DNA of 64,000 bases from Glaciimonas sp. (GTDB lineage Bacteria > Pseudomonadota > Gammaproteobacteria > Burkholderiales > Burkholderiaceae_D). How positions within the stretch are numbered: the stretch's first letter is position 1; each line of letters begins with the position of its first letter. The stretch spans positions 186,001-250,000 of the forward strand of contig JABBOV010000024.1 in NCBI GenBank assembly GCA_012927625.1, in the 5' to 3' direction. The position numbers and the translations under genes were made by a program. Shown here piece by piece: positions 1 through 64,000 of this stretch. The notes under the pieces were generated by a model. That model saw nothing but the letters and a program-made list of their open reading frames with translations, did not search any database and was not told the DNA's origin.

Positions 1-783
1 GTCAAGCGCGCTGCCAGTCCCGTTAATGCGGTTGTAGAACAGTCGCCCAAGCGGCTCCAATCGCTGGAAAAAAATTATCGCATCTTGGTGCAGCCCGGTT
101 TTGTGCTGCACAGTTATCCGTACAAGGAAACTAGCCTCATCATCGATTTTTTTTCGCGTGATCATGGTCGTGTAGCACTGGTTGCCAAAGGCGCCAAGCG
201 TCCGCATTCCGCCCTGCGTGGCGTGCTGCAAACGTTTCAGCCGTTATCGGTGGGCTGGAGCGGCAAGGCGGAAATCCGCACACTGATTGGAGTTGAATGG
301 GTCGGCGGCTTGCTGCCGCTGGAGAAATCCGCGCTGTTGTGCGGCTTTTATCTGAATGAATTACTGGTCAAGTTGCTGGCCCGCGATGATCCCCATCCGA
401 CTCTGTTTAATCACTACGTTTCGACGCTGAATCAGTTGGCACATGGAGAAGCAGCACCCATCGTATTACGCCGCTTCGAGCGTGTGTTGCTGAAAGAAAC
501 CGGGGTAGCGGTGGATTTGACGCTGTGCACCACTACGCGAAGTGTCGTAACAGCGGATGCAATATATGTTGTTGACCCGGAACGCGGGGTGCGCCTGGCG
601 CGGCCGGGCGATCCCTGGCCGCAGGTTAGAGGACAGACTTTGCTGGATATGGAATGCGGAAATTATGCTGATGCAACTACTCTTGTTCAGAGTAAGCTCA
701 TGATGCGCGCTCTGCTGGCACATCATTTGGGCGGCACACCGCTGAATACACGTCAAATTCTGATAGATTTAATGCAGTTATAA
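1..783 (+). CDS. recO: DNA repair protein RecO (5' partial)
   Basis: RecO loads RecA onto SSB-coated single-stranded DNA in the RecFOR recombinational repair pathway. The frame is open from the first base of the window. The first possible start inside it is a TTG at 85, but residues upstream read as coding, and betaproteobacterial RecO proteins often carry an N-terminal extension, so the true start is probably outside the window. The N-terminal OB-fold segment contains [10 protein letters not shown] and the basic [10 protein letters not shown] stretch typical of RecO. The gene is followed after 22 bp by pdxJ, which suggests a recO-pdxJ-acpS-nagZ operon. Family assignment is firm; only the 5' end is unresolved. 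Confidence 0.9.
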
Positions 784-805
784 GTCAACCATAGTCACCA
801 CTCCC

Positions 806-1579
806 ATGAGCTTTTTGCAACCGAGCAGTCAAATCATCGATTTAGGCGTCAATATCGATCACGTCGCAACCTTGCGCAATGCGCGTGGCACCATTTATCC
901 TGACCCCATATGTGCTGCATTATGGGCAGAAGAGGCCGGTGCTGATTCCATTACCCTGCATTTGCGTGAGGATCGACGGCACATCAAAGATGCAGACGTG
1001 GTGGCGATCCGGCCGCTACTGCTGACGCGGATGAATCTTGAATCCGCAGTCACTTCCCAGATGATTGATTTCGCCTGCCGTATCAAGCCGCAGGATGTTT
1101 GTCTGGTACCCGAGCGGCGCGCCGAAGTGACTACCGAGGGTGGACTGGATGTGGTGCGTTATTTCACCCAAATCAAAGCTGCAATTATTCAGTTGCAGGC
1201 GGAAAATATTCGCGTGAGCCTGTTCATCGATCCTGACCCGGAACAAATTGCAGCGGCCGCGCAAGTCGGCGCGCCAGTGATTGAACTGCACACCGGTCGC
1301 TACGCCGACGCGCACACGCAAGAAGAGCAGATTAAAGAATTGGCACGGGTAAAGGAAGGCGTGCTGGATGGCAGCAGGCGCGGCATGCAAGTCAATGCCG
1401 GTCACGGCCTGCATTACACCAATGTGCAAGCGATCGCTGCCATTACCGGAATTGCCGAGCTGAACATCGGTCATGCTATCGTGGCCCATGCGGTATTCGT
1501 CGGCTGGAAAGCAGCGGTGGGCGAAATGAAGGCAATCATGGTGCAAGCGCGTCTGGCTGCACTGCAAGTGCGCGAGTAG
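806..1579 (+). CDS. pdxJ: Pyridoxine 5'-phosphate synthase PdxJ
   Basis: PdxJ condenses 1-deoxy-D-xylulose 5-phosphate with 3-amino-2-oxopropyl phosphate to give pyridoxine 5'-phosphate, the last ring-forming step of DXP-dependent vitamin B6 synthesis. The 257-residue protein has the usual length. It carries the N-terminal [16 protein letters not shown] signature (residues 13-28), the [12 protein letters not shown] phosphate-site segment and the C-terminal [12 protein letters not shown] motif of the TIM-barrel enzyme. The ATG at 806 places the signature at the normal distance from the N-terminus. It sits between recO and acpS, a common arrangement in proteobacteria. Confidence 0.97.
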
Positions 1580-1602
1580 GTGCAATAACGGATGGGTCAA
1601 AA

Positions 1603-1995
1603 ATGATTTTCGGAATCGGTACTGACATCATCCGCATCCAGCGAATCGAGGCTGCACTGGAGCGCAATGGAGAGCGCTTTGCGGAAAAAATTCTCGGTCC
1701 GCTGGAGCTGGAAAAATACCATCAGCGCAAACAGCAAGCCTCCGCGCGCGGCATCCGTTTTCTGGCTACCCGTTTTGCGGCCAAGGAAGCATTTTCCAAG
1801 GCAATCGGCCTCGGCATGTGCATGCCGATGACTTGGCGTGCGATGCAGACGCTCAATGCACCGAGCGGCAGGCCCGTCGTTGTCGTCAGCGGTGCGCTCA
1901 AGGAATTCATGGACAGCAACCGGTTGGCGGCCCAAGTCTCGATTACCGACGAGACCGATTATGCTGTCGCCTTCGTGGTGGTAGAAAAAACGTAA
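1603..1995 (+). CDS. acpS: Holo-[acyl-carrier-protein] synthase AcpS
   Basis: AcpS transfers the 4'-phosphopantetheine group of CoA to apo-acyl carrier protein, which activates it for fatty acid synthesis. The 130-residue protein has both phosphopantetheinyl transferase signatures: GIGTDIIRI near the N-terminus, with the Mg-binding Asp, and [13 protein letters not shown] in the middle, with the catalytic Glu and Lys. The ATG at 1603 lies 23 bp after the pdxJ stop and nagZ follows after 30 bp, so all four genes are probably co-transcribed. Confidence 0.96.
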
Positions 1996-2025
1996 AAATA
2001 AACGCACAAAAAACGTAGGAAAAAC

Positions 2026-3105
2026 ATGAGAACAATTCGTAAGGCAGATTTCATCGCACCTTCCTTGGCCGCAACTTTTGGCCCCATCATGCTCGATGTG
2101 CTCGGCACTAAGCTGGCAGCCGATGACATCCGCCGCATCCGGCATCCGCAGACTGGCGGTGTCATATTGTTCGCGCGCAATTACATCAACCGTGAGCAAT
2201 TGACCGCATTGACTGCAGCGATCCATGCAGCCCGCCCAGGCTTATTGATTGCGGTCGATCACGAAGGCGGACGCGTGCAGCGCTTCAAGACCGGTGGCTT
2301 TACGAAGTTGCCGGCGATGCGGACTTTAGGCGCTTTGTGGGAGCGTGATGTTTTGCAGGCCACCAATGTTGCTACTGCGGTGGGCTATATTCTTGCTACT
2401 GAGCTGCGCGCCTGCGGCGTCGATATGTCCTTCACCCCAGTGCTGGATCTGGACCATGGTGCATCCAGCGTGATCGGCGACCGGGCCTTCCATCACGATG
2501 CGCGGGTGGTCACGTTGCTGGCGAAGAGCCTGAATCATGGCCTGCTGCTCGCTGGCATGGCCAATTGCGGCAAGCATTTTCCCGGTCATGGCTTTGTTCA
2601 TGCCGATTCGCATGTCGCCATTCCGGTTGACGAGCGACCGCTGCAGGTTATTCTGGCGGAAGATGCTGCGCCTTACAATTGGCTCGGCATGAGCTTGTCG
2701 GCAGTGATGCCGGCGCATGTAATCTACCCCAAGGTTGACAAGCATCCGGCCTGTTTTTCGAAAAAATGGTTGTCGATGCTGCGCAATAAAATGGGTTTCG
2801 AAGGTGCCATTTTCAGCGATGATCTGAGTATGGAAGGCGCCAGCGTGGCCGGCAGCGTACTTGACGGTGCCAAGGCAGCGCTGAAAGCAGGTTGCGATGT
2901 GGTGCTGATCTGCAACGCACCCGACAAGGCAGATCAGCTGCTGGCAGGGATCAAGACTGGTACCAGCGTGGCGGCGCGTGCCGCTGCTGTACGTTCGGCG
3001 GCGCGCCTGGCAGCCATGTTACCGGCTGGGCCGGCGCTGGATTGGCAGAACTTGCAACAGGATGCGCGTTACCAGGCGGCGCTTGTCCTGATGAAATCGC
3101 TATAA
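2026..3105 (+). CDS. nagZ: Beta-N-acetylhexosaminidase NagZ (GH3)
   Basis: NagZ is the cytoplasmic glycoside hydrolase family 3 enzyme of peptidoglycan recycling. It removes N-acetylglucosamine from GlcNAc-anhydroMurNAc peptides. The diagnostic KHFPGHG loop is at residues 183-189 and the catalytic nucleophile lies in SDDLSM at about residue 266. VDHEGGRVQRF, typical of the substrate pocket, is also present. At 359 residues it is a normal single-domain NagZ with no signal peptide. The upstream AAACATG context at 2026 and the short gap to acpS support this start. A dispersed AT-rich repeat follows the stop. Confidence 0.96.
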   Translation: MRTIRKADFIAPSLAATFGPIMLDVLGTKLAADDIRRIRHPQTGGVILFARNYINREQLTALTAAIHAARPGLLIAVDHEGGRVQRFKTGGFTKLPAMRTLGALWERDVLQATNVATAVGYILATELRACGVDMSFTPVLDLDHGASSVIGDRAFHHDARVVTLLAKSLNHGLLLAGMANCGKHFPGHGFVHADSHVAIPVDERPLQVILAEDAAPYNWLGMSLSAVMPAHVIYPKVDKHPACFSKKWLSMLRNKMGFEGAIFSDDLSMEGASVAGSVLDGAKAALKAGCDVVLICNAPDKADQLLAGIKTGTSVAARAAAVRSAARLAAMLPAGPALDWQNLQQDARYQAALVLMKSL

Positions 3106-3116
3106 ATGGTATTTAT

Positions 3117-3189
3117 AGAGAGTATATTTTTTACCGCCATGAATTAATGCGGTAATGGTATTATTTATTGATATACATAGATTAGTATG
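3117..3189 (+). repeat. AT-rich dispersed repeat, copy A
   Basis: Copy A of a roughly 73-bp family in this window, between nagZ and uvrC. It begins with a GAGAGTATA block and has a central inverted repeat, TTACCGC at 3131-3137 pairing with GCGGTAA at 3149-3155. It continues with an A/T-rich stretch containing ATACAT and ends in AGTATG at 3184-3189. The same order of blocks recurs at 9878, 31426, 47947, 51963 and, inverted, 56044. Confidence 0.6.
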
Positions 3190-3254
3190 TTTTATTTTCC
3201 GGTGCCGTATAAACACTATTCCTGACTGACACATTACGTATTCATGTTCTCGCG

Positions 3255-5111
3255 ATGACCGAAAATGTTGTTCCACTTCCCCGTGATCTCGTTTTGGAAA
3301 CGGTTGCCAAACTGCCGCATTTGCCCGGCGTGTATCGCTATTTCGATGCGGAAGATAAAGTGTTGTATGTCGGCAAGGCGCGTGACCTGAAAAAACGTGT
3401 TTCGAGCTATTTTCTGAAAAACCTCGCCAGTCCACGCACCGCAATGATGGTGGAGCGCATTGCGCGGCTGGAAACTACTGTGACTCGTAGCGAGGCCGAA
3501 GCGCTGATTCTTGAAAACAATCTGATCAAGTCGCTGCAGCCGCGCTTCAATATCCTGTTTCGCGACGACAAGTCGTATCCTTATCTGAAGATCAGCGCAC
3601 AGAATGTGCCACGGATGGCGTATTACCGGGGTGCGGTCGACAAGAAAAGCCAATATTTCGGACCTTTCCCGAGTGCTTGGGCGGTCAGGGAATCGATGCA
3701 AATCCTGCAAAAAGTATTCCAGTTGCGCACTTGTGAAGATAGCGTGTTTGCCAACCGCACCCGGCCTTGCCTGTTGCATCAAATTCACCGTTGCAGCGCG
3801 CCTTGCGTAAATATTATTGCGCAGGAGGATTACCTGATCGATGTCGAGAACGCAGCCAAGTTCCTGCGCGGTAGGCAGTCTGAGGTGCTGCAGACGTTGG
3901 AAGCAAAAATGCATGCGTTTGCCGCTGAACTCAAGTTTGAGCAGGCCGCGGCAGTACGCAATCAAATGAATGCCTTGTCGCGCGTGTTGCACCAGCAAAG
4001 TATGGAGAGTACCGACGATAGCGATATCGATATCATCGCGGTGCTGGTGCAGGGTGGACGCGCCTGTGTCAATCTGGCTATGGTGCGGGGCGGTCGTCAT
4101 CTTGGCGACCGCGCTTATTTTCCGACCCAGCTCGACAGTGCTGGCGTAAGTGTCGGGGAGACACTCGAAGTTGAGGTTTTAAAGGCATTTCTGGCCCAGC
4201 ATTACCTCGAAAAATTTATTCCCGGCACGCTGATCCTGAGCATCGAATTTGATGAGCCGGCTTTGATGGTGGCGCTGATGGAGCAATGCGGCCATCGGAT
4301 CAACCTGTTGTTTCAGCCGCACGGGCAGCGCCATCAATGGCTGGAAATGGCTGCCAAAGGAGCCGAAATATCGCTTGCGCGCCTGCTCTCGGAACAGGGC
4401 TCGCAGCAAACGCGCACCCGCATGCTGGTCGATGTGCTGGGCATCGATATTGCCGACATCGATGCGTTGCGCATCGAATGCTTCGATATCAGTCACACTC
4501 AAGGCGAAGCGACCCAGGCATCATGCGTGGTGTTCCAGCATCACGCGATGCAAAATGGAGAATATCGGCGCTACAACATCACCGACATTACGCCTGGCGA
4601 CGATTACGCAGCAATGCGTCAGGTATTAAAGCGGCGTTACGAGAAAATTGCCAACGGCGACGGCATAATGCCGGATGTGGTGTTGATTGATGGTGGCAAA
4701 GGGCAAGTTGAAATGGCGCGGCAAGTGTTTAGCGAACTGGGACTTGATATCAGTTTGATTGTCGGTGTTGCCAAAGGAGAGGGCCGTAAAGTCGGACTGG
4801 AAACGCTGGTGTTCGTTGACGGCCGTGCGCCGCAGGAACTAGGGCGCGAATCTGCCGCCCTGATGCTGGTGGCGCAAATCAGGGATGAAGCGCATCGTTT
4901 TGCCATTACCGGCATGCGAGCCAAACGCGCCAAAACGCGCCAGACTTCGCGGCTGGAAGAAATTGAAGGGATTGGCGCTAAACGGCGCCAAAAACTTCTG
5001 ATACGATTCGGCGGTCTGCGTGGCGTGGTAGACGCCAGCGTGGATGATCTTGCTTCGGTTGATGGCATTTCGCGACAACTGGCAGAAGAGATATACAAGC
5101 AACTGCACTGA
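3255..5111 (+). CDS. uvrC: Excinuclease ABC subunit C
   Basis: UvrC makes the 3' and 5' incisions around bulky lesions in nucleotide excision repair after UvrA2B loading. Domains in order are an N-terminal GIY-YIG nuclease (LPGVYRYF, then [13 protein letters not shown], residues about 14-95), Cys-containing and UVR segments ([11 protein letters not shown], about 230), an RNase H-like C-terminal nuclease ([13 protein letters not shown]) and tandem helix-hairpin-helix motifs ([13 protein letters not shown] and [13 protein letters not shown]). The 618-residue length is normal. It has its own upstream gap of about 150 bp holding repeat copy A, and pgsA follows 63 bp later. Confidence 0.97.
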
Positions 5112-5174
5112 ATCGGCCGCTGGATTGCCTAATCCGTAATTCGCATATTAAGATAAGAATTAAAAGATGAACTT

Positions 5175-5759
5175 ATGCCACTGAACATTCCTATTTTTCT
5201 TACATGGTTGCGCGTTGCGTTGATTCCGCTGGTGGTCGGCGTATTTTATTTGCCCCACGCAATGTTGTCGCCCGACGCCCAGGGCCTGGCTTCAACGCTC
5301 ATATTCATTGTGGCTGCCATGACGGACTGGTTAGACGGTTTTCTGGCTCGCCGCTGGAATCAGACTTCTGCATTTGGCGCCTTTCTGGACCCGGTGGCGG
5401 ACAAGCTGATGGTAGCGGGTGCATTGCTGATACTGGTGCACCTGAATCGTGTAGACGCAGTGATTGCGTTTATCATTATCGGGCGGGAAATCACTATCTC
5501 AGCGTTGCGCGAGTGGATGGCCCAGATCGGTGCTTCCAAATCAGTTGCAGTAAGCTCTCTGGGAAAAATAAAAACTGCGGCGCAAATGATTGCCATCCCC
5601 ATGCTGCTTTATTACGATGACCTGTTTGGTGTAATCGACACGCGCTTGTTTGGTGCCTGGTTGATGGTCGTGGCAGCGGTTCTTACGGTGTGGTCGATGT
5701 TTTATTATATGCGCCGCGCGTGGCCGCTCATCAAAGAAAACGCCGGTAAATTACTCTAA
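5175..5759 (+). CDS. pgsA: CDP-diacylglycerol-glycerol-3-phosphate 3-phosphatidyltransferase
   Basis: PgsA is the integral membrane enzyme that makes phosphatidylglycerol phosphate, the committed step to phosphatidylglycerol and cardiolipin. The CDP-alcohol phosphotransferase motif DGx2ARx8Gx3Dx3D is complete: D54, G55, A58, R59, G68, D72 and D76. Several hydrophobic segments fit a membrane topology, and 194 residues is the family length. The uvrC-pgsA-tRNA order is widespread in Gram-negative bacteria and supports the call. The start is the ATG at 5175. Confidence 0.96.
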   Translation: MPLNIPIFLTWLRVALIPLVVGVFYLPHAMLSPDAQGLASTLIFIVAAMTDWLDGFLARRWNQTSAFGAFLDPVADKLMVAGALLILVHLNRVDAVIAFIIIGREITISALREWMAQIGASKSVAVSSLGKIKTAAQMIAIPMLLYYDDLFGVIDTRLFGAWLMVVAAVLTVWSMFYYMRRAWPLIKENAGKLL

Positions 5760-5763
5760 GTTC

Positions 5764-5791
5764 TTGACAAGCAATTTGCGTATTATATAAT
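5764..5791 (+). promoter_or_regulatory. Sigma-70 promoter of the tRNA-Gly array
   Basis: A perfect -35 hexamer TTGACA (5764-5769) and a perfect -10 hexamer TATAAT (5786-5791) are separated by 16 bp. A G/C-rich TGTGCGGC stretch follows the -10, resembling the discriminator of stringently controlled stable-RNA promoters. The first tRNA starts 18 bp downstream. Confidence 0.88.
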
Positions 5792-5808
5792 GTGCGGCTG
5801 TTGTGAAT

Positions 5809-5884
5809 GCGGGAGTAGCTCAGTTGGTAGAGCGTAACCTTGCCAAGGTTAAGGTCGAGAGTTCGAGACTCTTCTCCCGCTCCA
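5809..5884 (+). tRNA. tRNA-Gly(GCC), copy 1
   Basis: A 76-nt cloverleaf with acceptor stem GCGGGAG/CTCCCGC, discriminator T and encoded CCA. The D stem is GCTC/GAGC. The anticodon stem is TAACC/GGTTA with loop TTGCCAA (anticodon GCC). The T arm has the TTCGAGA loop. This is the first of three identical copies spaced exactly 114 bp apart. Confidence 0.97.
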
Positions 5885-5922
5885 GTTTTAGAAGTAGCAG
5901 TGGAAGTCAGGTAATAAAAAAT

Positions 5923-5998
5923 GCGGGAGTAGCTCAGTTGGTAGAGCGTAACCTTGCCAAGGTTAAGGTCGAGAGTTCGAGACTCTTCTCCCGCTCCA
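5923..5998 (+). tRNA. tRNA-Gly(GCC), copy 2
   Basis: Base-for-base identical to the first copy, with anticodon GCC and encoded CCA. It is preceded by a 38-bp spacer that is itself repeated before the third copy. Confidence 0.97.
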
Positions 5999-6036
5999 GT
6001 TTTAGAAGTAGCAGTGGAAGTCAGGTAATAAAAAAT

Positions 6037-6112
6037 GCGGGAGTAGCTCAGTTGGTAGAGCGTAACCTTGCCAAGGTTAAGGTCGAGAGTTCGAGACTCT
6101 TCTCCCGCTCCA
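6037..6112 (+). tRNA. tRNA-Gly(GCC), copy 3
   Basis: Third identical copy, with anticodon GCC and encoded CCA. It is followed within 10 bp by a strong intrinsic terminator, so the three tRNAs form one transcription unit. Confidence 0.97.
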
Positions 6113-6120
6113 GTTTATAA

Positions 6121-6147
6121 AAGGAAGCTATCAAGCTTCCTTTTTTT
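6121..6147 (+). terminator. Intrinsic terminator after the tRNA array
   Basis: A hairpin with arms at 6121-6129 and 6134-6142 and loop ATCA overlaps and is followed by a run of seven T (6141-6147). Position and form fit rho-independent termination of the tRNA-Gly transcript. Confidence 0.9.
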
Positions 6148-6439
6148 ATTTTTGTCTGGCGTTTTCGTGGCTAACCGGACAAACACACATTAGTCTGCGA
6201 ATTGCGTCCTGTACGCTCCATGACGTAACGGCTTAAGCCTTCTTGACCCACAGGCTGCACCAGCCCTCGGGGCTGATCTGGCTTTCTTGCGTGAAGCAGA
6301 TAATCGGGAGGCGTCATGTTGCGCAGGCATGCGGCGCAATGGTGTAGCAGTGTTCCGGGTGGCATTGCACCGCGCCTGCGAACCGGTGTCAGCGTGCAAG
6401 CGGATAACGATACGCTATTGATAATACTCCCTAAAATAA
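6148..6439. other. Intergenic region between tRNA terminator and cobQ
   Basis: About 290 bp with no convincing gene. Two overlapping minus-strand reading frames of 64 and 69 codons exist, but neither resembles a known family and their composition is not clearly coding. A minus-oriented GGGAGTATT block at 6423-6431 looks like the left end of a decayed copy (B) of the dispersed AT-rich repeat. No cobalamin riboswitch blocks were found here. Confidence 0.5.
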
Positions 6440-7933
6440 TTATTTCGCATGGTGTAATAGTGCCGCCAGCAAAGGCGCGCTGGCGTCGGCGATGCGGTTC
6501 AGGCTCTGTTCGCGCAATTGCCCGAGATCGACGCTATTGTCCGTTTCCAGTCCGGCCCAGCGCAGCAGGGCAGCGCAGGCTTCGGGGCTGTCAAACAGGC
6601 CGTGCAGGTAGGTGCCCAGGATTTGGTCGTCGGTTGAACGGGCGCCTTCCGGCCGCATTTGGCCACCGGTGTTGATGACGAAGGCTGGGCGCGCCAATGC
6701 TGAACCGTGCGAAATTCCCATGTGGATTTCGTAGCCAACCACCGGAATGCATGCTTCGACGTCGCCGAACGCGCAGTGGCCGGCGGCTTGCGATAGATGC
6801 TTGTCTTTTGTCAGCAGGGTGTCGATATCGAGCAAGCCCAGCGCGGATGTGACGCCTGCCTTGCCTTCTACCCCATGCGGGTCGGTCACGCTTTGGCCCA
6901 GCATTTGGAAGCCGCCGCAGATCCCGATCAGTTTGCCGCCATACCGCAAATGCTTGACCAATGCATCTTGCCAGCCTTGCGCTTTCAGCCAGTCGAGATC
7001 GGCGCGGGTATTTTTGCTGCCGGGCAAGATGATCAGGTCGGCGGCTGGGATTGCGTGACCGGGGCCGACGAAGATCAGGTCGATGTCGGGATGGGCGCGC
7101 AGCGCATCGAAATCGGTATGGTTGGAAATACGTGGGAATACCGGTACCACTACGCGGAATTTTCCGCCTGCGGTCTGGCCCGGCTGGATTGCGTCTTCGG
7201 CGTCCAGGAATAATCCGTGCAGGTACGGCAAGACCGCCAGCACCGGCTTGCCGGTTTGCTGTTCCAGCCAGTCCAGGCCGGGTTCGAGCAGGCTGATGTC
7301 GCCGCGAAAACGGTTGATAACGAAGCCGATGATGCGCGCACGTTCGCTGTCCGACAGACAGGCCAGCGTGCCGACAAAATGCGCGAAAACGCCGCCACGG
7401 TCGATGTCGGCCACCAGGATCACCGGGCAATCGACTGCTTCGGCAAAGCCCATGTTGGCGATGTCGCGCTTGCGCAGATTGATTTCGGCCGGGCTGCCCG
7501 CGCCTTCGACCAGCACCACTTCATAACCGGCCAGCAAGCGCTGGTGCGATTCCAGCACCGCTGCCATCGCGATCGTCTTGTACTGGTGATAATCGCGTGC
7601 GTTCATGTCGGCGCGCACTTGGCCGTGGATGATGACTTGCGCGCCGGTGTCGCTGGAGGGTTTCAGCAGCACCGGGTTCATGTCGGTGTGCGGCTCCAAC
7701 CCTGCGGCCCGTGCTTGCAAGGCTTGGGCGCGGCCGATCTCGCCACCGTCGGCGGTGACGGCGCTGTTCAGGGCCATGTTCTGCGGCTTGAACGGCACCA
7801 CCCGTATTTTTTCACGCGCCAGCAGGCGGCACAGCGCTGCTACCACGGTGGATTTGCCGGCGTCGGAGGTGGTGCCTTGCACCATCAAAGTACGGTACGG
7901 AAAAGGAAAATTTGTCGTGGCTTGATTCGTCAT
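6440..7933 (-). CDS. cobQ: Cobyric acid synthase (glutamine-hydrolysing)
   Basis: CobQ/CbiP amidates carboxylates b, d, e and g of adenosylcobyrinate a,c-diamide, using glutamine and ATP. The N-terminal dethiobiotin-synthetase-like P-loop domain begins [20 protein letters not shown] and has [12 protein letters not shown]. The C-terminal class I glutamine amidotransferase domain has the nucleophile in [11 protein letters not shown] and the His in GTYLHGLF. The frame stays open far upstream over btuF, but the ATG at 7933 is chosen because it overlaps the btuF stop (TAATG) and gives a standard 497-residue protein. It is the last gene of a tightly overlapping minus-strand operon. Confidence 0.96.
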
Positions 7934-8835
7934 TACTGGATCTTTCGGTGTTGGCGCGCCAGTTCGAGTTTTTCGCACAGTGCCGCCGCGCCGTCGATCA
8001 TGCGCGGGCCGGCGCGGCTGAGCAGGTCGCCGTCGAGTGAAAACAAATTGCCGCGCCGCACCGCCGTCATGGTGCTGTAGCGCTGCCACAAAGTGACACC
8101 GCCGCCGCTGGGTTGAGTACGCTGGTTGCGTTGGTCGCCGCTGAAAATGGCTTCCGGATTTTCTTGCAGCACCGCTTCGATACTGACATTGGGCGCGGTG
8201 ACCGTCATGTTGGCAAAGATGTTTTCGCCGCCGCACAGGCGCATCGCGTCGCTCAGGATGTGCTGGCCGTTGAGCGTGTACAAGGGTTTGTCCCAGACTT
8301 GGTAAAACATCCGCACTGGCGGCCGGCTTTGGTATTGCGTCTTCAGCTTTGTCAGTTTCTGGCGCAGTTCGGCGGCTGCTGCTTGTGCCGTCTGGTCGGT
8401 TCCCAGTAACTTGCCGATGCGCAGGATGTTGTCGGCAATCTCATCGAGCTTATGCGGCTCGCTATAAAACAGCGGGATGCCGAGTGCCCGCAATTGGTCG
8501 ATCTGGCGCTCGGCACTGCCATGCAGCCAAACCACAATTAAGTCTGGCTTGAGTGCGATCACCCGTTCCATGTCGATCTGGCGGTTGTCGCCGATTTGCG
8601 GGATGCTTTTGGCTGCTGCTGGAAAATCGCTATAGCTGACGGTGCCGACGATGCGTTTGCCGCCACCGGCCGCAAATACCAGTTCGGTTACGTGCGGGGC
8701 CAGCGTCACGACACGTTGCGCCGGTTTTTGCAGCGTTACTGTCTTGCCGGCGTCATCCTGCACGCTAATTGTCGCCATTGCCTGGCTTGAAAGCAGGCAA
8801 AGTGTAAGGAATAACTGCGTCAGTCGATTTTTCAT
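7933..8835 (-). CDS. btuF: Periplasmic cobalamin-binding protein BtuF-like
   Basis: Probable substrate-binding component of a corrinoid ABC transporter with the BtuC and BtuD encoded upstream. The start [15 protein letters not shown] gives a clean signal peptide cleaved near AMA. The mature part has the type III periplasmic binding fold with [36 protein letters not shown] and LKPDLIVVW, typical of BtuF/FhuD-like proteins. The ATG at 8835 overlaps the cobD stop as ATGA; a start 8 codons upstream would spoil the signal peptide. Corrinoid specificity is inferred from the operon context. Confidence 0.9.
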
Positions 8836-9848
8836 TGTTGGCCCTGGTCCCGATTCCATTCAGTGAGCGCAGCGCTCAGGCGCTGCCATCCATCTTCGTC
8901 CGGCGGCAGTCCGAGCCGGATGCCGTGGGCGGCATTCTCAAACAGGCGTACCCAGATGCCGCGCTGCGCCATGTGCTGCCAGAATGCTACCGCTTGCGGC
9001 TGCAACCACGGCCACCATTGATACAGTGCGCTTCCACTGCTGGCAATGCCCACTTCGGCCAGCAGTTGCCGCAGGCGCGCGCCATCCATGTGCAATTCTG
9101 CGCGCATGGCACTCTGCCATGTCCTATCCATTAATGCCGCGTAGCCGATCTGTTGCGCCGGGCCGCTGACTGCCCACGGGCCGAGCATATCGGCCAGCGC
9201 GGTCAATATTTCCTGCCGGGCGGCAACGAAGCCCAGCCGCAGACCTGCTAATCCAAAAAATTTACCGACCGAGCGCAGCACGATCAAGCCCGGGCGGTCG
9301 CTCCACTGCGCGATGCTGTTGTGCGGCGTCATGTCGCCGAAGGCTTCGTCGACTATCAGCCAGCCGCCGCGCAATGCCAGCCGTTCAGCCCAGGCCAGCA
9401 GTAGTTCCGGCGCGATAGTGGCACCGGTCGGGTTATTCGGATTGCAGATCACCATCACGTCGCACGCATTCACCACGGCGTCCAGTTCGGCGTAAGGAAC
9501 TTGTTGCATTTGATGTCCATGCTGCGCCCAGTGGTGCGCGTGTTCCGCATACGAAGGCGCTGCCACCACCACCCTGGAAGCTCCATTTGACAACCAGCGC
9601 AAGCGCGGCAAAGTCTGGATCGCTGCCTGCGTGCCGGCCACCGGCAACATCAGCGGCGCGTTGTAATACGCAGCCGCTGCCAGCGCCATTTCGGGATCGT
9701 TTTCCGGCAGCCGGTGCCAGGCGTCAAGCGTCAGTTGCGGCACGGGATACGGATGCGGATTGATGCCGGTCGAGAGGTCGAGCCAATCCTGCAATGGTCG
9801 ATCAAAACGGATTGCCGCGTCGCGCAGATTGCCGCCGTGTTCAAGCAT
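8832..9848 (-). CDS. cobD: Threonine-phosphate decarboxylase / CobC-type aminotransferase
   Basis: A PLP enzyme of aminotransferase fold class I. The Salmonella CobD type makes (R)-1-amino-2-propanol O-2-phosphate, the linker of the nucleotide loop; the Pseudomonas denitrificans homologue is called CobC. The N-terminus HGGNLRDAAIRF and DWLDLSTGINPHPYP is diagnostic. PLP contacts include ICNPNNPTGA, VDEAFGDM and the Schiff-base region RSVGKFFGLAGLRLGF. The length of 338 residues is normal. It lies directly before btuF with an overlap and after cbiB, whose product uses the aminopropanol phosphate. Confidence 0.93.
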   Translation of the reverse strand: MLEHGGNLRDAAIRFDRPLQDWLDLSTGINPHPYPVPQLTLDAWHRLPENDPEMALAAAAYYNAPLMLPVAGTQAAIQTLPRLRWLSNGASRVVVAAPSYAEHAHHWAQHGHQMQQVPYAELDAVVNACDVMVICNPNNPTGATIAPELLLAWAERLALRGGWLIVDEAFGDMTPHNSIAQWSDRPGLIVLRSVGKFFGLAGLRLGFVAARQEILTALADMLGPWAVSGPAQQIGYAALMDRTWQSAMRAELHMDGARLRQLLAEVGIASSGSALYQWWPWLQPQAVAFWQHMAQRGIWVRLFENAAHGIRLGLPPDEDGWQRLSAALTEWNRDQGQQ

Positions 9849-9877
9849 GGATTATTGCCTCAATAATTTATTGTTAT

Positions 9878-9950
9878 GGAGTATGCTTATAAAGCATGGT
9901 ATCTGCGCATATATTTTAAGATGAATTAAAAAATACATAGCCGTAGTATG
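9878..9950 (+). repeat. AT-rich dispersed repeat, copy C
   Basis: Copy C of the roughly 73-bp family. It starts GGAGTATG at 9878 and has the conserved TTAAAAAATACAT right half near 9926-9938. It ends AGTATG at 9945-9950. It fills the 116-bp gap between cbiB and cobD, otherwise the loosest junction of this sub-operon. Confidence 0.6.
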
Positions 9951-9964
9951 TTTAAAAATACTGT

Positions 9965-10912
9965 TCAAGCCGCAGGTAGAAGCAGTATCCCGAACAGAGC
10001 TAGCACGGCAAACCACAATGCTGCCGTTGTCGCTACAAGCTGCCAGGCACGGGAGATATCCGCCGCCACCGCAGCGCGCCCCAAGCCCAACGGCGGGCGA
10101 TGCTCCAGTTCGCCGTGATACACCGCTGGGCCACCCAGCGCCAGGCCGAGCGCACCGGCACCGCTGGCCATTACCGGCCCGGCGTTCGGGCTGGACCAGG
10201 CCGGCGCTTGTGTGCGCCAGCACTGCCAGGCGCGGCGTTTGTCGGCCAGAGTTTCGCCCAGCACTACATACGACAAGGCCGTCAATCTGGCCGGAATCCA
10301 GTTCAGCACATCATCGAAGCGCGCTGCAAAGCAGCCGAATGCGAGCAGGCGGGGCGTGCGGTAACCCCACATCGCGTCTAGCGTATTGGCCAACCGGAAC
10401 AGCAGCGCGCCCGGCCCGCCGGCAATGATGAACCAGAACAGGGTGCCGAATACCGCGTCGTTGCCGTTTTCCAGCAGCGACTCCACGCCGGCTTTAGCCA
10501 GATCGGTTTCCGGCGCGGTTTGGGTGTCGCGGCTGACGATGCGGGCGGTCAATAAGCGCGCCTGCACCAGATCGCCACGCGTCAAGGCTTCGGCAATCGG
10601 CAGCGCATGTTCGCGCAGGCTGCGCAAGCCGATGCAAAAATACAGCAGCAGCGCATGCAATAGCAGTCCTGCAATGCCGCTATTGGTCAGCCACGCCGCC
10701 AGCAGCGTGAACGGCATGACCGCCAGCAGCCACGCCAGCGTACCGCGCCAAAAACGGCCGATGCCGCAGTTCAGTCGGCGTTCGATCAAATTCGCCCAGC
10801 GCCCGAAACCGACCAGCGGATGCCAGCGCCGTACTTCGCCCAGCAAAGCATCGAGCGTGATGCCGGCCACTGCCAGCAGCACCAATATCGGAAAATCCAG
10901 TCCGATCAGCAT
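9965..10912 (-). CDS. cbiB: Adenosylcobinamide-phosphate synthase CbiB
   Basis: CbiB (CobD in the P. denitrificans naming) is the membrane enzyme that attaches aminopropanol or its phosphate to adenosylcobyric acid. The N-terminus LDALLGEVRRWHPLVGFGRW matches the family DP/HPV motif, followed by several hydrophobic helices. GVESLLENGNDAVFGTLFWF and ANTLDAMWGYRTPR are conserved active-site loops. At 315 residues the length is normal. The start overlaps the cobU stop by seven bases, and cobD lies downstream across repeat copy C. Confidence 0.95.
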   Translation of the reverse strand: MLIGLDFPILVLLAVAGITLDALLGEVRRWHPLVGFGRWANLIERRLNCGIGRFWRGTLAWLLAVMPFTLLAAWLTNSGIAGLLLHALLLYFCIGLRSLREHALPIAEALTRGDLVQARLLTARIVSRDTQTAPETDLAKAGVESLLENGNDAVFGTLFWFIIAGGPGALLFRLANTLDAMWGYRTPRLLAFGCFAARFDDVLNWIPARLTALSYVVLGETLADKRRAWQCWRTQAPAWSSPNAGPVMASGAGALGLALGGPAVYHGELEHRPPLGLGRAAVAADISRAWQLVATTAALWFAVLALFGILLLPAA

Positions 10913-11475
10913 CGCTCACCTTTAAGCGCCAGCGGCAAACCGGCTGCAACCAAAATCACACGTTCGCAACGGGCCGCCACCGCCTGATTCAGGCGTCCGG
11001 CTTCGTCGGCGAACCAGCGCGAGACTGCACTGAGCGCCACCCCGCCCATCCCGACTTCATTCGAGACCAACACGACGTCGCCGGTCACCGCCTCCAATGC
11101 GTGCAAAAACAGTGCACGCTGGACTTCAAAACAAACCGGCGGCGTGATGCGGCCGATTGCGGGGAAATCCTGCGCGTCGGCAAACAGCAGATTCGATAGC
11201 CACAAGGTCAGGCAATCGACCAGCACCAGACGCTCGGGCGTGCTCCATTTCAATAGCGTGTCGCCCAGCGCCAGCGGTTCTTCCACCGTGGCCCAGACGG
11301 CAGGACGCTGCTGCCGGTGATGCGCAATCCGTGCTGTCATTTCAGAGTCGCCGGCTTGCGCGGTGGCGAGATATATCACTTCGCGGCCGCTGGCAATCGC
11401 CAGACTTTCAGCAAAGGCGCTCTTGCCGGAACGGGCACCGCCTAAAATCAGGCTTCGGGTCAAGTGTTGGTTCAT
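10906..11475 (-). CDS. cobU: Adenosylcobinamide kinase / adenosylcobinamide-phosphate guanylyltransferase
   Basis: This bifunctional enzyme (CobU/CobP) phosphorylates adenosylcobinamide and transfers GMP to give adenosylcobinamide-GDP, the acceptor for the lower ligand base. The P-loop LILGGARSGKSAFAE is at the N-terminus, HHRQQRPAVWATVEEP surrounds the guanylylated His, and LVDCLTLWLSNLL and VSNEVGMGGV follow as in the family. It is 189 residues long. The ATG at 11475 overlaps the btuD stop (ATGA), so expression is coupled to the ABC transporter genes. Confidence 0.95.
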   Translation of the reverse strand: MNQHLTRSLILGGARSGKSAFAESLAIASGREVIYLATAQAGDSEMTARIAHHRQQRPAVWATVEEPLALGDTLLKWSTPERLVLVDCLTLWLSNLLFADAQDFPAIGRITPPVCFEVQRALFLHALEAVTGDVVLVSNEVGMGGVALSAVSRWFADEAGRLNQAVAARCERVILVAAGLPLALKGERC

Positions 11476-12245
11476 GTCGTTTCCTCGCCGGGAATATAAA
11501 TTGTCCGCTTGCCGTGCTGTACCGTTTCAATCGGATGCCCCAGGTAGCGGCTCAGAATTGGCGCTTGCATCACTTCGGCCACCGGCCCGGCTTGCCAGAG
11601 GCCGTCGCCCATCAATAACAGCGCATGACTGGCCACGCTATGGGCCAGATTCAGATCGTGGCCTACCATCACTACGGTTTTGGCCTGCTCACGGCATAGC
11701 CGTGCCAGCAAACCCATCACACTGACCTGGTGTGCAAGATCCAGCGCATTGGCCGGTTCGTCCAGCAACAGCAGGGAAGTATCTTGCGCCAGCAGGGCGG
11801 CAATCGCGACCCGTTGCCGTTCGCCGCCGGATAGCGTGCGCACATCGCGCGCGGCCAGTTGATCGACTTCCATCGCCTGCAGCGCTTGATGTGCGGCCAG
11901 ATGGTCGTCTCTGGCTTCCCAATACTGGTCGGCGTGATACGGATGGCGCGCGGTCAGCACGGTTTCGATCACGCTATAGCCGAACGCGTCGCTGCGCGCT
12001 TGCGGCAGGAAAGCACGTTCGCGTGCCAGCGCTTCCAGCGGCCAGTCGGAGAGCGCTTTGCCGCCCAGTTCGATATGGCCGCCATCCGGTTGACGCAAGC
12101 CGGCCAAAGTGCGCAACAGCGTGCTTTTGCCCGCGCCGTTGCGGCCGATGATGCACCAGCATTGTCCAGCCTCGACTTGCCAGTCCAAGGCATCAATTAG
12201 CAGGCGTGCGCCGATCTGCAGTTTGAGATTAAAGGTACGCATCAT
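11472..12245 (-). CDS. btuD: Corrinoid ABC transporter ATP-binding protein BtuD-like
   Basis: ATPase of a FecCD-type uptake system. It has Walker A GRNGAGKSTLLRTLAG, signature LSGGERQRVAIA, Walker B LLLLDEPANALD and the switch His in VGHDLN. The open frame continues upstream over btuC, but the ATG at 12245 overlaps the btuC stop (ATGA) and gives a normal 257-residue protein beginning MMRTFNLKLQIG. Specificity for corrinoids is inferred from its place between btuC and cobU with btuF downstream; haem or siderophore transporters share this architecture. Confidence 0.9.
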   Translation of the reverse strand: MMRTFNLKLQIGARLLIDALDWQVEAGQCWCIIGRNGAGKSTLLRTLAGLRQPDGGHIELGGKALSDWPLEALARERAFLPQARSDAFGYSVIETVLTARHPYHADQYWEARDDHLAAHQALQAMEVDQLAARDVRTLSGGERQRVAIAALLAQDTSLLLLDEPANALDLAHQVSVMGLLARLCREQAKTVVMVGHDLNLAHSVASHALLLMGDGLWQAGPVAEVMQAPILSRYLGHPIETVQHGKRTIYIPGEETT

Positions 12246-13282
12246 TTGCGCCGGATATGGTGCAGTTGCAACAGGAATACCGGCACCCCGATCATCGCGG
12301 TCACCACGCCGACCGGCAATTGTTGTGGCGACAGTACGGTGCGCGCCAGAGTGTCGGCCAGCACCAGAAAAGTCCCGCCGACCAGCACCGATGCCGGCAT
12401 CAGCAGCCGGTGATCCGGCCCCAGCGCAAAGCGACAGGCGTGCGGCACGATCAGCCCGACAAAGCCGATACTGCCGGCGCTGGTAACTGCGCTGGCAGTG
12501 AGCAGTGCAGAGCACAGGAACAGCCCTTGGCGCAGCAAGCCGACGCGTACCCCCAAGGTTGCCGCCGCCTCGGCATGCAGCGCCATTACATTGATCGAAC
12601 GCGCCACCCGCTGCGCGAACAACAAGGCTGCGACCAGCACCAGCCACGGCAGCCAGCGCACCTGGGTGCCGGACAGATCGCCGATCATCCAGAACACCAT
12701 GCCGCGCAAACGACTGTCCGGCGCAATCGACAGCATCAGAGTCACCAGCGCACCGCAACCCGAAGCCAGAATCACGCCGGTCAGCAGCAACAATGAGGCT
12801 CCGCCTTCTGCCGCCAAGCCGCCGCGCAGATCGCGCCGCGCCAGTAGATACAGCAGCAAAGCCACCGTTATCGCACCGCCGAAGGCCGCCGCATCGATCA
12901 CCCAGGCCGATGCCATCAGCAACATCGCCGCCAGCGCGCCGACCGCCGCGCCGCCCGAGACGCCCAGCACATACGGGTCGGCCAGCGGATTGCGCAACAA
13001 CGCCTGCATCATCACGCCGGCCAGCGCCAGCGCCCCGCCGGTAACAAAGGCCGATAGCGCCCGCCCGAGGCGTAATTCAAGCAAGGTCGCGGCCAAGGTG
13101 GATGGCGCACCTCGCAGGATTTCGCCCAGGGCCGCAGCCAGATCAGTCACCGGCAAAGCGATCGAACCGACTATGCCGGCCAACAGCAGCGCGCCAGCGG
13201 CCAGCAACGCGAGCAACATCAGAGTGACGACGCTACGATGACGCGCTGTGAACGATGCAACAGAATCAGGATTACAAGACAC
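12242..13282 (-). CDS. btuC: Corrinoid ABC transporter permease BtuC-like
   Basis: A FecCD-family permease with about ten hydrophobic helices. Conserved segments include ELRLGRALSAFVTGGALALAG near residue 70, NPLADPYVLGVSGGA, and the C-terminal FVGLIVPHACRFALGPDHR. The start used is a GTG at 13282 (346 residues); an internal ATG about 20 codons later would still leave the first helix and cannot be excluded. It begins the btuC-btuD-cobU-cbiB-cobD-btuF-cobQ series. A 285-bp gap separates it from bluB upstream, so this set may have its own promoter. Confidence 0.9.
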   Translation of the reverse strand: MSCNPDSVASFTARHRSVVTLMLLALLAAGALLLAGIVGSIALPVTDLAAALGEILRGAPSTLAATLLELRLGRALSAFVTGGALALAGVMMQALLRNPLADPYVLGVSGGAAVGALAAMLLMASAWVIDAAAFGGAITVALLLYLLARRDLRGGLAAEGGASLLLLTGVILASGCGALVTLMLSIAPDSRLRGMVFWMIGDLSGTQVRWLPWLVLVAALLFAQRVARSINVMALHAEAAATLGVRVGLLRQGLFLCSALLTASAVTSAGSIGFVGLIVPHACRFALGPDHRLLMPASVLVGGTFLVLADTLARTVLSPQQLPVGVVTAMIGVPVFLLQLHHIRRK

Positions 13283-13567
13283 TCTTGTCCTTTGTCAGGG
13301 ATAAAACGGTTACCAGCAATTAATCTGCGCCAGCCCTCGGGCGCGGGATTTAACCTTGGCCCAATGTACAAAATAAATAAAAACGGGAGTATGCCTAAAA
13401 ATAATGCACTTTCCGCACATGTTATCTCGACATTGTATAAATACAAGGCAGAGTAACAATAAAACTTGAGGCTAACGACACAGATTCATAACAATTCTTT
13501 AGTAACTGATGGTGCGCATGGCGGACCCTGCTTTTTTGATTGTCATTTCGACTGCATGGCGAAATCC
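13283..13567. other. Intergenic region bluB-btuC with partial repeat
   Basis: No gene is supported in these 285 bp. It probably contains the promoter for btuC on the minus strand. I looked for cobalamin riboswitch blocks (the CCGCAACGG core and the B12 box) on both strands and did not find them. Confidence 0.55.
13385..13445 (+). repeat. AT-rich dispersed repeat, partial copy D
   Basis: It begins with GGGAGTATG and continues with a TAAAAATAATGCA stretch and TTTCCGCA, matching the left half of the family. The right half (ATTGTATAAATAC) is degenerate and the terminal AGTATG is missing. Confidence 0.42.
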
Positions 13568-14248
13568 TTATTTCGGCGCTGTCAGCCAGCTATTTTCATA
13601 CACCATTTCCTGCAAATCTTGCCGTTGCGCCCAGCCTTCCAGTTCCAGCATTGGCTTCGGATAGAACGCTTCCACATGGCCAACGCACAATATGGCAACC
13701 GCTTTGGCACCGTCAGGCATGCCCAGCAGCAACCGCAGTTGTTCCGGGTCGAACAGCGACACCCAGCCCACGCCGATTCCTTCGGCGCGTGCCGCCAGCC
13801 AGAGGTTCTGGATCGCACAGGCGACTGAGGCCAGATCCATTTCTGGCAACGTGCGGCGTCCGAACACATGTTCCTCGCGCCGGTCCATCAGCGCCACTAC
13901 CAGCAGTTCGCCGCATTCGCGTATCCCTTCGACTTTGAGCCGCATGAATTCATCTTCGCGCGCATGCAAAGCTTGCGCGGTAGTGACGCGCTCTTGCTCA
14001 ACCATCTGATGCATCGTGGCGCGCAGGGCGGAATCAGTAATCCGGATGAAGCGCCACGGCTGCATGAAGCCGACGCTGGGAGCAAGGTGCGCGGCATTTA
14101 GCAGGCGCGCCAGCAATTCCGGAGCGACCGGATCGGACAGAAAATGGCGGATATCGCGCCGTTCGGCAATGGTCTTGTAGACCGCTGCGATCTCTTCGTT
14201 GCTGAATTGGTTCATGGCAAGCTCATGGAAAATTCGTGGAAAATTCAT
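13568..14248 (-). CDS. bluB: 5,6-Dimethylbenzimidazole synthase BluB
   Basis: BluB is a flavin-destructase that uses oxygen to fragment reduced FMN into 5,6-dimethylbenzimidazole, the lower ligand of cobalamin. It belongs to the nitroreductase fold: RRDIRHFLSDPVAPE near the N-terminus, AAHLAPSVGFMQPWRFI as FMN contact, and AEGIGVGWVSLFDPEQL and GHVEAFYPKPMLE in the C-terminal half, all characteristic of BluB. The ATG at 14248 overlaps the cobB stop (ATGA); an ATG 11 codons later is possible. Its oxygen requirement contrasts with the early-cobalt ring-contraction genes of the same locus. Confidence 0.95.
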   Translation of the reverse strand: MNFPRIFHELAMNQFSNEEIAAVYKTIAERRDIRHFLSDPVAPELLARLLNAAHLAPSVGFMQPWRFIRITDSALRATMHQMVEQERVTTAQALHAREDEFMRLKVEGIRECGELLVVALMDRREEHVFGRRTLPEMDLASVACAIQNLWLAARAEGIGVGWVSLFDPEQLRLLLGMPDGAKAVAILCVGHVEAFYPKPMLELEGWAQRQDLQEMVYENSWLTAPK

Positions 14249-15561
14249 GGCAAAAACAGCGCGGCGGCCGCGACTGGGTTGGAGGGGAAGTAACAGTGCA
14301 AATAACTGGCTGTCAATCGCCCTGATTGGAAAATTTTTTCACCGGGCGACGTATTGTGCAAGCGGGTTCCGCAAGCCAAAGGCACTAACGGCGACTCGAT
14401 CATCGAATGGTGAAAGGTATGGCTGCGCAACACGCCGCCCGGCATTGCTGCCGATTGATAACCAAGGCCTTTCAGGCCCGGCTGCATCACCGCATGGCCT
14501 GGCAACAGGCCTGCCATCGCGCCGCGTTGTCCGGACTTGTCGGTCAGCGATTCGAACAGATACAGCATGCCGCCGCACTCCGCGTATATCGGCTTGCCCT
14601 GTTTGAAATGGCGCTGCAATGCTGCTTTCAGCGCCACGTTGTTTTGCAACTCTGCCAGATGCAGTTCCGGATACCCGCCCGGCAGGTACAGGCTGTCCAC
14701 CTGCGGCAGCGCCTGGTCAAGCAGCGCAGAAAAGAACACCAGTTCGGCCCCCATCGCCCGCAGCAGATCCAGATTGGCCGGATAAATGAAGGAGAACGCC
14801 GTATCGCGTGCAATGCCGATACGCACGCCTGCCAGAAGCTGCTGCGGCGCATTTTCAGCGCCGGCGTTGAATTCGACTGCGGCCGGCAATGCGGCAAGGC
14901 CGGTCAATCCAATTGCGGCGGCGGCGGCCGACAGGCGGGCTTCGAGGTCGTCGATCTCGTCGGCCTGTACCAAGCCCATGTGCCGTTCCGGCAGCGCAAA
15001 GTGCGCGGCACGCGGCAGGCTGCCGAAATAATGCAGTTCCGGGCGCATGCCCTGCTGGATCATTTCCGCATGGCGCTCGCTGGCAACGCCGTTGGCGAAG
15101 ACGCCGGCAAACGGCAAGCCTGGACGAAAATGCGCCAGTCCATAGGCGATCGCTCCCAGCGTTTGCGCGACGCCCGTGGCATCGATCACGGCCAGCACCG
15201 GCACGCCCAATAGTTCGGCCAAGTCGGCGCAGCAGGGCGTGCCGTCGAACAAACCCATCACGCCTTCGATCAGGATCAGATCGGCGTCCAGCGCGGCTTC
15301 ATATACCAGCCGCCGGCATTCGGCCGCGCCGGCCAGCCACAGATCAAGTTGATACACCGGCTGACCGCTGGCACGTTCCAGGATCATCGGATCGAGGAAA
15401 TCTGGCCCGGCCTTGAATACCCTGACTTTGCGTCCCTGATCCGTATGAAAGCGCGCCAGCGCCGCCGTCACGGTGGTTTTACCGTGATTGGAAGCGGGCG
15501 CGCTGACGAATAGGGCTGGGCATAGGGCAGGGCAGCGTCGCGGATTATGCGGAATATTCAA
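14245..15561 (-). CDS. cobB: Cobyrinate a,c-diamide synthase
   Basis: CobB/CbiA amidates the a and c side chains of (hydrogeno)cobyrinic acid using glutamine and ATP. The N-terminal P-loop VSAPASNHGKTTVTAALA and FKAGPDFLDP are followed by LIEGVMGLFDG. The C-terminal glutamine amidotransferase domain has YLPGGYPELH and the nucleophile region YAECGGMLYL. It is 438 residues long. Start and stop overlap cobO and bluB by four bases each, which indicates tight translational coupling. Confidence 0.95.
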   Translation of the reverse strand: MNIPHNPRRCPALCPALFVSAPASNHGKTTVTAALARFHTDQGRKVRVFKAGPDFLDPMILERASGQPVYQLDLWLAGAAECRRLVYEAALDADLILIEGVMGLFDGTPCCADLAELLGVPVLAVIDATGVAQTLGAIAYGLAHFRPGLPFAGVFANGVASERHAEMIQQGMRPELHYFGSLPRAAHFALPERHMGLVQADEIDDLEARLSAAAAAIGLTGLAALPAAVEFNAGAENAPQQLLAGVRIGIARDTAFSFIYPANLDLLRAMGAELVFFSALLDQALPQVDSLYLPGGYPELHLAELQNNVALKAALQRHFKQGKPIYAECGGMLYLFESLTDKSGQRGAMAGLLPGHAVMQPGLKGLGYQSAAMPGGVLRSHTFHHSMIESPLVPLACGTRLHNTSPGEKIFQSGRLTASYLHCYFPSNPVAAAALFLP

Positions 15562-16160
15562 AACTCGACGCCTTTTTGCGCCTTGATGCCCTGCGTCTGA
15601 TACGGGTGCTTGAGCGGACGAATCTCGCTGACCAGGTCGGCCAGTTCTATCAATTGCTCCGGCGCATGCCGGCCAGTGACCACGATGTGCAGCATCTGGT
15701 GCCGCTTGGCGAATACATCGAGCACTTCAGCCAGGTCCAGGTATTGATACTTGAGCACGATATTGAGTTCATCGAGTATCACCATGTCGTAGGACGGATC
15801 GTTGATCATCCTGAGCGCTTCGGCCCAGCCGCGGGCGGCGGTTTCCATGTCGGCGTTGCGGTCCTGGGTGTTCCAGGTGTAACCGGCGCCAACCACATGA
15901 AAATCGCAATGCGGATTGCTGCCCAGCACTTCGCGCTCGGCACTGTGCAACGCGCCCTTGATGAATTGCACCACGCCCAGTTTCATCTGGTGGCCGAGTA
16001 TCCGCAGGCCCATGCCGAAGGCGGCAGTGGATTTGCCTTTGCCGGTGCCGGTGTAGACCATCAGCAAGCCTTTTTCCTTTTGTGCTGCGGCTTTCTTCTT
16101 TTCGAAGCCTTCTTTGTGGCGCTCGGTCATCCGCTTGTGGGCTGCTGTATCGGTTTTCAT
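15558..16160 (-). CDS. cobO: Cob(I)yrinic acid a,c-diamide adenosyltransferase CobO
   Basis: CobO (CobA/BtuR type) adenosylates the corrinoid cobalt using ATP. The P-loop LLMVYTGTGKGKSTAAFGMG and the conserved MVILDELNIVL and VVTGRHAPEQLIELADLVSE segments identify it. The lysine-rich N-terminus (ERHKEGFEKKKAAAQKEKG) is typical of the family. It is 200 residues long. It lies six bases after the cobW stop and overlaps cobB. Confidence 0.96.
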   Translation of the reverse strand: MKTDTAAHKRMTERHKEGFEKKKAAAQKEKGLLMVYTGTGKGKSTAAFGMGLRILGHQMKLGVVQFIKGALHSAEREVLGSNPHCDFHVVGAGYTWNTQDRNADMETAARGWAEALRMINDPSYDMVILDELNIVLKYQYLDLAEVLDVFAKRHQMLHIVVTGRHAPEQLIELADLVSEIRPLKHPYQTQGIKAQKGVEF

Positions 16161-16166
16161 TCAGGA

Positions 16167-17264
16167 TTACCTCCAGGTGGTTCCGCTCAGGTCGGATAAA
16201 AGTGCCGCTACCCGGGCACGGCTCGGGTGGTAGCCGATAAAAACCAGCTCCGACTTCTGCGGTGCCGGCTTGACTGCATCGGTGCTCATGACCAGCCGCG
16301 AGCGCACCGCCTGCACCAGTATCGTGTTGGCGCTGTCATCGCTGCGGATGAAGCCTTTGATTCTTAATAGCGGTTCTTGCTTTGCAGCTTCGAGCAGCGC
16401 CGTTTTCAATTTTTCCGCCTGCTGCGGCCCGGTGCTGCGCAGCGTGAACGATAGCCAGCCCGGGTCTTGCTCATGGAAGTGCTTGTGCGTTGCCAGCCCA
16501 TGCGTATGCGCATTCATGCCGGAGTGTGCATGGCCGTTCAAGCGGTTCTGGCTGGCGAGTACGGAGGTATCCGAATCCGGCATGGAAGCTATCGGCGTGT
16601 AGCTTTGGTGCGCGACTAAGGTTGGCTGGTGCAGCCGCAGCCCGAGTGCCAGACGGATATCGAGTTGTGCGTTGTACGCGAGTTCCAGGAAGCGCACGTT
16701 CGGCGCACGTTGCCGCACCCGGGTTTCGGCCAGCAGCAAGGCGGCTTCGTCCAGCGCGTCAATCTTGTTCAATACCACCACATCCGCATATTCGAGCTGC
16801 TGATCGAATAGGCAGGCTACTGAATTGGCAACAGCATCGCTATTGCGTTCGAACTGATCCGACAGCAGCAGCGGCGTATCCACTACCGCCAGCGTCGCGT
16901 CCAGAATGAAATCATTCACCAGTTCAGGCCCTTGCAGCAGTTCCATGATCGCCGTCGGCAGCGCCAGTCCTGAGGTTTCAATCAGTACATGATCGACATT
17001 GGCACGGCGGGCAGCGATCGCCTGCATGGTGGGGATAAACAGTTCGTCGTCGCCATAGGCAATCAGGCCGTATGGAAAATCATGAATCCGAATCTGCTCG
17101 TGGCCCTCCGCACTGTCGCGGATCAGCGCACCATCAATCGACACTTCACCGAATTCGTTGATCAATAACGCCAAGCGACGACTTTGCCGGCTTTTGATCA
17201 GGTTGCCGAGCAAGGTGGTTTTGCCGGAGCCGAGGAAGCCGGTCACGATGGTGACTGGGATCAT
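16167..17264 (-). CDS. cobW: CobW-family GTPase lacking the CxCC motif
   Basis: COG0523 GTPase thought to help deliver metal in cobalamin synthesis. Walker A GFLGSGKTT is at residues 9-17 and LLINEFGEVSIDG (34-46) is well conserved. IETSGLALP and a NKID-type guanine motif (VVLNKIDAL) follow. A His-rich stretch (HAHSGMNAHTHGLATHKHFH) separates the GTPase from the C-terminal domain. The family metal-binding GCxCC is replaced by GLIAY at residues 66-70, although the flanking residues (DD..IPTM) still align. The ATG at 17264 overlaps the cobJ-cobK stop; a start five codons upstream is less likely. Confidence 0.88.
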   Translation of the reverse strand: MIPVTIVTGFLGSGKTTLLGNLIKSRQSRRLALLINEFGEVSIDGALIRDSAEGHEQIRIHDFPYGLIAYGDDELFIPTMQAIAARRANVDHVLIETSGLALPTAIMELLQGPELVNDFILDATLAVVDTPLLLSDQFERNSDAVANSVACLFDQQLEYADVVVLNKIDALDEAALLLAETRVRQRAPNVRFLELAYNAQLDIRLALGLRLHQPTLVAHQSYTPIASMPDSDTSVLASQNRLNGHAHSGMNAHTHGLATHKHFHEQDPGWLSFTLRSTGPQQAEKLKTALLEAAKQEPLLRIKGFIRSDDSANTILVQAVRSRLVMSTDAVKPAPQKSELVFIGYHPSRARVAALLSDLSGTTWR

Positions 17265-18823
17265 TTCCGAATATCCCATTCAGCCAACTGCTGCAGCACT
17301 GCCGCAAAGGTCGAGGCGGCCAGCGGGTACGCCAGTTGCGGCCTTTCGATCACCAGCAGCGGAATATCCAGCGCGTGCGCCGCCGCCACTTTGGCCTGAT
17401 AGCCGCCGGCGTCGCCGGAATCTTTGGTGACTACGCAATCGATTTCCCAGTCTTGCCACAGCGCGGCATTGAACGCTTGCGAGAACGGCCCTTGCATTGC
17501 ACAGATATGGCTGCGCGGCACCCCGGAATCGATTGCCCGCTGAATGAATTCAGGTTCCGGCGTTACCCGCACAAACCACTCGCGCCCGGCTGCACCCGGC
17601 GCTTGCAGAAAGGTCGTCAAATCCTTGGAACCGGTAGTCAGAAAAATGCGTTTGCCGATGGCAATCGCGTGCTGGGCCGCCTGCTCCACGCTATCAAACA
17701 ACTTTTCGTGCAACGCATCGCATTCTGGTTCAATCGCACTAGGGCGCTCGTAACGGATATACGGAATTCCAAGCGTGTGCGTCAGACCGATTAATTGTTC
17801 CGACATCTGGTTCGCATACGGATGCGTCGCATCCAGCAACACACTGGCCTGAGCGCGGGTCAATGCCTGCTTGCGCGCTTCCACTCCTTGCCGTCCGGCC
17901 CAGACTGTCACGCCCGGGCAATTGTCCATCGCCACTTCCGCGCCATATTCAGTGGCAGCGGAAACCACTACCGGGTAACCCAGTCGCGCCAATTCGGTAG
18001 CCAGCGCATTGCCATCGCTGGTGCCGGAAAACACCCACACCGCATGTTCCGGCATCGGTTTATCTTCCACTTGCTGCTTGGCGGAAGAGGCCCAGTCGTT
18101 GTAACCGCGTGGCGTAAAAATCCAGTCGCGCTTGCGCGCTGTAAAGCGGTTGCCGATCACGATGGTGGTGAGCATGTCGAACTTCAGCGTTAGCAATTCG
18201 TCGAGCCGGTGAATGCTGACTTGCTGGTCGGGCCGATAGGCATTCCTGACCACGCCGCACAGGGTTTGCGGGGCCTTTGATTCGAGCATGATGTTCAGAA
18301 CCCGATACACGCCTTGCTGGCGGCCGGCGCTCTGCACGTTGTAAAACACGCAAGCCAGATCGGCCTGCGCAATATGGCGTGCGCGGTTTTCGATCCAGTC
18401 CCACGGACAGAGCAGATCGGACAGGCTGAGGGTCGCGAAATCATGCGACAGCGGCGAGCCCAGCAACGATGCGCAGGCGTTGGCCGAGGTAATACCTGGC
18501 ACCACATTGACCGTGAAGGTATCGTCTTCGCGGATTTCTTCGAACGCCAGTGCCGCCATCGCATAAATACCGATGTCGCCGCTGGAAACCAAAGCAACTT
18601 TGGCGCCGCTACGGGCTTTTTTGATTGCCAGCAAGGCGCGTTCGCGTTCCTGCGTCAGCGGCGGCGTGTGGATTTCCTTGCCTGCCAGCCAGGGTTCGAT
18701 CCAGCGTAAATACAGTTCGTAACCGACGATTACTTCGCTGTCGCGCAATGCCGCTTCGGCACGCGGCACGACCATATCGGCAAATCCCGGCCCGACTGAC
18801 ACCAGATTCAGTACTCCACTCAT
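17261..18823 (-). CDS. cobJ-cobK: Precorrin-3B C17-methyltransferase / precorrin-6A reductase fusion
   Basis: A 520-residue fusion. Residues about 1-240 are CobJ/CbiH: LVSVGPGFADMVVPRAEAAL, VALVSSGDIGIYAMAALAFE and VVPGITSANACASLLGSPL, the SAM-dependent C17-methyltransferase of ring contraction. After a linker (residues about 245-260), residues 261-520 are CobK/CbiJ: WVFSGTSDGNALATELARLG, LLDATHPYANQMSEQ, FLTTGSKDL and VVTKDSGDAGGYQAKVAAA, the NAD(P)H-dependent precorrin-6A reductase. The ATG at 18823 is preferred over an upstream TTG. It is flanked by cbiG and cobW. Confidence 0.93.
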   Translation of the reverse strand: MSGVLNLVSVGPGFADMVVPRAEAALRDSEVIVGYELYLRWIEPWLAGKEIHTPPLTQERERALLAIKKARSGAKVALVSSGDIGIYAMAALAFEEIREDDTFTVNVVPGITSANACASLLGSPLSHDFATLSLSDLLCPWDWIENRARHIAQADLACVFYNVQSAGRQQGVYRVLNIMLESKAPQTLCGVVRNAYRPDQQVSIHRLDELLTLKFDMLTTIVIGNRFTARKRDWIFTPRGYNDWASSAKQQVEDKPMPEHAVWVFSGTSDGNALATELARLGYPVVVSAATEYGAEVAMDNCPGVTVWAGRQGVEARKQALTRAQASVLLDATHPYANQMSEQLIGLTHTLGIPYIRYERPSAIEPECDALHEKLFDSVEQAAQHAIAIGKRIFLTTGSKDLTTFLQAPGAAGREWFVRVTPEPEFIQRAIDSGVPRSHICAMQGPFSQAFNAALWQDWEIDCVVTKDSGDAGGYQAKVAAAHALDIPLLVIERPQLAYPLAASTFAAVLQQLAEWDIRK

Positions 18824-18836
18824 GTTGCTATCCAAT

Positions 18837-19637
18837 TCATGTTTTGTTCCAATTCATATCCTGCACCACTGCCACGGCCACACCGTCCAAAGTTGTTTTC
18901 GGCACCAGCAAACTGCCGCGCCCACTGGCAATCAGCGCGCAGGGCTCGCATACCCCATCAACCCCCACATTTTGCTGCACCCATGCCGAAGGCTGCGTCA
19001 CCCACGGCCGCGCTGCCACGGTTGCGCGTGCGATCACGCGCAAGGGCAAGTCATAGCGCTCGCAGAAATCAAGTAATCCCGGCTCCCGCGCTTTCAGGTC
19101 AATCGTCGCTATCTCGCGGATTTGACTGATGCGGCGCTGCCCCAGTGTCAGTGCTTGGGTCAGTGCCTGGGTCAGTGCCTTACATACCGCCGCTTCGATC
19201 CGCTCGGCAGATACGCCTTTGCGGCAACCGATCCCGACCACCAGCGGCTTCAATGCCTCCGTCGCGGTTGTCACCACCGGCACCGCGCCGACCGCATTGG
19301 CCACTCGATATGCCAAGCGGTTGGCACCGCCTTCGTGGCCGGCCAAGAGCGACACCGCGTAGCGCCCGGCTTCATCCAGTACTACCAGTGCCGGATCGCT
19401 GTGTTTGTCAGTCGCCAGCCCATCGAGAAAACGTACTGCGATGCCGCTGGCCGCCAGCATTAGCCACTGCCCTTGCTGTCGATAAGCTGCGGCAAATTGC
19501 TGTTTCTGCGTCACATCAGGCTTCAGCCAAGGGCGATAAATTTCACCGCCTAGCCGTGCTTGCAGGGCAAGCGCAAGCGCTTCGCCTTCGGCGCGCACCG
19601 GCCAGATGCCGAGCATCGTTTCTGATGCAACATTCAC
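18837..19637 (-). CDS. cbiG: Cobalt-precorrin-5A hydrolase CbiG (short form)
   Basis: CbiG opens the delta-lactone of cobalt-precorrin-5A and releases acetaldehyde in the early-cobalt pathway. The N-terminal domain has LAASGIAVRFLDGLATDKHSDPALVVLDE-type sequence and the LLAGHEGGANRLA motif. The C-terminal CobE-like domain has VVGIGCRKGVSAE and the ATIDLKAREPGLLDFCERY segment. At 266 residues it is shorter than many CbiG proteins of 320-350 residues and seems to lack most of the middle region. Three 12-bp tandem repeats encode ALTQ units at about residues 153-164. Confidence 0.92.
   Translation of the reverse strand: MNVASETMLGIWPVRAEGEALALALQARLGGEIYRPWLKPDVTQKQQFAAAYRQQGQWLMLAASGIAVRFLDGLATDKHSDPALVVLDEAGRYAVSLLAGHEGGANRLAYRVANAVGAVPVVTTATEALKPLVVGIGCRKGVSAERIEAAVCKALTQALTQALTLGQRRISQIREIATIDLKAREPGLLDFCERYDLPLRVIARATVAARPWVTQPSAWVQQNVGVDGVCEPCALIASGRGSLLVPKTTLDGVAVAVVQDMNWNKT
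19147..19182. repeat. 12-bp tandem repeat inside cbiG
   Basis: Three consecutive units of GTCAGTGCNTGG type (19147-19158, 19159-19170 and 19171-19182, the last degenerate at its 3' end). They are read on the minus strand as repeated ALTQ residues just after the CobE-like domain motif GCRKGVSAE. The repeat is in frame, so changes in copy number would not disrupt the protein. Confidence 0.85.
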
Positions 19638-20452
19638 GCAGCGACCTTTTCAAGCTGCTCTGGTGTTTCGGCTTTGACGGCTTTCGACCTAGGTTTTTTC
19701 ACCGCACGGAACAGATGTTTGAAATCTTTCGAGTACAAGCTCGATTCCACTTGCGCGCCATGTCCCAGTGCCGCACCCACCAGCATCATGGTGGTCAGGT
19801 TCCATTCGCCGCGCTTAGTTTCTTTCAGTATCGTGCCCAAGGTGCCCTGATAGATGCGCTGTTCCGGCCAACTGGCGCGATACACCAGAGTCACCGGCGT
19901 ATCCTCTGGATAATGCAGGCGCAAATCAGTGACGATTTTCTTCAGATGCGGCCCCGACAGGAAGATGCACATGGTGGCGCGATGCTCGGCCAGTTTTGCG
20001 ATCGCTTCCGCTTCCGGCACCGCTGACGCACGCCCGGAAACACGGGTCAGGATCACGGTCTGCGACACTTCCGGCTTGGTCAGTTCGGACTTGATGGCCG
20101 CTGCCGCTGCGAAAAATGACGATACGCCGGGCACCACTTCGTATTCGATACCCAGCGCATCGAGCCTGCGCATCTGTTCAGCCGTCGCCCCGTAGATCGC
20201 AGGGTCACCGGAATGCAGGCGCGCTACATCGCTGCCGGCCGCTTGTGCGCGCACATAGCAAGCCTGTTGCTGTTCCAGGTTGAGTTCAGCGGTATCGATC
20301 AGCTCTGTTTCCGGGCGACAATGCTGCAGCATCTCTTTCGGCACCAGCGAACCTGCGTACAGGACCATCGGAACTTGGCCCAGAATCTTGGCGCCGCGTA
20401 ATGTAATCAGATCGGATGCGCCGGGGCCGGCGCCTATGAAATACACTTTCAT
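19634..20452 (-). CDS. cobM: (Cobalt-)precorrin-4 C11-methyltransferase
   Basis: CobM/CbiF adds the C11 methyl group using SAM. The N-terminus MKVYFIGAGPGASDLITLRG and the segments RLHSGDPAIYGATAEQM, EVVPGVSSFFAAAAAI and VTLVYRASWPEQRIYQGTL are strongly conserved. The ATG at 20452 overlaps the cobI stop (ATGA) and gives 272 residues. The basic C-terminal tail (AVKKPRSKAVKAETPEQLEK) extends slightly beyond the usual end. The stop overlaps cbiG. Confidence 0.95.
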   Translation of the reverse strand: MKVYFIGAGPGASDLITLRGAKILGQVPMVLYAGSLVPKEMLQHCRPETELIDTAELNLEQQQACYVRAQAAGSDVARLHSGDPAIYGATAEQMRRLDALGIEYEVVPGVSSFFAAAAAIKSELTKPEVSQTVILTRVSGRASAVPEAEAIAKLAEHRATMCIFLSGPHLKKIVTDLRLHYPEDTPVTLVYRASWPEQRIYQGTLGTILKETKRGEWNLTTMMLVGAALGHGAQVESSLYSKDFKHLFRAVKKPRSKAVKAETPEQLEKVAA

Positions 20453-21210
20453 GAATGTCTCTTTTCTCTTGGTGTCTTGCGTATCAGTAGCGTGGCGAGA
20501 TAACCCATCGCCTCGGTTGCACATAGGTTGCCGACATCGGCAGACAGCATTTCGCCCGGCAAGCCGATGCGGCGCGCAAACGCACAATGCTCGGCAATCC
20601 CCATTTCGCGCAGCAAATCCAGCACCCAGACCAGCCGAGCGCCGACCTTCATCAGTACGATGATGTCGTGGCTCTCGATGTCGCTGCGCAACGCAGCAGC
20701 ATCATCGGGGCAGGGCAGGATCAGCGTGCGCTCTTTGCCTTCACCGAGCGGCCAACCGAGCGCCGACGCGGCTGCCGCGTAGCTGGTAATGCCGGGAAAG
20801 GTGCGATGCGGCATATTCGGTATATTCGGCAGCCGATCGCGCAATGCCGCCAGCACATAGCCGTAAGTGGAATAGGTGAGTGAATCGCCGATTGTCAGGT
20901 AAGCCACATTGCGCCCTGCGCACAGCTCGACGGCAATCGTCTCGGCCACGCCGGTGTAATGTTCGCTTAACACCGAGCGATCCGGGTCCATGTTGAACTC
21001 GACATCCCGTATCCGTTCCGGTGCGATGTCTATACCGGCCAGACATTGCAGCGCGACCGAGTCCTGCGTACCACGCGCTCGCGGCGCGAACACGATATCG
21101 GCCTGCAGCAAGGCTTCGACCGCCGCCAGGGGGATATAGCCGGCGGGACCGGGGCCGACACCTATGCCCCAGAACATGCCGGGTTTTTGGGGCGCGCTGG
21201 TTGCACTCAT
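20449..21210 (-). CDS. cobI: (Cobalt-)precorrin-2 C20-methyltransferase
   Basis: CobI/CbiL methylates C20 of precorrin-2 or cobalt-precorrin-2 and is the first committed methyltransferase after sirohydrochlorin. Conserved parts are GIGVGPGPAGYIPLAAVEAL, VAYLTIGDSLTYSTYGYVL and FPGITSYAAAASALGWPL. The ATG at 21210 overlaps the cbiD stop and gives 253 residues; the longer open frame upstream is in cbiD territory. Whether it prefers the metal-free or cobalt substrate cannot be read from sequence alone, but the neighbouring cbiX and cbiD favour the cobalt form. Confidence 0.94.
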   Translation of the reverse strand: MSATSAPQKPGMFWGIGVGPGPAGYIPLAAVEALLQADIVFAPRARGTQDSVALQCLAGIDIAPERIRDVEFNMDPDRSVLSEHYTGVAETIAVELCAGRNVAYLTIGDSLTYSTYGYVLAALRDRLPNIPNMPHRTFPGITSYAAAASALGWPLGEGKERTLILPCPDDAAALRSDIESHDIIVLMKVGARLVWVLDLLREMGIAEHCAFARRIGLPGEMLSADVGNLCATEAMGYLATLLIRKTPREKRHS

Positions 21211-22361
21211 GCGTCCTCTCCAAGCGCATTGCCGTGCAGATCGAACAGGCGTACTTCGATCCGCTTGGCTGCCGGCACGCGCTGGTGTGCCAGCACGCCG
21301 ATGCGGCGTTCGATTTCGATCCACAAGGCGTGCGCGCCGGGTTCACTTTTCATTCGTTCCATCGCTGCTTCCACTGTGTTTGCATTCGTTATTTCCTGTA
21401 CCAGATGCGGCGCGAATCCGCGCTCCGCCGCCACTCGTGCCACACATCCCATCGCCATTCCGCTCTTGCTGGAATGCGTGTCCCACACACCGTCCAGCAC
21501 CTTGGCCAGCTTGCCCGGGTGCCCTAGAAGCCATAGCACATCGAGCCGGCGCTGCCCCTCGATCAGCGCTGTTTGCGTGAAGTCGAGCGCGTCACCGAGG
21601 AAATTCGCAATCTGCACCGTGCGTTTTTCCGGCAACAGCAGCACGTCCCTCGCATAGTCACGGCCGATCTTGCCCGGCAGGTAAGCGATGGTTTGCGCAT
21701 CGCCACCCAACGCGACCCGTATGTAAACCTCAATCGAGGCGATCCAGGACGCCATCGACATCGGCTCGACAATGCCCGAAGTGCCGAGTATCGAGATGCC
21801 GCCGAGGATGCCGAGGCGCGGGTTAAAGGTTTTCCTCGCAATCACTTCGCCATTTTCGCAACCGATGTGCAGATCGAAGCCTGCATCCTGTTCTTTTCCG
21901 CCGTCAGCTTGTTCCGCCAGCACTTCGGTCACCGCCTGCCGCATCATCTGGCGTGGTACCGGATTGATCGCCGGCTCTCCCACTGCCACCCGTAAACCGG
22001 GCTGGGTAGCGGTGCCGACACCTTTACCGGCGAAGAACCGTATCTGTCCCGCAGCATTGCGGCGCACTTCGGCGAAGATAGTCGCGCCGTGGGTATTGTC
22101 TGGATCATCGCCGCCATCTTTCAATACTTCTGCACGCACTGTGGTTGTATTCAGCCACTGCAGATTCTGGATCGGCACCATCAGATAATGAGCGCGGTCC
22201 GGCAGCGTCACGCGTACCTGTTTGCGCTCATCTCCATCCAACAGCAGGTACAGCGCGGCCCTGACCGCGGCTGTCGCGCAACTGCCGGTTGTCCGTCCCC
22301 GGCGCAGGCCATTCAGCGCCAGTACACTCAGATCGAATTCCTCTTGTTCAGCCAGGCTCAT
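21207..22361 (-). CDS. cbiD: Cobalt-precorrin-5B C1-methyltransferase CbiD
   Basis: CbiD methylates C1 of cobalt-precorrin-5B and is a hallmark of the early-cobalt (anaerobic) route. The N-terminal [22 protein letters not shown] is the family signature. It is followed by [27 protein letters not shown] and [16 protein letters not shown]. At 384 residues it has normal length. It overlaps the upstream cbiX-cobH stop by 14 bases and the downstream cobI start by four. Confidence 0.96.
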
Positions 22362-23934
22362 ACGCTGCGAGCTGATTTAATGCGTCGATCATCATTGCGT
22401 TGACCACGGTTGCGGCCCAGGGCGAACCGCCGCGTGTGCCGCTGTTGGTAATGCGCGGCACTTGCATGCAGCGCCGCAAACTGTCCTTGCTTTCACGCGT
22501 GCCGACAAAGCCGACCGGCAGCCCGATCACCAATTGCGGACGCCAACCGTGTTCGCGTATCAGGCGTGTCGCTTCTGTGATGGCGGTGGGCGCATCGCCT
22601 ATTGCCAGAATGATGTCGTTGCCGAATTTTTCCCAAGCGCGCCGGATTCCGGCTGCAGAGCGGGTGATGCCTTGCGCCTGCGCCATCAGCACGGTTTCCC
22701 GATCATGCACGCCGCACCAGGTTTCGATACCGAGTTGCTCCAGCAATGCACGCTTGAGGCCGGTCTGCACCATGGTCACGTCAGTCACCACACGCTTGCA
22801 ACGCAATAGCGCGCGGATCCCGGTCTCAATAGCGCCCGGCGAAAAATAGATGTCATCGACCGCATTAAAGTCGCCGCTGGTATGCACCAGCCGCTGCAGC
22901 GCTGTCAGATGCGCGGTAGGAAAAACCGACCAGTCGCGCCCCGCCGCGATAATGCGAAAGCTTTCGGCTTCGATCGGGTGCGGTTCGTAACGCGTAAATT
23001 CGGGTTGCGTTGGTGCTGCGGTCAGCGCGCTTGCATTCTCTTTTTCCAGCAAGCCGCGTACCTGCAAATGATGCGCTTGCTGCGGCTCTCCGACTTGTTG
23101 CTCGAAGCCGACAATTTGCACCCGATATTTGCATAGCGTGCAATTCATCGCGGCACGACCTTCAACCGCCTCCCGCGCACGATCGATCAGCACATCGGCC
23201 ACGAATGGATGTACTCCAAGATAACCTGCCTTGATTACTTCCAGCGCCGGCTCGCGCTGCTGCACCGCATCAGCGGCGGCGTAAATGCGCTTGACCAGTA
23301 CACCGTCGAACAGGAAAAACGGCAGCACAACCAGCCGCTTGAATCCCAATCGGGCGGCAGCGCGCAGGCCGTCATCGACCATCGGCTTGGCAGTGCCGGA
23401 AAAACAAACCTGGACGCCGCCGAAACCCATGCCTTCTTCGAGCATGCGGGCGAGCTTGGCGATTTCCCCGTTGGCATCTGGATCAGTAGTGCCGCGACCG
23501 ACCAGCACCAGACAGGACTGATCGCGCCGCACTGTCAGCGCAGAAAGTGCTTCGGCTGTAACGATACGTTCCTGGGCCAATTGCAATAGTTGTGGATGCA
23601 GATTCAGCGGCGCGCCGAAATGGAAGTCGATTTCGGGATATGCCCGGGCCAGTGCCAGCACCTCGCTCGGCATGTCATTCTTGGCGTGGCGCGCACCCAG
23701 CAGCACACCCGGCACCACGGCAATGTGCCGCACGCCTGCAGCCAGGTTGGCTTTAACCGCCTGGGCTATGGTCGGGCTGGCAAATTCCAGATAACCGTGA
23801 CTGACCACATGCTGCGGCGCACGTGCGCGGACCAGTTCAACCAGCGCCTCGAACTCGCGCACGCCATCCGGATCGCGGCTGCCATGACCGGCAACGACGA
23901 TGCCGAATTGAGCAGGATTTTGCATCTGCGTCAT
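22348..23934 (-). CDS. cbiX-cobH: CbiX cobaltochelatase / precorrin-8X methylmutase fusion
   Basis: A 528-residue fusion. The N-terminal part is a long CbiX with two chelatase half-domains: [12 protein letters not shown] (about residues 13-24), [16 protein letters not shown], then [15 protein letters not shown] in the second half. It ends in MNCTLCKYR at about 263-271, the CxxC region that binds an Fe-S cluster in long CbiX proteins. After a linker, residues from about 318 are CobH/Cbi[29 protein letters not shown] and [13 protein letters not shown], the methylmutase that moves the C11 methyl to C12. The ATG at 23934 overlaps the cbiE stop. Confidence 0.94.
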
Positions 23935-24635
23935 GTCAACTCCGCTGCTTCGATCTGGCTGGACATCGGATTGCGCGTGCGGATCAGCATGATGCTCATG
24001 TCGGAGACATCGCGCTGCGCGCATTCGGCCAGGGTGCCGCGCCATTCGGCTTCGTCGCGTGTCAGGTTTTCCCATACTTCAGTCGGATGTTCTGGCGAAA
24101 TGCCGTTTTCGAGCAGGTAAGCGGCTATATGGCGGGGCATGAACGAGCGCGCTGCGTCCCACGGGCAGGGGATCACGATGGCATTGCGATTATCTTCGAG
24201 TACATGCACCAGATGACGTTTGAACGGAGTCAAATCGCCGCGTCGATGAAAGGTGATGAAGGTGGTTTCATCAAAGCAGACCTTGCCGCGCGAGGCCAGA
24301 ATTTGCGCCGAGGAAATTCCGGGCAGGGTTTCCACCGGATGACCGCAGGCGCGCTCGACCCGCTCCAGATATTGGAAGCCGCTGAAGTGGATGTCACCCA
24401 TGAAGACCACCACGCAACGCTTGCCGGCATGGTGTGCTGCGGCCACTTTTTCCAGTTGCGCGACCTGATCGCGATAATTCATCAGCACCACTTCGGCGCT
24501 GGCGGGAATGATGCTTTGCACGACGTTGACCACCGCGTCGAATCCGGCCACTACGTCAGCATCACGGATTAACTCTGCGCCGCGTTGGGTCAAATAGCCG
24601 ATGTCGCCCGGGCCTGCTCCAATACAAATAATCAT
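23931..24635 (-). CDS. cbiE: (Cobalt-)precorrin-7 C5-methyltransferase CbiE
   Basis: CbiE methylates C5 of precorrin-6B/7 and corresponds to the N-terminal half of CobL. The N-terminus [35 protein letters not shown] and [20 protein letters not shown] are typical of this SAM methyltransferase family. It is 234 residues long and ends before any CbiT-like C15-methyltransferase/decarboxylase domain; no separate cbiT is found in the window. It has a good Shine-Dalgarno (TGAGGAACAGAC) before the ATG at 24635. A 172-bp gap with a palindrome separates it from chlID upstream. Confidence 0.93.
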
Positions 24636-24670
24636 GTCTGTTCCTCAAAAATCGTCAACGGGATTGATGC

Positions 24671-24826
24671 TTCCCATATTCATGTTGCTCATGTTTTCTT
24701 CATGCAGAAAGGTAGGTCGGAAAAGCGCAGCGCCTTCCGACAATCAGACGCAACGTCGGAAGGCGCTGCGCTTTTCCGACCTACAGTTTTTCCCATGCTC
24801 ATGTTGCTCATGTTGCATTTATGCAG
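24671..24826. repeat. 37-bp direct repeats bracketing a palindrome
   Basis: The stretches 24671-24707 and 24790-24826 are imperfect direct copies sharing TTCCCAT, CATGTTGCTCATGTT and ATGCAG in order. They bracket the 73-bp palindromic element. The right copy includes the last codons and the stop of chlID; the left copy lies just ahead of cbiE. Duplications this long are not ordinary transposition target duplications. Confidence 0.8.
24712..24784. repeat. REP-like palindrome (30-bp arms)
   Basis: Perfect inverted repeats at 24712-24741 and 24755-24784 with a 13-nt loop. The arm starts GTAGGTCGGAAAAGCGCAGC. This resembles the GTCGGAAGGCGC-type repetitive extragenic palindromes found in many proteobacterial genomes. 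Located between chlID and cbiE, the long RNA hairpin could reduce read-through or stabilise the upstream message. Confidence 0.93.
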
Positions 24827-26754
24827 CCACGGATCGTCAGCGCCAGATTTTCCGCCGACAACTCTTCTAAAGTCAGACATTCGGCCCCTAAAGCCTGCGC
24901 TAGTTGCGCGGCCCGCCCCAGGCGCAGATAACCGGTTTCGGTATCGAGTACCAGCGCCGGAATACCGCGTCCGGCCAGCATCTCCGCCAGCGCCAGCGTT
25001 TCATGCCAGGGGTCGCCGCCATCGCGCAATGCCACGTTGGCCTTGCCGTCACTGAGCAATACCAGCAACGGAGGCGCGCCGTTGGCAGCGGCCTGTTCCA
25101 GGGTTTCCAGCGCCAGTTGCAGCGCGTGTGGCAACGGCGTGCGGCCGCCGGTGGGTAATTCGCGCAAGCCTTGTTCGGCACGATCGACGCTGCGGGTAGG
25201 CGCCAGCAGCAGCGCCGCTGCGTCGCCGCGAAAGGAAATGACTGCCACTTCGTCACGCCGTTGGTAAGCATCGGTCAGCAGCGCCAGTACCGCGCCCTTG
25301 ACCGCTTCCATGCGACGCTGCGCAGCCATCGAGCCGGACGCATCCACCACAAACAGGATCAGGTTGGCGCTCTTGCCGATGCGGATTTGCTGGTGCAGAT
25401 CGCTCCTGTTTACCTTGAATTCGAGCGGCTGGTCGGTTGCTGCTGTCCGCAGCGCCGCGCTTCGCAATGTGGCCCCGACCGCAAGGCTGGTTGGGTTCTG
25501 ATCCGGTACTGCACGCACCACACGACCACGCGGCGCATCCGCCACCGCGCTGCGCCGGCCGGCAATCGGATGCATAGCGACCGCGTCCACTGCAATCCGC
25601 CGCACAGTGCCGCTGGCTGCTGCGGCGAATACCTGCTGCCCGGTTTCTTGTTCCGATTCTTGTTCAGATTCTTGCTGTGACTTTGGCTGTGGCCCGTCTT
25701 CCTCGGATGAAGCCTCGGACTCTTGTTCGGACTCCGGCGGCGGGCTGGCTTGCTGCATCAATTCGTCGAGCCGATCCTGATCTAGTCCCGGCTGCTCGAA
25801 AGGCTTGCGCCGACGGCGGTGCGGCAGCACCAGTTGCGCTGCACTGCGCACATCGTCGGGCGTTACCTGCAAGCGCCCGTCGAGTGCGGCCAGCGCGCGC
25901 GATGCCTTGTGCATCACGATATCGGCACGCAGGCTGGCGACATCGAATTCGCAGCACAGATGGCTGATCAGATCGAGCAGTGCATCATCCAGTATCACTT
26001 TCGACAACAACTGTTGCGCGGTGGCGAGCTGCGCCCGCAATGCATTTTGCTGCGGAGCCCAGGCGCTGACGTAAGCGGCCGGATCGGCTTCAAACGCAAT
26101 GCGACGGCGCACCACTTCGGCGCGCAAGGTTTTCTCGCGTGGCGCCGCCACTTCGACCATCAAGCCGAAACGGTCCAGTAGTTGCGGGCGCAGATCGCCT
26201 TCTTCCAGATTCATGGTGCCGATCAGGGTGAAACGCGCCGGGTGCGTGACCGACAGACCTTCGCGCTGCACCGAATTGACGCCCATCGCCGCCACGTCCA
26301 GCAGTACATCGACCAGATGATCTGCCAGCAAGTTGACTTCATCGATATACAGAATGCCGCGGTGCGCTGCCGCCAGCAAGCCGGGTTGAAAGGTTCGTTT
26401 GGCGCCCTGCAACGCGCGCTCCAGATCGAGTGTGCCGAGTACCCGGTCTTCCGTCGCACCGAGCGGCAGCGTAATGAAAGGCACCGCACAAGGCTGCACC
26501 GTTGCATTCGCGTTACTACAAATCTCGCAGTGACCGCAGGGTGTGCCGGGCAGACAGTTGAATGCGCAGCCTAGAATACGTTCTATCGGCGGCAGGATAT
26601 CGGTCAGCGCCCTTGCCGCCGTGCTTTTGGCGGTGCCTTTATCGCCCCGGATCAGCACCCCGCCCAAAGTGGTATCGACTGCGCACAGCAGCAGTGCCGT
26701 CTTTAACTGCTGCTGTCCGACGATGGCGGAAAATGGAAAATGCATGTTTGTCAT
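24808..26754 (-). CDS. Putative cobaltochelatase ChlI/ChlD-type AAA+ and VWA subunit
   Basis: A 648-residue protein related to magnesium chelatase subunits I and D, predicted to supply the ATP-driven motor for CobN. The N-terminal AAA+ domain has VLIRGDKGTAKSTAARAL as P-loop and GILYIDEVNLLADHLVDVLLD as Walker B. A Cys-rich insert (CAFNCLPGTPCGHCEIC) lies between them. A Ser/Glu/Gln-rich linker (about residues 335-375) leads to a C-terminal von Willebrand A domain with MIDAS motif VVDASGSMA and LSDGKANV. It directly follows cobN. Similar ChlID proteins pair with CobN in bacteria that lack CobS and CobT chelatase subunits. Confidence 0.88.
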   Translation of the reverse strand: MTNMHFPFSAIVGQQQLKTALLLCAVDTTLGGVLIRGDKGTAKSTAARALTDILPPIERILGCAFNCLPGTPCGHCEICSNANATVQPCAVPFITLPLGATEDRVLGTLDLERALQGAKRTFQPGLLAAAHRGILYIDEVNLLADHLVDVLLDVAAMGVNSVQREGLSVTHPARFTLIGTMNLEEGDLRPQLLDRFGLMVEVAAPREKTLRAEVVRRRIAFEADPAAYVSAWAPQQNALRAQLATAQQLLSKVILDDALLDLISHLCCEFDVASLRADIVMHKASRALAALDGRLQVTPDDVRSAAQLVLPHRRRRKPFEQPGLDQDRLDELMQQASPPPESEQESEASSEEDGPQPKSQQESEQESEQETGQQVFAAAASGTVRRIAVDAVAMHPIAGRRSAVADAPRGRVVRAVPDQNPTSLAVGATLRSAALRTAATDQPLEFKVNRSDLHQQIRIGKSANLILFVVDASGSMAAQRRMEAVKGAVLALLTDAYQRRDEVAVISFRGDAAALLLAPTRSVDRAEQGLRELPTGGRTPLPHALQLALETLEQAAANGAPPLLVLLSDGKANVALRDGGDPWHETLALAEMLAGRGIPALVLDTETGYLRLGRAAQLAQALGAECLTLEELSAENLALTIRGCINAT

Positions 26755-26759
26755 TTTTT

Positions 26760-29700
26760 CTAAGTTTGTATGCCGCGTGGAGTTTCACCGCGTGCTTCCA
26801 GCAAGGTTTCGCTTTGCAGATACAGTTCGCGCAGTGCTTCCAGCGTCTGCGGTTTCGGCTCAGCCCACATGCCGCGATGAGCGGCTTCCAGCAGGCGCTC
26901 GGCGATGGCGTTCTGCGCCCACGGATTGGCTTCCTGCAGGAAGCGCCGGATTTTGGGATCGAACGCATAACTGCTCGCCACCTGCTCGTACATCCAGTCA
27001 TCCATCACCTGGGCAGTGGCGTCGTAACCGAACAGATAGTCGACTGTGGCAGTCAGTTCCAACCCGCCCTTGTAGCCATGTCGCTGAATGCTCGCCAGCC
27101 ACTTCGGATTGACCACGCGAGAGCGGAACACCCGCAAGGTTTCTTCCTTCAGATCACGGACCTGAGCCCGCGCCGGGTCATGACTGTCGCCGAAATAACG
27201 GCGCGGCTGCTGGCCGGTCAGGACGCGGATGGTGGCGATCATGCCGCCGTGAAATTGCAGGTAATCGTCGCTATCGAAAATGTCATGCTCGCGATTATCC
27301 TGATTGTGCAGCGCTACCTGAACGCCGGACAACCGGACCCGGAACGCGTCGCGCTGGTCTGTCCCTTGCGTGCCACGTGCATACGCATAGCCGCCCCAGT
27401 TGACATAGGCTTCGGCAAAATCGGCATCGGTTTGCCAGTTTTTTTCCTGAATCAGCGGCAAGATACCGGCGCCGTAGCTGTCGGGTTTTGCCCCGAAGAC
27501 ACGATAGCCGGCGCGTTGTGATGCCTCTTCTTGCGGCAAGCCCTTGCCGATCCACTGGCCCAATTCAGCCAGATAATGCTTGCGCACGAAATTCTGCGAC
27601 GGCGGTTCGTCGAGCTTGATCACGGTATTGACCGCATCATCGATCAGGTCGATCAACTGTGGGAATGCGTCGCGGAAAAAGCCGCTGATACGAGTTGTTA
27701 CGTCGATGCGTGGACGTTTCAGCTCCGCCAGCGGCACCACTTCGACGCCGATCAGTTGACGGTTCTCCGGCCGCCACAGCGGGCGTACGCCGAGCAGCGC
27801 CAGTATCTGCGCCACGTCGTCGCCGTGGGTGCGCATCGCGCTGGTGCCCCAGATGCTGATGGCGACGCTTTCTGGATAATCTCCGGTTTCGCGCAGATGG
27901 CGCGTCAGTACTTCGTGCGCCAGTTGCTGCCCGACGCGCCACGCCGATTGCGACGGCACGCTGCGCGGATCGACCGAGTAAAAATTGCGTCCGGTCGGCA
28001 GGATGTGCGCCATGCCGCGAGTCGGCGAGCCACTTGGTCCTGCAGGAACATAAGCGCCGGACAAACCGCCCAACAAATTGTCGATCTCGTCCGAAGCACG
28101 GGCCAGATTCGGCACCAGTTCGCGGCAGGCAAAACCCAGCACCCGACGCAAGGCGTCGTAGCAATCGCTGTCATCGGTCACTGCATCCTTGTGCGCGATG
28201 CGCTCCGGCATGCTGCGCGCTGCTGGCACCCGGTGTTTGCTCACTTGCGACAAAACACTACTGCGCGAACGCAGTGCCGGTTGCAGCAGCGGCCGACGCA
28301 CTGCGGCACTATCGGCATCCAGCCCGGCAAATATTTTGTTCAGGACTTCGTCAATGCGCGATGCAAGAAAATCGTGCGCCTGCAATTCGATGAACAATTT
28401 GCGGCACAGCACGTCGATTGCTTCCAGTGCATCGGCACGGGTCACGACAGGCCGTTCGGCCAGGTGGCCCAGAGCGCTGACGACATTCAATCGACGCCCC
28501 TTGGAATCCAACAGCATCTCGATTTGCAAGCCGAACAGCCGCGCCACTTCCGCCTGCAAGCCGGGAATATCCTGATTCGGCAGGCGCGTCAGCGACACCA
28601 GCATCTCCACCAGTTGCTCGTTTTGTGGCGACTGTCCGAGGATATGCAGGCCATCACGGATTTGTGCCATCCCTAGCTCGCACAGGTAGCCGTCGAGGTC
28701 TTCAATCAGATGGGCGACATCGGCGCCCTCCATATTTGTCAGCGCAGCCGGAAGCGCTTCGTCATGCTGATGGGGATGTTCGTGGCCATGTTCGTGATCG
28801 TGTTCGTGTTCGTGTTCGTGTTCGTGGTCATGATCATGGCCATGATGCAGCAGTCGGGCCTGCAAATCCGCATCCAGATTGGTTTGCTTGACCAATTCCC
28901 ATATCTGTTGCTGCAACAACGGCAGCTTGGCCGGATCGAGAACCTCGACCTGATAATACTCATCCACCAGTTGCGTCAACTGAGCCAGCGCGCCATAGGT
29001 ATCGGCGGTAGTCATCGGCGGTGTCAGGTGATCGACGACGACCGCGTGGGCGCGGCGCTTGGCTTGTGCGCCTTCGCCCGGATCGTTGATGATGAAAGGA
29101 TAAAACAGCGGAATATCCGCCAGCAGCGCATCAGGAAAACAATTCTCCGACAGGCCAACGCCCTTGCCGGGCAACCATTCGAGCGTGCCATGCTTGCCGA
29201 CATGGACAATGGCGTCGGCGCGCCATTCGTCGCGCAACCAGCGATATAGCGCGTAGTAATGATGGGTCGGCGGCAAATCCGGCTGATGATAGATCGCGTC
29301 CGGGTCCATGCCGTAGCCGCGCGGCGGTTGCAGTGCCACGAAGGCATTACCCAGTTCTATCCCCGCCAGCGCCAGATGATCGTCATGCAGATAGGCAACA
29401 CCCGGCGCTGCGCCCCATTGCGTGGTCATTTTTTCCTGCAACGCAAACGGCAAATCGGCAAACCATGCCGCGTATTGCGCTGACGACACGCGGCCAACTG
29501 CGTGCGTCAACTGCTCGCTGGTGAGATAGGTATTGTCGTAGGCGCAGCGATCAATCAGCGCGTGGATCAGCGCGGTGCCGCTCTCAGGCAATTGGTCAAT
29601 CCGGTAACCGGTGTCTTGCATTGCGCGCAGGATGTGCATCAGCGAGGCAGGCGAGTCGAGCCCAACCGCGTTACCGATTTGCGATGCCTTGCTATTCGAA

Positions 29701-30881
29701 TTGGTGAAGATGAAAGCCACGCGTTTGTCCGCATTGGGCAAGCGCTTCAACTGTGCGAAGCGCGCTGCCAGCCCGGCCACACGCGCCACGCGATCTGGTA
29801 CAGGTTCGTATTCGATCAGTTCCTTCGCATGGCCGGCAGCCTTGGCCTTGAACGACACCGGCACACTGATAATGCGGCCGTCGAACTCCGGCAACACCAC
29901 GTTCATCGCCGCATCGAGCGGATTGAGACCACGGGCTGATTGCTGCCACTGATCTTGCGTCATGCCACTGGCAATGGCTTGCAACACTGGCACATTCAAC
30001 TGTTCCAACGCGCTGACCGACCAGCCGGCTGGAGTTGGCCGGCCCGCCGTGATCTCGCCCATAGCAAACGAAGTGGTGTTGATCAGGACGTCGATATGTG
30101 GGCCCGGTTTGCCATCGAATTTATCATCGCTTATGCCACTGAAATAACGCAAAGCAATCGGCAGCTGTGCGCCACCATCGCTGCCGGCACGCAACGATGC
30201 AGTAAACACCGGCAACACATTCATGCCGCGTTTTTCCAGTGCATCGATCAACGCATCGACAAAACGCGTATTGCCACTGATCCAGTGGGCACGGTAGAAA
30301 ATGATTCCGACGTTCGGCCGTTGCGATCCATGCACTAATTCGCGCTGCGCCAGCCAGTCATCGATACCGGCACCCTGGGCTAGGTCTGGGTGGTAGATTC
30401 CATGCTCGGGCAAGGCAACCGCAGGCTCGTAAGCGAAGCCGCTCAGTAGGAAATGATCGGATACATAGCGCAGGAACTGGGCCAGGTTCACGCTGCCGCC
30501 GGCATGGAAATACGCTAACGCCTGCCGCAATACATCCGATGAAACAGTCGATACAGCCGCCAGCTCCAGGTCGGGTTCACCGGTGCCGCTGATGGCGATC
30601 AAATGCAGACCGCGATTCTGGACTTGTCGCAGCAGTTCGGTAAAACCCGGCACACTGCCAAGACGCCCGAGTACCCGCAAAATAATGATTTGTGCGTCGG
30701 CGAGTTCATGCGTCAGCAGCGCCGCCATCTGCGTTTCGCTTTCCAATGCCTGCAGGTTTACCCCGGCGACAGCAGAAAATTCTTGCGGCAGTTGTGCCAG
30801 CGCACTCTGCAGCACGGTCAGATCGTTCGGTGCATGCGTCAGCAATGCAATTTGGGCGTTCGCCACCATTGCTTCAGACAT
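26760..30881 (-). CDS. cobN: Cobaltochelatase subunit CobN with His-rich insert
   Basis: CobN is the large catalytic subunit of the ATP-dependent chelatase that puts cobalt into hydrogenobyrinic acid a,c-diamide, and it is related to magnesium chelatase BchH. At 1373 residues it has normal length. Conserved stretches include [31 protein letters not shown]-type sequence near residue 540-570, [15 protein letters not shown] and [17 protein letters not shown]. Residues 679-706 form a 28-residue stretch with 15 histidines, mostly HE/HD repeats encoded by a TGTTCG tandem repeat. It overlaps the upstream 2Fe-2S gene by eight bases and precedes chlID by five. Confidence 0.95.
28800..28827. repeat. 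6-bp tandem repeat in cobN encoding His-Glu units
   Basis: Four consecutive TGTTCG-type hexamers on the plus strand are read as CAC GAA (His-Glu) on the minus strand. They form the core of the CobN His-rich insert. Being a multiple of three, slippage here would lengthen or shorten the insert in frame. Confidence 0.8.
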
Positions 30882-31212
30882 GCTGGTTTTCCAATGGACA
30901 GGTATCGCCTTCAGCCAGCCGGTGAAAAATCAGATCGCTAACTTCACGCCCACCTTCCAGATGTTCGACAACGATACGTTCCAGCGCTGCCTCGTCGGCG
31001 CATTGATACCAAACGCCTTCCGGATACACGACGAGTATCGGGCCCTGATTTTGGCAGGCAACCATGCAATGGGTTCGGGTACGCTTGATGCGCAACTCCG
31101 GGCGGGCATCAATTTTCTTCCCCATCAATTCGAACATGGCTTGCGCCTGCACGCCGTCCTCGGTGCAACGCGGCCCGATGCACATGAATGCGTGTCTGGT
31201 GTGAGTTCTCAT
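30874..31212 (-). CDS. Thioredoxin-like [2Fe-2S] ferredoxin
   Basis: A small protein of the COG3411-like 2Fe-2S family. Four cysteines in the pattern FMCIGPRC and [10 protein letters not shown] match the thioredoxin-fold ferredoxin cluster site; [18 protein letters not shown] is also typical. The ATG at 31212 ([14 protein letters not shown]) is chosen because the longer frame adds a non-conserved 29-residue leader; this gives 112 residues. Such ferredoxins recur in cobalamin gene clusters (CbiW-like) with unproven function, perhaps redox control or cobalt handling. It overlaps cobN by eight bases. Confidence 0.85.
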
Positions 31213-31283
31213 CAAATTTTCTACAAAGTTGTCCGGGTTTGCACCACGGAAGCTGTTAGCTGACCGGTGTTGCTGAAGCAGTT

Positions 31284-31362
31284 TTTTGTAGGAGCGCACC
31301 TGGGCGCGATCAACGGCTGCAGTCTGGCGACTGCTTTCGCGCCCGGGTGCGCTCCTACAAAA
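31284..31362. repeat. REP-like palindrome (26-bp arms)
   Basis: Inverted arms at 31284-31309 and 31337-31362 with one mismatch and a 27-nt loop. The outer part reads TTTTGTAGGAGCGCACC. TGTAGGAGCG-type palindromes are a common repetitive family in Gammaproteobacteria and Betaproteobacteria. Between cbtA and the 2Fe-2S gene, it could act as a transcriptional attenuator or RNA stabiliser. Confidence 0.88.
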
Positions 31363-31425
31363 TCACATCATTTCGCTCTTAATTGCCTTGCCGGCTGAGT
31401 AGTTACGTAATTTTCATAAAAGTAA

Positions 31426-31497
31426 GGAGTATCGTTATTTTTATGGTGTTTACAGCATACATTTATTGCAGTAATAAAATATACTATTATTGGTATA
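31426..31497 (+). repeat. AT-rich dispersed repeat, copy E
   Basis: It starts GGAGTATCG, carries a central TTTACAGCAT/ATTGCAGTAA inverted repeat and an AATAAAATATACTATTATTGGTAT right end. Together with the neighbouring palindrome it fills the 325-bp gap between the 2Fe-2S gene and cbtA; nothing else was recognised there. Confidence 0.55.
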
Positions 31498-31537
31498 TAA
31501 ATCCGACATCCCTGTGAAAGTGAGGATGACTGGATTT

Positions 31538-32293
31538 TCAGGAATTACTTCTTGCGTGCTGTATAGTCGCCAGCTTCTTGTAAAACAAGCCCATCAAGCC
31601 ACCCAGCGCCAGCCAAAACACGGCATTCGCAATCGTCGTGGCATGGATGAAAGCCTGCGCCAGTTCGGCGGGTGCTGCGCTTGCGTGAGTTTCCGGTTGT
31701 GGCGCACCAATCAGATGCGGGACAATTAGCAACAGTGCGCCGAACAGTTTGAGTTTCCAGTTGTGCGTAAAAATCAGCAACGATAATCCGCCCGCCGTCA
31801 TTACCGCCGTAGCGAGCCACCAGAGTTGCCGATTCGCCAGCGGTGCTGCTGCGGTGCCGGGTACCTCAGGCGGCAAGCCCAAAGAAGGTGCAATGAAAAA
31901 AACCGCATAGCCAGCCAGGCCCCACAACAAGCCGGAACGCCAGCCGCCGGCACCACCGCGCAAACATAATCCGCCGCCCAGCAACAGCCCGAAACCAACG
32001 GCCAGACTGATATTGGCTAGCGCCGTAAACATCGTTCGCTCTAAACCATCAGCCGGTTGCCACGCATCCGGCGCATGTTCGTGTTCGTGCGCTTGCTCAG
32101 GAGTATGGGTATGCGCATTTTCGACATGTGAAAGCGCAACAGCAGCATCGGATACTGCAGCCGCAGCTTCCTCATAGACTTCGGCTTTCGAAATGATCGG
32201 GCTGACCTGAATTTTCTGAACCACTGTCAATGTCAGACCCGCCAGCAGACCCGCCAATACAGCAGCGGTAACGATGCGCTTGAATGCCGCCAT
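31538..32293 (-). CDS. cbtA: Predicted cobalt transporter CbtA
   Basis: CbtA is a predicted cobalt permease with several membrane helices, found with CbtB under cobalamin riboswitch control. The N-terminal helix (VTAAVLAGLLAGLTLTVVQ) is followed by a periplasmic loop rich in His (AHTHTPEQAHEHEHAPDAW) and by helices including ISLAVGFGLLLGGG and WGLAGYAVFFIAPSLGLPPE-type sequence, a hallmark of the family. The ATG at 32293 is chosen because AGGGA lies 8 nt upstream; an ATG at 32329 would overlap the cbtB stop (TGATG) but has no Shine-Dalgarno. Confidence 0.9.
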   Translation of the reverse strand: MAAFKRIVTAAVLAGLLAGLTLTVVQKIQVSPIISKAEVYEEAAAAVSDAAVALSHVENAHTHTPEQAHEHEHAPDAWQPADGLERTMFTALANISLAVGFGLLLGGGLCLRGGAGGWRSGLLWGLAGYAVFFIAPSLGLPPEVPGTAAAPLANRQLWWLATAVMTAGGLSLLIFTHNWKLKLFGALLLIVPHLIGAPQPETHASAAPAELAQAFIHATTIANAVFWLALGGLMGLFYKKLATIQHARSNS

Positions 32294-32328
32294 GTTAATG
32301 ATCCCTGACATTGGTATTGGCATATCCA

Positions 32329-32532
32329 TCAGTGGCAGGGAAAGCCGGCGGAATGACGGCCGTCATGCGCAGCATTATGCAAGGCTGAAGTGTCGGCGAA
32401 AGCCGCGCCATACAGCAGCACCAGTCCAAGGCTGGCGGCCAGTAAAACGGGCATTACTTTGTCTTTCCAGGCAGTTGAGCGGGAGTGGGATTGTGAATCG
32501 ACGTTATCGAGCAAACCAGGTATTGAGGACAT
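32329..32532 (-). CDS. cbtB: Cobalt transporter subunit CbtB
   Basis: CbtB is a one-helix protein of about 60-70 residues that accompanies CbtA. The hydrophobic segment VMPVLLAASLGLVLLYGAAF is followed by the conserved His-rich C-terminus HNAAHDGRHSAGFPCH, which is diagnostic and probably binds cobalt. The ATG at 32532 gives 67 residues; the longer frame upstream runs through riboswitch sequence. A cobalamin riboswitch lies about 190 bases upstream, so vitamin B12 should repress this cobalt uptake system. Confidence 0.93.
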   Translation of the reverse strand: MSSIPGLLDNVDSQSHSRSTAWKDKVMPVLLAASLGLVLLYGAAFADTSALHNAAHDGRHSAGFPCH

Positions 32533-32661
32533 GTGATACCCCTTCTTAAGGAAAACACCCAAGCCATGACAATAATCAGCGCAGAGATAGAAGACATCTC
32601 CATAGCCAATCAGCGCCATAAGCGCATGAATGAGCTTGTATGTTAAGAAGGAAGTGATAGA

Positions 32662-32700
32662 CGGAGGGCGCAACAGGCCAGCCATCTGCATCGCCCTCCG
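32662..32700 (-). promoter_or_regulatory. Possible expression-platform hairpin of the cbtB riboswitch
   Basis: Perfect 9-bp inverted repeats, CGGAGGGCG at 32662-32670 and CGCCCTCCG at 32692-32700, lie just downstream (minus strand) of the riboswitch. There is no strong U-run after it, so it may be an anti-terminator/sequestor arm or a rho-related stop rather than a classical terminator. Confidence 0.5.
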
Positions 32701-32720
32701 CGATACAAACTCTACGATAG

Positions 32721-32927
32721 CTTCAGGCTGGTCTCCGGGCTTACGAGTGGAATTCCCTTGTTGGGTTTTCCTAGATTTGCGCCTTCCCATGCATTGCACA
32801 GTGGCTTACTGCAAATCTTTTTACTCGATTACCGTTGCGGGGGCAGCGTCGGATTTGCTCTCTAATTCAGAAAACTTACCGACTTCCCATTTCATTCTAC
32901 AAACGACTGTTTGCAAAATACCTGAAG
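32721..32927 (-). promoter_or_regulatory. Cobalamin riboswitch upstream of cbtB
   Basis: Read on the minus strand, the outer stem CTTCAGG/CCTGAAG pairs 32921-32927 with 32721-32727. The core GCTGCCCCCGCAACGG lies at 32832-32847, AAGCCACTGTGC at 32796-32807, GGGAAGGCG just after it, and the B12 box AAGCCCGGAGACCAGCC at 32726-32742. Order and spacing match the AdoCbl riboswitch. It should control cbtB-cbtA and possibly the whole downstream cobalamin operon. Confidence 0.95.
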
Positions 32928-33057
32928 CAAAGAAAATTATTATATGCGCCGAAGTTGATACATACAAGTCATTAAAACGCGCTGTTCCGTCAGAACGGCA
33001 TCGCTCATGTGGCTTGCAAATTATGTATTTGCAACGGCGGTAAAGACATCAAAAAGA

Positions 33058-35019
33058 TCAGAAATCGTAGCGCGCAGAAAGCTTCAACTGGCGGCCGTTG
33101 TCAGTGTAAATTCCACTTTGGCAATTGCCATAAGCATTCGTGAAATAATGTTTATCTGTCAGGTTGCTACCTGCGATTGCGAATTCCCATGCACCAACAC
33201 GCTTGGCATAACGTCCGTCCAGCGTAGCAAACGACGGCATCCGTGCTGAACACGTATTGGAGAAGTCGCCGCCATAGCGTTGCGAGTCAACCCATTGCAC
33301 ACCGACATCGGCGCTTTGACTATTGTCCGGCATCCAATTGATACGCACGGTAGCGATATTTTTCGGCACTAGCGTAATTTCGTTGCCAGCATTTTGCCCT
33401 TCAATAAATTGGGCGGAAAGATGCTGCAGGTTGGCCGACAAGGTGAAAGTTGATGCAAGACGCATGCTCGTTTCAATTTCAATCCCTTGCCGCTTGGTCG
33501 GGTCAAGATTGACGTTGGCGCCAAAAAATCCTGCTGTAGGATCGAAGAAAATTTCGTTTTTCAAGCGATGCTGGAACAACTTCACCGTCACTTTTTTCTC
33601 GATATTGCCTAGCGTCGCACCCAGCTCAAGGTCATGCGAAATCTGAGGTTTCAGCGGTTGGTTGGCAACCGGCGTAAAGCCATTTTCATCGACATTGGCG
33701 ACCCGATAGCTTTGGCCCGCTTTTGCAAACACATTGACACCCGGCCCGACAAGATAATTACCTTGTAAATCCCAGGCATTCAATGCCTGCGAAATATCGT
33801 AAAGGCCGACGCCATTATTCGCGCTATCTTTATCGAATATTTCATGACGTGCACCAAACGCCAGGCGTGCATTGCCGACTTTTACCTCGTCGCGCGCATA
33901 CAGTGCTTTGGACTGTTGCGACGCATCTACATTTGTATTTGTACTACGTGTCCAGTGCGAGAAATCCATCCCAAACACTAACTCGTTGGTCAAATCGCCA
34001 GATATGAACAAATGCCGAACACGCGGGGAAAATTGCGTCATTCCGCCATCGTATTGCAAAATGGACGAGCCAAACGAACCGACGTACTGCGCCTTGGCCG
34101 TCCTGTCACGATGCGACAGTTCCGCCGCTAGTTCGAATGCGCCAAGACGGCGTTCCATAAATGCCGTGTAGCGGTTAGTATCAATCGAAGCCATATCATT
34201 CGGGCTCAAGGTTTGACGCGGATTTCCCTCAAATTGCGCCAAAGAAAGCGCGCCTGCCAAACGGGAATCCTGACGCGCGATATCCACCCGCAAGCCGGCT
34301 CGTCCCTCGTTTGATGCCCACTGAGCGCCGCCGCTGAAATTATTCTGCCGCACCGCATTGTTATCGCGATAATTATCGGATTCCAGCTTACTCACGTTGG
34401 CATCCAGAGAAAATCCCCCCCATCCTTTCGCGGCAGACGCACGTACTTCCTTGTGACCGAACTGGCCAATTTCAGTTGTGATGCTGCCGTGCAACGCGTT
34501 ACCTTGCGGGCGCTTGGTGATGATTTGAATCACCCCTGCAGTCGCACCATCGCCATACAAGACGCTGCTGCCGCCGCGCACGATTTCGATGCGTTCGACG
34601 GTTTCGATCGGCACTGAAGAAAATAGAGCACCGGATATTTCGTTTTCAGACAGGCGAATGCCATCCAGCAGTACTACCACGTTGTTGATGCTGGTCGCAC
34701 CGAATCCACGCAGATCAAGCCCAAAATCTTGCGTGCCATCACCACTTTGACGGCCGAATACACCGCCGATTTTACGGATTGCCTGATTCACATTCCCGAC
34801 ACCGGCTTCGCGAATTTGTTCGGCAGTGATGACTGTCGCACCGATCGGGTTGAATGCAGGATCGTTCGCAAAGCGTGACGCCGTCACCATAACCGGCGCT
34901 AGCGTTTTATCGTTATTGGTTTGGGCAGATGCAGGGGCGATGAAGCAGGCAGATAAGGCAGACGCCAGCGCAAGCGGCTTCCAGACCGGCGCGCGGCTGG
35001 GGAGGGTGGAGAAAATCAT
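33058..35019 (-). CDS. btuB: TonB-dependent vitamin B12 receptor BtuB
   Basis: Outer-membrane receptor for corrinoid uptake. The 653-residue protein has a signal peptide ending near ASAQ, a TonB-box-like APVMVTASRF, and a plug domain with GVGNVNQAIRKIGGVF, LDLRGFGATSINNVVVLLDG and ERIEIVRGGSSVLYGDGAT. A beta-barrel follows and closes with the terminal aromatic LKLSARYDF. Corrinoid specificity is supported by the cobalamin riboswitch directly upstream and the adjacent cobalamin locus; sequence alone cannot exclude another metal chelate. Confidence 0.93.
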   Translation of the reverse strand: MIFSTLPSRAPVWKPLALASALSACFIAPASAQTNNDKTLAPVMVTASRFANDPAFNPIGATVITAEQIREAGVGNVNQAIRKIGGVFGRQSGDGTQDFGLDLRGFGATSINNVVVLLDGIRLSENEISGALFSSVPIETVERIEIVRGGSSVLYGDGATAGVIQIITKRPQGNALHGSITTEIGQFGHKEVRASAAKGWGGFSLDANVSKLESDNYRDNNAVRQNNFSGGAQWASNEGRAGLRVDIARQDSRLAGALSLAQFEGNPRQTLSPNDMASIDTNRYTAFMERRLGAFELAAELSHRDRTAKAQYVGSFGSSILQYDGGMTQFSPRVRHLFISGDLTNELVFGMDFSHWTRSTNTNVDASQQSKALYARDEVKVGNARLAFGARHEIFDKDSANNGVGLYDISQALNAWDLQGNYLVGPGVNVFAKAGQSYRVANVDENGFTPVANQPLKPQISHDLELGATLGNIEKKVTVKLFQHRLKNEIFFDPTAGFFGANVNLDPTKRQGIEIETSMRLASTFTLSANLQHLSAQFIEGQNAGNEITLVPKNIATVRINWMPDNSQSADVGVQWVDSQRYGGDFSNTCSARMPSFATLDGRYAKRVGAWEFAIAGSNLTDKHYFTNAYGNCQSGIYTDNGRQLKLSARYDF

Positions 35020-35103
35020 GATGTCGTTTCAAATAAGAATGCTCCAGTCTGCGTCCCCGCAAGCCGGAATCAACGAAGGTGCAAATTCGCGCACTTTCAC
35101 CTA

Positions 35104-35311
35104 TTTTGGCCGGTATCCGGGCTGACAAGTCAGGCTGCCTCACCTTCCCGTGCAAATAGCACAGTGGTACTGAGAGACAGTTTGTCACTGAAATTTCCTA
35201 GTGACGCTTGTTTTACCGTTGCGGGGGCAGCACACGTTGGCCGATGAGGGTGTCATCTGCGCCGTGTTTCCCGTTTAACTGCAGGCATGGAGATGTCTGC
35301 GGGCACCAAAA
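35104..35311 (-). promoter_or_regulatory. Cobalamin riboswitch upstream of btuB
   Basis: On the minus strand the outer stem TTTTGG/CCAAAA pairs 35306-35311 with 35104-35109. The core GCTGCCCCCGCAACGGT is at 35215-35231, CCACTGTGC at 35159-35167, GGGAAGGTGAGGCA next, and the B12-box AGCCCGGATACCGGC at 35109-35123. The btuB start is about 85 bases downstream. It should shut down receptor synthesis when cobalamin is plentiful. Confidence 0.95.
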
Positions 35312-35568
35312 CGTGCGTATTGTATGCCGCAAGCCGGACTTACGACAATTGAACTATGAAATTTTTTTTGTGGGTATTTCGTCAATCCGTGCGGATTGGC
35401 GCGGTGGATATGGCATTTTATTGTTGCGCGGTTAAGCATGTTGAATGTAAAAAATAAAGCGGACATCGTTTTTCCCACGCAGGTTTGTTAGCCTTTTCGC
35501 GACGATATAGTGGGTAATCTGTAATGTCCCAACTTTGGGAATACTTGCTTGTCTTTCAAAATATAGAT

Positions 35569-35626
35569 TGCAACTTGATTGCACAGTTCTATATGCCTCT
35601 GTCATACTGCTTGCAACCAAGTTGCA
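35569..35626 (+). promoter_or_regulatory. Two tandem operator-like inverted repeats
   Basis: A perfect TGCAAC-CAA-GTTGCA inverted repeat lies at 35612-35626 and a near-copy TGCAAC-TTG-ATTGCA at 35569-35583. Their centres are 43 bp apart, about four helical turns. Position upstream of a zinc/manganese-type ABC operon suggests binding by a dimeric metal sensor such as a Fur-family (Zur/Mur) regulator; the identity is inference. Confidence 0.45.
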
Positions 35627-35646
35627 TGTAGCGCGCTGCCTTTATG

Positions 35647-35666
35647 CTTTCTTTCTTTCTTTCTTT
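35647..35666 (+). repeat. (CTTT)5 microsatellite
   Basis: Five perfect CTTT units lie 27 bp before the ATG of the small membrane protein gene, in the leader of the metal transporter operon. Tetranucleotide tracts of this kind can change length by slipped-strand mispairing. Confidence 0.9.
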
Positions 35667-35692
35667 CAATAATTAACCGATTGACTTCAATC

Positions 35693-35839
35693 ATGCCTTT
35701 TCGCACGCAATTTTCTCGTAGCTTTGTTTTTGCAGTCCTGGCCTGGCCGGCTTGGTTGCGTGTGCTGGCGATTTTGCCGGTCATTCTAGTCTTGTGGCTA
35801 GGCGTGCTTTGGGCGCTGGCTGGGGAGTTGCCGTGGTGA
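35693..35839 (+). CDS. Small single-helix membrane protein upstream of the metal ABC genes
   Basis: A 48-residue frame beginning MPFRTQFSRSF. It has a basic N-terminus and one long hydrophobic segment (about residues 17-44, WPAWLRVLAILPVILVLWLG region). Its TGA overlaps the GTG start of the ATPase gene (GTGA), an arrangement that usually marks coupled translation and is the main reason to believe it. There is no clear Shine-Dalgarno and no recognised family. It may be an accessory subunit or simply a coupling leader; a longer frame from 35579 exists but is unconvincing. Confidence 0.5.
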   Translation: MPFRTQFSRSFVFAVLAWPAWLRVLAILPVILVLWLGVLWALAGELPW

Positions 35840-36570
35840 CGCTGGATGATCTTACGGTGGCCTTTCGGCGGCATCCGGCGCTGCATCACATCAGTGGACA
35901 ATTTGCCAAAGGTTCTCTGACGGCCGTGACCGGCCCCAACGGAGCGGGAAAAAGTACTTTGCTCAAGAGCATTCTTGCCTTGTTGCCGGTCAATAGCGGC
36001 AGCATCAAGGTTGCTCCAAATCTGCGATGCATCGCATATTTGCCGCAGCAGTCGGAAATTGAACGTAATTTTCCAATCTTGGTGCGCGATTGCATATTGC
36101 TTGGTTACTGGCAAAAGGTGGGGCAATTCGGCAGCATTTCTTCTGTTTTGATGGCGCGAGCAGAAGCTGCGCTAGATGCAGTTGGACTGGATGGATTTTC
36201 GCAGCGCGCAATTGGCTCCTTGTCGGCTGGCCAGTTCCAGCGTGTATTGTTTGCCCGCATGTTGTTACAGGATGCCGATTTGATCCTGCTCGATGAGCCT
36301 TTCAATGCGGTCGATAGCAAGACCACAGCCGAATTGTTGCGGATCATCGCTTCCTGGCATCGGGAAGGCCGCACGGTGATAGCGGTGTTGCATGACCATG
36401 CGCAGGTGCGTAGCTACTTTCCGCAAACGCTGCTGTTGGCACGCAATGTAATTGCGTGGGGCGATACGGCAACGGTCATGACCGATGATTATTTGCGTCA
36501 AGCTAAAGTGATGGCTGAGGCGTGGGACGAGAATTCACTCTTATGCGAAGTTGGAGCCAGGGCGGCATGA
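35836..36570 (+). CDS. Zinc/manganese ABC transporter ATP-binding protein
   Basis: ATPase of a cluster-9 metal importer (ZnuC/MntB-like). Walker A is TGPNGAGKSTLLKSI, the signature LSAGQFQRVLFAR, Walker B LILLDEPFNAVD and the switch His sits in VLHDHAQVR. The GTG at 35836 overlaps the preceding small gene's stop and gives 244 residues, starting directly with the first beta strand TLDDLTVAF; the longer frame upstream adds unrelated residues. The stop overlaps the permease ATG. Zinc versus manganese cannot be decided from this subunit. Confidence 0.9.
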   Translation: MTLDDLTVAFRRHPALHHISGQFAKGSLTAVTGPNGAGKSTLLKSILALLPVNSGSIKVAPNLRCIAYLPQQSEIERNFPILVRDCILLGYWQKVGQFGSISSVLMARAEAALDAVGLDGFSQRAIGSLSAGQFQRVLFARMLLQDADLILLDEPFNAVDSKTTAELLRIIASWHREGRTVIAVLHDHAQVRSYFPQTLLLARNVIAWGDTATVMTDDYLRQAKVMAEAWDENSLLCEVGARAA

Positions 36571-37442
36571 TCATCGATATTTACCAATTTGCTGTCGCTC
36601 CCTTCCAGGAGTTCGCTTTCATGCGCCGGGCGCTGGTGGGCACTATCGCTCTGGCGATGAGTGCTGCGCCGCTCGGCGTCTTGCTGACCTTGCGCCGGAT
36701 GAGCTTGTTTGGCGATGCATTAAGTCATGCGGTGCTGCCCGGCGTGGCTGCGGGCTTTTTACTGTTTGGCTTGTCGCTCACGGCGATGATGGTGGGTGGT
36801 TTTCTGGCCGGCATCATCGTGGTGGTGATTGCCGGGCTGATCAGTCGCTATACCGAGTTGAAAGAGGATGCAAGCCTGGCTGCGATTTATCTAGTGGCAC
36901 TGGCATTGGGCGTGATGCTGATTTCGCGCCGGGGAACCCAACTCGACTTGCTGCATATCCTGTTTGGCAGCGTGCTGGGAGTAGACGTCGGCGGTTTGCT
37001 GCTGGTAGCCGGCGTTTCTACCTTCAGCTTGCTGGCGTTGGCGATACTGTATCGCGGTTTGTTGCTGGAGAGTTTCGATCCATCCTATCTGGCGGCCAGC
37101 GGCAGCCGCGGCATTGTGCTACAGCAGACATTCCTGATGCTGGTGGTATTAAACCTGGTGGCAGGTTTCCAAACCTTGGGTACGTTAATGGCGGTCGGCT
37201 TGATGATGCTACCGGCCGTATCGGCACGGCTCTGGCACGACACTTTGCCCGCACAATTGCTAGGTAGCATGCTGCAGGCGGCCTGTGCCGGTTATTTTGG
37301 CCTATTGCTGTCATACCACATTGACACGCCATCGGGGCCGACCATTATCGTTTGCGCCGGCGTGCTGTATTCGGCCTCGCTACTGTTTGCGCCGCGCGGC
37401 TGGTTACCCAGGTTGCGGCGCTCGTCGCATTTGCAGGGCTGA
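36567..37442 (+). CDS. Zinc/manganese ABC transporter permease
   Basis: ABC-3 family integral membrane protein (ZnuB/MntC-like) with about eight helices. Conserved parts include FMRRALVGTIALAMSAAPLG, LFGDALSHAVLPGVAAGFLL and FQTLGTLMAVGLMMLPA. The ATG at 36567 overlaps the ATPase stop (ATGA) and yields 291 residues; an upstream start would overlap the ATPase gene by 48 bases. The substrate-binding protein follows 37 bp later. Confidence 0.9.
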   Translation: MIIDIYQFAVAPFQEFAFMRRALVGTIALAMSAAPLGVLLTLRRMSLFGDALSHAVLPGVAAGFLLFGLSLTAMMVGGFLAGIIVVVIAGLISRYTELKEDASLAAIYLVALALGVMLISRRGTQLDLLHILFGSVLGVDVGGLLLVAGVSTFSLLALAILYRGLLLESFDPSYLAASGSRGIVLQQTFLMLVVLNLVAGFQTLGTLMAVGLMMLPAVSARLWHDTLPAQLLGSMLQAACAGYFGLLLSYHIDTPSGPTIIVCAGVLYSASLLFAPRGWLPRLRRSSHLQG

Positions 37443-37479
37443 ATATGTCCGGTTTTCCTTACCTCCGAAAGAATACAAA

Positions 37480-38379
37480 ATGCATCAATCTTGGAAAATT
37501 TTGTTTGCAGCCTTGCTGCTGCTGATGTCGACTGTTGCTACTGCGGCCGATAAATTGCCGGTCGTGGCGAGTTTCAGTATTTTGGGTGACTTGGTTTCGG
37601 TGATTGGCGGCGATCGGGTTGCTATTTCTACGATGGTAGGGCCGAATCAAGATGCGCACATGTTCGCACCGTCGCCGGCAGATGCGAAAAAGGTGGCCCA
37701 ATCGAAGCTGGTGGTGGTCAATGGCCTGGGGTTCGACCAATGGCTGAATCGATTGGCGGGCGCTGCCGGCTATAAGGGGGCAATAGTGGTGGCTTCCAAC
37801 GGCATCAAGGCGCGCCAGATGTCCGATGAAGGCCAGACCGGCAAGATGCATGCCGATCCGCACGCATGGCAGGATCCGGCTAATGTCATTATTTATGCGG
37901 GAAATATTGCCGCAGCACTCGCCAAGCTCGACCCCGCTGGCGCAGGTTATTATCAAGATAATCGCGCCCGCTATGTGCAGTCACTCAAGGAACTCGACGG
38001 TTGGGCCGGTCAGCAGTTTGCGCAAATCACGGCGGAAAAACGCAAAGTTATCACTTCGCACGACGCTTTTGGCTATCTGGGGGCGCGTTACCGGATCACA
38101 TTCCTGGCTCCGCAAGGAACCTCGACTGAGAGCGAAGCGAGCGCTAAGGATGTCGCCAGACTGATTCGTCAGATTCAGCACGAGCGGATTAAGGCCGTGT
38201 ATATAGAGAATATGAGCGACCCTAAGTTACTGCAACAACTTAGCCGCGAAGCTGGCGTCGCTATGGGCGCCAAGCTCTACTCAGACGCTTTGTCCAGTCC
38301 GCAGGATGTCGCCCCCACTTACCTGAAAATGATGCGTTACAACATTGGACAGTTGATGTTGGGACTCAAGTTGAATTGA
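37480..38379 (+). CDS. Metal ABC transporter substrate-binding protein (ZnuA/MntA-like)
   Basis: Periplasmic cluster-9 solute-binding protein of 299 residues with a signal peptide (LFAALLLLMSTVATAAD). Metal ligands fit the family: His in NQDAHMFAPSPAD, His in HADPHAWQDP, Glu in TSTESEAS-type segment and Asp in YSDALS. It lacks the long His-rich loop seen in many zinc-specific ZnuA proteins, so manganese, iron or low-affinity zinc import is also possible. The ATG at 37480 is preferred over the longer frame because it starts the signal peptide. Confidence 0.9.
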   Translation: MHQSWKILFAALLLLMSTVATAADKLPVVASFSILGDLVSVIGGDRVAISTMVGPNQDAHMFAPSPADAKKVAQSKLVVVNGLGFDQWLNRLAGAAGYKGAIVVASNGIKARQMSDEGQTGKMHADPHAWQDPANVIIYAGNIAAALAKLDPAGAGYYQDNRARYVQSLKELDGWAGQQFAQITAEKRKVITSHDAFGYLGARYRITFLAPQGTSTESEASAKDVARLIRQIQHERIKAVYIENMSDPKLLQQLSREAGVAMGAKLYSDALSSPQDVAPTYLKMMRYNIGQLMLGLKLN

Positions 38380-38387
38380 GGATTGCT

Positions 38388-39236
<849 letters not shown>

Positions 39237-39294
39237 TCAGGCTTGTGTCAAATGCGCCCTGGCATCTCGGCAAGGACGAAGGCATTTTGCTGCA

Positions 39295-40176
39295 TCAGGT
39301 CGGTGCATAAGCCAGTCGCACGTAAATCGGAGCAAACGGTTCAGCCTGGGTGATTTCTATCAGGGTTTCCTTTGCAAGTTCGAGCAATGCAACAAAGTTC
39401 ACTACTAATACCGGTATTCCGCGCGTGCTATCAAATAGGTCAGAAAACTCGACAAACTTGTTGCTTTGTAAAGCACGCAAAATGCCCGACATGTGCTCCC
39501 GCACCGAGAGTTCTTCGCGGCTGACCTGGTGGTGCTGGATCAGGGTCGCCCGCTGCAAGATGTCGTTCCAGGCTGATTGCAACTCTATGGCGCTAATATC
39601 GGCCCAGCGCACCGCACTTTGATCAATATGTATCTGCGGCAGCAGGAAATCGCGTCCTAGTTGCGGTAGTGCGTTGATCTGCAGTGCAGCTAGCTTCATT
39701 TGCTCGTATTCCAGCAGGCGGCGTACCAGTTCGGCGCGCGGGTCTGCGGCTTCGTCACTACTATCGATTTTCCGGGCCGGCAGTAACATGCGCGATTTGA
39801 TCTCGATCAGCATGGCTGCCATGAGCAGGTATTCGGCGGCCAGTTCAAGATTATGAATGCGCACCTGTTCGACGTATTGCAGGTATTGTCGGGTTACCTG
39901 CGCCATCGGGATGTCGAGGATATTGAAGTTCTGCCTGCGAATCAGGTATAGCAACAGATCCAGCGGCCCCTCGAATGCTTCCAGGAAAATTTCCAGCGCA
40001 TCTGGCGGGATGTACAGGTCGGTCGGCATGCGCAACATCGGCTCGCCGTACAATTTTGCTAGTGCAGGGGTTTCAATCGGATTATTGGCATTCACGACTG
40101 CTTCATCAACTGTGGTCGCGGCGTTTCCCTGTGCCAGCGACTGCGCCTGCTGCGCTTTAAGTTGCACTTTCTGCAA
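39295..40176 (-). CDS. scpA: Segregation and condensation protein A
   Basis: ScpA is the kleisin that works with SMC and ScpB in chromosome condensation. The core FEGPLDLLLYLIRRQNFNILDIPMA-type segment and YLLMAAMLIEIKSRMLLP are the family signature. An N-terminal extension of about 60 residues rich in Gln and Ala precedes the core, common in betaproteobacterial ScpA; the exact start is therefore uncertain. It lies between panC and a DUF3460 gene and is probably co-transcribed with them. Confidence 0.94.
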   Translation of the reverse strand: MQKVQLKAQQAQSLAQGNAATTVDEAVVNANNPIETPALAKLYGEPMLRMPTDLYIPPDALEIFLEAFEGPLDLLLYLIRRQNFNILDIPMAQVTRQYLQYVEQVRIHNLELAAEYLLMAAMLIEIKSRMLLPARKIDSSDEAADPRAELVRRLLEYEQMKLAALQINALPQLGRDFLLPQIHIDQSAVRWADISAIELQSAWNDILQRATLIQHHQVSREELSVREHMSGILRALQSNKFVEFSDLFDSTRGIPVLVVNFVALLELAKETLIEITQAEPFAPIYVRLAYAPT

Positions 40177-40185
40177 CTGGTACTC

Positions 40186-40395
40186 TTAAACTTTGTTTTG
40201 GTACACGTAAGCCTGTTGCTTCACCAGCGAATCCTTGTTGCGTTCTTGCGTATTCAGATCAACCGGTTCCTTGTCCCAAAGCAGGGCGCGACCTTCACGT
40301 TGACTTTGTTCGATACTTGGGTTTTGTTCTTTCAAATTCTTGAGAAACAGGGTTATTTCGGATTCGTAGCGTTGGAATTGTTTGGTGAGTTTCAT
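40186..40395 (-). CDS. DUF3460 family protein
   Basis: A 69-residue cytoplasmic protein of unknown function, found mainly in Betaproteobacteria. The recognisable parts are ESEITLFLKNLKEQNPSIE and GRALLWDKEPVDL, followed by a Gln/Lys-rich tail ending AYVYQNKV. There is no signal peptide or membrane segment. It sits immediately before scpA (9 bp), which is a recurrent neighbour in this group. Confidence 0.88.
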   Translation of the reverse strand: MKLTKQFQRYESEITLFLKNLKEQNPSIEQSQREGRALLWDKEPVDLNTQERNKDSLVKQQAYVYQNKV

Positions 40396-40462
40396 TATGA
40401 TTTTGATTGCCTGGTAAGTTCAAGACATTATTCTACCTTGTCTTAAAGCGGTTTTAACTAAA

Positions 40463-40480
40463 GGAAAAAGTACTTTTTCC
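40463..40480 (-). terminator. Possible terminator after the hyf-like operon
   Basis: A perfect 18-bp palindrome, seven-base arms GGAAAAA/TTTTTCC around GTAC. It lies 26 bp past the stop of the last hyf-like gene. On the minus strand the right arm supplies a short T tract and is followed by TTTAG. The stem is A/T-rich, so termination strength is doubtful. Confidence 0.4.
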
Positions 40481-40505
40481 CACGATTTTCTTGCGCAATT
40501 CGTTT

Positions 40506-41018
40506 TTAAACGCGTACAGATACCGCTGTCAATATACCCCGGAGAATGTCGATCGGTTTTGGCGGGCATCCTGGCACGGTTACATCGACCGGAATTACAT
40601 TTGAGACGCGACCACAGCTTGCATAACTTTCGCCGAAAATTCCGCCAGTACAGGCGCATTCTCCGATTGCGACGACAAGTTTCGGATGCGGAATGGCGTC
40701 ATAGGCATACAGTAATGCGGCTTCCATGTTTTTTGTCACAGGGCCAGTGACTAGCAGCATATCGGCGTGGCGTGGACTGGCAACGAACTTGATGCCTAAT
40801 CCCTCCATATTATAGTAGGGGTTGCCTAACGCCTGTATCTCCAGTTCGCAGGCATTGCAGGAGCCGGCATCCACTACCCGAATACATAGAGCGCGTCCAA
40901 GGGTATGAAGGATTTCTGTTTGAATTTGCCCATGTTCTGTGCGCCAGGCATCATGTGGCTCGGGTGCCGTTTCGGTCGGAATGCCAACATGAACGATTTG
41001 TTTAAATAGTTGCCACAT
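40506..41018 (-). CDS. hyfI: Hydrogenase-4 HyfI / NuoB-like Fe-S subunit
   Basis: Small subunit of a membrane-bound hydrogenase-related complex, homologous to HycG/HyfI and complex I NuoB. The ligands for the proximal 4Fe-4S cluster are intact: SCNACELE, GECACTGGIF and VPGCPPKP. It is 170 residues with a short amphipathic N-terminus and no Tat signal, so it acts on the cytoplasmic face. Its ATG overlaps the stop of the large-subunit gene (TGATG). It is the last of six co-directional genes. Electron transfer to or from quinone-like or other acceptors is plausible, but the partner is unknown. Confidence 0.88.
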   Translation of the reverse strand: MWQLFKQIVHVGIPTETAPEPHDAWRTEHGQIQTEILHTLGRALCIRVVDAGSCNACELEIQALGNPYYNMEGLGIKFVASPRHADMLLVTGPVTKNMEAALLYAYDAIPHPKLVVAIGECACTGGIFGESYASCGRVSNVIPVDVTVPGCPPKPIDILRGILTAVSVRV

Positions 41019-42574
41019 CAGAGGTCATGTCCCGAATAGCTGAGGTTAAAGGATTTGTTAATCAGCGGGAAGTCTGGAACAATATTGCCCATGATTGCAT
41101 GTTGAAGGACAGGCCAGTTTTGCCAGGAAGGATCGTGGCAGTGACAACGGAGAATTTTTCCCTGCGCATCGTTTTCTATCGCTACCAGGATCGGGCCGCG
41201 CCAGCCTTCCACCCAGCCTACGCCTAGGCCCTCCGTAGTGGGTTTGGCTAAGGCTGTCATTGTGGGGCCCTGCGGTAATTGATGGGCGATTTGCCGCAAC
41301 AGGCGAATGGACTCGAAAATTTCATCGAACCGTACAATAACCCGTGCCGCGACATCACCATTATTGTGTGTCGCCATGCGAACATTGAGTTGCGTGTAGG
41401 GACTAATGGGTTGGTCGGCTCGCACGTCCCATGCCTGCGCGCTGGCTCGCCCGGCCAATCCGCACAATCCGAGTTCTGCCGCCAGTTTTGGCAACACGCG
41501 ACCAGCGGTAATAAAACGGTCCTGCAAACCTGCATGTCCTTCATAGATGCTTCTGAGAGTACTGACCTCGACCTCAATGTGCGCACACTGCGCCATCATC
41601 AGGTCTATACCGGATGCGTCGAGATCGACTGCGGCGCCGCCAGGGACAATGCAATCCATCATGAAACGGTGGCCAAACAGGCGATCATTCAGCCGTACCC
41701 AATCTTCTTTCAGTAGCGTGAACTGGGCCAGTCCCACTGCAAAACCGGCATCGTTTCCGATTCCGCCCAAGTCCCCCAAGTGATTGGCAATACGTTCACG
41801 TTCCAGCAGCAGTGCGCGTAGCCATTGCGCGCGCGGCGGGGTCTGAGATGTGGTTGCTGCCTCAACTGCCATGCAATAGGCCCAGGCAAATGCGACCGTC
41901 GAGTCGCCGGAAATGCGGCCAGCCAGCTTGTACCCGTCAGCGATATGAAGCCGTGTAAAAAGCTTATCCGTTCCTTTGTGGGTATAGCCAAACCTTTGTT
42001 CCAGACGCAGCACTTTCTCACCCACTACCGAGAAACGGTAGTGCCCCGGCTCGATAATGCCGGCGTGAATCGGGCCTACGGCAATTTCGTGTACGCCGTT
42101 TCCGGCTACGGATACAAAGGGATAGTTTTCTAACTGGTTGTCAAATTGTTCTAGTCCTGAAACCTGTTGCCGCAATGGAAAATAGTCTATAGGCCACTTG
42201 CCGTGATTGAGCCAGGGACGCACATCCTCTGCTCTATTTGCGCTAATCCCCAAAAGATCAAAAATCGTGCGTTGCAAGCGCACCGCAGTAGGAAATACCC
42301 CAGATATATCTGGATATCCTTCCTGTTCAGTTACAGGTAGCCGAAACCAAAGCACTCCTTCAGCCACACAATATGCTGCCGAGATAATGAATTGAGTGAT
42401 ATCTGGTGTTTTGTGGGTGCCCCAAAGGGAGATTAGGCGCCCTCCCTCAGTCTGGATTATTTGCGCAATGCGCACCCAGTCCTGCCTCCCGATCTCGGCA
42501 ATCCAAACCGGCGCACTTCCCGGCAAGGATCTGAGCGGGGCCGAATATCTTTCGACCAACGTATCAGTTTTCAT
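41018..42574 (-). CDS. hyfG: HyfG/NuoCD-like large subunit without nickel ligands
   Basis: A 518-residue protein: an N-terminal NuoC-like part (about residues 25-150) fused to a NuoD/hydrogenase large-subunit-like part. VGPIHAGIIEPGHYRF, RFGYTHKGTDKLF and LLLERERIANHLGDLGGIGND are conserved. In true Ni-Fe hydrogenases an N-terminal RxCGxC and a C-terminal DPCxxC bind the metal. Here the first position reads RISGDSTVAFA (residues 220-230) and the C-terminus ends NLSYSGHDL with no CxxC. It therefore matches Ehr-type complexes or complex I rather than a hydrogenase. The ATG at 42574 overlaps the hyfF stop. Confidence 0.87.
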   Translation of the reverse strand: MKTDTLVERYSAPLRSLPGSAPVWIAEIGRQDWVRIAQIIQTEGGRLISLWGTHKTPDITQFIISAAYCVAEGVLWFRLPVTEQEGYPDISGVFPTAVRLQRTIFDLLGISANRAEDVRPWLNHGKWPIDYFPLRQQVSGLEQFDNQLENYPFVSVAGNGVHEIAVGPIHAGIIEPGHYRFSVVGEKVLRLEQRFGYTHKGTDKLFTRLHIADGYKLAGRISGDSTVAFAWAYCMAVEAATTSQTPPRAQWLRALLLERERIANHLGDLGGIGNDAGFAVGLAQFTLLKEDWVRLNDRLFGHRFMMDCIVPGGAAVDLDASGIDLMMAQCAHIEVEVSTLRSIYEGHAGLQDRFITAGRVLPKLAAELGLCGLAGRASAQAWDVRADQPISPYTQLNVRMATHNNGDVAARVIVRFDEIFESIRLLRQIAHQLPQGPTMTALAKPTTEGLGVGWVEGWRGPILVAIENDAQGKILRCHCHDPSWQNWPVLQHAIMGNIVPDFPLINKSFNLSYSGHDL

Positions 42575-44031
42575 GCATTTCCCACGATGATATTGACCGC
42601 TTGCCGGAACCATGTATTCAGATATGGCGGGATGTACAAGCCGAGTATCAGTGCCAGCCCAAGATGGATGAATACCGGGAACAATGCCGGTGAATGTGCG
42701 AGTGGCTTCGCCGTGGTTTCGCCGAATACCATCGACTGTACGCGACTAAAAATCGAGGCAAAAGCTACGCCCAGCGACAATAGCAGGATTGGTGTCGCCC
42801 ACGGCAAATCACGCATGGCAGTTGTGACGATTAAAAATTCACTGGCGAATACACCAAATGGCGGCATGCCGAGGATCGCCAGCGATCCCAACAGCATGCC
42901 CCAACCCACCGTCGGGCTGACTTTTACCAAACCGCGGATGTTTGCAATTACCTGTGTACCAGCTTTCTGGCACGCATGCCCGACAGTGAAAAAAATCGCG
43001 GATTTCACCAGTGAATGAACAGTCATGTGCAGCAGACCGGCATACGTTGCGATTGGCCCGCCGATGCCGAATGCAAAAGTCATAAGCCCCACATGCTCAA
43101 TTGAGGAGTAGGAAAACATGCGTTTGACATCTTTTTGCCGAGACAAGGAAAAAGTCGCCACTACCACCGAGATCAAGCCGAAACCGACTAGCAACTTGCC
43201 CGGGATGCCATTTTGTAACGCACCATCTGCGAGTACTTTGAAACGCAGCACCGCATACAGCGCGACATTAAGTAAAAGGCCGGACAGTACGGCAGAGATT
43301 GGCGTCGGCCCTTCGGCATGAGCATCCGGCAACCAGTTATGCAGCGGCACCAGGCCCATCTTGGTGCCGTAGCCAACCAGCAAGAAAACAAAGGCGAGCG
43401 ACATGATGGCCGGCTCAAGTTGTGTCTTGATACCATTAAGATTAGTCCATAACAGCGCATCACTGTCTCCGCCAAGCTGGCGATCAGCGGCAAGATAAAG
43501 AAGTATCGTTCCAAACAGTGCCAGTGCAATACCGACTCCGCACAAAATGAAATATTTCCAGGCCGCCTCCAGGCTGGTGGGGGTACGATACACGCTGACC
43601 AGCAAAACAGTGGCTAGCGTTGCGCCTTCCATCGCCACCCACAGGATGCCCATATTGTTGGTCAATAGCGCCAGCAACATGGTGAACATGAATAACTGAT
43701 ACATGCTGTGATACAGACGCATGCGGCTGGGAGTCATTTTGCCGTGATCGCGCTCGATGCGCATATACGGACGGGAAAATAATGCGGTAGTCAAGCCGAC
43801 AAATGCCGTCAAAGTAACGAGAAATACATTCAGCGGATCGACGAAAAATAATTTTCCCAAAGCGAAAATAGGACCGCTCGCGATGATCTTTACGGTCAAT
43901 ATTGCTGCAGCGATGAAGGTGGTCAAGCTGAACCCGACGTTGATTTCAGGCGCTGCTTCATGTTGCCCCACCAGGCCCAGCACGATGCCGCCTAGCAGTG
44001 GGGTGATGAGAACCAGCAATAATGGATCCAT
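42571..44031 (-). CDS. hyfF: Hydrogenase-4 HyfF-like proton-translocating subunit
   Basis: Integral membrane protein of the NuoN/NuoM/Mrp antiporter family, 486 residues with about 13-14 helices. The broken-helix and charge motifs of the family are present: MGILWVAMEGATLATVLL, KMGLVPLHNWLPDAHAEGPTP, SLSRQKDVKRMFSYSSIEHVG and HMTVHSLVKSAIFF. These Lys and His residues form the ion-translocation path. It overlaps the large-subunit gene by four bases and follows hyfE by one base. Confidence 0.9.
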   Translation of the reverse strand: MDPLLLVLITPLLGGIVLGLVGQHEAAPEINVGFSLTTFIAAAILTVKIIASGPIFALGKLFFVDPLNVFLVTLTAFVGLTTALFSRPYMRIERDHGKMTPSRMRLYHSMYQLFMFTMLLALLTNNMGILWVAMEGATLATVLLVSVYRTPTSLEAAWKYFILCGVGIALALFGTILLYLAADRQLGGDSDALLWTNLNGIKTQLEPAIMSLAFVFLLVGYGTKMGLVPLHNWLPDAHAEGPTPISAVLSGLLLNVALYAVLRFKVLADGALQNGIPGKLLVGFGLISVVVATFSLSRQKDVKRMFSYSSIEHVGLMTFAFGIGGPIATYAGLLHMTVHSLVKSAIFFTVGHACQKAGTQVIANIRGLVKVSPTVGWGMLLGSLAILGMPPFGVFASEFLIVTTAMRDLPWATPILLLSLGVAFASIFSRVQSMVFGETTAKPLAHSPALFPVFIHLGLALILGLYIPPYLNTWFRQAVNIIVGNA

Positions 44032-44032
44032 G

Positions 44033-44692
44033 TCAGTCCTCTTTTAAATTTTCCAGATTGTGGATATCCAGGTTGTCGAACTGCTCGCGGATCTGGAACA
44101 TAAATACACCGAGTATCAAAATACCGACCAGAACGTCAAGGGCTACTCCGAGTTCGACGATCATCGGCATTCCATTAGTAGCTGCAGTCGCAGCGAAAAA
44201 TAGTCCATTCTCCATGGCGAGAAATCCAATTACCTGCGGCACCGCTCTGGAGCGCGTGATCATCATCATGAAAGCAAGAAGAATACAAGCCAGCGCAATG
44301 CCAAGAGTGCCGCGGGCGATGGAGGAGGATAGTTTTGCTACCGGAAGAGCGAGATTGAAGGAGATGATCACCAGCACGATTCCAACCAGCATAGTGGTTG
44401 GGACATTAATCAGGGGTTCCACATCCCACTTGACATTCAGGCGCAGAATTAACTTATGGAGTACCCAGGGAATAAATACCACTTTAAGTACAAACGTCAA
44501 GCCGGCAGAAAAATAGAGATGGGGGTCATTCGTCGCATACGCCACCACTAAGGCGGAGGCCACCAGTGTGGCGCCATGTAAAGTGAACAGGTAAATCAAT
44601 GAAAGGATTCTGCGCTGACTGAGCATGGCAAAGGTCAGCAGCAGTAGCGTAGCAGCCAGCAGATTTAATATTTGAATCGTGAAATTTGGCAT
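44033..44692 (-). CDS. hyfE: Hydrogenase-4 HyfE-like membrane subunit
   Basis: A 219-residue membrane protein with about six or seven helices. The C-terminal half resembles NuoK (IGFLAMENGLFFAATA with its membrane Glu, and LGVALDVLVGILILGVFMFQIREQF). The N-terminal half (LSQRRILSLIYLFTLHGATLVAS) is typical of HyfE. It lies between hyfC and hyfF with gaps of one base on each side, so it belongs to the same membrane arm. Confidence 0.88.
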   Translation of the reverse strand: MPNFTIQILNLLAATLLLLTFAMLSQRRILSLIYLFTLHGATLVASALVVAYATNDPHLYFSAGLTFVLKVVFIPWVLHKLILRLNVKWDVEPLINVPTTMLVGIVLVIISFNLALPVAKLSSSIARGTLGIALACILLAFMMMITRSRAVPQVIGFLAMENGLFFAATAATNGMPMIVELGVALDVLVGILILGVFMFQIREQFDNLDIHNLENLKED

Positions 44693-44693
44693 T

Positions 44694-45644
44694 CTATGCG
44701 CCTAAAAGGAAATGCACGAGCATGCCGATGACCGCCAAAAGAAACGCGGTGGTAAGAAATTCAGGGACTCGAAAAATACGCATTTTGGCGCTGGACGTTT
44801 CAATCAATGCGAGTAATGCACCACCAATTGTCAGTTTAAATAACAAAATAGGAAGTGCCGAGAGTAGCGCAAGCGGACGGCTGGCTTCAGCGATTCCCCA
44901 AGGTATGAATAGTGCAATTCCTATGCATGAATAGGCAAAAAGTTTCAAGCTGGCAGCCCATTCCATTAACGCCAGATGGCGTCCCGAATATTCCAGCAAA
45001 AGTGCTTCATGAATCATGGTCAGTTCAAGATGCGTGGTGGGATTATCGATTGGCACACGGGCATTTTCTGCCAGTGAGACCATCGTAAACGCCACTCCGG
45101 CAAAGGCCAGACTTGGGTAGATCGCCAACTCCCGGTGCACCAGGCTATCTACCATGCTGGTGAGTAAGGTCGATTGTGTAATCAGGGAAGCTGAAAACAA
45201 TACCATCAGCAGTGCGGGTTCAGCCAGGAAGCCGACCAGCATTTCCCGGCGCGCACCCATGCTGCCAAAAGCAGTGCCGACGTCCATCGCCGCCAGCGAC
45301 ATGAAAACGCGTGCCAGCGCAAGCAGGCCGACTAGCGCAATCGCATCGGCGGCAGGCGATAACGGTAGATCGGTCGACAGGGTAGGAGTGATCGCGCAAG
45401 CTAGCGTCAAGCAGCCAAATACGATGTAAGGCGCCATGCGAAACAGCGGGCTGGCGTGTTCGGCTAACACCGATTCTTTATGGAATAGCTTGTGCAGCAT
45501 ACGATATGGCTGGAACAGGCTGGGAGCGGTTTTATTCTGCAGCCAGGCACGGCACTGATTGACCCATCCAGTCAAAAGTGGAGCAGCTGCAAGCGCCAGT
45601 ATTATTTCCAGTAGTTGCGAAAGAGAGCCGAAGAAAGTGATCAT
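44694..45644 (-). CDS. hyfC: Hydrogenase-4 HyfC / NuoH-like membrane subunit
   Basis: A 316-residue NuoH/HycD homologue that anchors the peripheral arm to the membrane arm. Features are APLLTGWVNQCRAWLQNKTAPSLFQPYR near the N-terminus, ALARVFMSLAAMDVGTAFGSMGARRE, and NARVPIDNPTTHLELTMIHEALLLEYSG, the conserved loop facing the quinone-like cavity in complex I. Seven or eight helices are evident. It overlaps hyfB by four bases. Confidence 0.9.
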   Translation of the reverse strand: MITFFGSLSQLLEIILALAAAPLLTGWVNQCRAWLQNKTAPSLFQPYRMLHKLFHKESVLAEHASPLFRMAPYIVFGCLTLACAITPTLSTDLPLSPAADAIALVGLLALARVFMSLAAMDVGTAFGSMGARREMLVGFLAEPALLMVLFSASLITQSTLLTSMVDSLVHRELAIYPSLAFAGVAFTMVSLAENARVPIDNPTTHLELTMIHEALLLEYSGRHLALMEWAASLKLFAYSCIGIALFIPWGIAEASRPLALLSALPILLFKLTIGGALLALIETSSAKMRIFRVPEFLTTAFLLAVIGMLVHFLLGA

Positions 45645-47650
45645 AGGTTCACTGCCAGCAACAATATCAAAAGGGTCAGAAAGCTATAGAGCAGGTACAC
45701 AGCAATCCGCCCTTGTTGCAGCAGGCCAATTAAGCGCGCGATGCGATCGGTAATCGCAGCGATAGGGCGATATAGCAGGTCCCAGAATGGATCTTCAATC
45801 GTGACCTTATAGCGAGGAACTTTATCGAATGCGGAAGGCAGTTCCCGCGTCATTCGGAAAAAAGAGCCGAAAATTTCCCGGATCGGCTGACCAAAGCCTT
45901 CTGCGGTATCTTGCATCCGTGCCGTTTGAAAAGGGAATCCGCAGCCCCACGGAATAGAGCGTCGAAAGCGGCCATGATACAAACGACGCACCAGCAAGTA
46001 AGCCGCGAAGCAGCACACCAGCAACATCAATACAAACGCCACCGGCATGTAACTGGCACGGTCAGGTGTGACTGGGGCGAGCAGCAGCCAGCCATTTTGC
46101 GCGACCGATGCACCGATGCCGGCTCCCACCAGCAGGTGCGTGACTTGATCTATAAGCACCACCACTTGCACTGGAAATAAGCCGAAGAATATGCAGGCTG
46201 CGACCAACCATGCGAAACCAAGACGCTCCCAATTATCCGCGTCATGCGCATCGTATAATTTTTGCTCGCGCGGTTGACCGAGAAAGATAATGGCGAAAAA
46301 TTTGACCATCACGTAACCCGCTAATGCGCCAACTAATGCAATGACGGCAGCCACGACAGGGATCAGCATATTGAGGAATGAGTTCGGCAACCCGGGTGTG
46401 AACAGGAAACTTTGCAACAATAGCCATTCGGATACAAAACCACCAAATGGCGGCAGACCGGCAGCTGCCAGTGCGCCAACCAATGCGGCCCATCCAGTCC
46501 AGGGCATAAAACGCATGAGTCCGCCCAGATGACCGAGACTGCGCTCCTTCGTCGCATGCAACACCGTGCCGGTGCCGAGGAAAAGTAAACTTTTGAAAGC
46601 ACCATGGCTTGCTACATGATATAGCGCGGCAGTCAGCGACAGTGCTGCCAGGGCAGTCATATCGTAGGCGCTAAATAGAATCGTCAAACCGATGCCGACA
46701 AATATCAGGCCGATATTTTCTATGGAAGAGTAGGCAAGAAGACGTTTCATGTCGGTTTGGGCGGCACTCAGCACTACGCCGAATAAGGCGGTCGCAAGTC
46801 CGATTGCCATTGTAATTCCGCCCCACCACCAAATTTGGGTATGCAGCAAATCGAACGTCACGCGCAAAACGCCATAGATACCCGTCTTCAGAACGAAGGC
46901 GCTCATCAGGGCCGAGATCGGCGATGGTGCAGCGGGGTGCGCTTCAGGCAGCCATATATGTAATGGCAATATGCCCGCTTTGGCGCCAAATCCGAATAAG
47001 GCTAAGAAAAAGGCAATCGCGGCCCAGAACATATCCAAATGCTGCAGGCGCATGTTGGCAAATGTGTAGTCGCCGGTATTCGCCTGTAGCAAACCAAAGC
47101 AAAGCAACAGCGCGAGCGCGCCAACATGCGATATCAAAAAGTAAAGGAAACCCGCGTAGCGCACTTCAGGCATCCGGTGGTTTGCGGTAACCAGTAGTGT
47201 TGCAGACACTGTCATTGTTTCCCATGCAACCATGAACACATAGGCATCGTCGGCGATCAATAACAATGCCATGCTGGCAAGGCAGATATGATACTCAAGG
47301 CATAGCAGGCCCGGCGGTGTTCCTTCGCCTTTACGAAAATAGCCGGCAGAGAAAATGGAGACTCCGGTGCTGACGATGCCGAACACAAATAGGAAAAAAG
47401 AAGACAGACTATCGAGTCGCAGGTGGAACGGCAAATCGGGCAAGCCGATTGCCAAGACTGCAGTTTGCGGTACTCCAAAGGCGCTCACTATGCCGGTGAT
47501 TCCCAGGACGACGCCTAGCGTTGCACCCAACGGGAACAACACATAGGCAACCAAAGTGGTTCTCTTTATGACAAGCAGGCCGCATACGCCAATAACCAGC
47601 CATCCTGCTATGACCAAAAGTATGTAGTCAATGGGAATCAAGTTTGGCAC
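45641..47650 (-). CDS. hyfB: Hydrogenase-4 HyfB / NuoL-like subunit
   Basis: A 669-residue antiporter-like membrane subunit and the first gene of the operon, with a GTG start at 47650. Conserved segments are YVFMVAWETMTVSATLLV, AKAGILPLHIWLPEAHPAAPSPISA-type sequence, AQTDMKRLLAYSSIENIG and ALYHVASHGAFKSLLFLG. About 16 helices are visible, and a C-terminal soluble tail (GRFRRSIPWGCGFPFQTARM, then PRYKVTIEDPFWDLLYRP) is typical of HyfB. With HyfF it gives two potential ion-pumping modules. Confidence 0.9.
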   Translation of the reverse strand: MPNLIPIDYILLVIAGWLVIGVCGLLVIKRTTLVAYVLFPLGATLGVVLGITGIVSAFGVPQTAVLAIGLPDLPFHLRLDSLSSFFLFVFGIVSTGVSIFSAGYFRKGEGTPPGLLCLEYHICLASMALLLIADDAYVFMVAWETMTVSATLLVTANHRMPEVRYAGFLYFLISHVGALALLLCFGLLQANTGDYTFANMRLQHLDMFWAAIAFFLALFGFGAKAGILPLHIWLPEAHPAAPSPISALMSAFVLKTGIYGVLRVTFDLLHTQIWWWGGITMAIGLATALFGVVLSAAQTDMKRLLAYSSIENIGLIFVGIGLTILFSAYDMTALAALSLTAALYHVASHGAFKSLLFLGTGTVLHATKERSLGHLGGLMRFMPWTGWAALVGALAAAGLPPFGGFVSEWLLLQSFLFTPGLPNSFLNMLIPVVAAVIALVGALAGYVMVKFFAIIFLGQPREQKLYDAHDADNWERLGFAWLVAACIFFGLFPVQVVVLIDQVTHLLVGAGIGASVAQNGWLLLAPVTPDRASYMPVAFVLMLLVCCFAAYLLVRRLYHGRFRRSIPWGCGFPFQTARMQDTAEGFGQPIREIFGSFFRMTRELPSAFDKVPRYKVTIEDPFWDLLYRPIAAITDRIARLIGLLQQGRIAVYLLYSFLTLLILLLAVNL

Positions 47651-48018
47651 CGTCGTTCCTTATATTTATTCTTAACCGGGGAACCGGCAATCATCGCAGT
47701 AAAAATGCCGACTTCCGGCAGGAAGAGGTTGATGGACTGATGCCCTTCAATCGAACAGGGTGGAAAGGTGAAGTCGACGCACGTCATGGACTGTTTTTCG
47801 CGTCGATTTAATTGAACGGCTAGTCTAAGTTTGAGAGGAACTTATTATGCGCCTTGCAACATGGAGATTTCAAGCGTTGCTAGAGAATTTATAACCGGTT
47901 TTTCTGAAAATACTTTTGCCACCAAGCTTTTAAATATAAAAAATAAGGGGGTATAAGAAAAAAAATAGTATTTACCGCATTAATTCAGTGCGATTTTAAA
48001 AATACATTACTTAGTAAT
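47651..48018. other. Intergenic region upstream of the hyf-like operon
   Basis: A 368-bp gap between hyfB and the GNAT gene, both on the minus strand; the hyf promoter should be here. No sigma-54 or FNR-type consensus was recognised by eye. A 49-codon minus frame (47638-47787) overlaps the hyfB start but has no Shine-Dalgarno or known homology. Dispersed repeat copy F is at the right end. Confidence 0.55.
47947..48016 (+). repeat. AT-rich dispersed repeat, copy F
   Basis: It begins GGGGGTATAAG, then TTTACCGCATTAATTCAGTG as central inverted repeat, then TTAAAAATACATTACTTAGTA as right end. It ends at the stop codon region of the GNAT gene. Confidence 0.6.
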
Positions 48019-48492
48019 TTATCGCTTAAGAATCCTGCGCATGACGGTCGGCGCTGGTTCTTGCTGGTTGGCGTGGGTGTATTCGAGCTCTGGCGCGACT
48101 TCGAATCCGAGTGCCGCATAAAAATCCAGCAGGCGCGGCTGATCGGCACGCACTGCCAGTCGCAGTTCAGTGACATCGCAACCGAGCGCATGGTGGATCA
48201 CGGCTTCGAGCAAATGTTGCGACAGGTTTTGCTCGCGGAATGCTGGAATAATGCCCATGCGCAGTATTTCCCAGATGTTGTGTTCGGTATCCATCGGAAG
48301 CCAGCGCACCGAGCCGACTGTCAGCGGTCCGACTTGCAGCATAAAACCGCCGCCGAGGTGCAAGTCCTGTTCGACCCTGGCGGCCGATTCGGTATGGCCG
48401 CTGGAGCTTGCTGCCACTTTTTCCGCCCAAGCAGCGGTGGTGATCTCCGCGATGGTTTGGGCATCTGCCAGATTTGCTTCTCGTATGATCAT
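48019..48492 (-). CDS. GNAT-family N-acetyltransferase
   Basis: A 157-residue GNAT protein. MIIREANLADAQTIAEITTAAW starts the fold, MGIIPAFREQNLSQHLLEAVI is the acetyl-CoA loop (a Q/RxxGxG/A variant), and LRLAVRADQPRLLDFYAALGFE is the C-terminal beta-bulge region. The ATG at 48492 is used because it starts the first strand; the longer frame runs 40 codons upstream without similarity. The substrate is unknown. It follows metG by about 80 bp in the same direction. Confidence 0.82.
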   Translation of the reverse strand: MIIREANLADAQTIAEITTAAWAEKVAASSSGHTESAARVEQDLHLGGGFMLQVGPLTVGSVRWLPMDTEHNIWEILRMGIIPAFREQNLSQHLLEAVIHHALGCDVTELRLAVRADQPRLLDFYAALGFEVAPELEYTHANQQEPAPTVMRRILKR

Positions 48493-48575
48493 GTCTTTGA
48501 AAAATCGACAGCTAGAGCAAAAGCCGGTTGGTGAAGAAACGTCATCGATATTGTCCGTTACTGGCCTTAATTCCG

Positions 48576-50699
48576 TTAGCCGACTCGCATTCCAGGCGTG
48601 GCGCCTGGCCACGGATTGAGGATGAAAATCCCTGGATTGGCTTTTTCATCAGCAGCAGATGCGGCCAATACCATGCCTTCCGACACGCCGAACTTCATCT
48701 TGCGTGGCGCCAGATTGGCCACCAGAACGGTCATTTTTCCAATCAATTCTTCTGGTTGGTAAGCTGATTTAATGCCGGAAAATACATTGCGCATGCGGCC
48801 TTCACCTGCGTCCAAGGTTAAACGCAATAGCTTGTCGGAGCCTTCGACGTGTTCGCAATTGACGATCATGGCGATGCGCAAGTCGATCTTGGCGAAATCG
48901 TCGATCTTAATTTCCGGCGCAAGTGCTTCAATCTTAAAATTGGCGGAGCTGCGGTTCTCACCCTCTCCCTCAGGGAGAGGGCCGGGGAGAGGGTGGGTTT
49001 TTTGTGTGTCGGCCACCTGTTCCGGCATCTCAAACAACGCATCCAGCATTTTTGGGTCAACCCGCTGCATCAGGTGTGTATAAGGTTTGATCCGATGTCC
49101 ATGCAACATCGGCACACTTACGTCGGCCCATTGCAATGGCTGTAGATTGAGCATCGATTCAACCTGCTGCACCAGTTCAGGCAGAACCGGTTTCAGGTAA
49201 ATGCTCAAGATGCGAAATGCTTCCATCAGTCGGCTGCACACTTCATGCAATGCGGCGCTGTGGGCCGGGTCTTTCGCCAATTCCCACGGTTTGTTGGCGT
49301 CGACATAGGCGTTGACGATGTCGGCTTGATCCATCGCTGCGCGCAATGCCTTGCCAAATTCGCGGCCGTTGAAGAGAGCCTGAATCTCGGTTGCGGCAGT
49401 GCGCAACGTCAATAAAAAAGGGTCAGAATCAGTCGCCCATTCCATGCTGAGTGTGCCGTCGAATTTTTTGGCGATGAAACCGGCGGCGCGGCTGGCGATA
49501 TTCACGTACTTGCCGATCAAATCCGCATTTACCCGCGCCACGAAATCTTCTGGATTGAAATCGACGTCCTCCACCTTGGCATTCAGCTTGGCTGCGATGT
49601 AATAGCGCAACCATTCCGGGTTCATGCCGATGTCGAGGTAGCGCAACGGCGAGATACCGGTGCCGCGCGATTTCGACATTTTCTCGCCGGACACCGTGAT
49701 GAAACCGTGCACGAACACGTTGTTCGGAATTTTATGGCCGGAAAACTTCAGCATTGCAGGCCAGAACAAAGTATGGAAGTAGGTGATGTCCTTGCCGATG
49801 AAATGGTATTGCTCGGTCGTCGGGTCAGTCATGAAGGCGTCGAAATCACGCCCGGTCTTGTCAAAATAGTTCTTCAGCGACGCCAGATAGCCGACTGGCG
49901 CATCTAGCCAGACGTAGAAATATTTGCCCGGCGCATCGGGAATTTCGATGCCGAAGTAGGGCGCGTCGCGGCTAATATCCCAGTCGCTCAGTCCGCCGTC
50001 GTTTTCCAGCCATTCCCTGGCTTTGTTGGCTACTTCCGGTTGCAGGCGCGGTTTGCCATCGACCGCATTATCAATATTCCCTAATGCCCATTCACGCAGA
50101 AAGTCCACACATTGCTGGTCGGATAGTTTGAAGAAGAAGTGTTCGGACGATTTCATCACCGGTGTGGCACCGGTCAGCGTTGAGTACGGATTTTTCAGGT
50201 CAGTCGGCGCATACACTGCGCTGCAGGCTTCGCAGGAATCGCCATATTGGTCTTTGGCGCCGCATTTCGGGCATTCGCCCTTGATGTAGCGGTCTGGCAG
50301 GAACATGCTTTTGACCGGGTCGTAGAATTGTTCAATGGTTTTCGTGGTGATGAATCCGGCGGCTTTGAGCTTGCGGTAGATGTCGCGCGATAGTGCGTGA
50401 TTTTCCGGGCCGTCGGTCGAGTGCCAATTGTCGAAGGCGATATGAAAGCCGTCCAGATACTGCTTGCGCCCTGCCGCGATGTTGGCAACGAATGCCTGCG
50501 GCGTGACACCAGCCTTTTCGGCCGCGATCATGATCGGTGCGCCGTGCGCGTCGTCGGCGCCGACGAAGTGAACCTCGTGGCCCTGCATGCGCTGAAACCG
50601 GACCCAGATGTCGGCCTGAATGTATTCCATGATGTGGCCGATATGAAATGCGCCATTGGCGTAAGGCAGGGCAGTAGTGACGAACAGCTTACGGGTCAT
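48576..50699 (-). CDS. metG: Methionyl-tRNA synthetase
   Basis: MetG charges tRNA-Met. The class I signatures are [20 protein letters not shown] (HIGH motif) at the N-terminus and [11 protein letters not shown] (KMSKS) near residue 340. A zinc-knuckle region [17 protein letters not shown] is at about residues 145-161. A C-terminal tRNA-binding EMAPII-like domain begins near residue 605 ([20 protein letters not shown]). Between the anticodon-binding domain and this domain, residues about 568-580 ([14 protein letters not shown]) are the translation of a palindromic repeat. The length of 707 residues is slightly above the usual because of it. Confidence 0.97.
48959..48995. repeat. Palindromic repeat inside the metG coding sequence
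   Basis: Inner inverted repeat CCCTCTCCCT-C-AGGGAGAGGG at 48961-48981 and outer CACCCTCTCC/GGAGAGGGTG at 48959-48968 and 48986-48995. CCCTCTCCC-type palindromes are a common dispersed family in proteobacteria, normally intergenic. Here it is in frame in a linker between MetG domains and encodes [12 protein letters not shown]. Confidence 0.9.
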
Positions 50700-50824
50700 G
50701 GTTAGTGCGCTTTTGATATGAAGTAAGCGCTATTTTAACAGTGCAATAGGCATGTGTGACATAGGGGCATGCTGTAGCGCCTGCGGTTTTGCGCTAGACT
50801 TGCCCATCAATTATGGAGATACGT

Positions 50825-51913
50825 ATGCAGATTAGTGTAGAAGCGGTTAAGGAAGTGCTGTCGGGGGTAATCGACCCAAACACGAACAAAGATTTCGTAG
50901 CCACCAAATCGGCGAAAAATATTGTGCTTGACGGTGCCGATGTCTCACTCGATATCGAGCTCGGCTATCCGGCCAAAAGCCAGATCGATGCGATCCGCAA
51001 AAGCGTGATTAGCGCGCTGCGCGCCATTCCCGGCGTGGGCAATGTCAGCGTTAATGTGTATGTCAAGATACTTTCCCACGCAGTGCAGCGCGGCGTCAAG
51101 CTGATGCCGAACGTCAAGAACATTATCGCCGTCGCCTCCGGCAAGGGTGGCGTCGGCAAATCGACTACCGCGGTCAACTTGGCGCTGGCGCTAGCCGCCG
51201 AAGGCGCGTCCGTCGGTATTCTGGACGCTGATATTTACGGCCCGTCACAACCGATGATGATGGGTATTTCCGGGCGGCCGGAGACGGTTGATGGCAAGAC
51301 CATGGAGCCGCTGGAAAACTACGGCCTGCAGGTATCCTCGATCGGTTTCATGATCGACCCCGACGAGCCGATGGTGTGGCGCGGCCCGATGGTTACGCAG
51401 GCACTGCAGCAATTGCTGGAACAGACTAACTGGCGCGACCTCGATTATCTGATCGTCGATATGCCGCCGGGCACCGGCGACATCCAATTGACGTTGTCGC
51501 AAAAAGTGCCGGTGACTGGCGCAGTGATCGTCACCACGCCGCAGGACATTGCGTTGCTGGATGCGCGCAAGGGGCTGAAAATGTTCGAGAAGGTCGGGAT
51601 TCCCATCCTGGGCATCGTAGAAAACATGAGTACGCATATCTGTTCCAACTGTGGCCATGCCGAAGCGATATTCGGCTCCGGCGGCGGTGAGAAAATGTGT
51701 TTGGAATACGGCGTTGCGTTCCTCGGCGGGTTGCCGCTGACGATGTCGATTCGCGAACAGGCCGATTCCGGCAAGCCCACCGTGGTAGCCGACCCGGATG
51801 GCCCGGTGACGGCGATTTACAAGGAAATCGCCCGCAAGATCGCGGTTGGTGTAGCTGAAAGGGCGCGCGACATGAGCAGCAAGTTTCCCAGCATCGTGAT
51901 CAAGAACGATTGA
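50825..51913 (+). CDS. apbC: Fe-S cluster carrier ATPase ApbC (Mrp/NBP35 family)
   Basis: ApbC/Mrp is a P-loop ATPase that binds and transfers 4Fe-4S clusters to apoproteins. An N-terminal MIP18/DUF59 domain (about residues 5-85) is followed by the deviant Walker A ASGKGGVGKSTTAVNLA, the Walker B region LDYLIVDMPPGTGD, and the cluster-binding CxxC in ICSNCGHAE. The ATG at 50825 follows GGAG at an ideal distance and is preferred over the ATG four codons upstream; the protein is 362 residues. It is divergent from metG. It may help mature the many Fe-S proteins of the following formate dehydrogenase cluster. Confidence 0.94.
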   Translation: MQISVEAVKEVLSGVIDPNTNKDFVATKSAKNIVLDGADVSLDIELGYPAKSQIDAIRKSVISALRAIPGVGNVSVNVYVKILSHAVQRGVKLMPNVKNIIAVASGKGGVGKSTTAVNLALALAAEGASVGILDADIYGPSQPMMMGISGRPETVDGKTMEPLENYGLQVSSIGFMIDPDEPMVWRGPMVTQALQQLLEQTNWRDLDYLIVDMPPGTGDIQLTLSQKVPVTGAVIVTTPQDIALLDARKGLKMFEKVGIPILGIVENMSTHICSNCGHAEAIFGSGGGEKMCLEYGVAFLGGLPLTMSIREQADSGKPTVVADPDGPVTAIYKEIARKIAVGVAERARDMSSKFPSIVIKND

Positions 51914-51962
51914 ATCCCGGCGCGGACGGGTTCTTTCTGTTGACGGAGTTACTCAGTTACAT

Positions 51963-52036
51963 GGGGAGTATAATTAAAAACAAATGTTTTTCCGCATTAT
52001 TCTTGTGCTGTGTTAAAAAATACATTATTGAGTATG
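51963..52036 (+). repeat. AT-rich dispersed repeat, copy G
   Basis: One of the best copies: GGGGAGTATAATTAAAAAC, central TTTCCGCATTATTCTTGTGC, then GTTAAAAAATACATTATTG and terminal GAGTATG. It occupies most of the 199-bp gap between apbC and the DUF3305 gene. Confidence 0.65.
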
Positions 52037-52112
52037 CTTTAATTCAAAGATGATCCGGCTGTAACATCAGTAAGGATCGATTTGATCCATCGTACTGAAA
52101 TGAGGTCTGATC

Positions 52113-52634
52113 GTGGAGACGCAAGCAATTGATGTAAGTGTCATCATGCAGCGCAAGACGCTCGATAATCGCTGGCAGTCGCACCAGTGGCGTCCGTTGG
52201 AAGTGCTCGACAGCGCCGCCTTGCCGCCCAGTAGCGTGCGCTGTTTGCTGGACGATGATAGCGATATGCGCTGGCTGTTTCCGGGCTTCAACATCAAGCT
52301 GTTTAGTGATGAAGGCGAGGGCTATTACCTCAATATCAGTTCCGCCACCCCATGCTGGTTCATCATGTGGCGCATCGAGCAGATCGGTGCGCTGGATGTG
52401 GCCGTGCCCAAGGCGGTCACACTGTCTTACAACGAAGCGGCGCGCCTGATGGATGGCGGCGAACAGGTTGATACGCTGCCGGCATCGGCGGCGATCATCG
52501 AGCGGCTAAGTCATTTCACTCAAGAACATTACCAACCCCAGATCAAGCGCAAACGCAAAAAACCCTCATTCGAAGGCGGCGCCGGTGTAGACCTGATGGC
52601 GCGGGCGGAAGGGAAGGGCGATGGCGGCCGATGA
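52113..52634 (+). CDS. DUF3305 domain protein
   Basis: A 173-residue cytoplasmic protein of unknown function that recurs with DUF3306 and formate dehydrogenase genes in betaproteobacteria. WQSHQWRPLEVL, YYLNISSATPCWFIMWRIE and KAVTLSYNEAARLMDGGE are characteristic. The C-terminal tail is basic (IKRKRKKPSFEGGAGVDL). The start is a GTG at 52113; an ATG at 52146 (MQRKTLDNRW) is an alternative. It overlaps the DUF3306 gene by 14 bases. The context suggests a role in assembling formate dehydrogenase, but this is inference. Confidence 0.87.
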   Translation: METQAIDVSVIMQRKTLDNRWQSHQWRPLEVLDSAALPPSSVRCLLDDDSDMRWLFPGFNIKLFSDEGEGYYLNISSATPCWFIMWRIEQIGALDVAVPKAVTLSYNEAARLMDGGEQVDTLPASAAIIERLSHFTQEHYQPQIKRKRKKPSFEGGAGVDLMARAEGKGDGGR

Positions 52635-53211
52635 TTTTTTCGCGCGCTGGAACAAGCGCAAAATGGATGCGACGTCAGCGCAAGTCGTCATTGATTCTGC
52701 AATCGCGCCTGATGTAGACAATTCGCCGGCGGTAGCCGATGCGCCAGCGGTAGTCAAACTTTTACCCACGCTGGCCGATGTCGAGGGCTTGACGGCAGAA
52801 TCCGATTACACCGCATTTTTGGCTAAAGGCGTCGATGAGAGCGTCAAGCGCTGCGCCATGAAGAAACTGTTTGCGCTGCCGCAGTTCAACATCATGGATG
52901 GGCTCGATATTTATGTCGGGGACTACAGTCAACCCGACCCGCTGCCGCCAGGTATGCTGGAAACGTTAAATCACGTCAAAAATGCGCTTGATCCGGCGCA
53001 ATTCTTTACTCGTCCGGTGTCGCAATTGCTGGATAAAGTGGAACAACAAGCGCCGGTTGCAGCGAATCTGCCCGAGAATACTGAACTTGACCAGGACGCA
53101 GCAAAGTCGGAGTGCGCAACGGATAATTCCGCGTCAGTCCTGGCGCAAGCAGATACTCAAGCAGGCCCGCAGCCATCTGCCGTCGAAACACTTAAGGACG
53201 AGACTGTATGA
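52621..53211 (+). CDS. DUF3306 domain protein
   Basis: A 196-residue protein starting ADDFFARWNKRK, the family signature, with the core FLAKGVDESVKRCAMKKLF and QFNIMDGLDIYVGDYSQPDPLPPGML. The C-terminal third is low complexity, rich in Gln, Asp and Ala, and probably disordered. It lies between DUF3305 and the polyferredoxin gene with overlaps at both ends. No biochemical function is established for this family; co-occurrence with formate dehydrogenase suggests a maturation or targeting role. Confidence 0.87.
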   Translation: MAADDFFARWNKRKMDATSAQVVIDSAIAPDVDNSPAVADAPAVVKLLPTLADVEGLTAESDYTAFLAKGVDESVKRCAMKKLFALPQFNIMDGLDIYVGDYSQPDPLPPGMLETLNHVKNALDPAQFFTRPVSQLLDKVEQQAPVAANLPENTELDQDAAKSECATDNSASVLAQADTQAGPQPSAVETLKDETV

Positions 53212-55340
53212 CGACCGAATTCAAAATTTGCAACTGCAATCACAGCATGCCGCTGGACATTGCGGCGGGCGCACAGCTTGGCGCGGCTCTCGGTGTCGGC
53301 GCGCTGCCGGTGGCAAGCCAGTTATGCCGACGCGAAATCGGTGCATTTCTGGGCGCGTTGGATGGCGTGGACGGTGGTGATAAGGTCGTCGTCGCTTGCA
53401 CCCAGGAGCGTGCGTTGTTTGCGGAACTGGCGCAACAAAAAAATACTGTGGCGCCGATTCGCTTCGTAAATATCCGTGAAACCGCCGGCTGGAGCGCCGA
53501 GTCGAAAGCGGCATTGCCTAAAATGGCTGCGTTGCTGGCCGCCGCTGCTTTGCCCGACCCGGAGCCGGTGCCGATTGTCAATTACGATTCGGCCGGACAT
53601 ACGCTGATTATCGGGCCGGCCGATCAAGCGCTGCCGTGGGCGCAGCGTCTGGGCGATCAAGTCGATGTCAGTGTATTGCTGACCTCCGGCAGCGATGCCC
53701 AGATGCTGGGCGAACGCAGTTTCCCCAGCTTTTCGGGCAAGCAAATCGCGATTTCCGGCTGGTTGGGCGCATTCAAAGTACGCTGGCAGCAAGACAATCC
53801 GATCGATCTGGAAACCTGCGTTCGCTGCAACGCCTGCATCGAAGCGTGCCCGGAAAACGCGATTGACCTGACTTACCAGATCGATCTCGACAAATGCCGC
53901 TCGCACGGCGATTGCGTCAAAGCCTGCGGTTCCATTGGCGCAATCGATTTTGCCCGTGGCGACATCAAAGCGGGCAACGACCGTAGCGGCGCGTTCGATT
54001 TGATATTCGATCTATCCCAAACGTCGCAAGTGCGCACCCATCAGTTGCCGCAGGGATATTTCGCGCCCGGACAAGATGTCGCCCGCCAGTTTGAAGATGC
54101 GCTGAAACTGACGTCCATGATTGGTCAGTTCGAAAAGCCGAAATTTTTTACCTACAAGGAAAAACTGTGCGCCCATAGCCGCAATAAAATAATCGGTTGC
54201 AACGCCTGCATCGATATTTGCTCGGCTGAAGCTATCAGCCACAACGGCAATCACGTCAAGGTCGATCCGAATCTGTGCGCCGGTTGCGGCGCTTGCACCA
54301 CGGTCTGCCCGTCCGGTGCGATGGCGTATGCCTACCCGCGTGCCGCCGATATGGGGCTGCGCGTGAAAACGTTGTTGACCACCTATGCCAAGGCCGGCGG
54401 CCGCCAAGCCGGGCTGTTATTCCACAGCAAGGGGCAGGGCACGACATTGGTTGAGCAAGTGGGCCGTTTGGCGAAAGTTGGCGGGCGCGGCATTCCAGCG
54501 CGCATCATTCCGGTCGAATTGCACCACACTGCTGCGGTCGGCATCGATGTATGGCTGGCCGTGTTTGCTTACGGCGCAACCGATATCAGCGTACTGGTCA
54601 CGGAGGAAGAAGCGCCGCAATATCTGGAAGCGTTGCAGCAGCAGATGGAAATTGCCCAAACTATTCTGTCCGGTTTGGGATATACGGGTATCCATTTGCA
54701 GTTGATCCGCGCTAAAACTGCCACTGAACTTGAGGTCGCCATGAGCGCGCAAGCACTGATACCAGCGCAGACGGCGCAAAGCTGCGCCACTTTCAATGTG
54801 GCGGCCGACAAGCGCACTACGCTGGAATTCGCGCTGGCGCATTTGCACCGGCATGCGCCCACCAAAGTGGAACAGATGGCCTTGCCAGCCGGTGCCTTGT
54901 ATGGCGCGGTAACGGTCAACAAAGACGCCTGTACTTTGTGCATGTCCTGCGTCGGCGCTTGCCCTGAATCTGCGTTGACGGACAACCCGAATTTGCCGCA
55001 ACTGCGCTTTATCGAGAAAAATTGCGTGCAATGCGGCTTGTGCGAAAAAACCTGCCCTGAGGCGGCGATCACGCTATCGCCGCGTTTGTTGTTTACCGAC
55101 GCCGCCAAACAGGCGGTGGTATTGAACGAAGCGCAACCCTACCATTGCATTCGTTGCAACACTCCATTTGGCACACTACAGATGATCGATAACATGCTGG
55201 TGAAATTGTCGGCGCACGGTGCCTTCGCCGGTAATCTGGATCGCATCAAAATGTGTTCCGAATGCCGCGTGATCGACATGATGGAAAATAAAAACGAGGT
55301 TTCAATAACCGCCACTACCACCTTGACGCGCCCGCATTAA
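53208..55340 (+). CDS. Multi-cluster 4Fe-4S polyferredoxin
   Basis: A 710-residue cytoplasmic iron-sulfur protein with several ferredoxin modules: CVRCNACIEACPENAI and CRSHGDCVKACGSIGAI near residues 204-245, CNACIDICSAEAIS and CAGCGACTTVCPSGAM around 330-370, CTLCMSCVGACPESAL and CVQCGLCEKTCPEAAI around 580-620, and CIRCN plus CSEC pairs in the C-terminus. A middle part without cysteines (about 385-520) resembles the HdrA/MvhD-type or DUF regions of such proteins. At least six cubane sites are possible. Gene order places it with formate dehydrogenase maturation, where it could shuttle electrons or clusters. Confidence 0.85.
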   Translation: MTTEFKICNCNHSMPLDIAAGAQLGAALGVGALPVASQLCRREIGAFLGALDGVDGGDKVVVACTQERALFAELAQQKNTVAPIRFVNIRETAGWSAESKAALPKMAALLAAAALPDPEPVPIVNYDSAGHTLIIGPADQALPWAQRLGDQVDVSVLLTSGSDAQMLGERSFPSFSGKQIAISGWLGAFKVRWQQDNPIDLETCVRCNACIEACPENAIDLTYQIDLDKCRSHGDCVKACGSIGAIDFARGDIKAGNDRSGAFDLIFDLSQTSQVRTHQLPQGYFAPGQDVARQFEDALKLTSMIGQFEKPKFFTYKEKLCAHSRNKIIGCNACIDICSAEAISHNGNHVKVDPNLCAGCGACTTVCPSGAMAYAYPRAADMGLRVKTLLTTYAKAGGRQAGLLFHSKGQGTTLVEQVGRLAKVGGRGIPARIIPVELHHTAAVGIDVWLAVFAYGATDISVLVTEEEAPQYLEALQQQMEIAQTILSGLGYTGIHLQLIRAKTATELEVAMSAQALIPAQTAQSCATFNVAADKRTTLEFALAHLHRHAPTKVEQMALPAGALYGAVTVNKDACTLCMSCVGACPESALTDNPNLPQLRFIEKNCVQCGLCEKTCPEAAITLSPRLLFTDAAKQAVVLNEAQPYHCIRCNTPFGTLQMIDNMLVKLSAHGAFAGNLDRIKMCSECRVIDMMENKNEVSITATTTLTRPH

Positions 55341-55352
55341 GCCGGAGATTGC

Positions 55353-55967
55353 ATGAACACTAGCCAGCCATTGAAGTTTGAAACCCCGGATCAAGGCGAA
55401 GAAACCGCCCGCGCGGATTTATACGGTTTGCTGGCTACGTTGTTTTACGCCCCGCCATCACAGACGCTGATTGACACCATCGGTTCGGCTCATTCCGAGG
55501 GCGATGGCGTCTTGGAACATGCCTGGGCCGAGCTGGTGTTAGCGTGCAAAAATGCAAAGGCAGAAGAAGCGCGAGAGGAATACGATCAACTATTTATCAG
55601 TACCGGCAAGCCGGAAGTGCTGCTGTACGGCTCGTATTACCTGTCCGGCTTTTTAATGGAAAAGCCCTTGGCAGCATTACGCACCGATCTGGCCGAACTG
55701 GGATTGGAGCGCGTAACTGCAATTACCGAGAGTGAGGATCACATTGCCAGTTTGTGCGAAGTGATGCGTTATTTGATCGACTCGGATGATGCGCTGATGG
55801 CCAATCTTGCAGCGCAAAAAACATTTTTTACCACTCACATGCAAGCCTGGGTTCTGGATGCATGCGCAGCAATCAATGCCAGTCGCCACGCCCGGTTGTA
55901 CGCGCCAGTGGCCAATTTGGCGCGGTCGTTTTTCGAAGTGGAGATGCAAGCTTTTGATATGGATTAA
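55353..55967 (+). CDS. TorD/DmsD-family chaperone
   Basis: A 204-residue all-helical cytoplasmic chaperone. RADLYGLLATLFYAPPSQTLI and EEYDQLFISTGKPEVLLYGSYYLSG are the family signatures (the E-x2-x-x-Y-x-x-L-F segment). Proteins of this family bind the Tat signal and the apoprotein of molybdoenzymes until the cofactor is inserted. The genes for a Tat-target protein and the formate dehydrogenase alpha subunit follow, which makes FdhA the likely client. It starts 13 bp after the polyferredoxin. Confidence 0.9.
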   Translation: MNTSQPLKFETPDQGEETARADLYGLLATLFYAPPSQTLIDTIGSAHSEGDGVLEHAWAELVLACKNAKAEEAREEYDQLFISTGKPEVLLYGSYYLSGFLMEKPLAALRTDLAELGLERVTAITESEDHIASLCEVMRYLIDSDDALMANLAAQKTFFTTHMQAWVLDACAAINASRHARLYAPVANLARSFFEVEMQAFDMD

Positions 55968-56334
55968 ATTTTCATCAGTAATTAACGTTTCCTAACATTC
56001 AGCACAGAGCCAAATTTTTCACCAGGACGATTCTTGAAATTAAGTATACTTTTGTAGAGTATTTTTTATTTACGCATTAAAAACATGCGGTAAATGCACC
56101 ATTTTTTATAGTACTCCCTAATTTTTAGGATTTATAAAAACGGCATGGCAGGCTTGAGCATATATATGCGAAACCATTCCCGCAAAAATGATGTTAAATT
56201 ACTAATATGAGTCTGTAATTGTGCGTTGAACTCTTGAAATAACTTACCTAAGATATATAGCAATAAACGGTCAAATCATAGTCCACGATTGGCTGCAAAA
56301 AATCAGGATTCCCAACCTGTATAAGGAGACTGTA
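55968..56334. other. Intergenic region torD-like to fdhX
   Basis: A 367-bp AT-rich gap. It contains inverted repeat copy H in its first half, and presumably a promoter for the fdhX-fdhA genes in its second half. No regulator box was recognised with confidence. A good Shine-Dalgarno (AAGGAGAC) ends the region just before fdhX. Confidence 0.6.
56044..56118 (-). repeat. AT-rich dispersed repeat, copy H (inverted)
   Basis: Read on the minus strand: GGGAGTACTATAAAAAATGG, central TTTACCGCAT...AATGCGTAAA inverted repeat, TAAAAAATACTCTAC and terminal AAGTATAC. It is the best minus-oriented copy in the window, which shows that the family is not fixed in orientation. Confidence 0.62.
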
Positions 56335-56532
56335 ATGGCAGATATAAACAAAATCGCACGCCGGACGTTTTTTTCCGGGCTCGGCTTGGCGGTTGTGGCT
56401 GGAGTAGCGGCCAAGGTTGCAACTACCGTACCTGCTGGAAAAGCGCTGGATGTCGTCGTGGCCGAACCTGCTGGCACTGGTTATCGATTGACAGAGCACG
56501 TCAAAAAATACTACCGCACTACCACTATTTAA
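56335..56532 (+). CDS. Formate dehydrogenase region Tat-target protein
   Basis: A 65-residue protein with a Tat-type signal: IARRTFFSGLGLAVVAGVAA. The short mature part ends TGYRLTEHVKKYYRTTTI. It matches the small Tat-target (FdhX-like) proteins encoded just before fdhA in many proteobacteria. A strong Shine-Dalgarno (AAGGAGAC) precedes the ATG. The function is not established; it may stay membrane-anchored and assist export or assembly of the dehydrogenase. fdhA follows 22 bp later. Confidence 0.88.
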   Translation: MADINKIARRTFFSGLGLAVVAGVAAKVATTVPAGKALDVVVAEPAGTGYRLTEHVKKYYRTTTI

Positions 56533-56554
56533 TACTGAATACTGAGGTGACAAC

Positions 56555-59515
56555 ATGCTGTTGACTCGCAAAAGCGACGCCGGTTCGCGTTCGCACAGCC
56601 GTTTTACATCAAGTCTTGCCGCGAGTTTGTCGCGTGCGCTACCGACGATGGATCGCCGGCTGTTCCTGAAACGTTCCGGCATCGGCGTCGGAGCCGGCAT
56701 CGCCGCCGCGCAATTGGGCTTGATACAAAAAGCCAAGGCGGCCGTGGAAGGCAAGTCAGTCGGCGCCAAGATCGAAGTGAAGCGCACGGTATGCACCCAT
56801 TGTTCGGTCGGTTGCGCAGTGGACGCTGTGGTGCAAAACGGCATCTGGATTCGTCAGGAGCCGGTCTTCGACTCACCGATTAATCTGGGCGCGCATTGCG
56901 CCAAAGGCGCTGCGCTACGCGAGCACGGTCACGGCGAATATCGGCTGAAATATCCGATGAAGCTGGTCAACGGCAAGTATCAACGCATTAGCTGGGATCA
57001 GGCGCTAGATGAAATTTCCGCCAAAATGCTCGATATCCGCAAGGTCAGCGGCCCGGATTCTGTGTTCTGGGTCGGCTCATCCAAACACAACAACGAACAA
57101 GCTGCGCTGTTGCGCAAGTTCGTATCTTTCTTCGGTAGCAATAATTGCGATCACCAGGCGCGCATTTGCCATTCGACTACGGTCGCAGGCGTGGCCAACA
57201 CCTGGGGTTATGGCGCGATGACGAATAGCTACAATGACATGCAAAACTCGAAAGCGGCGATGTATATCGGCTCCAATGCCGCCGAGGCGCATCCGGTATC
57301 GATGCTGCATCTGCTGCACGCGAAAGAAGCCGGCTGCAAGGTGATCGTGGTCGACCCGCGTTTTACCCGTACTGCAGCCAAGGCACATCAATACGTACGG
57401 ATTCGCTCCGGGTCTGATATTCCATTCCTGTATGGAATGCTGTATCACATCTTCCAAAACGGCTGGGAAGATCAGGAATATATCAATAATCGCGTCTATG
57501 GCATGGACAAGATCAAGGAGGAAGCGCTGACCTGGACCCCTGAAAAAGTGGAAGAAGCGTGCGGCGCGACCGAAGCCGAAGTCTTCAAGGTCGCCGAAAC
57601 CATGGCCAAAAATCGTCCTTCAACCGTGGTCTGGTGCATGGGGCAAACCCAACACACTATCGGCAATGCGATGGTGCGCTTGTCCTGCATCGTGCAACTC
57701 GCGCTGGGTAATGTCGGTAAATCGGGCGGCGGCACCAATATTTTTCGAGGCCACGATAATGTGCAGGGCGCAACTGACGTCGGGCCAAATCCTGACTCTT
57801 TGCCGGGCTATTATGGACTGGCAACCGGTTCCTGGAAGCACTGGTGCGCAGTGTGGGGCGTGGATTACGAATGGGTTAAAAAGCAGTTTGCGTCGCAGGA
57901 AATGATGGAAAAATCCGGTACTACCGTGTCGCGCTGGATCGATGCCGTGCTGGAGAAAAATGAGTTTATCGACCAGGACAACAATGTCAATGCGATGGTG
58001 TTTTGGGGTCATGCGCCGAACTCTCAAACCCGCGGCCTGGAGATGAAGACAGCATTCGATAAGCTCGACCTGTTGGTCGTAATCGACCCGTATCCATCAG
58101 CAACAGCAGCCATGGCCGCCATGAAAGTGGATGGACAGGAACTCAACCCCAACCGCGCGGTGTATCTGCTGCCTGCCGCGACGCAGTTCGAAACCTCGGG
58201 TTCCGTCACGGCATCGAATCGTTCGCTGCAATGGCGCGAAAAAGTCATTGAACCTTTGTTCGAGTCGCGTACCGATCATATGATCATGTATCAGTTGGCG
58301 CAAAAGCTCGGCTTCGGCAAGGAGTTGGTCACCAAGATCAAGCTGGTGCCGGGCAAGGGCGGCATGATGGAACCGGAGCCGGAGGACATGTTGCGCGAGA
58401 TTAATCGCGGCAGCTGGACCATCGGCTACACCGGCCAGTCGCCGGAGCGGCTGAAAGCGCACATGCGCAATATGCATTTATTCGATGTCAAAACATTGAA
58501 ATGCAGAGGCGGTAAGGATGCCGCCACCGGATATGACTTGACCGGAGATTATTTCGGCTTGCCGTGGCCCTGCTATGGCACGCCTGAACTCAAGCATCCG
58601 GGCACCTCCAATCTGTATGACACCTCCAAGCATGTGATGGATGGCGGCGGTAATTTCCGCGCCAATTTTGGCGTTGAAAAAGATGGCGTGAATTTGCTGG
58701 CTGAAGACGGCTCGTATTCGAAAGGTGCCGATATCACCACTGGTTACCCGGAATTCGATCATGTGCTGCTGAAAAAACTGGGCTGGTGGAATGAATTGAC
58801 CGATGCCGAGAAAACGGCTGCAGAAGGCAAGAACTGGAAGACCGATCTGTCCGGCGGGATTCAGCGCGTAGTGATGAAAAATCATGGCTGCCATCCATTT
58901 GGCAATGCCAAGGCGCGTGCAGTGGTGTGGAATTTTCCTGATCCGGTGCCGAAACATCGCGAGCCGCTGTATGGAACACGGCCCGACCTGGTGGCGAAAT
59001 ATCCGACGCACGACGATAAAAAGTCATTCTGGCGCTTACCGACACTTTACAAGTCAATCCAGGACAAAAATGTGGCGGAGAAACTATACGAAAAATTCCC
59101 GATCATTCTTACCTCGGGCCGATTGGTCGAATATGAGGGCGGCGGCGAGGAAACCCGCTCCAATCCGTGGCTGGCAGAATTGCAGCAAGACGCTTTTGTC
59201 GAATTGAATCCGAAAGCTGCTGCCGACCGGGGCATTCGCAATGGCGAATATGTGATCGTTTCAACGCCAACCGGGGCGCGCATCAAGGTCAAGGCACTGG
59301 TCACACCGCGCGTCAATGCCGAAACCGCGTTTATTCCATTCCATTTCTCAGGTTGGTGGCAAGGCAAGGATTTGAAAGAATACTACCCTGAAGGTGCAAT
59401 GCCGATTGTGCGTGGTGAAGCTGTCAATACGGCAACCACGTACGGCTACGACTCGGTCACGATGATGCAGGAAAGCAAGACAACCATCTGCAACATCGAA
59501 AAATTCGTTGTGTGA
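56555..59515 (+). CDS. fdhA: Formate dehydrogenase catalytic subunit alpha (Tat-exported, Mo/W)
   Basis: A 986-residue molybdopterin bis-MGD enzyme that oxidises formate to CO2. An extended N-terminus leads to the Tat motif MDRRLFLKRSG (residues 32-42). The 4Fe-4S site is CTHCSVGC plus AHCAKGA. The active-site residue is Cys205 in QARICHSTTV, a cysteine rather than selenocysteine; the neighbouring His206 is the conserved catalytic partner. The MGD-binding C-terminal domain ends near residue 980. The length and Tat signal indicate an FDH-N/O-like periplasmic enzyme with the following Fe-S and cytochrome b subunits. Confidence 0.95.
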   Translation: MLLTRKSDAGSRSHSRFTSSLAASLSRALPTMDRRLFLKRSGIGVGAGIAAAQLGLIQKAKAAVEGKSVGAKIEVKRTVCTHCSVGCAVDAVVQNGIWIRQEPVFDSPINLGAHCAKGAALREHGHGEYRLKYPMKLVNGKYQRISWDQALDEISAKMLDIRKVSGPDSVFWVGSSKHNNEQAALLRKFVSFFGSNNCDHQARICHSTTVAGVANTWGYGAMTNSYNDMQNSKAAMYIGSNAAEAHPVSMLHLLHAKEAGCKVIVVDPRFTRTAAKAHQYVRIRSGSDIPFLYGMLYHIFQNGWEDQEYINNRVYGMDKIKEEALTWTPEKVEEACGATEAEVFKVAETMAKNRPSTVVWCMGQTQHTIGNAMVRLSCIVQLALGNVGKSGGGTNIFRGHDNVQGATDVGPNPDSLPGYYGLATGSWKHWCAVWGVDYEWVKKQFASQEMMEKSGTTVSRWIDAVLEKNEFIDQDNNVNAMVFWGHAPNSQTRGLEMKTAFDKLDLLVVIDPYPSATAAMAAMKVDGQELNPNRAVYLLPAATQFETSGSVTASNRSLQWREKVIEPLFESRTDHMIMYQLAQKLGFGKELVTKIKLVPGKGGMMEPEPEDMLREINRGSWTIGYTGQSPERLKAHMRNMHLFDVKTLKCRGGKDAATGYDLTGDYFGLPWPCYGTPELKHPGTSNLYDTSKHVMDGGGNFRANFGVEKDGVNLLAEDGSYSKGADITTGYPEFDHVLLKKLGWWNELTDAEKTAAEGKNWKTDLSGGIQRVVMKNHGCHPFGNAKARAVVWNFPDPVPKHREPLYGTRPDLVAKYPTHDDKKSFWRLPTLYKSIQDKNVAEKLYEKFPIILTSGRLVEYEGGGEETRSNPWLAELQQDAFVELNPKAAADRGIRNGEYVIVSTPTGARIKVKALVTPRVNAETAFIPFHFSGWWQGKDLKEYYPEGAMPIVRGEAVNTATTYGYDSVTMMQESKTTICNIEKFVV

Positions 59516-59546
59516 AGCCCGTAGACACGATTGGGAGGGAAGTTAA

Positions 59547-60176
59547 ATGGCACGAATGAAATTCATCTGCGACGCTGAACGTTGCATCGAGTGTAACGGC
59601 TGCGTCACCGCCTGCAAAAACGAGCACGAGGTGCCCTGGGGCGTGAATCGACGTCGGGTCGTCACCATTAATGATGGTGTTGTCGGCCAGGAAAAATCGA
59701 TTTCCGTTGCTTGCATGCATTGCTCTGACGCACCCTGCATGGCGGTATGCCCGGTTGACTGCTTTTACCGCACCGATGAAGGCGTGGTGCTGCATGACAA
59801 AGACGTTTGCATCGGTTGCGGATATTGCTCTTACGCTTGTCCATTTGGTGCGCCGCAATTCCCTTCCAACGGAACTTTCGGTTTGCGCGGCAAGATGGAT
59901 AAATGCACTTTCTGCGCCGGCGGCCCCGAGGAAGACGGCTCACAGGCGGAGTTTGAAAAATACGGCCGCAATCGTTTGTCCGAAGGCAAGCTACCAGCCT
60001 GTGCAGAAATGTGTTCTACCAAAGCTTTGCTAGGTGGGGACGGCGATATGCTTGCTGATATTTTCCGTAATCGCGTGGTTCAGCGCGGCGCAGGCAGCGA
60101 AGTGTGGGGCTGGGGAACTGCCTATGGTCGTGCCCCGCATCCTGAAGCAAAACCACCGGTGGAGAATAAATCATGA
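59547..60176 (+). CDS. fdhB: Formate dehydrogenase Fe-S subunit beta
   Basis: A 209-residue protein with four 4Fe-4S clusters of the FdnH/DmsB type: CIECNGCVTACKNEHEVPWG, CMHCSDAPCMAVCPVDC, CIGCGYCSYACPFGAPQ, and CTFC plus CAEMC. It relays electrons from the pterin subunit to the cytochrome b subunit. There is no signal peptide, so it is probably carried through the Tat system with FdhA. No C-terminal membrane anchor is visible, unlike E. coli FdnH. Its stop overlaps the next gene (ATGA). Confidence 0.94.
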   Translation: MARMKFICDAERCIECNGCVTACKNEHEVPWGVNRRRVVTINDGVVGQEKSISVACMHCSDAPCMAVCPVDCFYRTDEGVVLHDKDVCIGCGYCSYACPFGAPQFPSNGTFGLRGKMDKCTFCAGGPEEDGSQAEFEKYGRNRLSEGKLPACAEMCSTKALLGGDGDMLADIFRNRVVQRGAGSEVWGWGTAYGRAPHPEAKPPVENKS

Positions 60177-60397
60177 TCCGTTTTCTTTTTGTATTTATGA
60201 GCGCTCTGGTATTAATGGCTTGCAGCGAACGAGATCAGTCGCTAACCGGGTCTACCGTCAAATCCGACGGCAAGCCCTGGCAGGGTGCGAAGAATGACTT
60301 TGTCGCCCGTGGCTGGACTCCCGGCGACAAGGAAAGCTGGGAAAAACAAATTCATACCCGCGGTCAAAATCAAAACGAATATGTTCGAATGAATTGA
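60173..60397 (+). CDS. Small predicted lipoprotein in the formate dehydrogenase operon
   Basis: A 74-residue protein with a lipoprotein signal: MIRFLFVFMSALVLMAC with lipobox LMAC at residues 14-17. The mature part is short and polar (WQGAKNDFVARGWTPGDKESWEKQ). Its ATG overlaps the fdhB stop and the gamma-subunit gene follows 31 bp later, so it belongs to the operon. No family is recognised. Its conserved-looking Trp residues and location suggest a periplasmic assembly factor for the dehydrogenase, which is speculation. Confidence 0.8.
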   Translation: MIRFLFVFMSALVLMACSERDQSLTGSTVKSDGKPWQGAKNDFVARGWTPGDKESWEKQIHTRGQNQNEYVRMN

Positions 60398-60428
60398 TAG
60401 TGCTGGCAGGCCGTCAAGTGGAGACAAT

Positions 60429-61556
60429 ATGAAAACGAAATTTGGTAGCGTGATATTGGGTTTTTACCTATTGTCCGGCTGGATCGGCGTGGCGGCACAG
60501 GGCGTGCCGCCAGTGGGTGCCAGCCCATCCAGCCAGGCAGCACCCAATGTTGAGTCGATTGATATTTTGCAACAGAATCAGGCTCAACGCAGTCAAAGTC
60601 AGCCTGGCAATTTGGCGCCGACGTATCGCATCGTAAATTCTGGTACGCCAAACTATTCCAGCCTGCCCGCGCTGGAAGCGAGTGTGCTGATACAGCCGAA
60701 AGCGCAGTTTCCCGGACAGGCCCGGTCAACCACGGCTGGTGAAGCGTGGCGGCAATATCGCAATGGTCCGCTCACTAATATTGGTGGTTGGCTATTGATA
60801 GCAGTGCTGCTGGCGCTGGCTGCGATGTATCTGATCAAAGGACAAATTAAGCTGAAAGATAGCGCCACCGGGCGCTTGATAGAGCGCTTTACCTCGGTCG
60901 AGCGTTTGGCGCACTGGACCACCGCAATTAGCTTCGTAGTGCTGGCACTCACTGGCGGCACCATGTTGTTTGGCAAGTATGTGTTGCTGCCGGTATTCGG
61001 GCTCACACTTTTTGGCTGGCTGACATTTGCTTTTAAAAATATCCACAATTTTGCGGGCCCGATATTTACTTGTTCAATAATTGTATTTTTTATAATTTAT
61101 GTAAAAGACAATTTGCCAGAAAAAAGCGATCTGAACTGGTTTGTACAGCTGGGCGGTTTGTTGAGCGGCAAGCACGTCAGCGCAGGCAAATTTAACGCCG
61201 GTGAAAAAATCATGTTCTGGGGTGCATTGGTGGTATTCGGCTTGATTATGAGCGCCTCCGGTTTTGTGCTTGATATGCTGGTTCCGGGTCTGTTATATAC
61301 ACGCGGAAATATGCAGATAGCTAGCATTGTTCATGTTGTCGCGGCGGTATTAGCCGCTAGTATGATTCTGGGTCATATTTACCTTGGAACCTTGGGCATG
61401 GACGGTGCTTATAAAGCAATGCGCACAGGTTATGTTGATGATGCATGGGCCAAGGAACATCATGATTTATGGTATGGCGACATCCAGTCTGGAAAAGTAG
61501 CGCGGAATCGCTCATCCGATGAGCGCACTGAAATAGCCAAAAAGGCCAATGGTTAA
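60429..61556 (+). CDS. Formate dehydrogenase cytochrome b subunit gamma
   Basis: A 375-residue membrane cytochrome b561-type subunit that passes electrons from FdhB to the quinone pool. It begins with a signal peptide and a periplasmic domain of about 110 residues rich in Gln and Pro, longer than E. coli FdnI. Helices follow with haem-ligand candidates His in ERLAHWTTA, His in IHNFAGPIF and His residues in IVHVVAAVL and ILGHIYLG. It is preceded by a GGAG Shine-Dalgarno. The gene is often named fdoI or fdnI. Confidence 0.92.
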   Translation: MKTKFGSVILGFYLLSGWIGVAAQGVPPVGASPSSQAAPNVESIDILQQNQAQRSQSQPGNLAPTYRIVNSGTPNYSSLPALEASVLIQPKAQFPGQARSTTAGEAWRQYRNGPLTNIGGWLLIAVLLALAAMYLIKGQIKLKDSATGRLIERFTSVERLAHWTTAISFVVLALTGGTMLFGKYVLLPVFGLTLFGWLTFAFKNIHNFAGPIFTCSIIVFFIIYVKDNLPEKSDLNWFVQLGGLLSGKHVSAGKFNAGEKIMFWGALVVFGLIMSASGFVLDMLVPGLLYTRGNMQIASIVHVVAAVLAASMILGHIYLGTLGMDGAYKAMRTGYVDDAWAKEHHDLWYGDIQSGKVARNRSSDERTEIAKKANG

Positions 61557-61575
61557 CTCACGTGGTGGGGCGGGT

Positions 61576-61926
61576 ATGAATAAATTTATTTATATGGTTT
61601 GTATGATGTTGGGCTTGATGGCAACGGGCCTGGCGGTTGCCAAGTTACCGCCAATCAGTGGAGAAGCGGCAGCCAAGGCTGCAGAAGCCAAGGCCAAAGA
61701 TGCCTGGGCCTCCAAAGTGAGTGTGTATAAATTATGCTTGTCGCAAGATAAAGTTGTCGCACGTTACCGGCAGGAAAAAAGTGCAACTGCGCAACCCGCC
61801 GACGCAACACCATCTTGTTCGGATCCTGGACCTTATGTCGTCGCAAGTCCTGTGGCTGCAAACGCAGTCGACGCACCTGCGGGATTAGCGGTTGCCACGG
61901 ATGCAACGGCCGCCCCAAAAAAATAA
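61576..61926 (+). CDS. Periplasmic Ala-rich protein of the formate dehydrogenase operon
   Basis: A 116-residue protein starting MNKFIYMVCMMLGLMATGLAVA, a clear signal peptide. The mature part is Ala-rich (GEAAAKAAEAKAKDAWASKVSVYKLC) with two cysteines (KLCLSQDK and TPSCSDPG) that could form a disulfide. The tail is low complexity. No family is recognised. It lies 19 bp after the gamma-subunit gene and before fdhD, so co-expression with formate dehydrogenase is likely. Confidence 0.75.
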   Translation: MNKFIYMVCMMLGLMATGLAVAKLPPISGEAAAKAAEAKAKDAWASKVSVYKLCLSQDKVVARYRQEKSATAQPADATPSCSDPGPYVVASPVAANAVDAPAGLAVATDATAAPKK

Positions 61927-61982
61927 GCATGCCGGCCTGTCATCAACTTACCAAACGTCAGCACCAGATGAGGTTGTTCTCC

Positions 61983-62837
61983 ATGACTACAGGGCCAATT
62001 CTTTCCAATGCACACGCAGTATTGACTTATCCGGTGGAGGTACTGGACGAGCAGGGACGTGCTTCGATTATAGAAATTCCGGCCGAGCGGCCTTTGACAG
62101 TCTATCTGGACAAGCGCGAACTGGTGACTCTGATGACTTTGGGCGGCGCGCCGGAAGCACTCATACTGGGTTATTTGCGCAATCAGCGGCTGGTGAAAAC
62201 GATTGCAGAAATCGTCGCCGTGCAAGTGGACTGGGATGTGGAGGCGGTGGCGGTAACCACGCACCACGGTGTTGATTACATCGAAGAGCGCACTGCCAAA
62301 AGGGTTATAACTACCGGTTGCGGTCAAGGTTCCATGTTTGGCGGACTGATGGACGAAGTCGATACCATCATGCTCCCTGACGCAAAATTGAAGCAGTCAA
62401 CGCTCTACAGAGTCGTTGATCTGATCCGTACCCAGGCGTCAATTTACAAACAGGCGGGCTCAGTGCACGGGTGTGCGCTATTTGATGCGGAGGGCGAATT
62501 ACTGTACTTCATCGAAGATGTCGGCCGCCATAATGCGGTGGATGCGATCGCCGGGAAAATGTGGCTGGACAGCATTAGCGGTCATGATAAAATTTTTTAT
62601 ACTACCGGCCGCCTGACCTCGGAAATGGTAATCAAAGGTGCGCAGATGGGGATTCCTTTCTTATTGTCGCGTTCCGGTACTACGCAAATGGGCCATGCGG
62701 TAGCGCAACGTGTCAATATGACCTTGTTGGCCCGCTGTACCGGCAAACACTTTCTTTTACTAACAGGCAAGCAAAGGTTCATTGCAGAACCGCAGTTGCT
62801 TGATGGCAGTGTTTTAAAATCATTCAGGGTCGCCTGA
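61983..62837 (+). CDS. fdhD: Formate dehydrogenase accessory sulfurtransferase FdhD
   Basis: FdhD transfers sulfur from IscS to the bis-MGD cofactor of formate dehydrogenase. VLTYPVEVLDEQG, PAERPLTVYLDKRELVTLMT, VEDVGRHNAVDAIAGK-type sequence and TGRLTSEMVIKGAQMG are conserved. The reactive loop reads TTGCGQGSMF, so only the first cysteine of the CxxC found in E. coli FdhD is kept. The ATG at 61983 is chosen for its GAGG Shine-Dalgarno nine bases upstream (284 residues); ATGs at 61968 and 61929 are alternatives. Confidence 0.93.
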   Translation: MTTGPILSNAHAVLTYPVEVLDEQGRASIIEIPAERPLTVYLDKRELVTLMTLGGAPEALILGYLRNQRLVKTIAEIVAVQVDWDVEAVAVTTHHGVDYIEERTAKRVITTGCGQGSMFGGLMDEVDTIMLPDAKLKQSTLYRVVDLIRTQASIYKQAGSVHGCALFDAEGELLYFIEDVGRHNAVDAIAGKMWLDSISGHDKIFYTTGRLTSEMVIKGAQMGIPFLLSRSGTTQMGHAVAQRVNMTLLARCTGKHFLLLTGKQRFIAEPQLLDGSVLKSFRVA

Positions 62838-62890
62838 CCGAAACTACAAGAAAGAGGCAAGGCAAGGTAAGGTAAGGGGCAAGTACCGCG

Positions 62891-62910
62891 GTTGTTATGC
62901 AACGCGGTAA
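62891..62910. other. Imperfect inverted repeat upstream of gltX
   Basis: TACCGC and GTTG pair with CAAC and GCGGTA across a short loop, with one bulged G (arms within about 62884-62909). It resembles the central TTACCGC/GCGGTAA hairpin of the dispersed AT-rich repeat but lacks the flanking GGAGTAT and AGTATG blocks. Confidence 0.35.
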
Positions 62911-62930
62911 AATAAGCTTTTAACGCCATC

Positions 62931-62957
62931 ACGGCTTTGGTCAACCAAGGCCGTTTT
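62931..62957 (+). terminator. Intrinsic terminator between fdhD and gltX
   Basis: ACGGCTTTGG (62931-62940) pairs with CCAAGGCCGT (62945-62954) with one G-T wobble around the loop TCAA, followed by a T run. It lies 94 bp after the fdhD stop and only about 10 bp before the gltX start, so it may act as a leader attenuator for gltX rather than only as an end for fdhD. Confidence 0.65.
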
Positions 62958-62964
62958 TATTGCC

Positions 62965-64000
62965 ATGATTGTTCGCACTCGTTTCGCCCCCAGCCCAACC
63001 GGTTATCTGCACCTTGGCGGCGCTCGCACCGCGCTTTTTTCGTGGGCTTATGCCCGTCATTTTGGCGGTACTTTCATCTTGCGCATCGAAGATACCGATC
63101 TGGAGCGATCCACCCCAGAAGCAGTCGAAGCAATCCTGCAAGGCATGGACTGGTTGGGCTTGTCCCATGACGAAGGCCCTTTCTATCAGATGCAGCGGAT
63201 GGATCGTTATCGTGAAGTCGTGGCGCAAATGCTTGCCGCAGGCACCGCTTATTATTGCTATTCATCGCCGGAAGAGGTGGAAGCCATGCGTGAGCGTCTG
63301 CGCGCTGCCGGGGAGAAGCCGCGCTACGACGGCACCTGGCGTCCTGCAGCGGGCAAGACATTGCCCGCTATTCCAGCGCACCGTAAGCCCGTGGTGCGTT
63401 TCAAAAATCCACTGGATGGCGATGTGAGTTGGGATGATGTCGTCAAAGGCACGATTACCATCTCTAATCGTGAGATGGACGATTTGGTGATTGCCCGTCC
63501 AGACGGCACTCCAACATATAATTTTTGCGTGGTGATTGATGATTGGGATATGCAGATTACGCATGTTATCCGTGGCGATGATCACGTCAATAACACGCCG
63601 CGTCAGATCAATATCCTGAAAGCGCTCGGAGCAACTCTGCCGCTATATGGCCATGTACCGATGATTCTCGGGGCCGATGGGGAAAAACTGTCGAAGCGGC
63701 ATGGCGCGGTCAGCGTGATGGATTATCCGGCGCAAGGATATTTGCCAGAAGCGATGCTGAACTATCTGGCGCGCCTCGGTTGGAGTCATGGTGATGACGA
63801 AGTCTTCTCGATGGACCAATTTTGTGCATGGTTTGACCTCGATCATTTATCCAAGTCGCCGGCGCAATTCAATCCGGAAAAATTGGCCTGGCTGAACAAT
63901 CATTACATCAAGCTGGCAGACAATGCTCGCCTGGAAAGTTTGGTCAAACCTTTGATGGAAAAAGATGGGGCGGATTTCGTCAATGCGCCAGACCTGCAAG
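62965..64000 (+). CDS. gltX: Glutamyl-tRNA synthetase (3' partial)
   Basis: GltX charges tRNA-Glu; the product also feeds tetrapyrrole synthesis through glutamyl-tRNA reductase, the source of the corrin precursor. The frame runs from the ATG at 62965 to the end of the window (345 codons seen). The HIGH motif is [19 protein letters not shown] at residues 7-25, RIEDTD follows, and [12 protein letters not shown] is the KMSKS-type motif at about 238-249. The C-terminal anticodon-binding part is beyond the window. Confidence 0.96.

Follow-up and report, generated by a model that had tools for sequence, protein, structure and literature searches.

A conserved His-rich loop in a clade of CobN cobaltochelatases and its pairing with CobW-like GTPases that lack the CxCC motif

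The transfer of cobalt from the cytosol to CobNST is thermodynamically unfavorable without CobW, and GTP-bound CobW overcomes this barrier (PMC10206600). The Co(II) site of CobW likely uses the CxCC motif (PMC7895991), which is stated to be present in all COG0523 proteins (PMC2770081; PMC7895991). The His-stretches of HypB, UreG, and CobW can move between partner proteins (PMC2770081). They are length-variable His/Asp stretches on proteins of metallocenter assembly, as is the CobN loop described here, but they are carried by a GTPase or chaperone, whereas the CobN loop is located on the chelatase itself.

Among the chelatases, the CobN of CobNST from Mycobacterium (7c6o; 9uk9) is of the same family as the CobN studied here and shares its fold and its conserved active-site region. 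In contrast to the present CobN, these proteins have no His loop, and only a short link connects the two helices that flank the site. A CobN structure entry from 2025 (9fpc) is named for its corrin and metal sites. HmuS, a de-chelatase that takes iron out of heme, belongs to the same class I chelatase superfamily and likewise carries a disordered, metal-ligand-rich, length-variable insertion throughout its family; this Met-rich insertion was reported to be absent from other class I chelatases (PMC12583661). The HmuS insertion (residues 780–898, domain IV) is rich in Met instead of His, whereas the His-rich loop of CobN is located earlier and aligns near HmuS residue 650. The alignment position therefore led us to reject the idea that both occupy the same site. 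A second segment of CobN, residues 857–904, is also predicted to be disordered. It is not enriched in metal ligands and lies closer than the His loop to where HmuS has its Met-rich insertion.

The cobN locus and its His-rich loop

The window, a 64,000-nucleotide stretch of Glaciimonas sp. DNA, contains the cobN gene (positions 26760–30881, minus strand), which is single-copy in the genome and encodes the large subunit of a class I cobaltochelatase (1373 aa). In the profile search, CobN scored 1374 bits against PF02514 and 1245 bits against TIGR02257, where the curated cut-off is 822. Alignments to 4zhj, 6ytj, and 6yt0 placed E569 (29175–29177) and E604 (29070–29072) of CobN, which together span 29070–29177 of the minus strand, on E625 and E660 of ChlH, respectively. 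CobN thus has the active-site Glu residues of class I chelatases. The ChlH residues are those changed in the structures 6ytj (E625K) and 6yt0 (E660D; also 6ytn).

Residues 679–706 of CobN form the His-rich loop, as delineated from the translation, the relatives, and the predicted disorder. The original prediction described a 28-residue insert with 15 His at this place, and these residues map exactly to 28764–28847 (minus strand). It also described His as alternating with Asp or Glu. Such spacers are present, but Gly, Pro, and Gln serve as spacers too. Part of the loop was said to be encoded by a TGTTCG tandem repeat, and Tandem Repeats Finder reported it at 28777–28826 (plus strand) as an imperfect repeat of 8.3 copies with 81% matches, the longest perfect run being 4 copies. 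The same alignment position holds a His-rich segment in 79 distinct relatives, which excludes a chance origin.

The AlphaFold2 model covers CobN residues 175–1373 (pLDDT 79.6, pTM 0.83), and its fold matches 7c6o (TM 0.77–0.79), ChlH, and HmuS. In full-length numbering, the loop has pLDDT <50 between the confident helices 650–677 and 719–737, and is thus predicted to be disordered. Both the alignment and the model place it after the domain that contains the active-site Glu residues and before the next helices.

The gene adjacent to cobN encodes a ChlI-ChlD fusion (24808–26754, minus strand; TIGR02442, 801 bits with a cut-off of 779), the AAA+ motor partner of CobN, which can be either CobST or ChlID. 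CobT was not found in this genome, and no strong CobT match was obtained in ~33 loop genomes tested. The type of motor was rejected as a discriminator of the loop, as genomes with loopless CobN of the Pseudomonas type also lack CobT. Further along the minus strand are genes for a CbiX-CbiC fusion (22348–24075; PF01903 and PF02570), i.e., a sirohydrochlorin cobaltochelatase joined to a precorrin-8X mutase, for CbiD (21207–22361; PF01888, 278 bits), and for CbiG (18837–19637; NF005440, above cut-off). CbiX, for early cobalt insertion, and CobN, for late insertion, are thus encoded in one operon with CbiD and CbiG. The CbiG_N domain was rejected as a marker of the early pathway, since most CobN genomes have it, whether their CobN carries the loop or not.

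On its other side, cobN adjoins a gene for a small 2Fe-2S ferredoxin-like protein (30874–31299, minus strand; weak NCBIfam 2Fe-2S ferredoxin matches), which is kept beside many loop cobN genes. It is followed by the gene for the proposed cobalt transporter subunit CbtA (31538–32329, minus strand; PF09490, 178 bits; TIGR02458, above cut-off). CbtA does contain the His-rich stretch noted earlier, HTHTPEQAHEHEH; this stretch was rejected as a conserved feature, being short and differing from homologue to homologue. A cobalamin riboswitch (32709–32940, minus strand; RF00174, 117.4 bits) is located upstream of the cbtB-cbtA-...-cobN genes. The listed start of cbtB (32329–32799, minus strand; PF09489, 67 bits) overlaps this riboswitch, so the true start is probably inside the open reading frame. 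In loop-cobN loci with sufficient flanking sequence, we found cbtB, cbtA, the 2Fe-2S-like gene, chlID, cbiE, cbiX-cbiC, cbiD, cbiG, cobJ/K, and cobW.

Upstream of the cbt-cob operon, a TonB-dependent receptor (33058–35019) has its own cobalamin riboswitch (35091–35325). The B12 locus is adjoined on the other strand by an ABC metal importer (35752–38379), which consists of an ATPase, a permease, and a ZnuA/AztC-like binding protein. The latter scored below the AztC cut-off, and the importer is predicted to carry zinc/manganese. Elsewhere in the window, three identical tRNA genes (5806–6116; anticodon read as GCC, Gly) are arranged in 114-base tandem units.

Distribution and evolution of the loop

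Relatives were sampled from named genomes, close kin, and less biased family, class, and phylum sets that were searched with a CobN profile. The scan of named genomes included the pattern DHEHEHEH and therefore leans towards His-rich loops, whereas the family, class, and phylum profile samples do not. The 79 distinct loops all occupy one alignment site and contain 10–52 His within 18–109 residues. In the family sample, CobN scored over the cut-off in 60 of 373 genomes, and the profile match was split at the loop in nearly all of them; the clear exception was the loopless CobN of genome G660. Most CobNs of the class and phylum samples were loopless. The loop is thus no local oddity but a trait of a whole CobN clade, universal there and absent from other CobNs. 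It is not ubiquitous, and a search of the open-access literature found no description of a His loop in CobN.

In outgroup CobNs of Bacteroidota and Chloroflexota, the loop site is occupied by a short DHGDHxHEW motif, and one CobN of Planctomycetota has NHGDHVHEW there. Alignment of CobNs from Alphaproteobacteria and Actinomycetota revealed neither the motif nor the loop at that site. When the loop columns were removed, the CobN tree had the states nested in the order none, short motif, and loop, which requires one reversal, in a Melainabacteria row. On this tree, the loop arises from the short DHGDHxHEW motif. The CobN of G122 has an intermediate sequence, in which HAWDATLNAEGVP comes after HD repeats. 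In some Methylococcaceae (L062, L063, L066, and L067) and Neisseriales (L070 and L071), a segment rich in Lys and Pro (GAIKLGSLKPVINKPLALGQSVFKPAPK or KYRLQTSKPVAVQP, for example) divides the loop into two His-rich arms.

The original prediction suggested that slippage of the repeat could vary the insert between strains. Variation in length is seen between species: of 90 pairs of close relatives with 94%–99.9% identical flanks, 88 have loops of unequal length. His nevertheless makes up about half of every loop, whatever its length. The 74 HD-type loops contain 1730 His codons, 698 of which are the minor codon within their loop. The same loops contain only 13 Tyr and Arg residues, which are the products of non-synonymous transitions in His codons. 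This corresponds to 0.02 Tyr/Arg per synonymous His change vs ~2 expected under neutrality, i.e., a roughly hundredfold deficit. Slippage does not explain this deficit, because it copies both kinds of His codons alike. The spacers of HD-type loops are Asp (52%), Gly (20%), and for the remainder Glu, Ala, and Pro, with Ser also occurring, and the His residues are mostly spaced by 1–2 residues. This pattern indicates that the His residues are under strong purifying selection and the spacers are free, so that the loop evolves fast in length and slowly in composition.

Pairing of the loop with a CxCC-less CobW-like GTPase

The locus also encodes a CobW-like G3E GTPase of 370 aa (16167–17279, minus strand; PF02492, 133.7 bits; PF07683). 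With CobW (COG0523 subgroup 12; TIGR02475), it shares the common G3E motifs, the CobW_C domain, a His segment in front of CobW_C, and a location in a B12 operon. Its P-loop GTPase motifs were identified in the alignment as GSGKTT, ETSG, and NKID. In contrast to CobW, it scored only 182.9 against TIGR02475 (cut-off 332.1), has no CxCC, and contains, in place of a low-complexity stretch, a His motif that is conserved. The alignments place GLIAY (residues 71–75; 17055–17069, minus strand) at the position of GC[IL]CC in other COG0523 proteins. The site reads L-x-A/G-Y in 76 distinct sequences and CxCC in 52 others. The original prediction had called this protein His-rich, which agrees with its 7-His segment, and had made no mention of the loss of CxCC. 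The conserved His motif, GHAHSGMNAHTHGLATHKHFHEQDPGW (residues 249–275; 16455–16535, minus strand), emerged when 30 members of the subfamily were aligned. AlphaFold2 modeled this motif at low confidence, so its model of the protein was uninformative and was discarded as evidence for a metal site.

The new observation is that loop CobN is almost always paired with a CxCC-less CobW, and loopless CobN with a CxCC CobW. In the family, the CxCC-less CobW was present in all 57 loop genomes tested and in none of 22 CobN-negative relatives. Among 80 CobN-positive genomes of the class and phylum samples, it was found only in G122 and G462, both of which have a loop CobN. When genomes with both proteins were counted, 60 had the CxCC-less CobW and the loop, 2 the CxCC-less CobW without the loop, 23 the CxCC CobW without the loop, and none the CxCC CobW together with the loop. 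L268 was added beside the 60, as its 13 His were under the run threshold used. All 18 genomes with a CxCC-less CobW that were tested, G079 and G080 among them, have a full-length CbiX-CbiC fusion, which none of the other tested CobN genomes has. The link between loop and CobW type is not independent of ancestry, as it involves one operon type and few changes on the tree. A Fisher value computed for the genome counts takes no account of common descent and was therefore set aside.

The two genomes with a CxCC-less CobW and no CobN loop are G079 and G080. G079 carries the HD stretch HHHPHDHAHDHPHDDHAHAHPHDDHTHAHPH on its CobW-like protein and none on CobN, whereas G080 has neither. In one CxCC-less CobW of this kind (L121), from a genome with loopless CobN, a His/Asp stretch of 31 residues lies within the C-terminal domain. 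A simple movement of His from CobW to CobN was rejected, since the median longest His stretch of CobW is 5 in both groups; a trade of His between the two proteins is shown by G079 only. In G660 (L297), the loopless cobN and the gene for a CxCC-type CobW lie side by side. This CobN groups with those of another family, which suggests that the cobN of G660 was replaced by transfer.

Possible function of the loop

We consider it moderately likely that the loop is a selected, disordered, length-variable His/Asp tether that binds Co(II) and feeds the chelatase as part of a variant delivery route. The original prediction took the insert for a possible cobalt or nickel buffer that feeds the chelatase, and this is partly supported: the selection on His, the predicted disorder, and the cobalt/B12 setting fit a putative metal-binding buffer or tether. 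By carrying a His loop, the chelatase would have more Co(II) in its vicinity, the loop acting as a tethered store that hands cobalt over. The GTPase of this route would be CobW-like, lacking the CxCC metal site and keeping its conserved His motif, which could exchange metal with the CobN loop; without CxCC, it cannot use the CxCC-type Co(II) site. We infer here that the loop binds metal, that this metal is cobalt, the direction of its transfer, and that the GTPase drives the transfer. Against this reading, CbiX, an early cobalt chelatase, is encoded in the same operon, which casts doubt on the substrate of this CobN and on the need for it.

His/Asp stretches are not specific for one metal and bind Ni, Zn, and Cu as well. 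The loop might therefore be a general sink or shield that guards the chelatase from Ni, Zn, Cu, or excess Co and feeds no cobalt to it. The Ni binding by the His-rich stretches of UreG and HypB (PMC2770081) and the predicted zinc/manganese importer next to the B12 locus are in line with this. However, the loop goes together with the cobalt operon and the CobW type of that operon and not with zinc genes, and CobN, as a minor protein, would make a poor bulk sink, so we regard this explanation as unlikely. We give even less credence to a functionless by-product of repeat slippage that is tolerated in a surface loop. The length variation among close pairs, the hexamer repeat in the window, and the predicted disorder would all be expected from slippage, but CAT and CAC are mixed in all 79 loops and most perfect hexamer runs have ≤3 copies. 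The hundredfold deficit of His-to-Tyr/Arg changes speaks against it as well, as do the conservation of the short ancestral DHGDHxHEW motif itself and the fact that, in the sampled clade, only G080 is without the loop (with the HD stretch of G079 on its CobW-like protein). The least probable of these explanations is a docking or polyanion/polycation contact with ChlID, CbtA, or the CobW-like GTPase, with metal secondary. It would agree with the position of the loop between the active-site-Glu domain and the following helices and with its co-occurrence with a particular CobW type. Yet free order and length, conservation of His only, and charged spacers that can be replaced by Gly, Ala, or Pro are unlike a docking motif.

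How cobalt is supplied to CobNST against an unfavorable gradient has so far been answered by a GTPase with CxCC-held Co(II). The widespread CxCC-less branch of CobW, nearly always accompanied by a chelatase loaded with His, provides a natural test of this model. On the most far-reaching reading, which we hold somewhat less likely than not, the variant delivery route works with a Co(II)-binding tether on CobN; if so, CxCC would not be essential for CobW-type function, and a His stretch could be relocated between partners. The matched pairs (loop with CxCC-less CobW, and no loop with CxCC CobW) and the exceptions G660, G079, and G080 allow direct tests of what CxCC and His stretches contribute.
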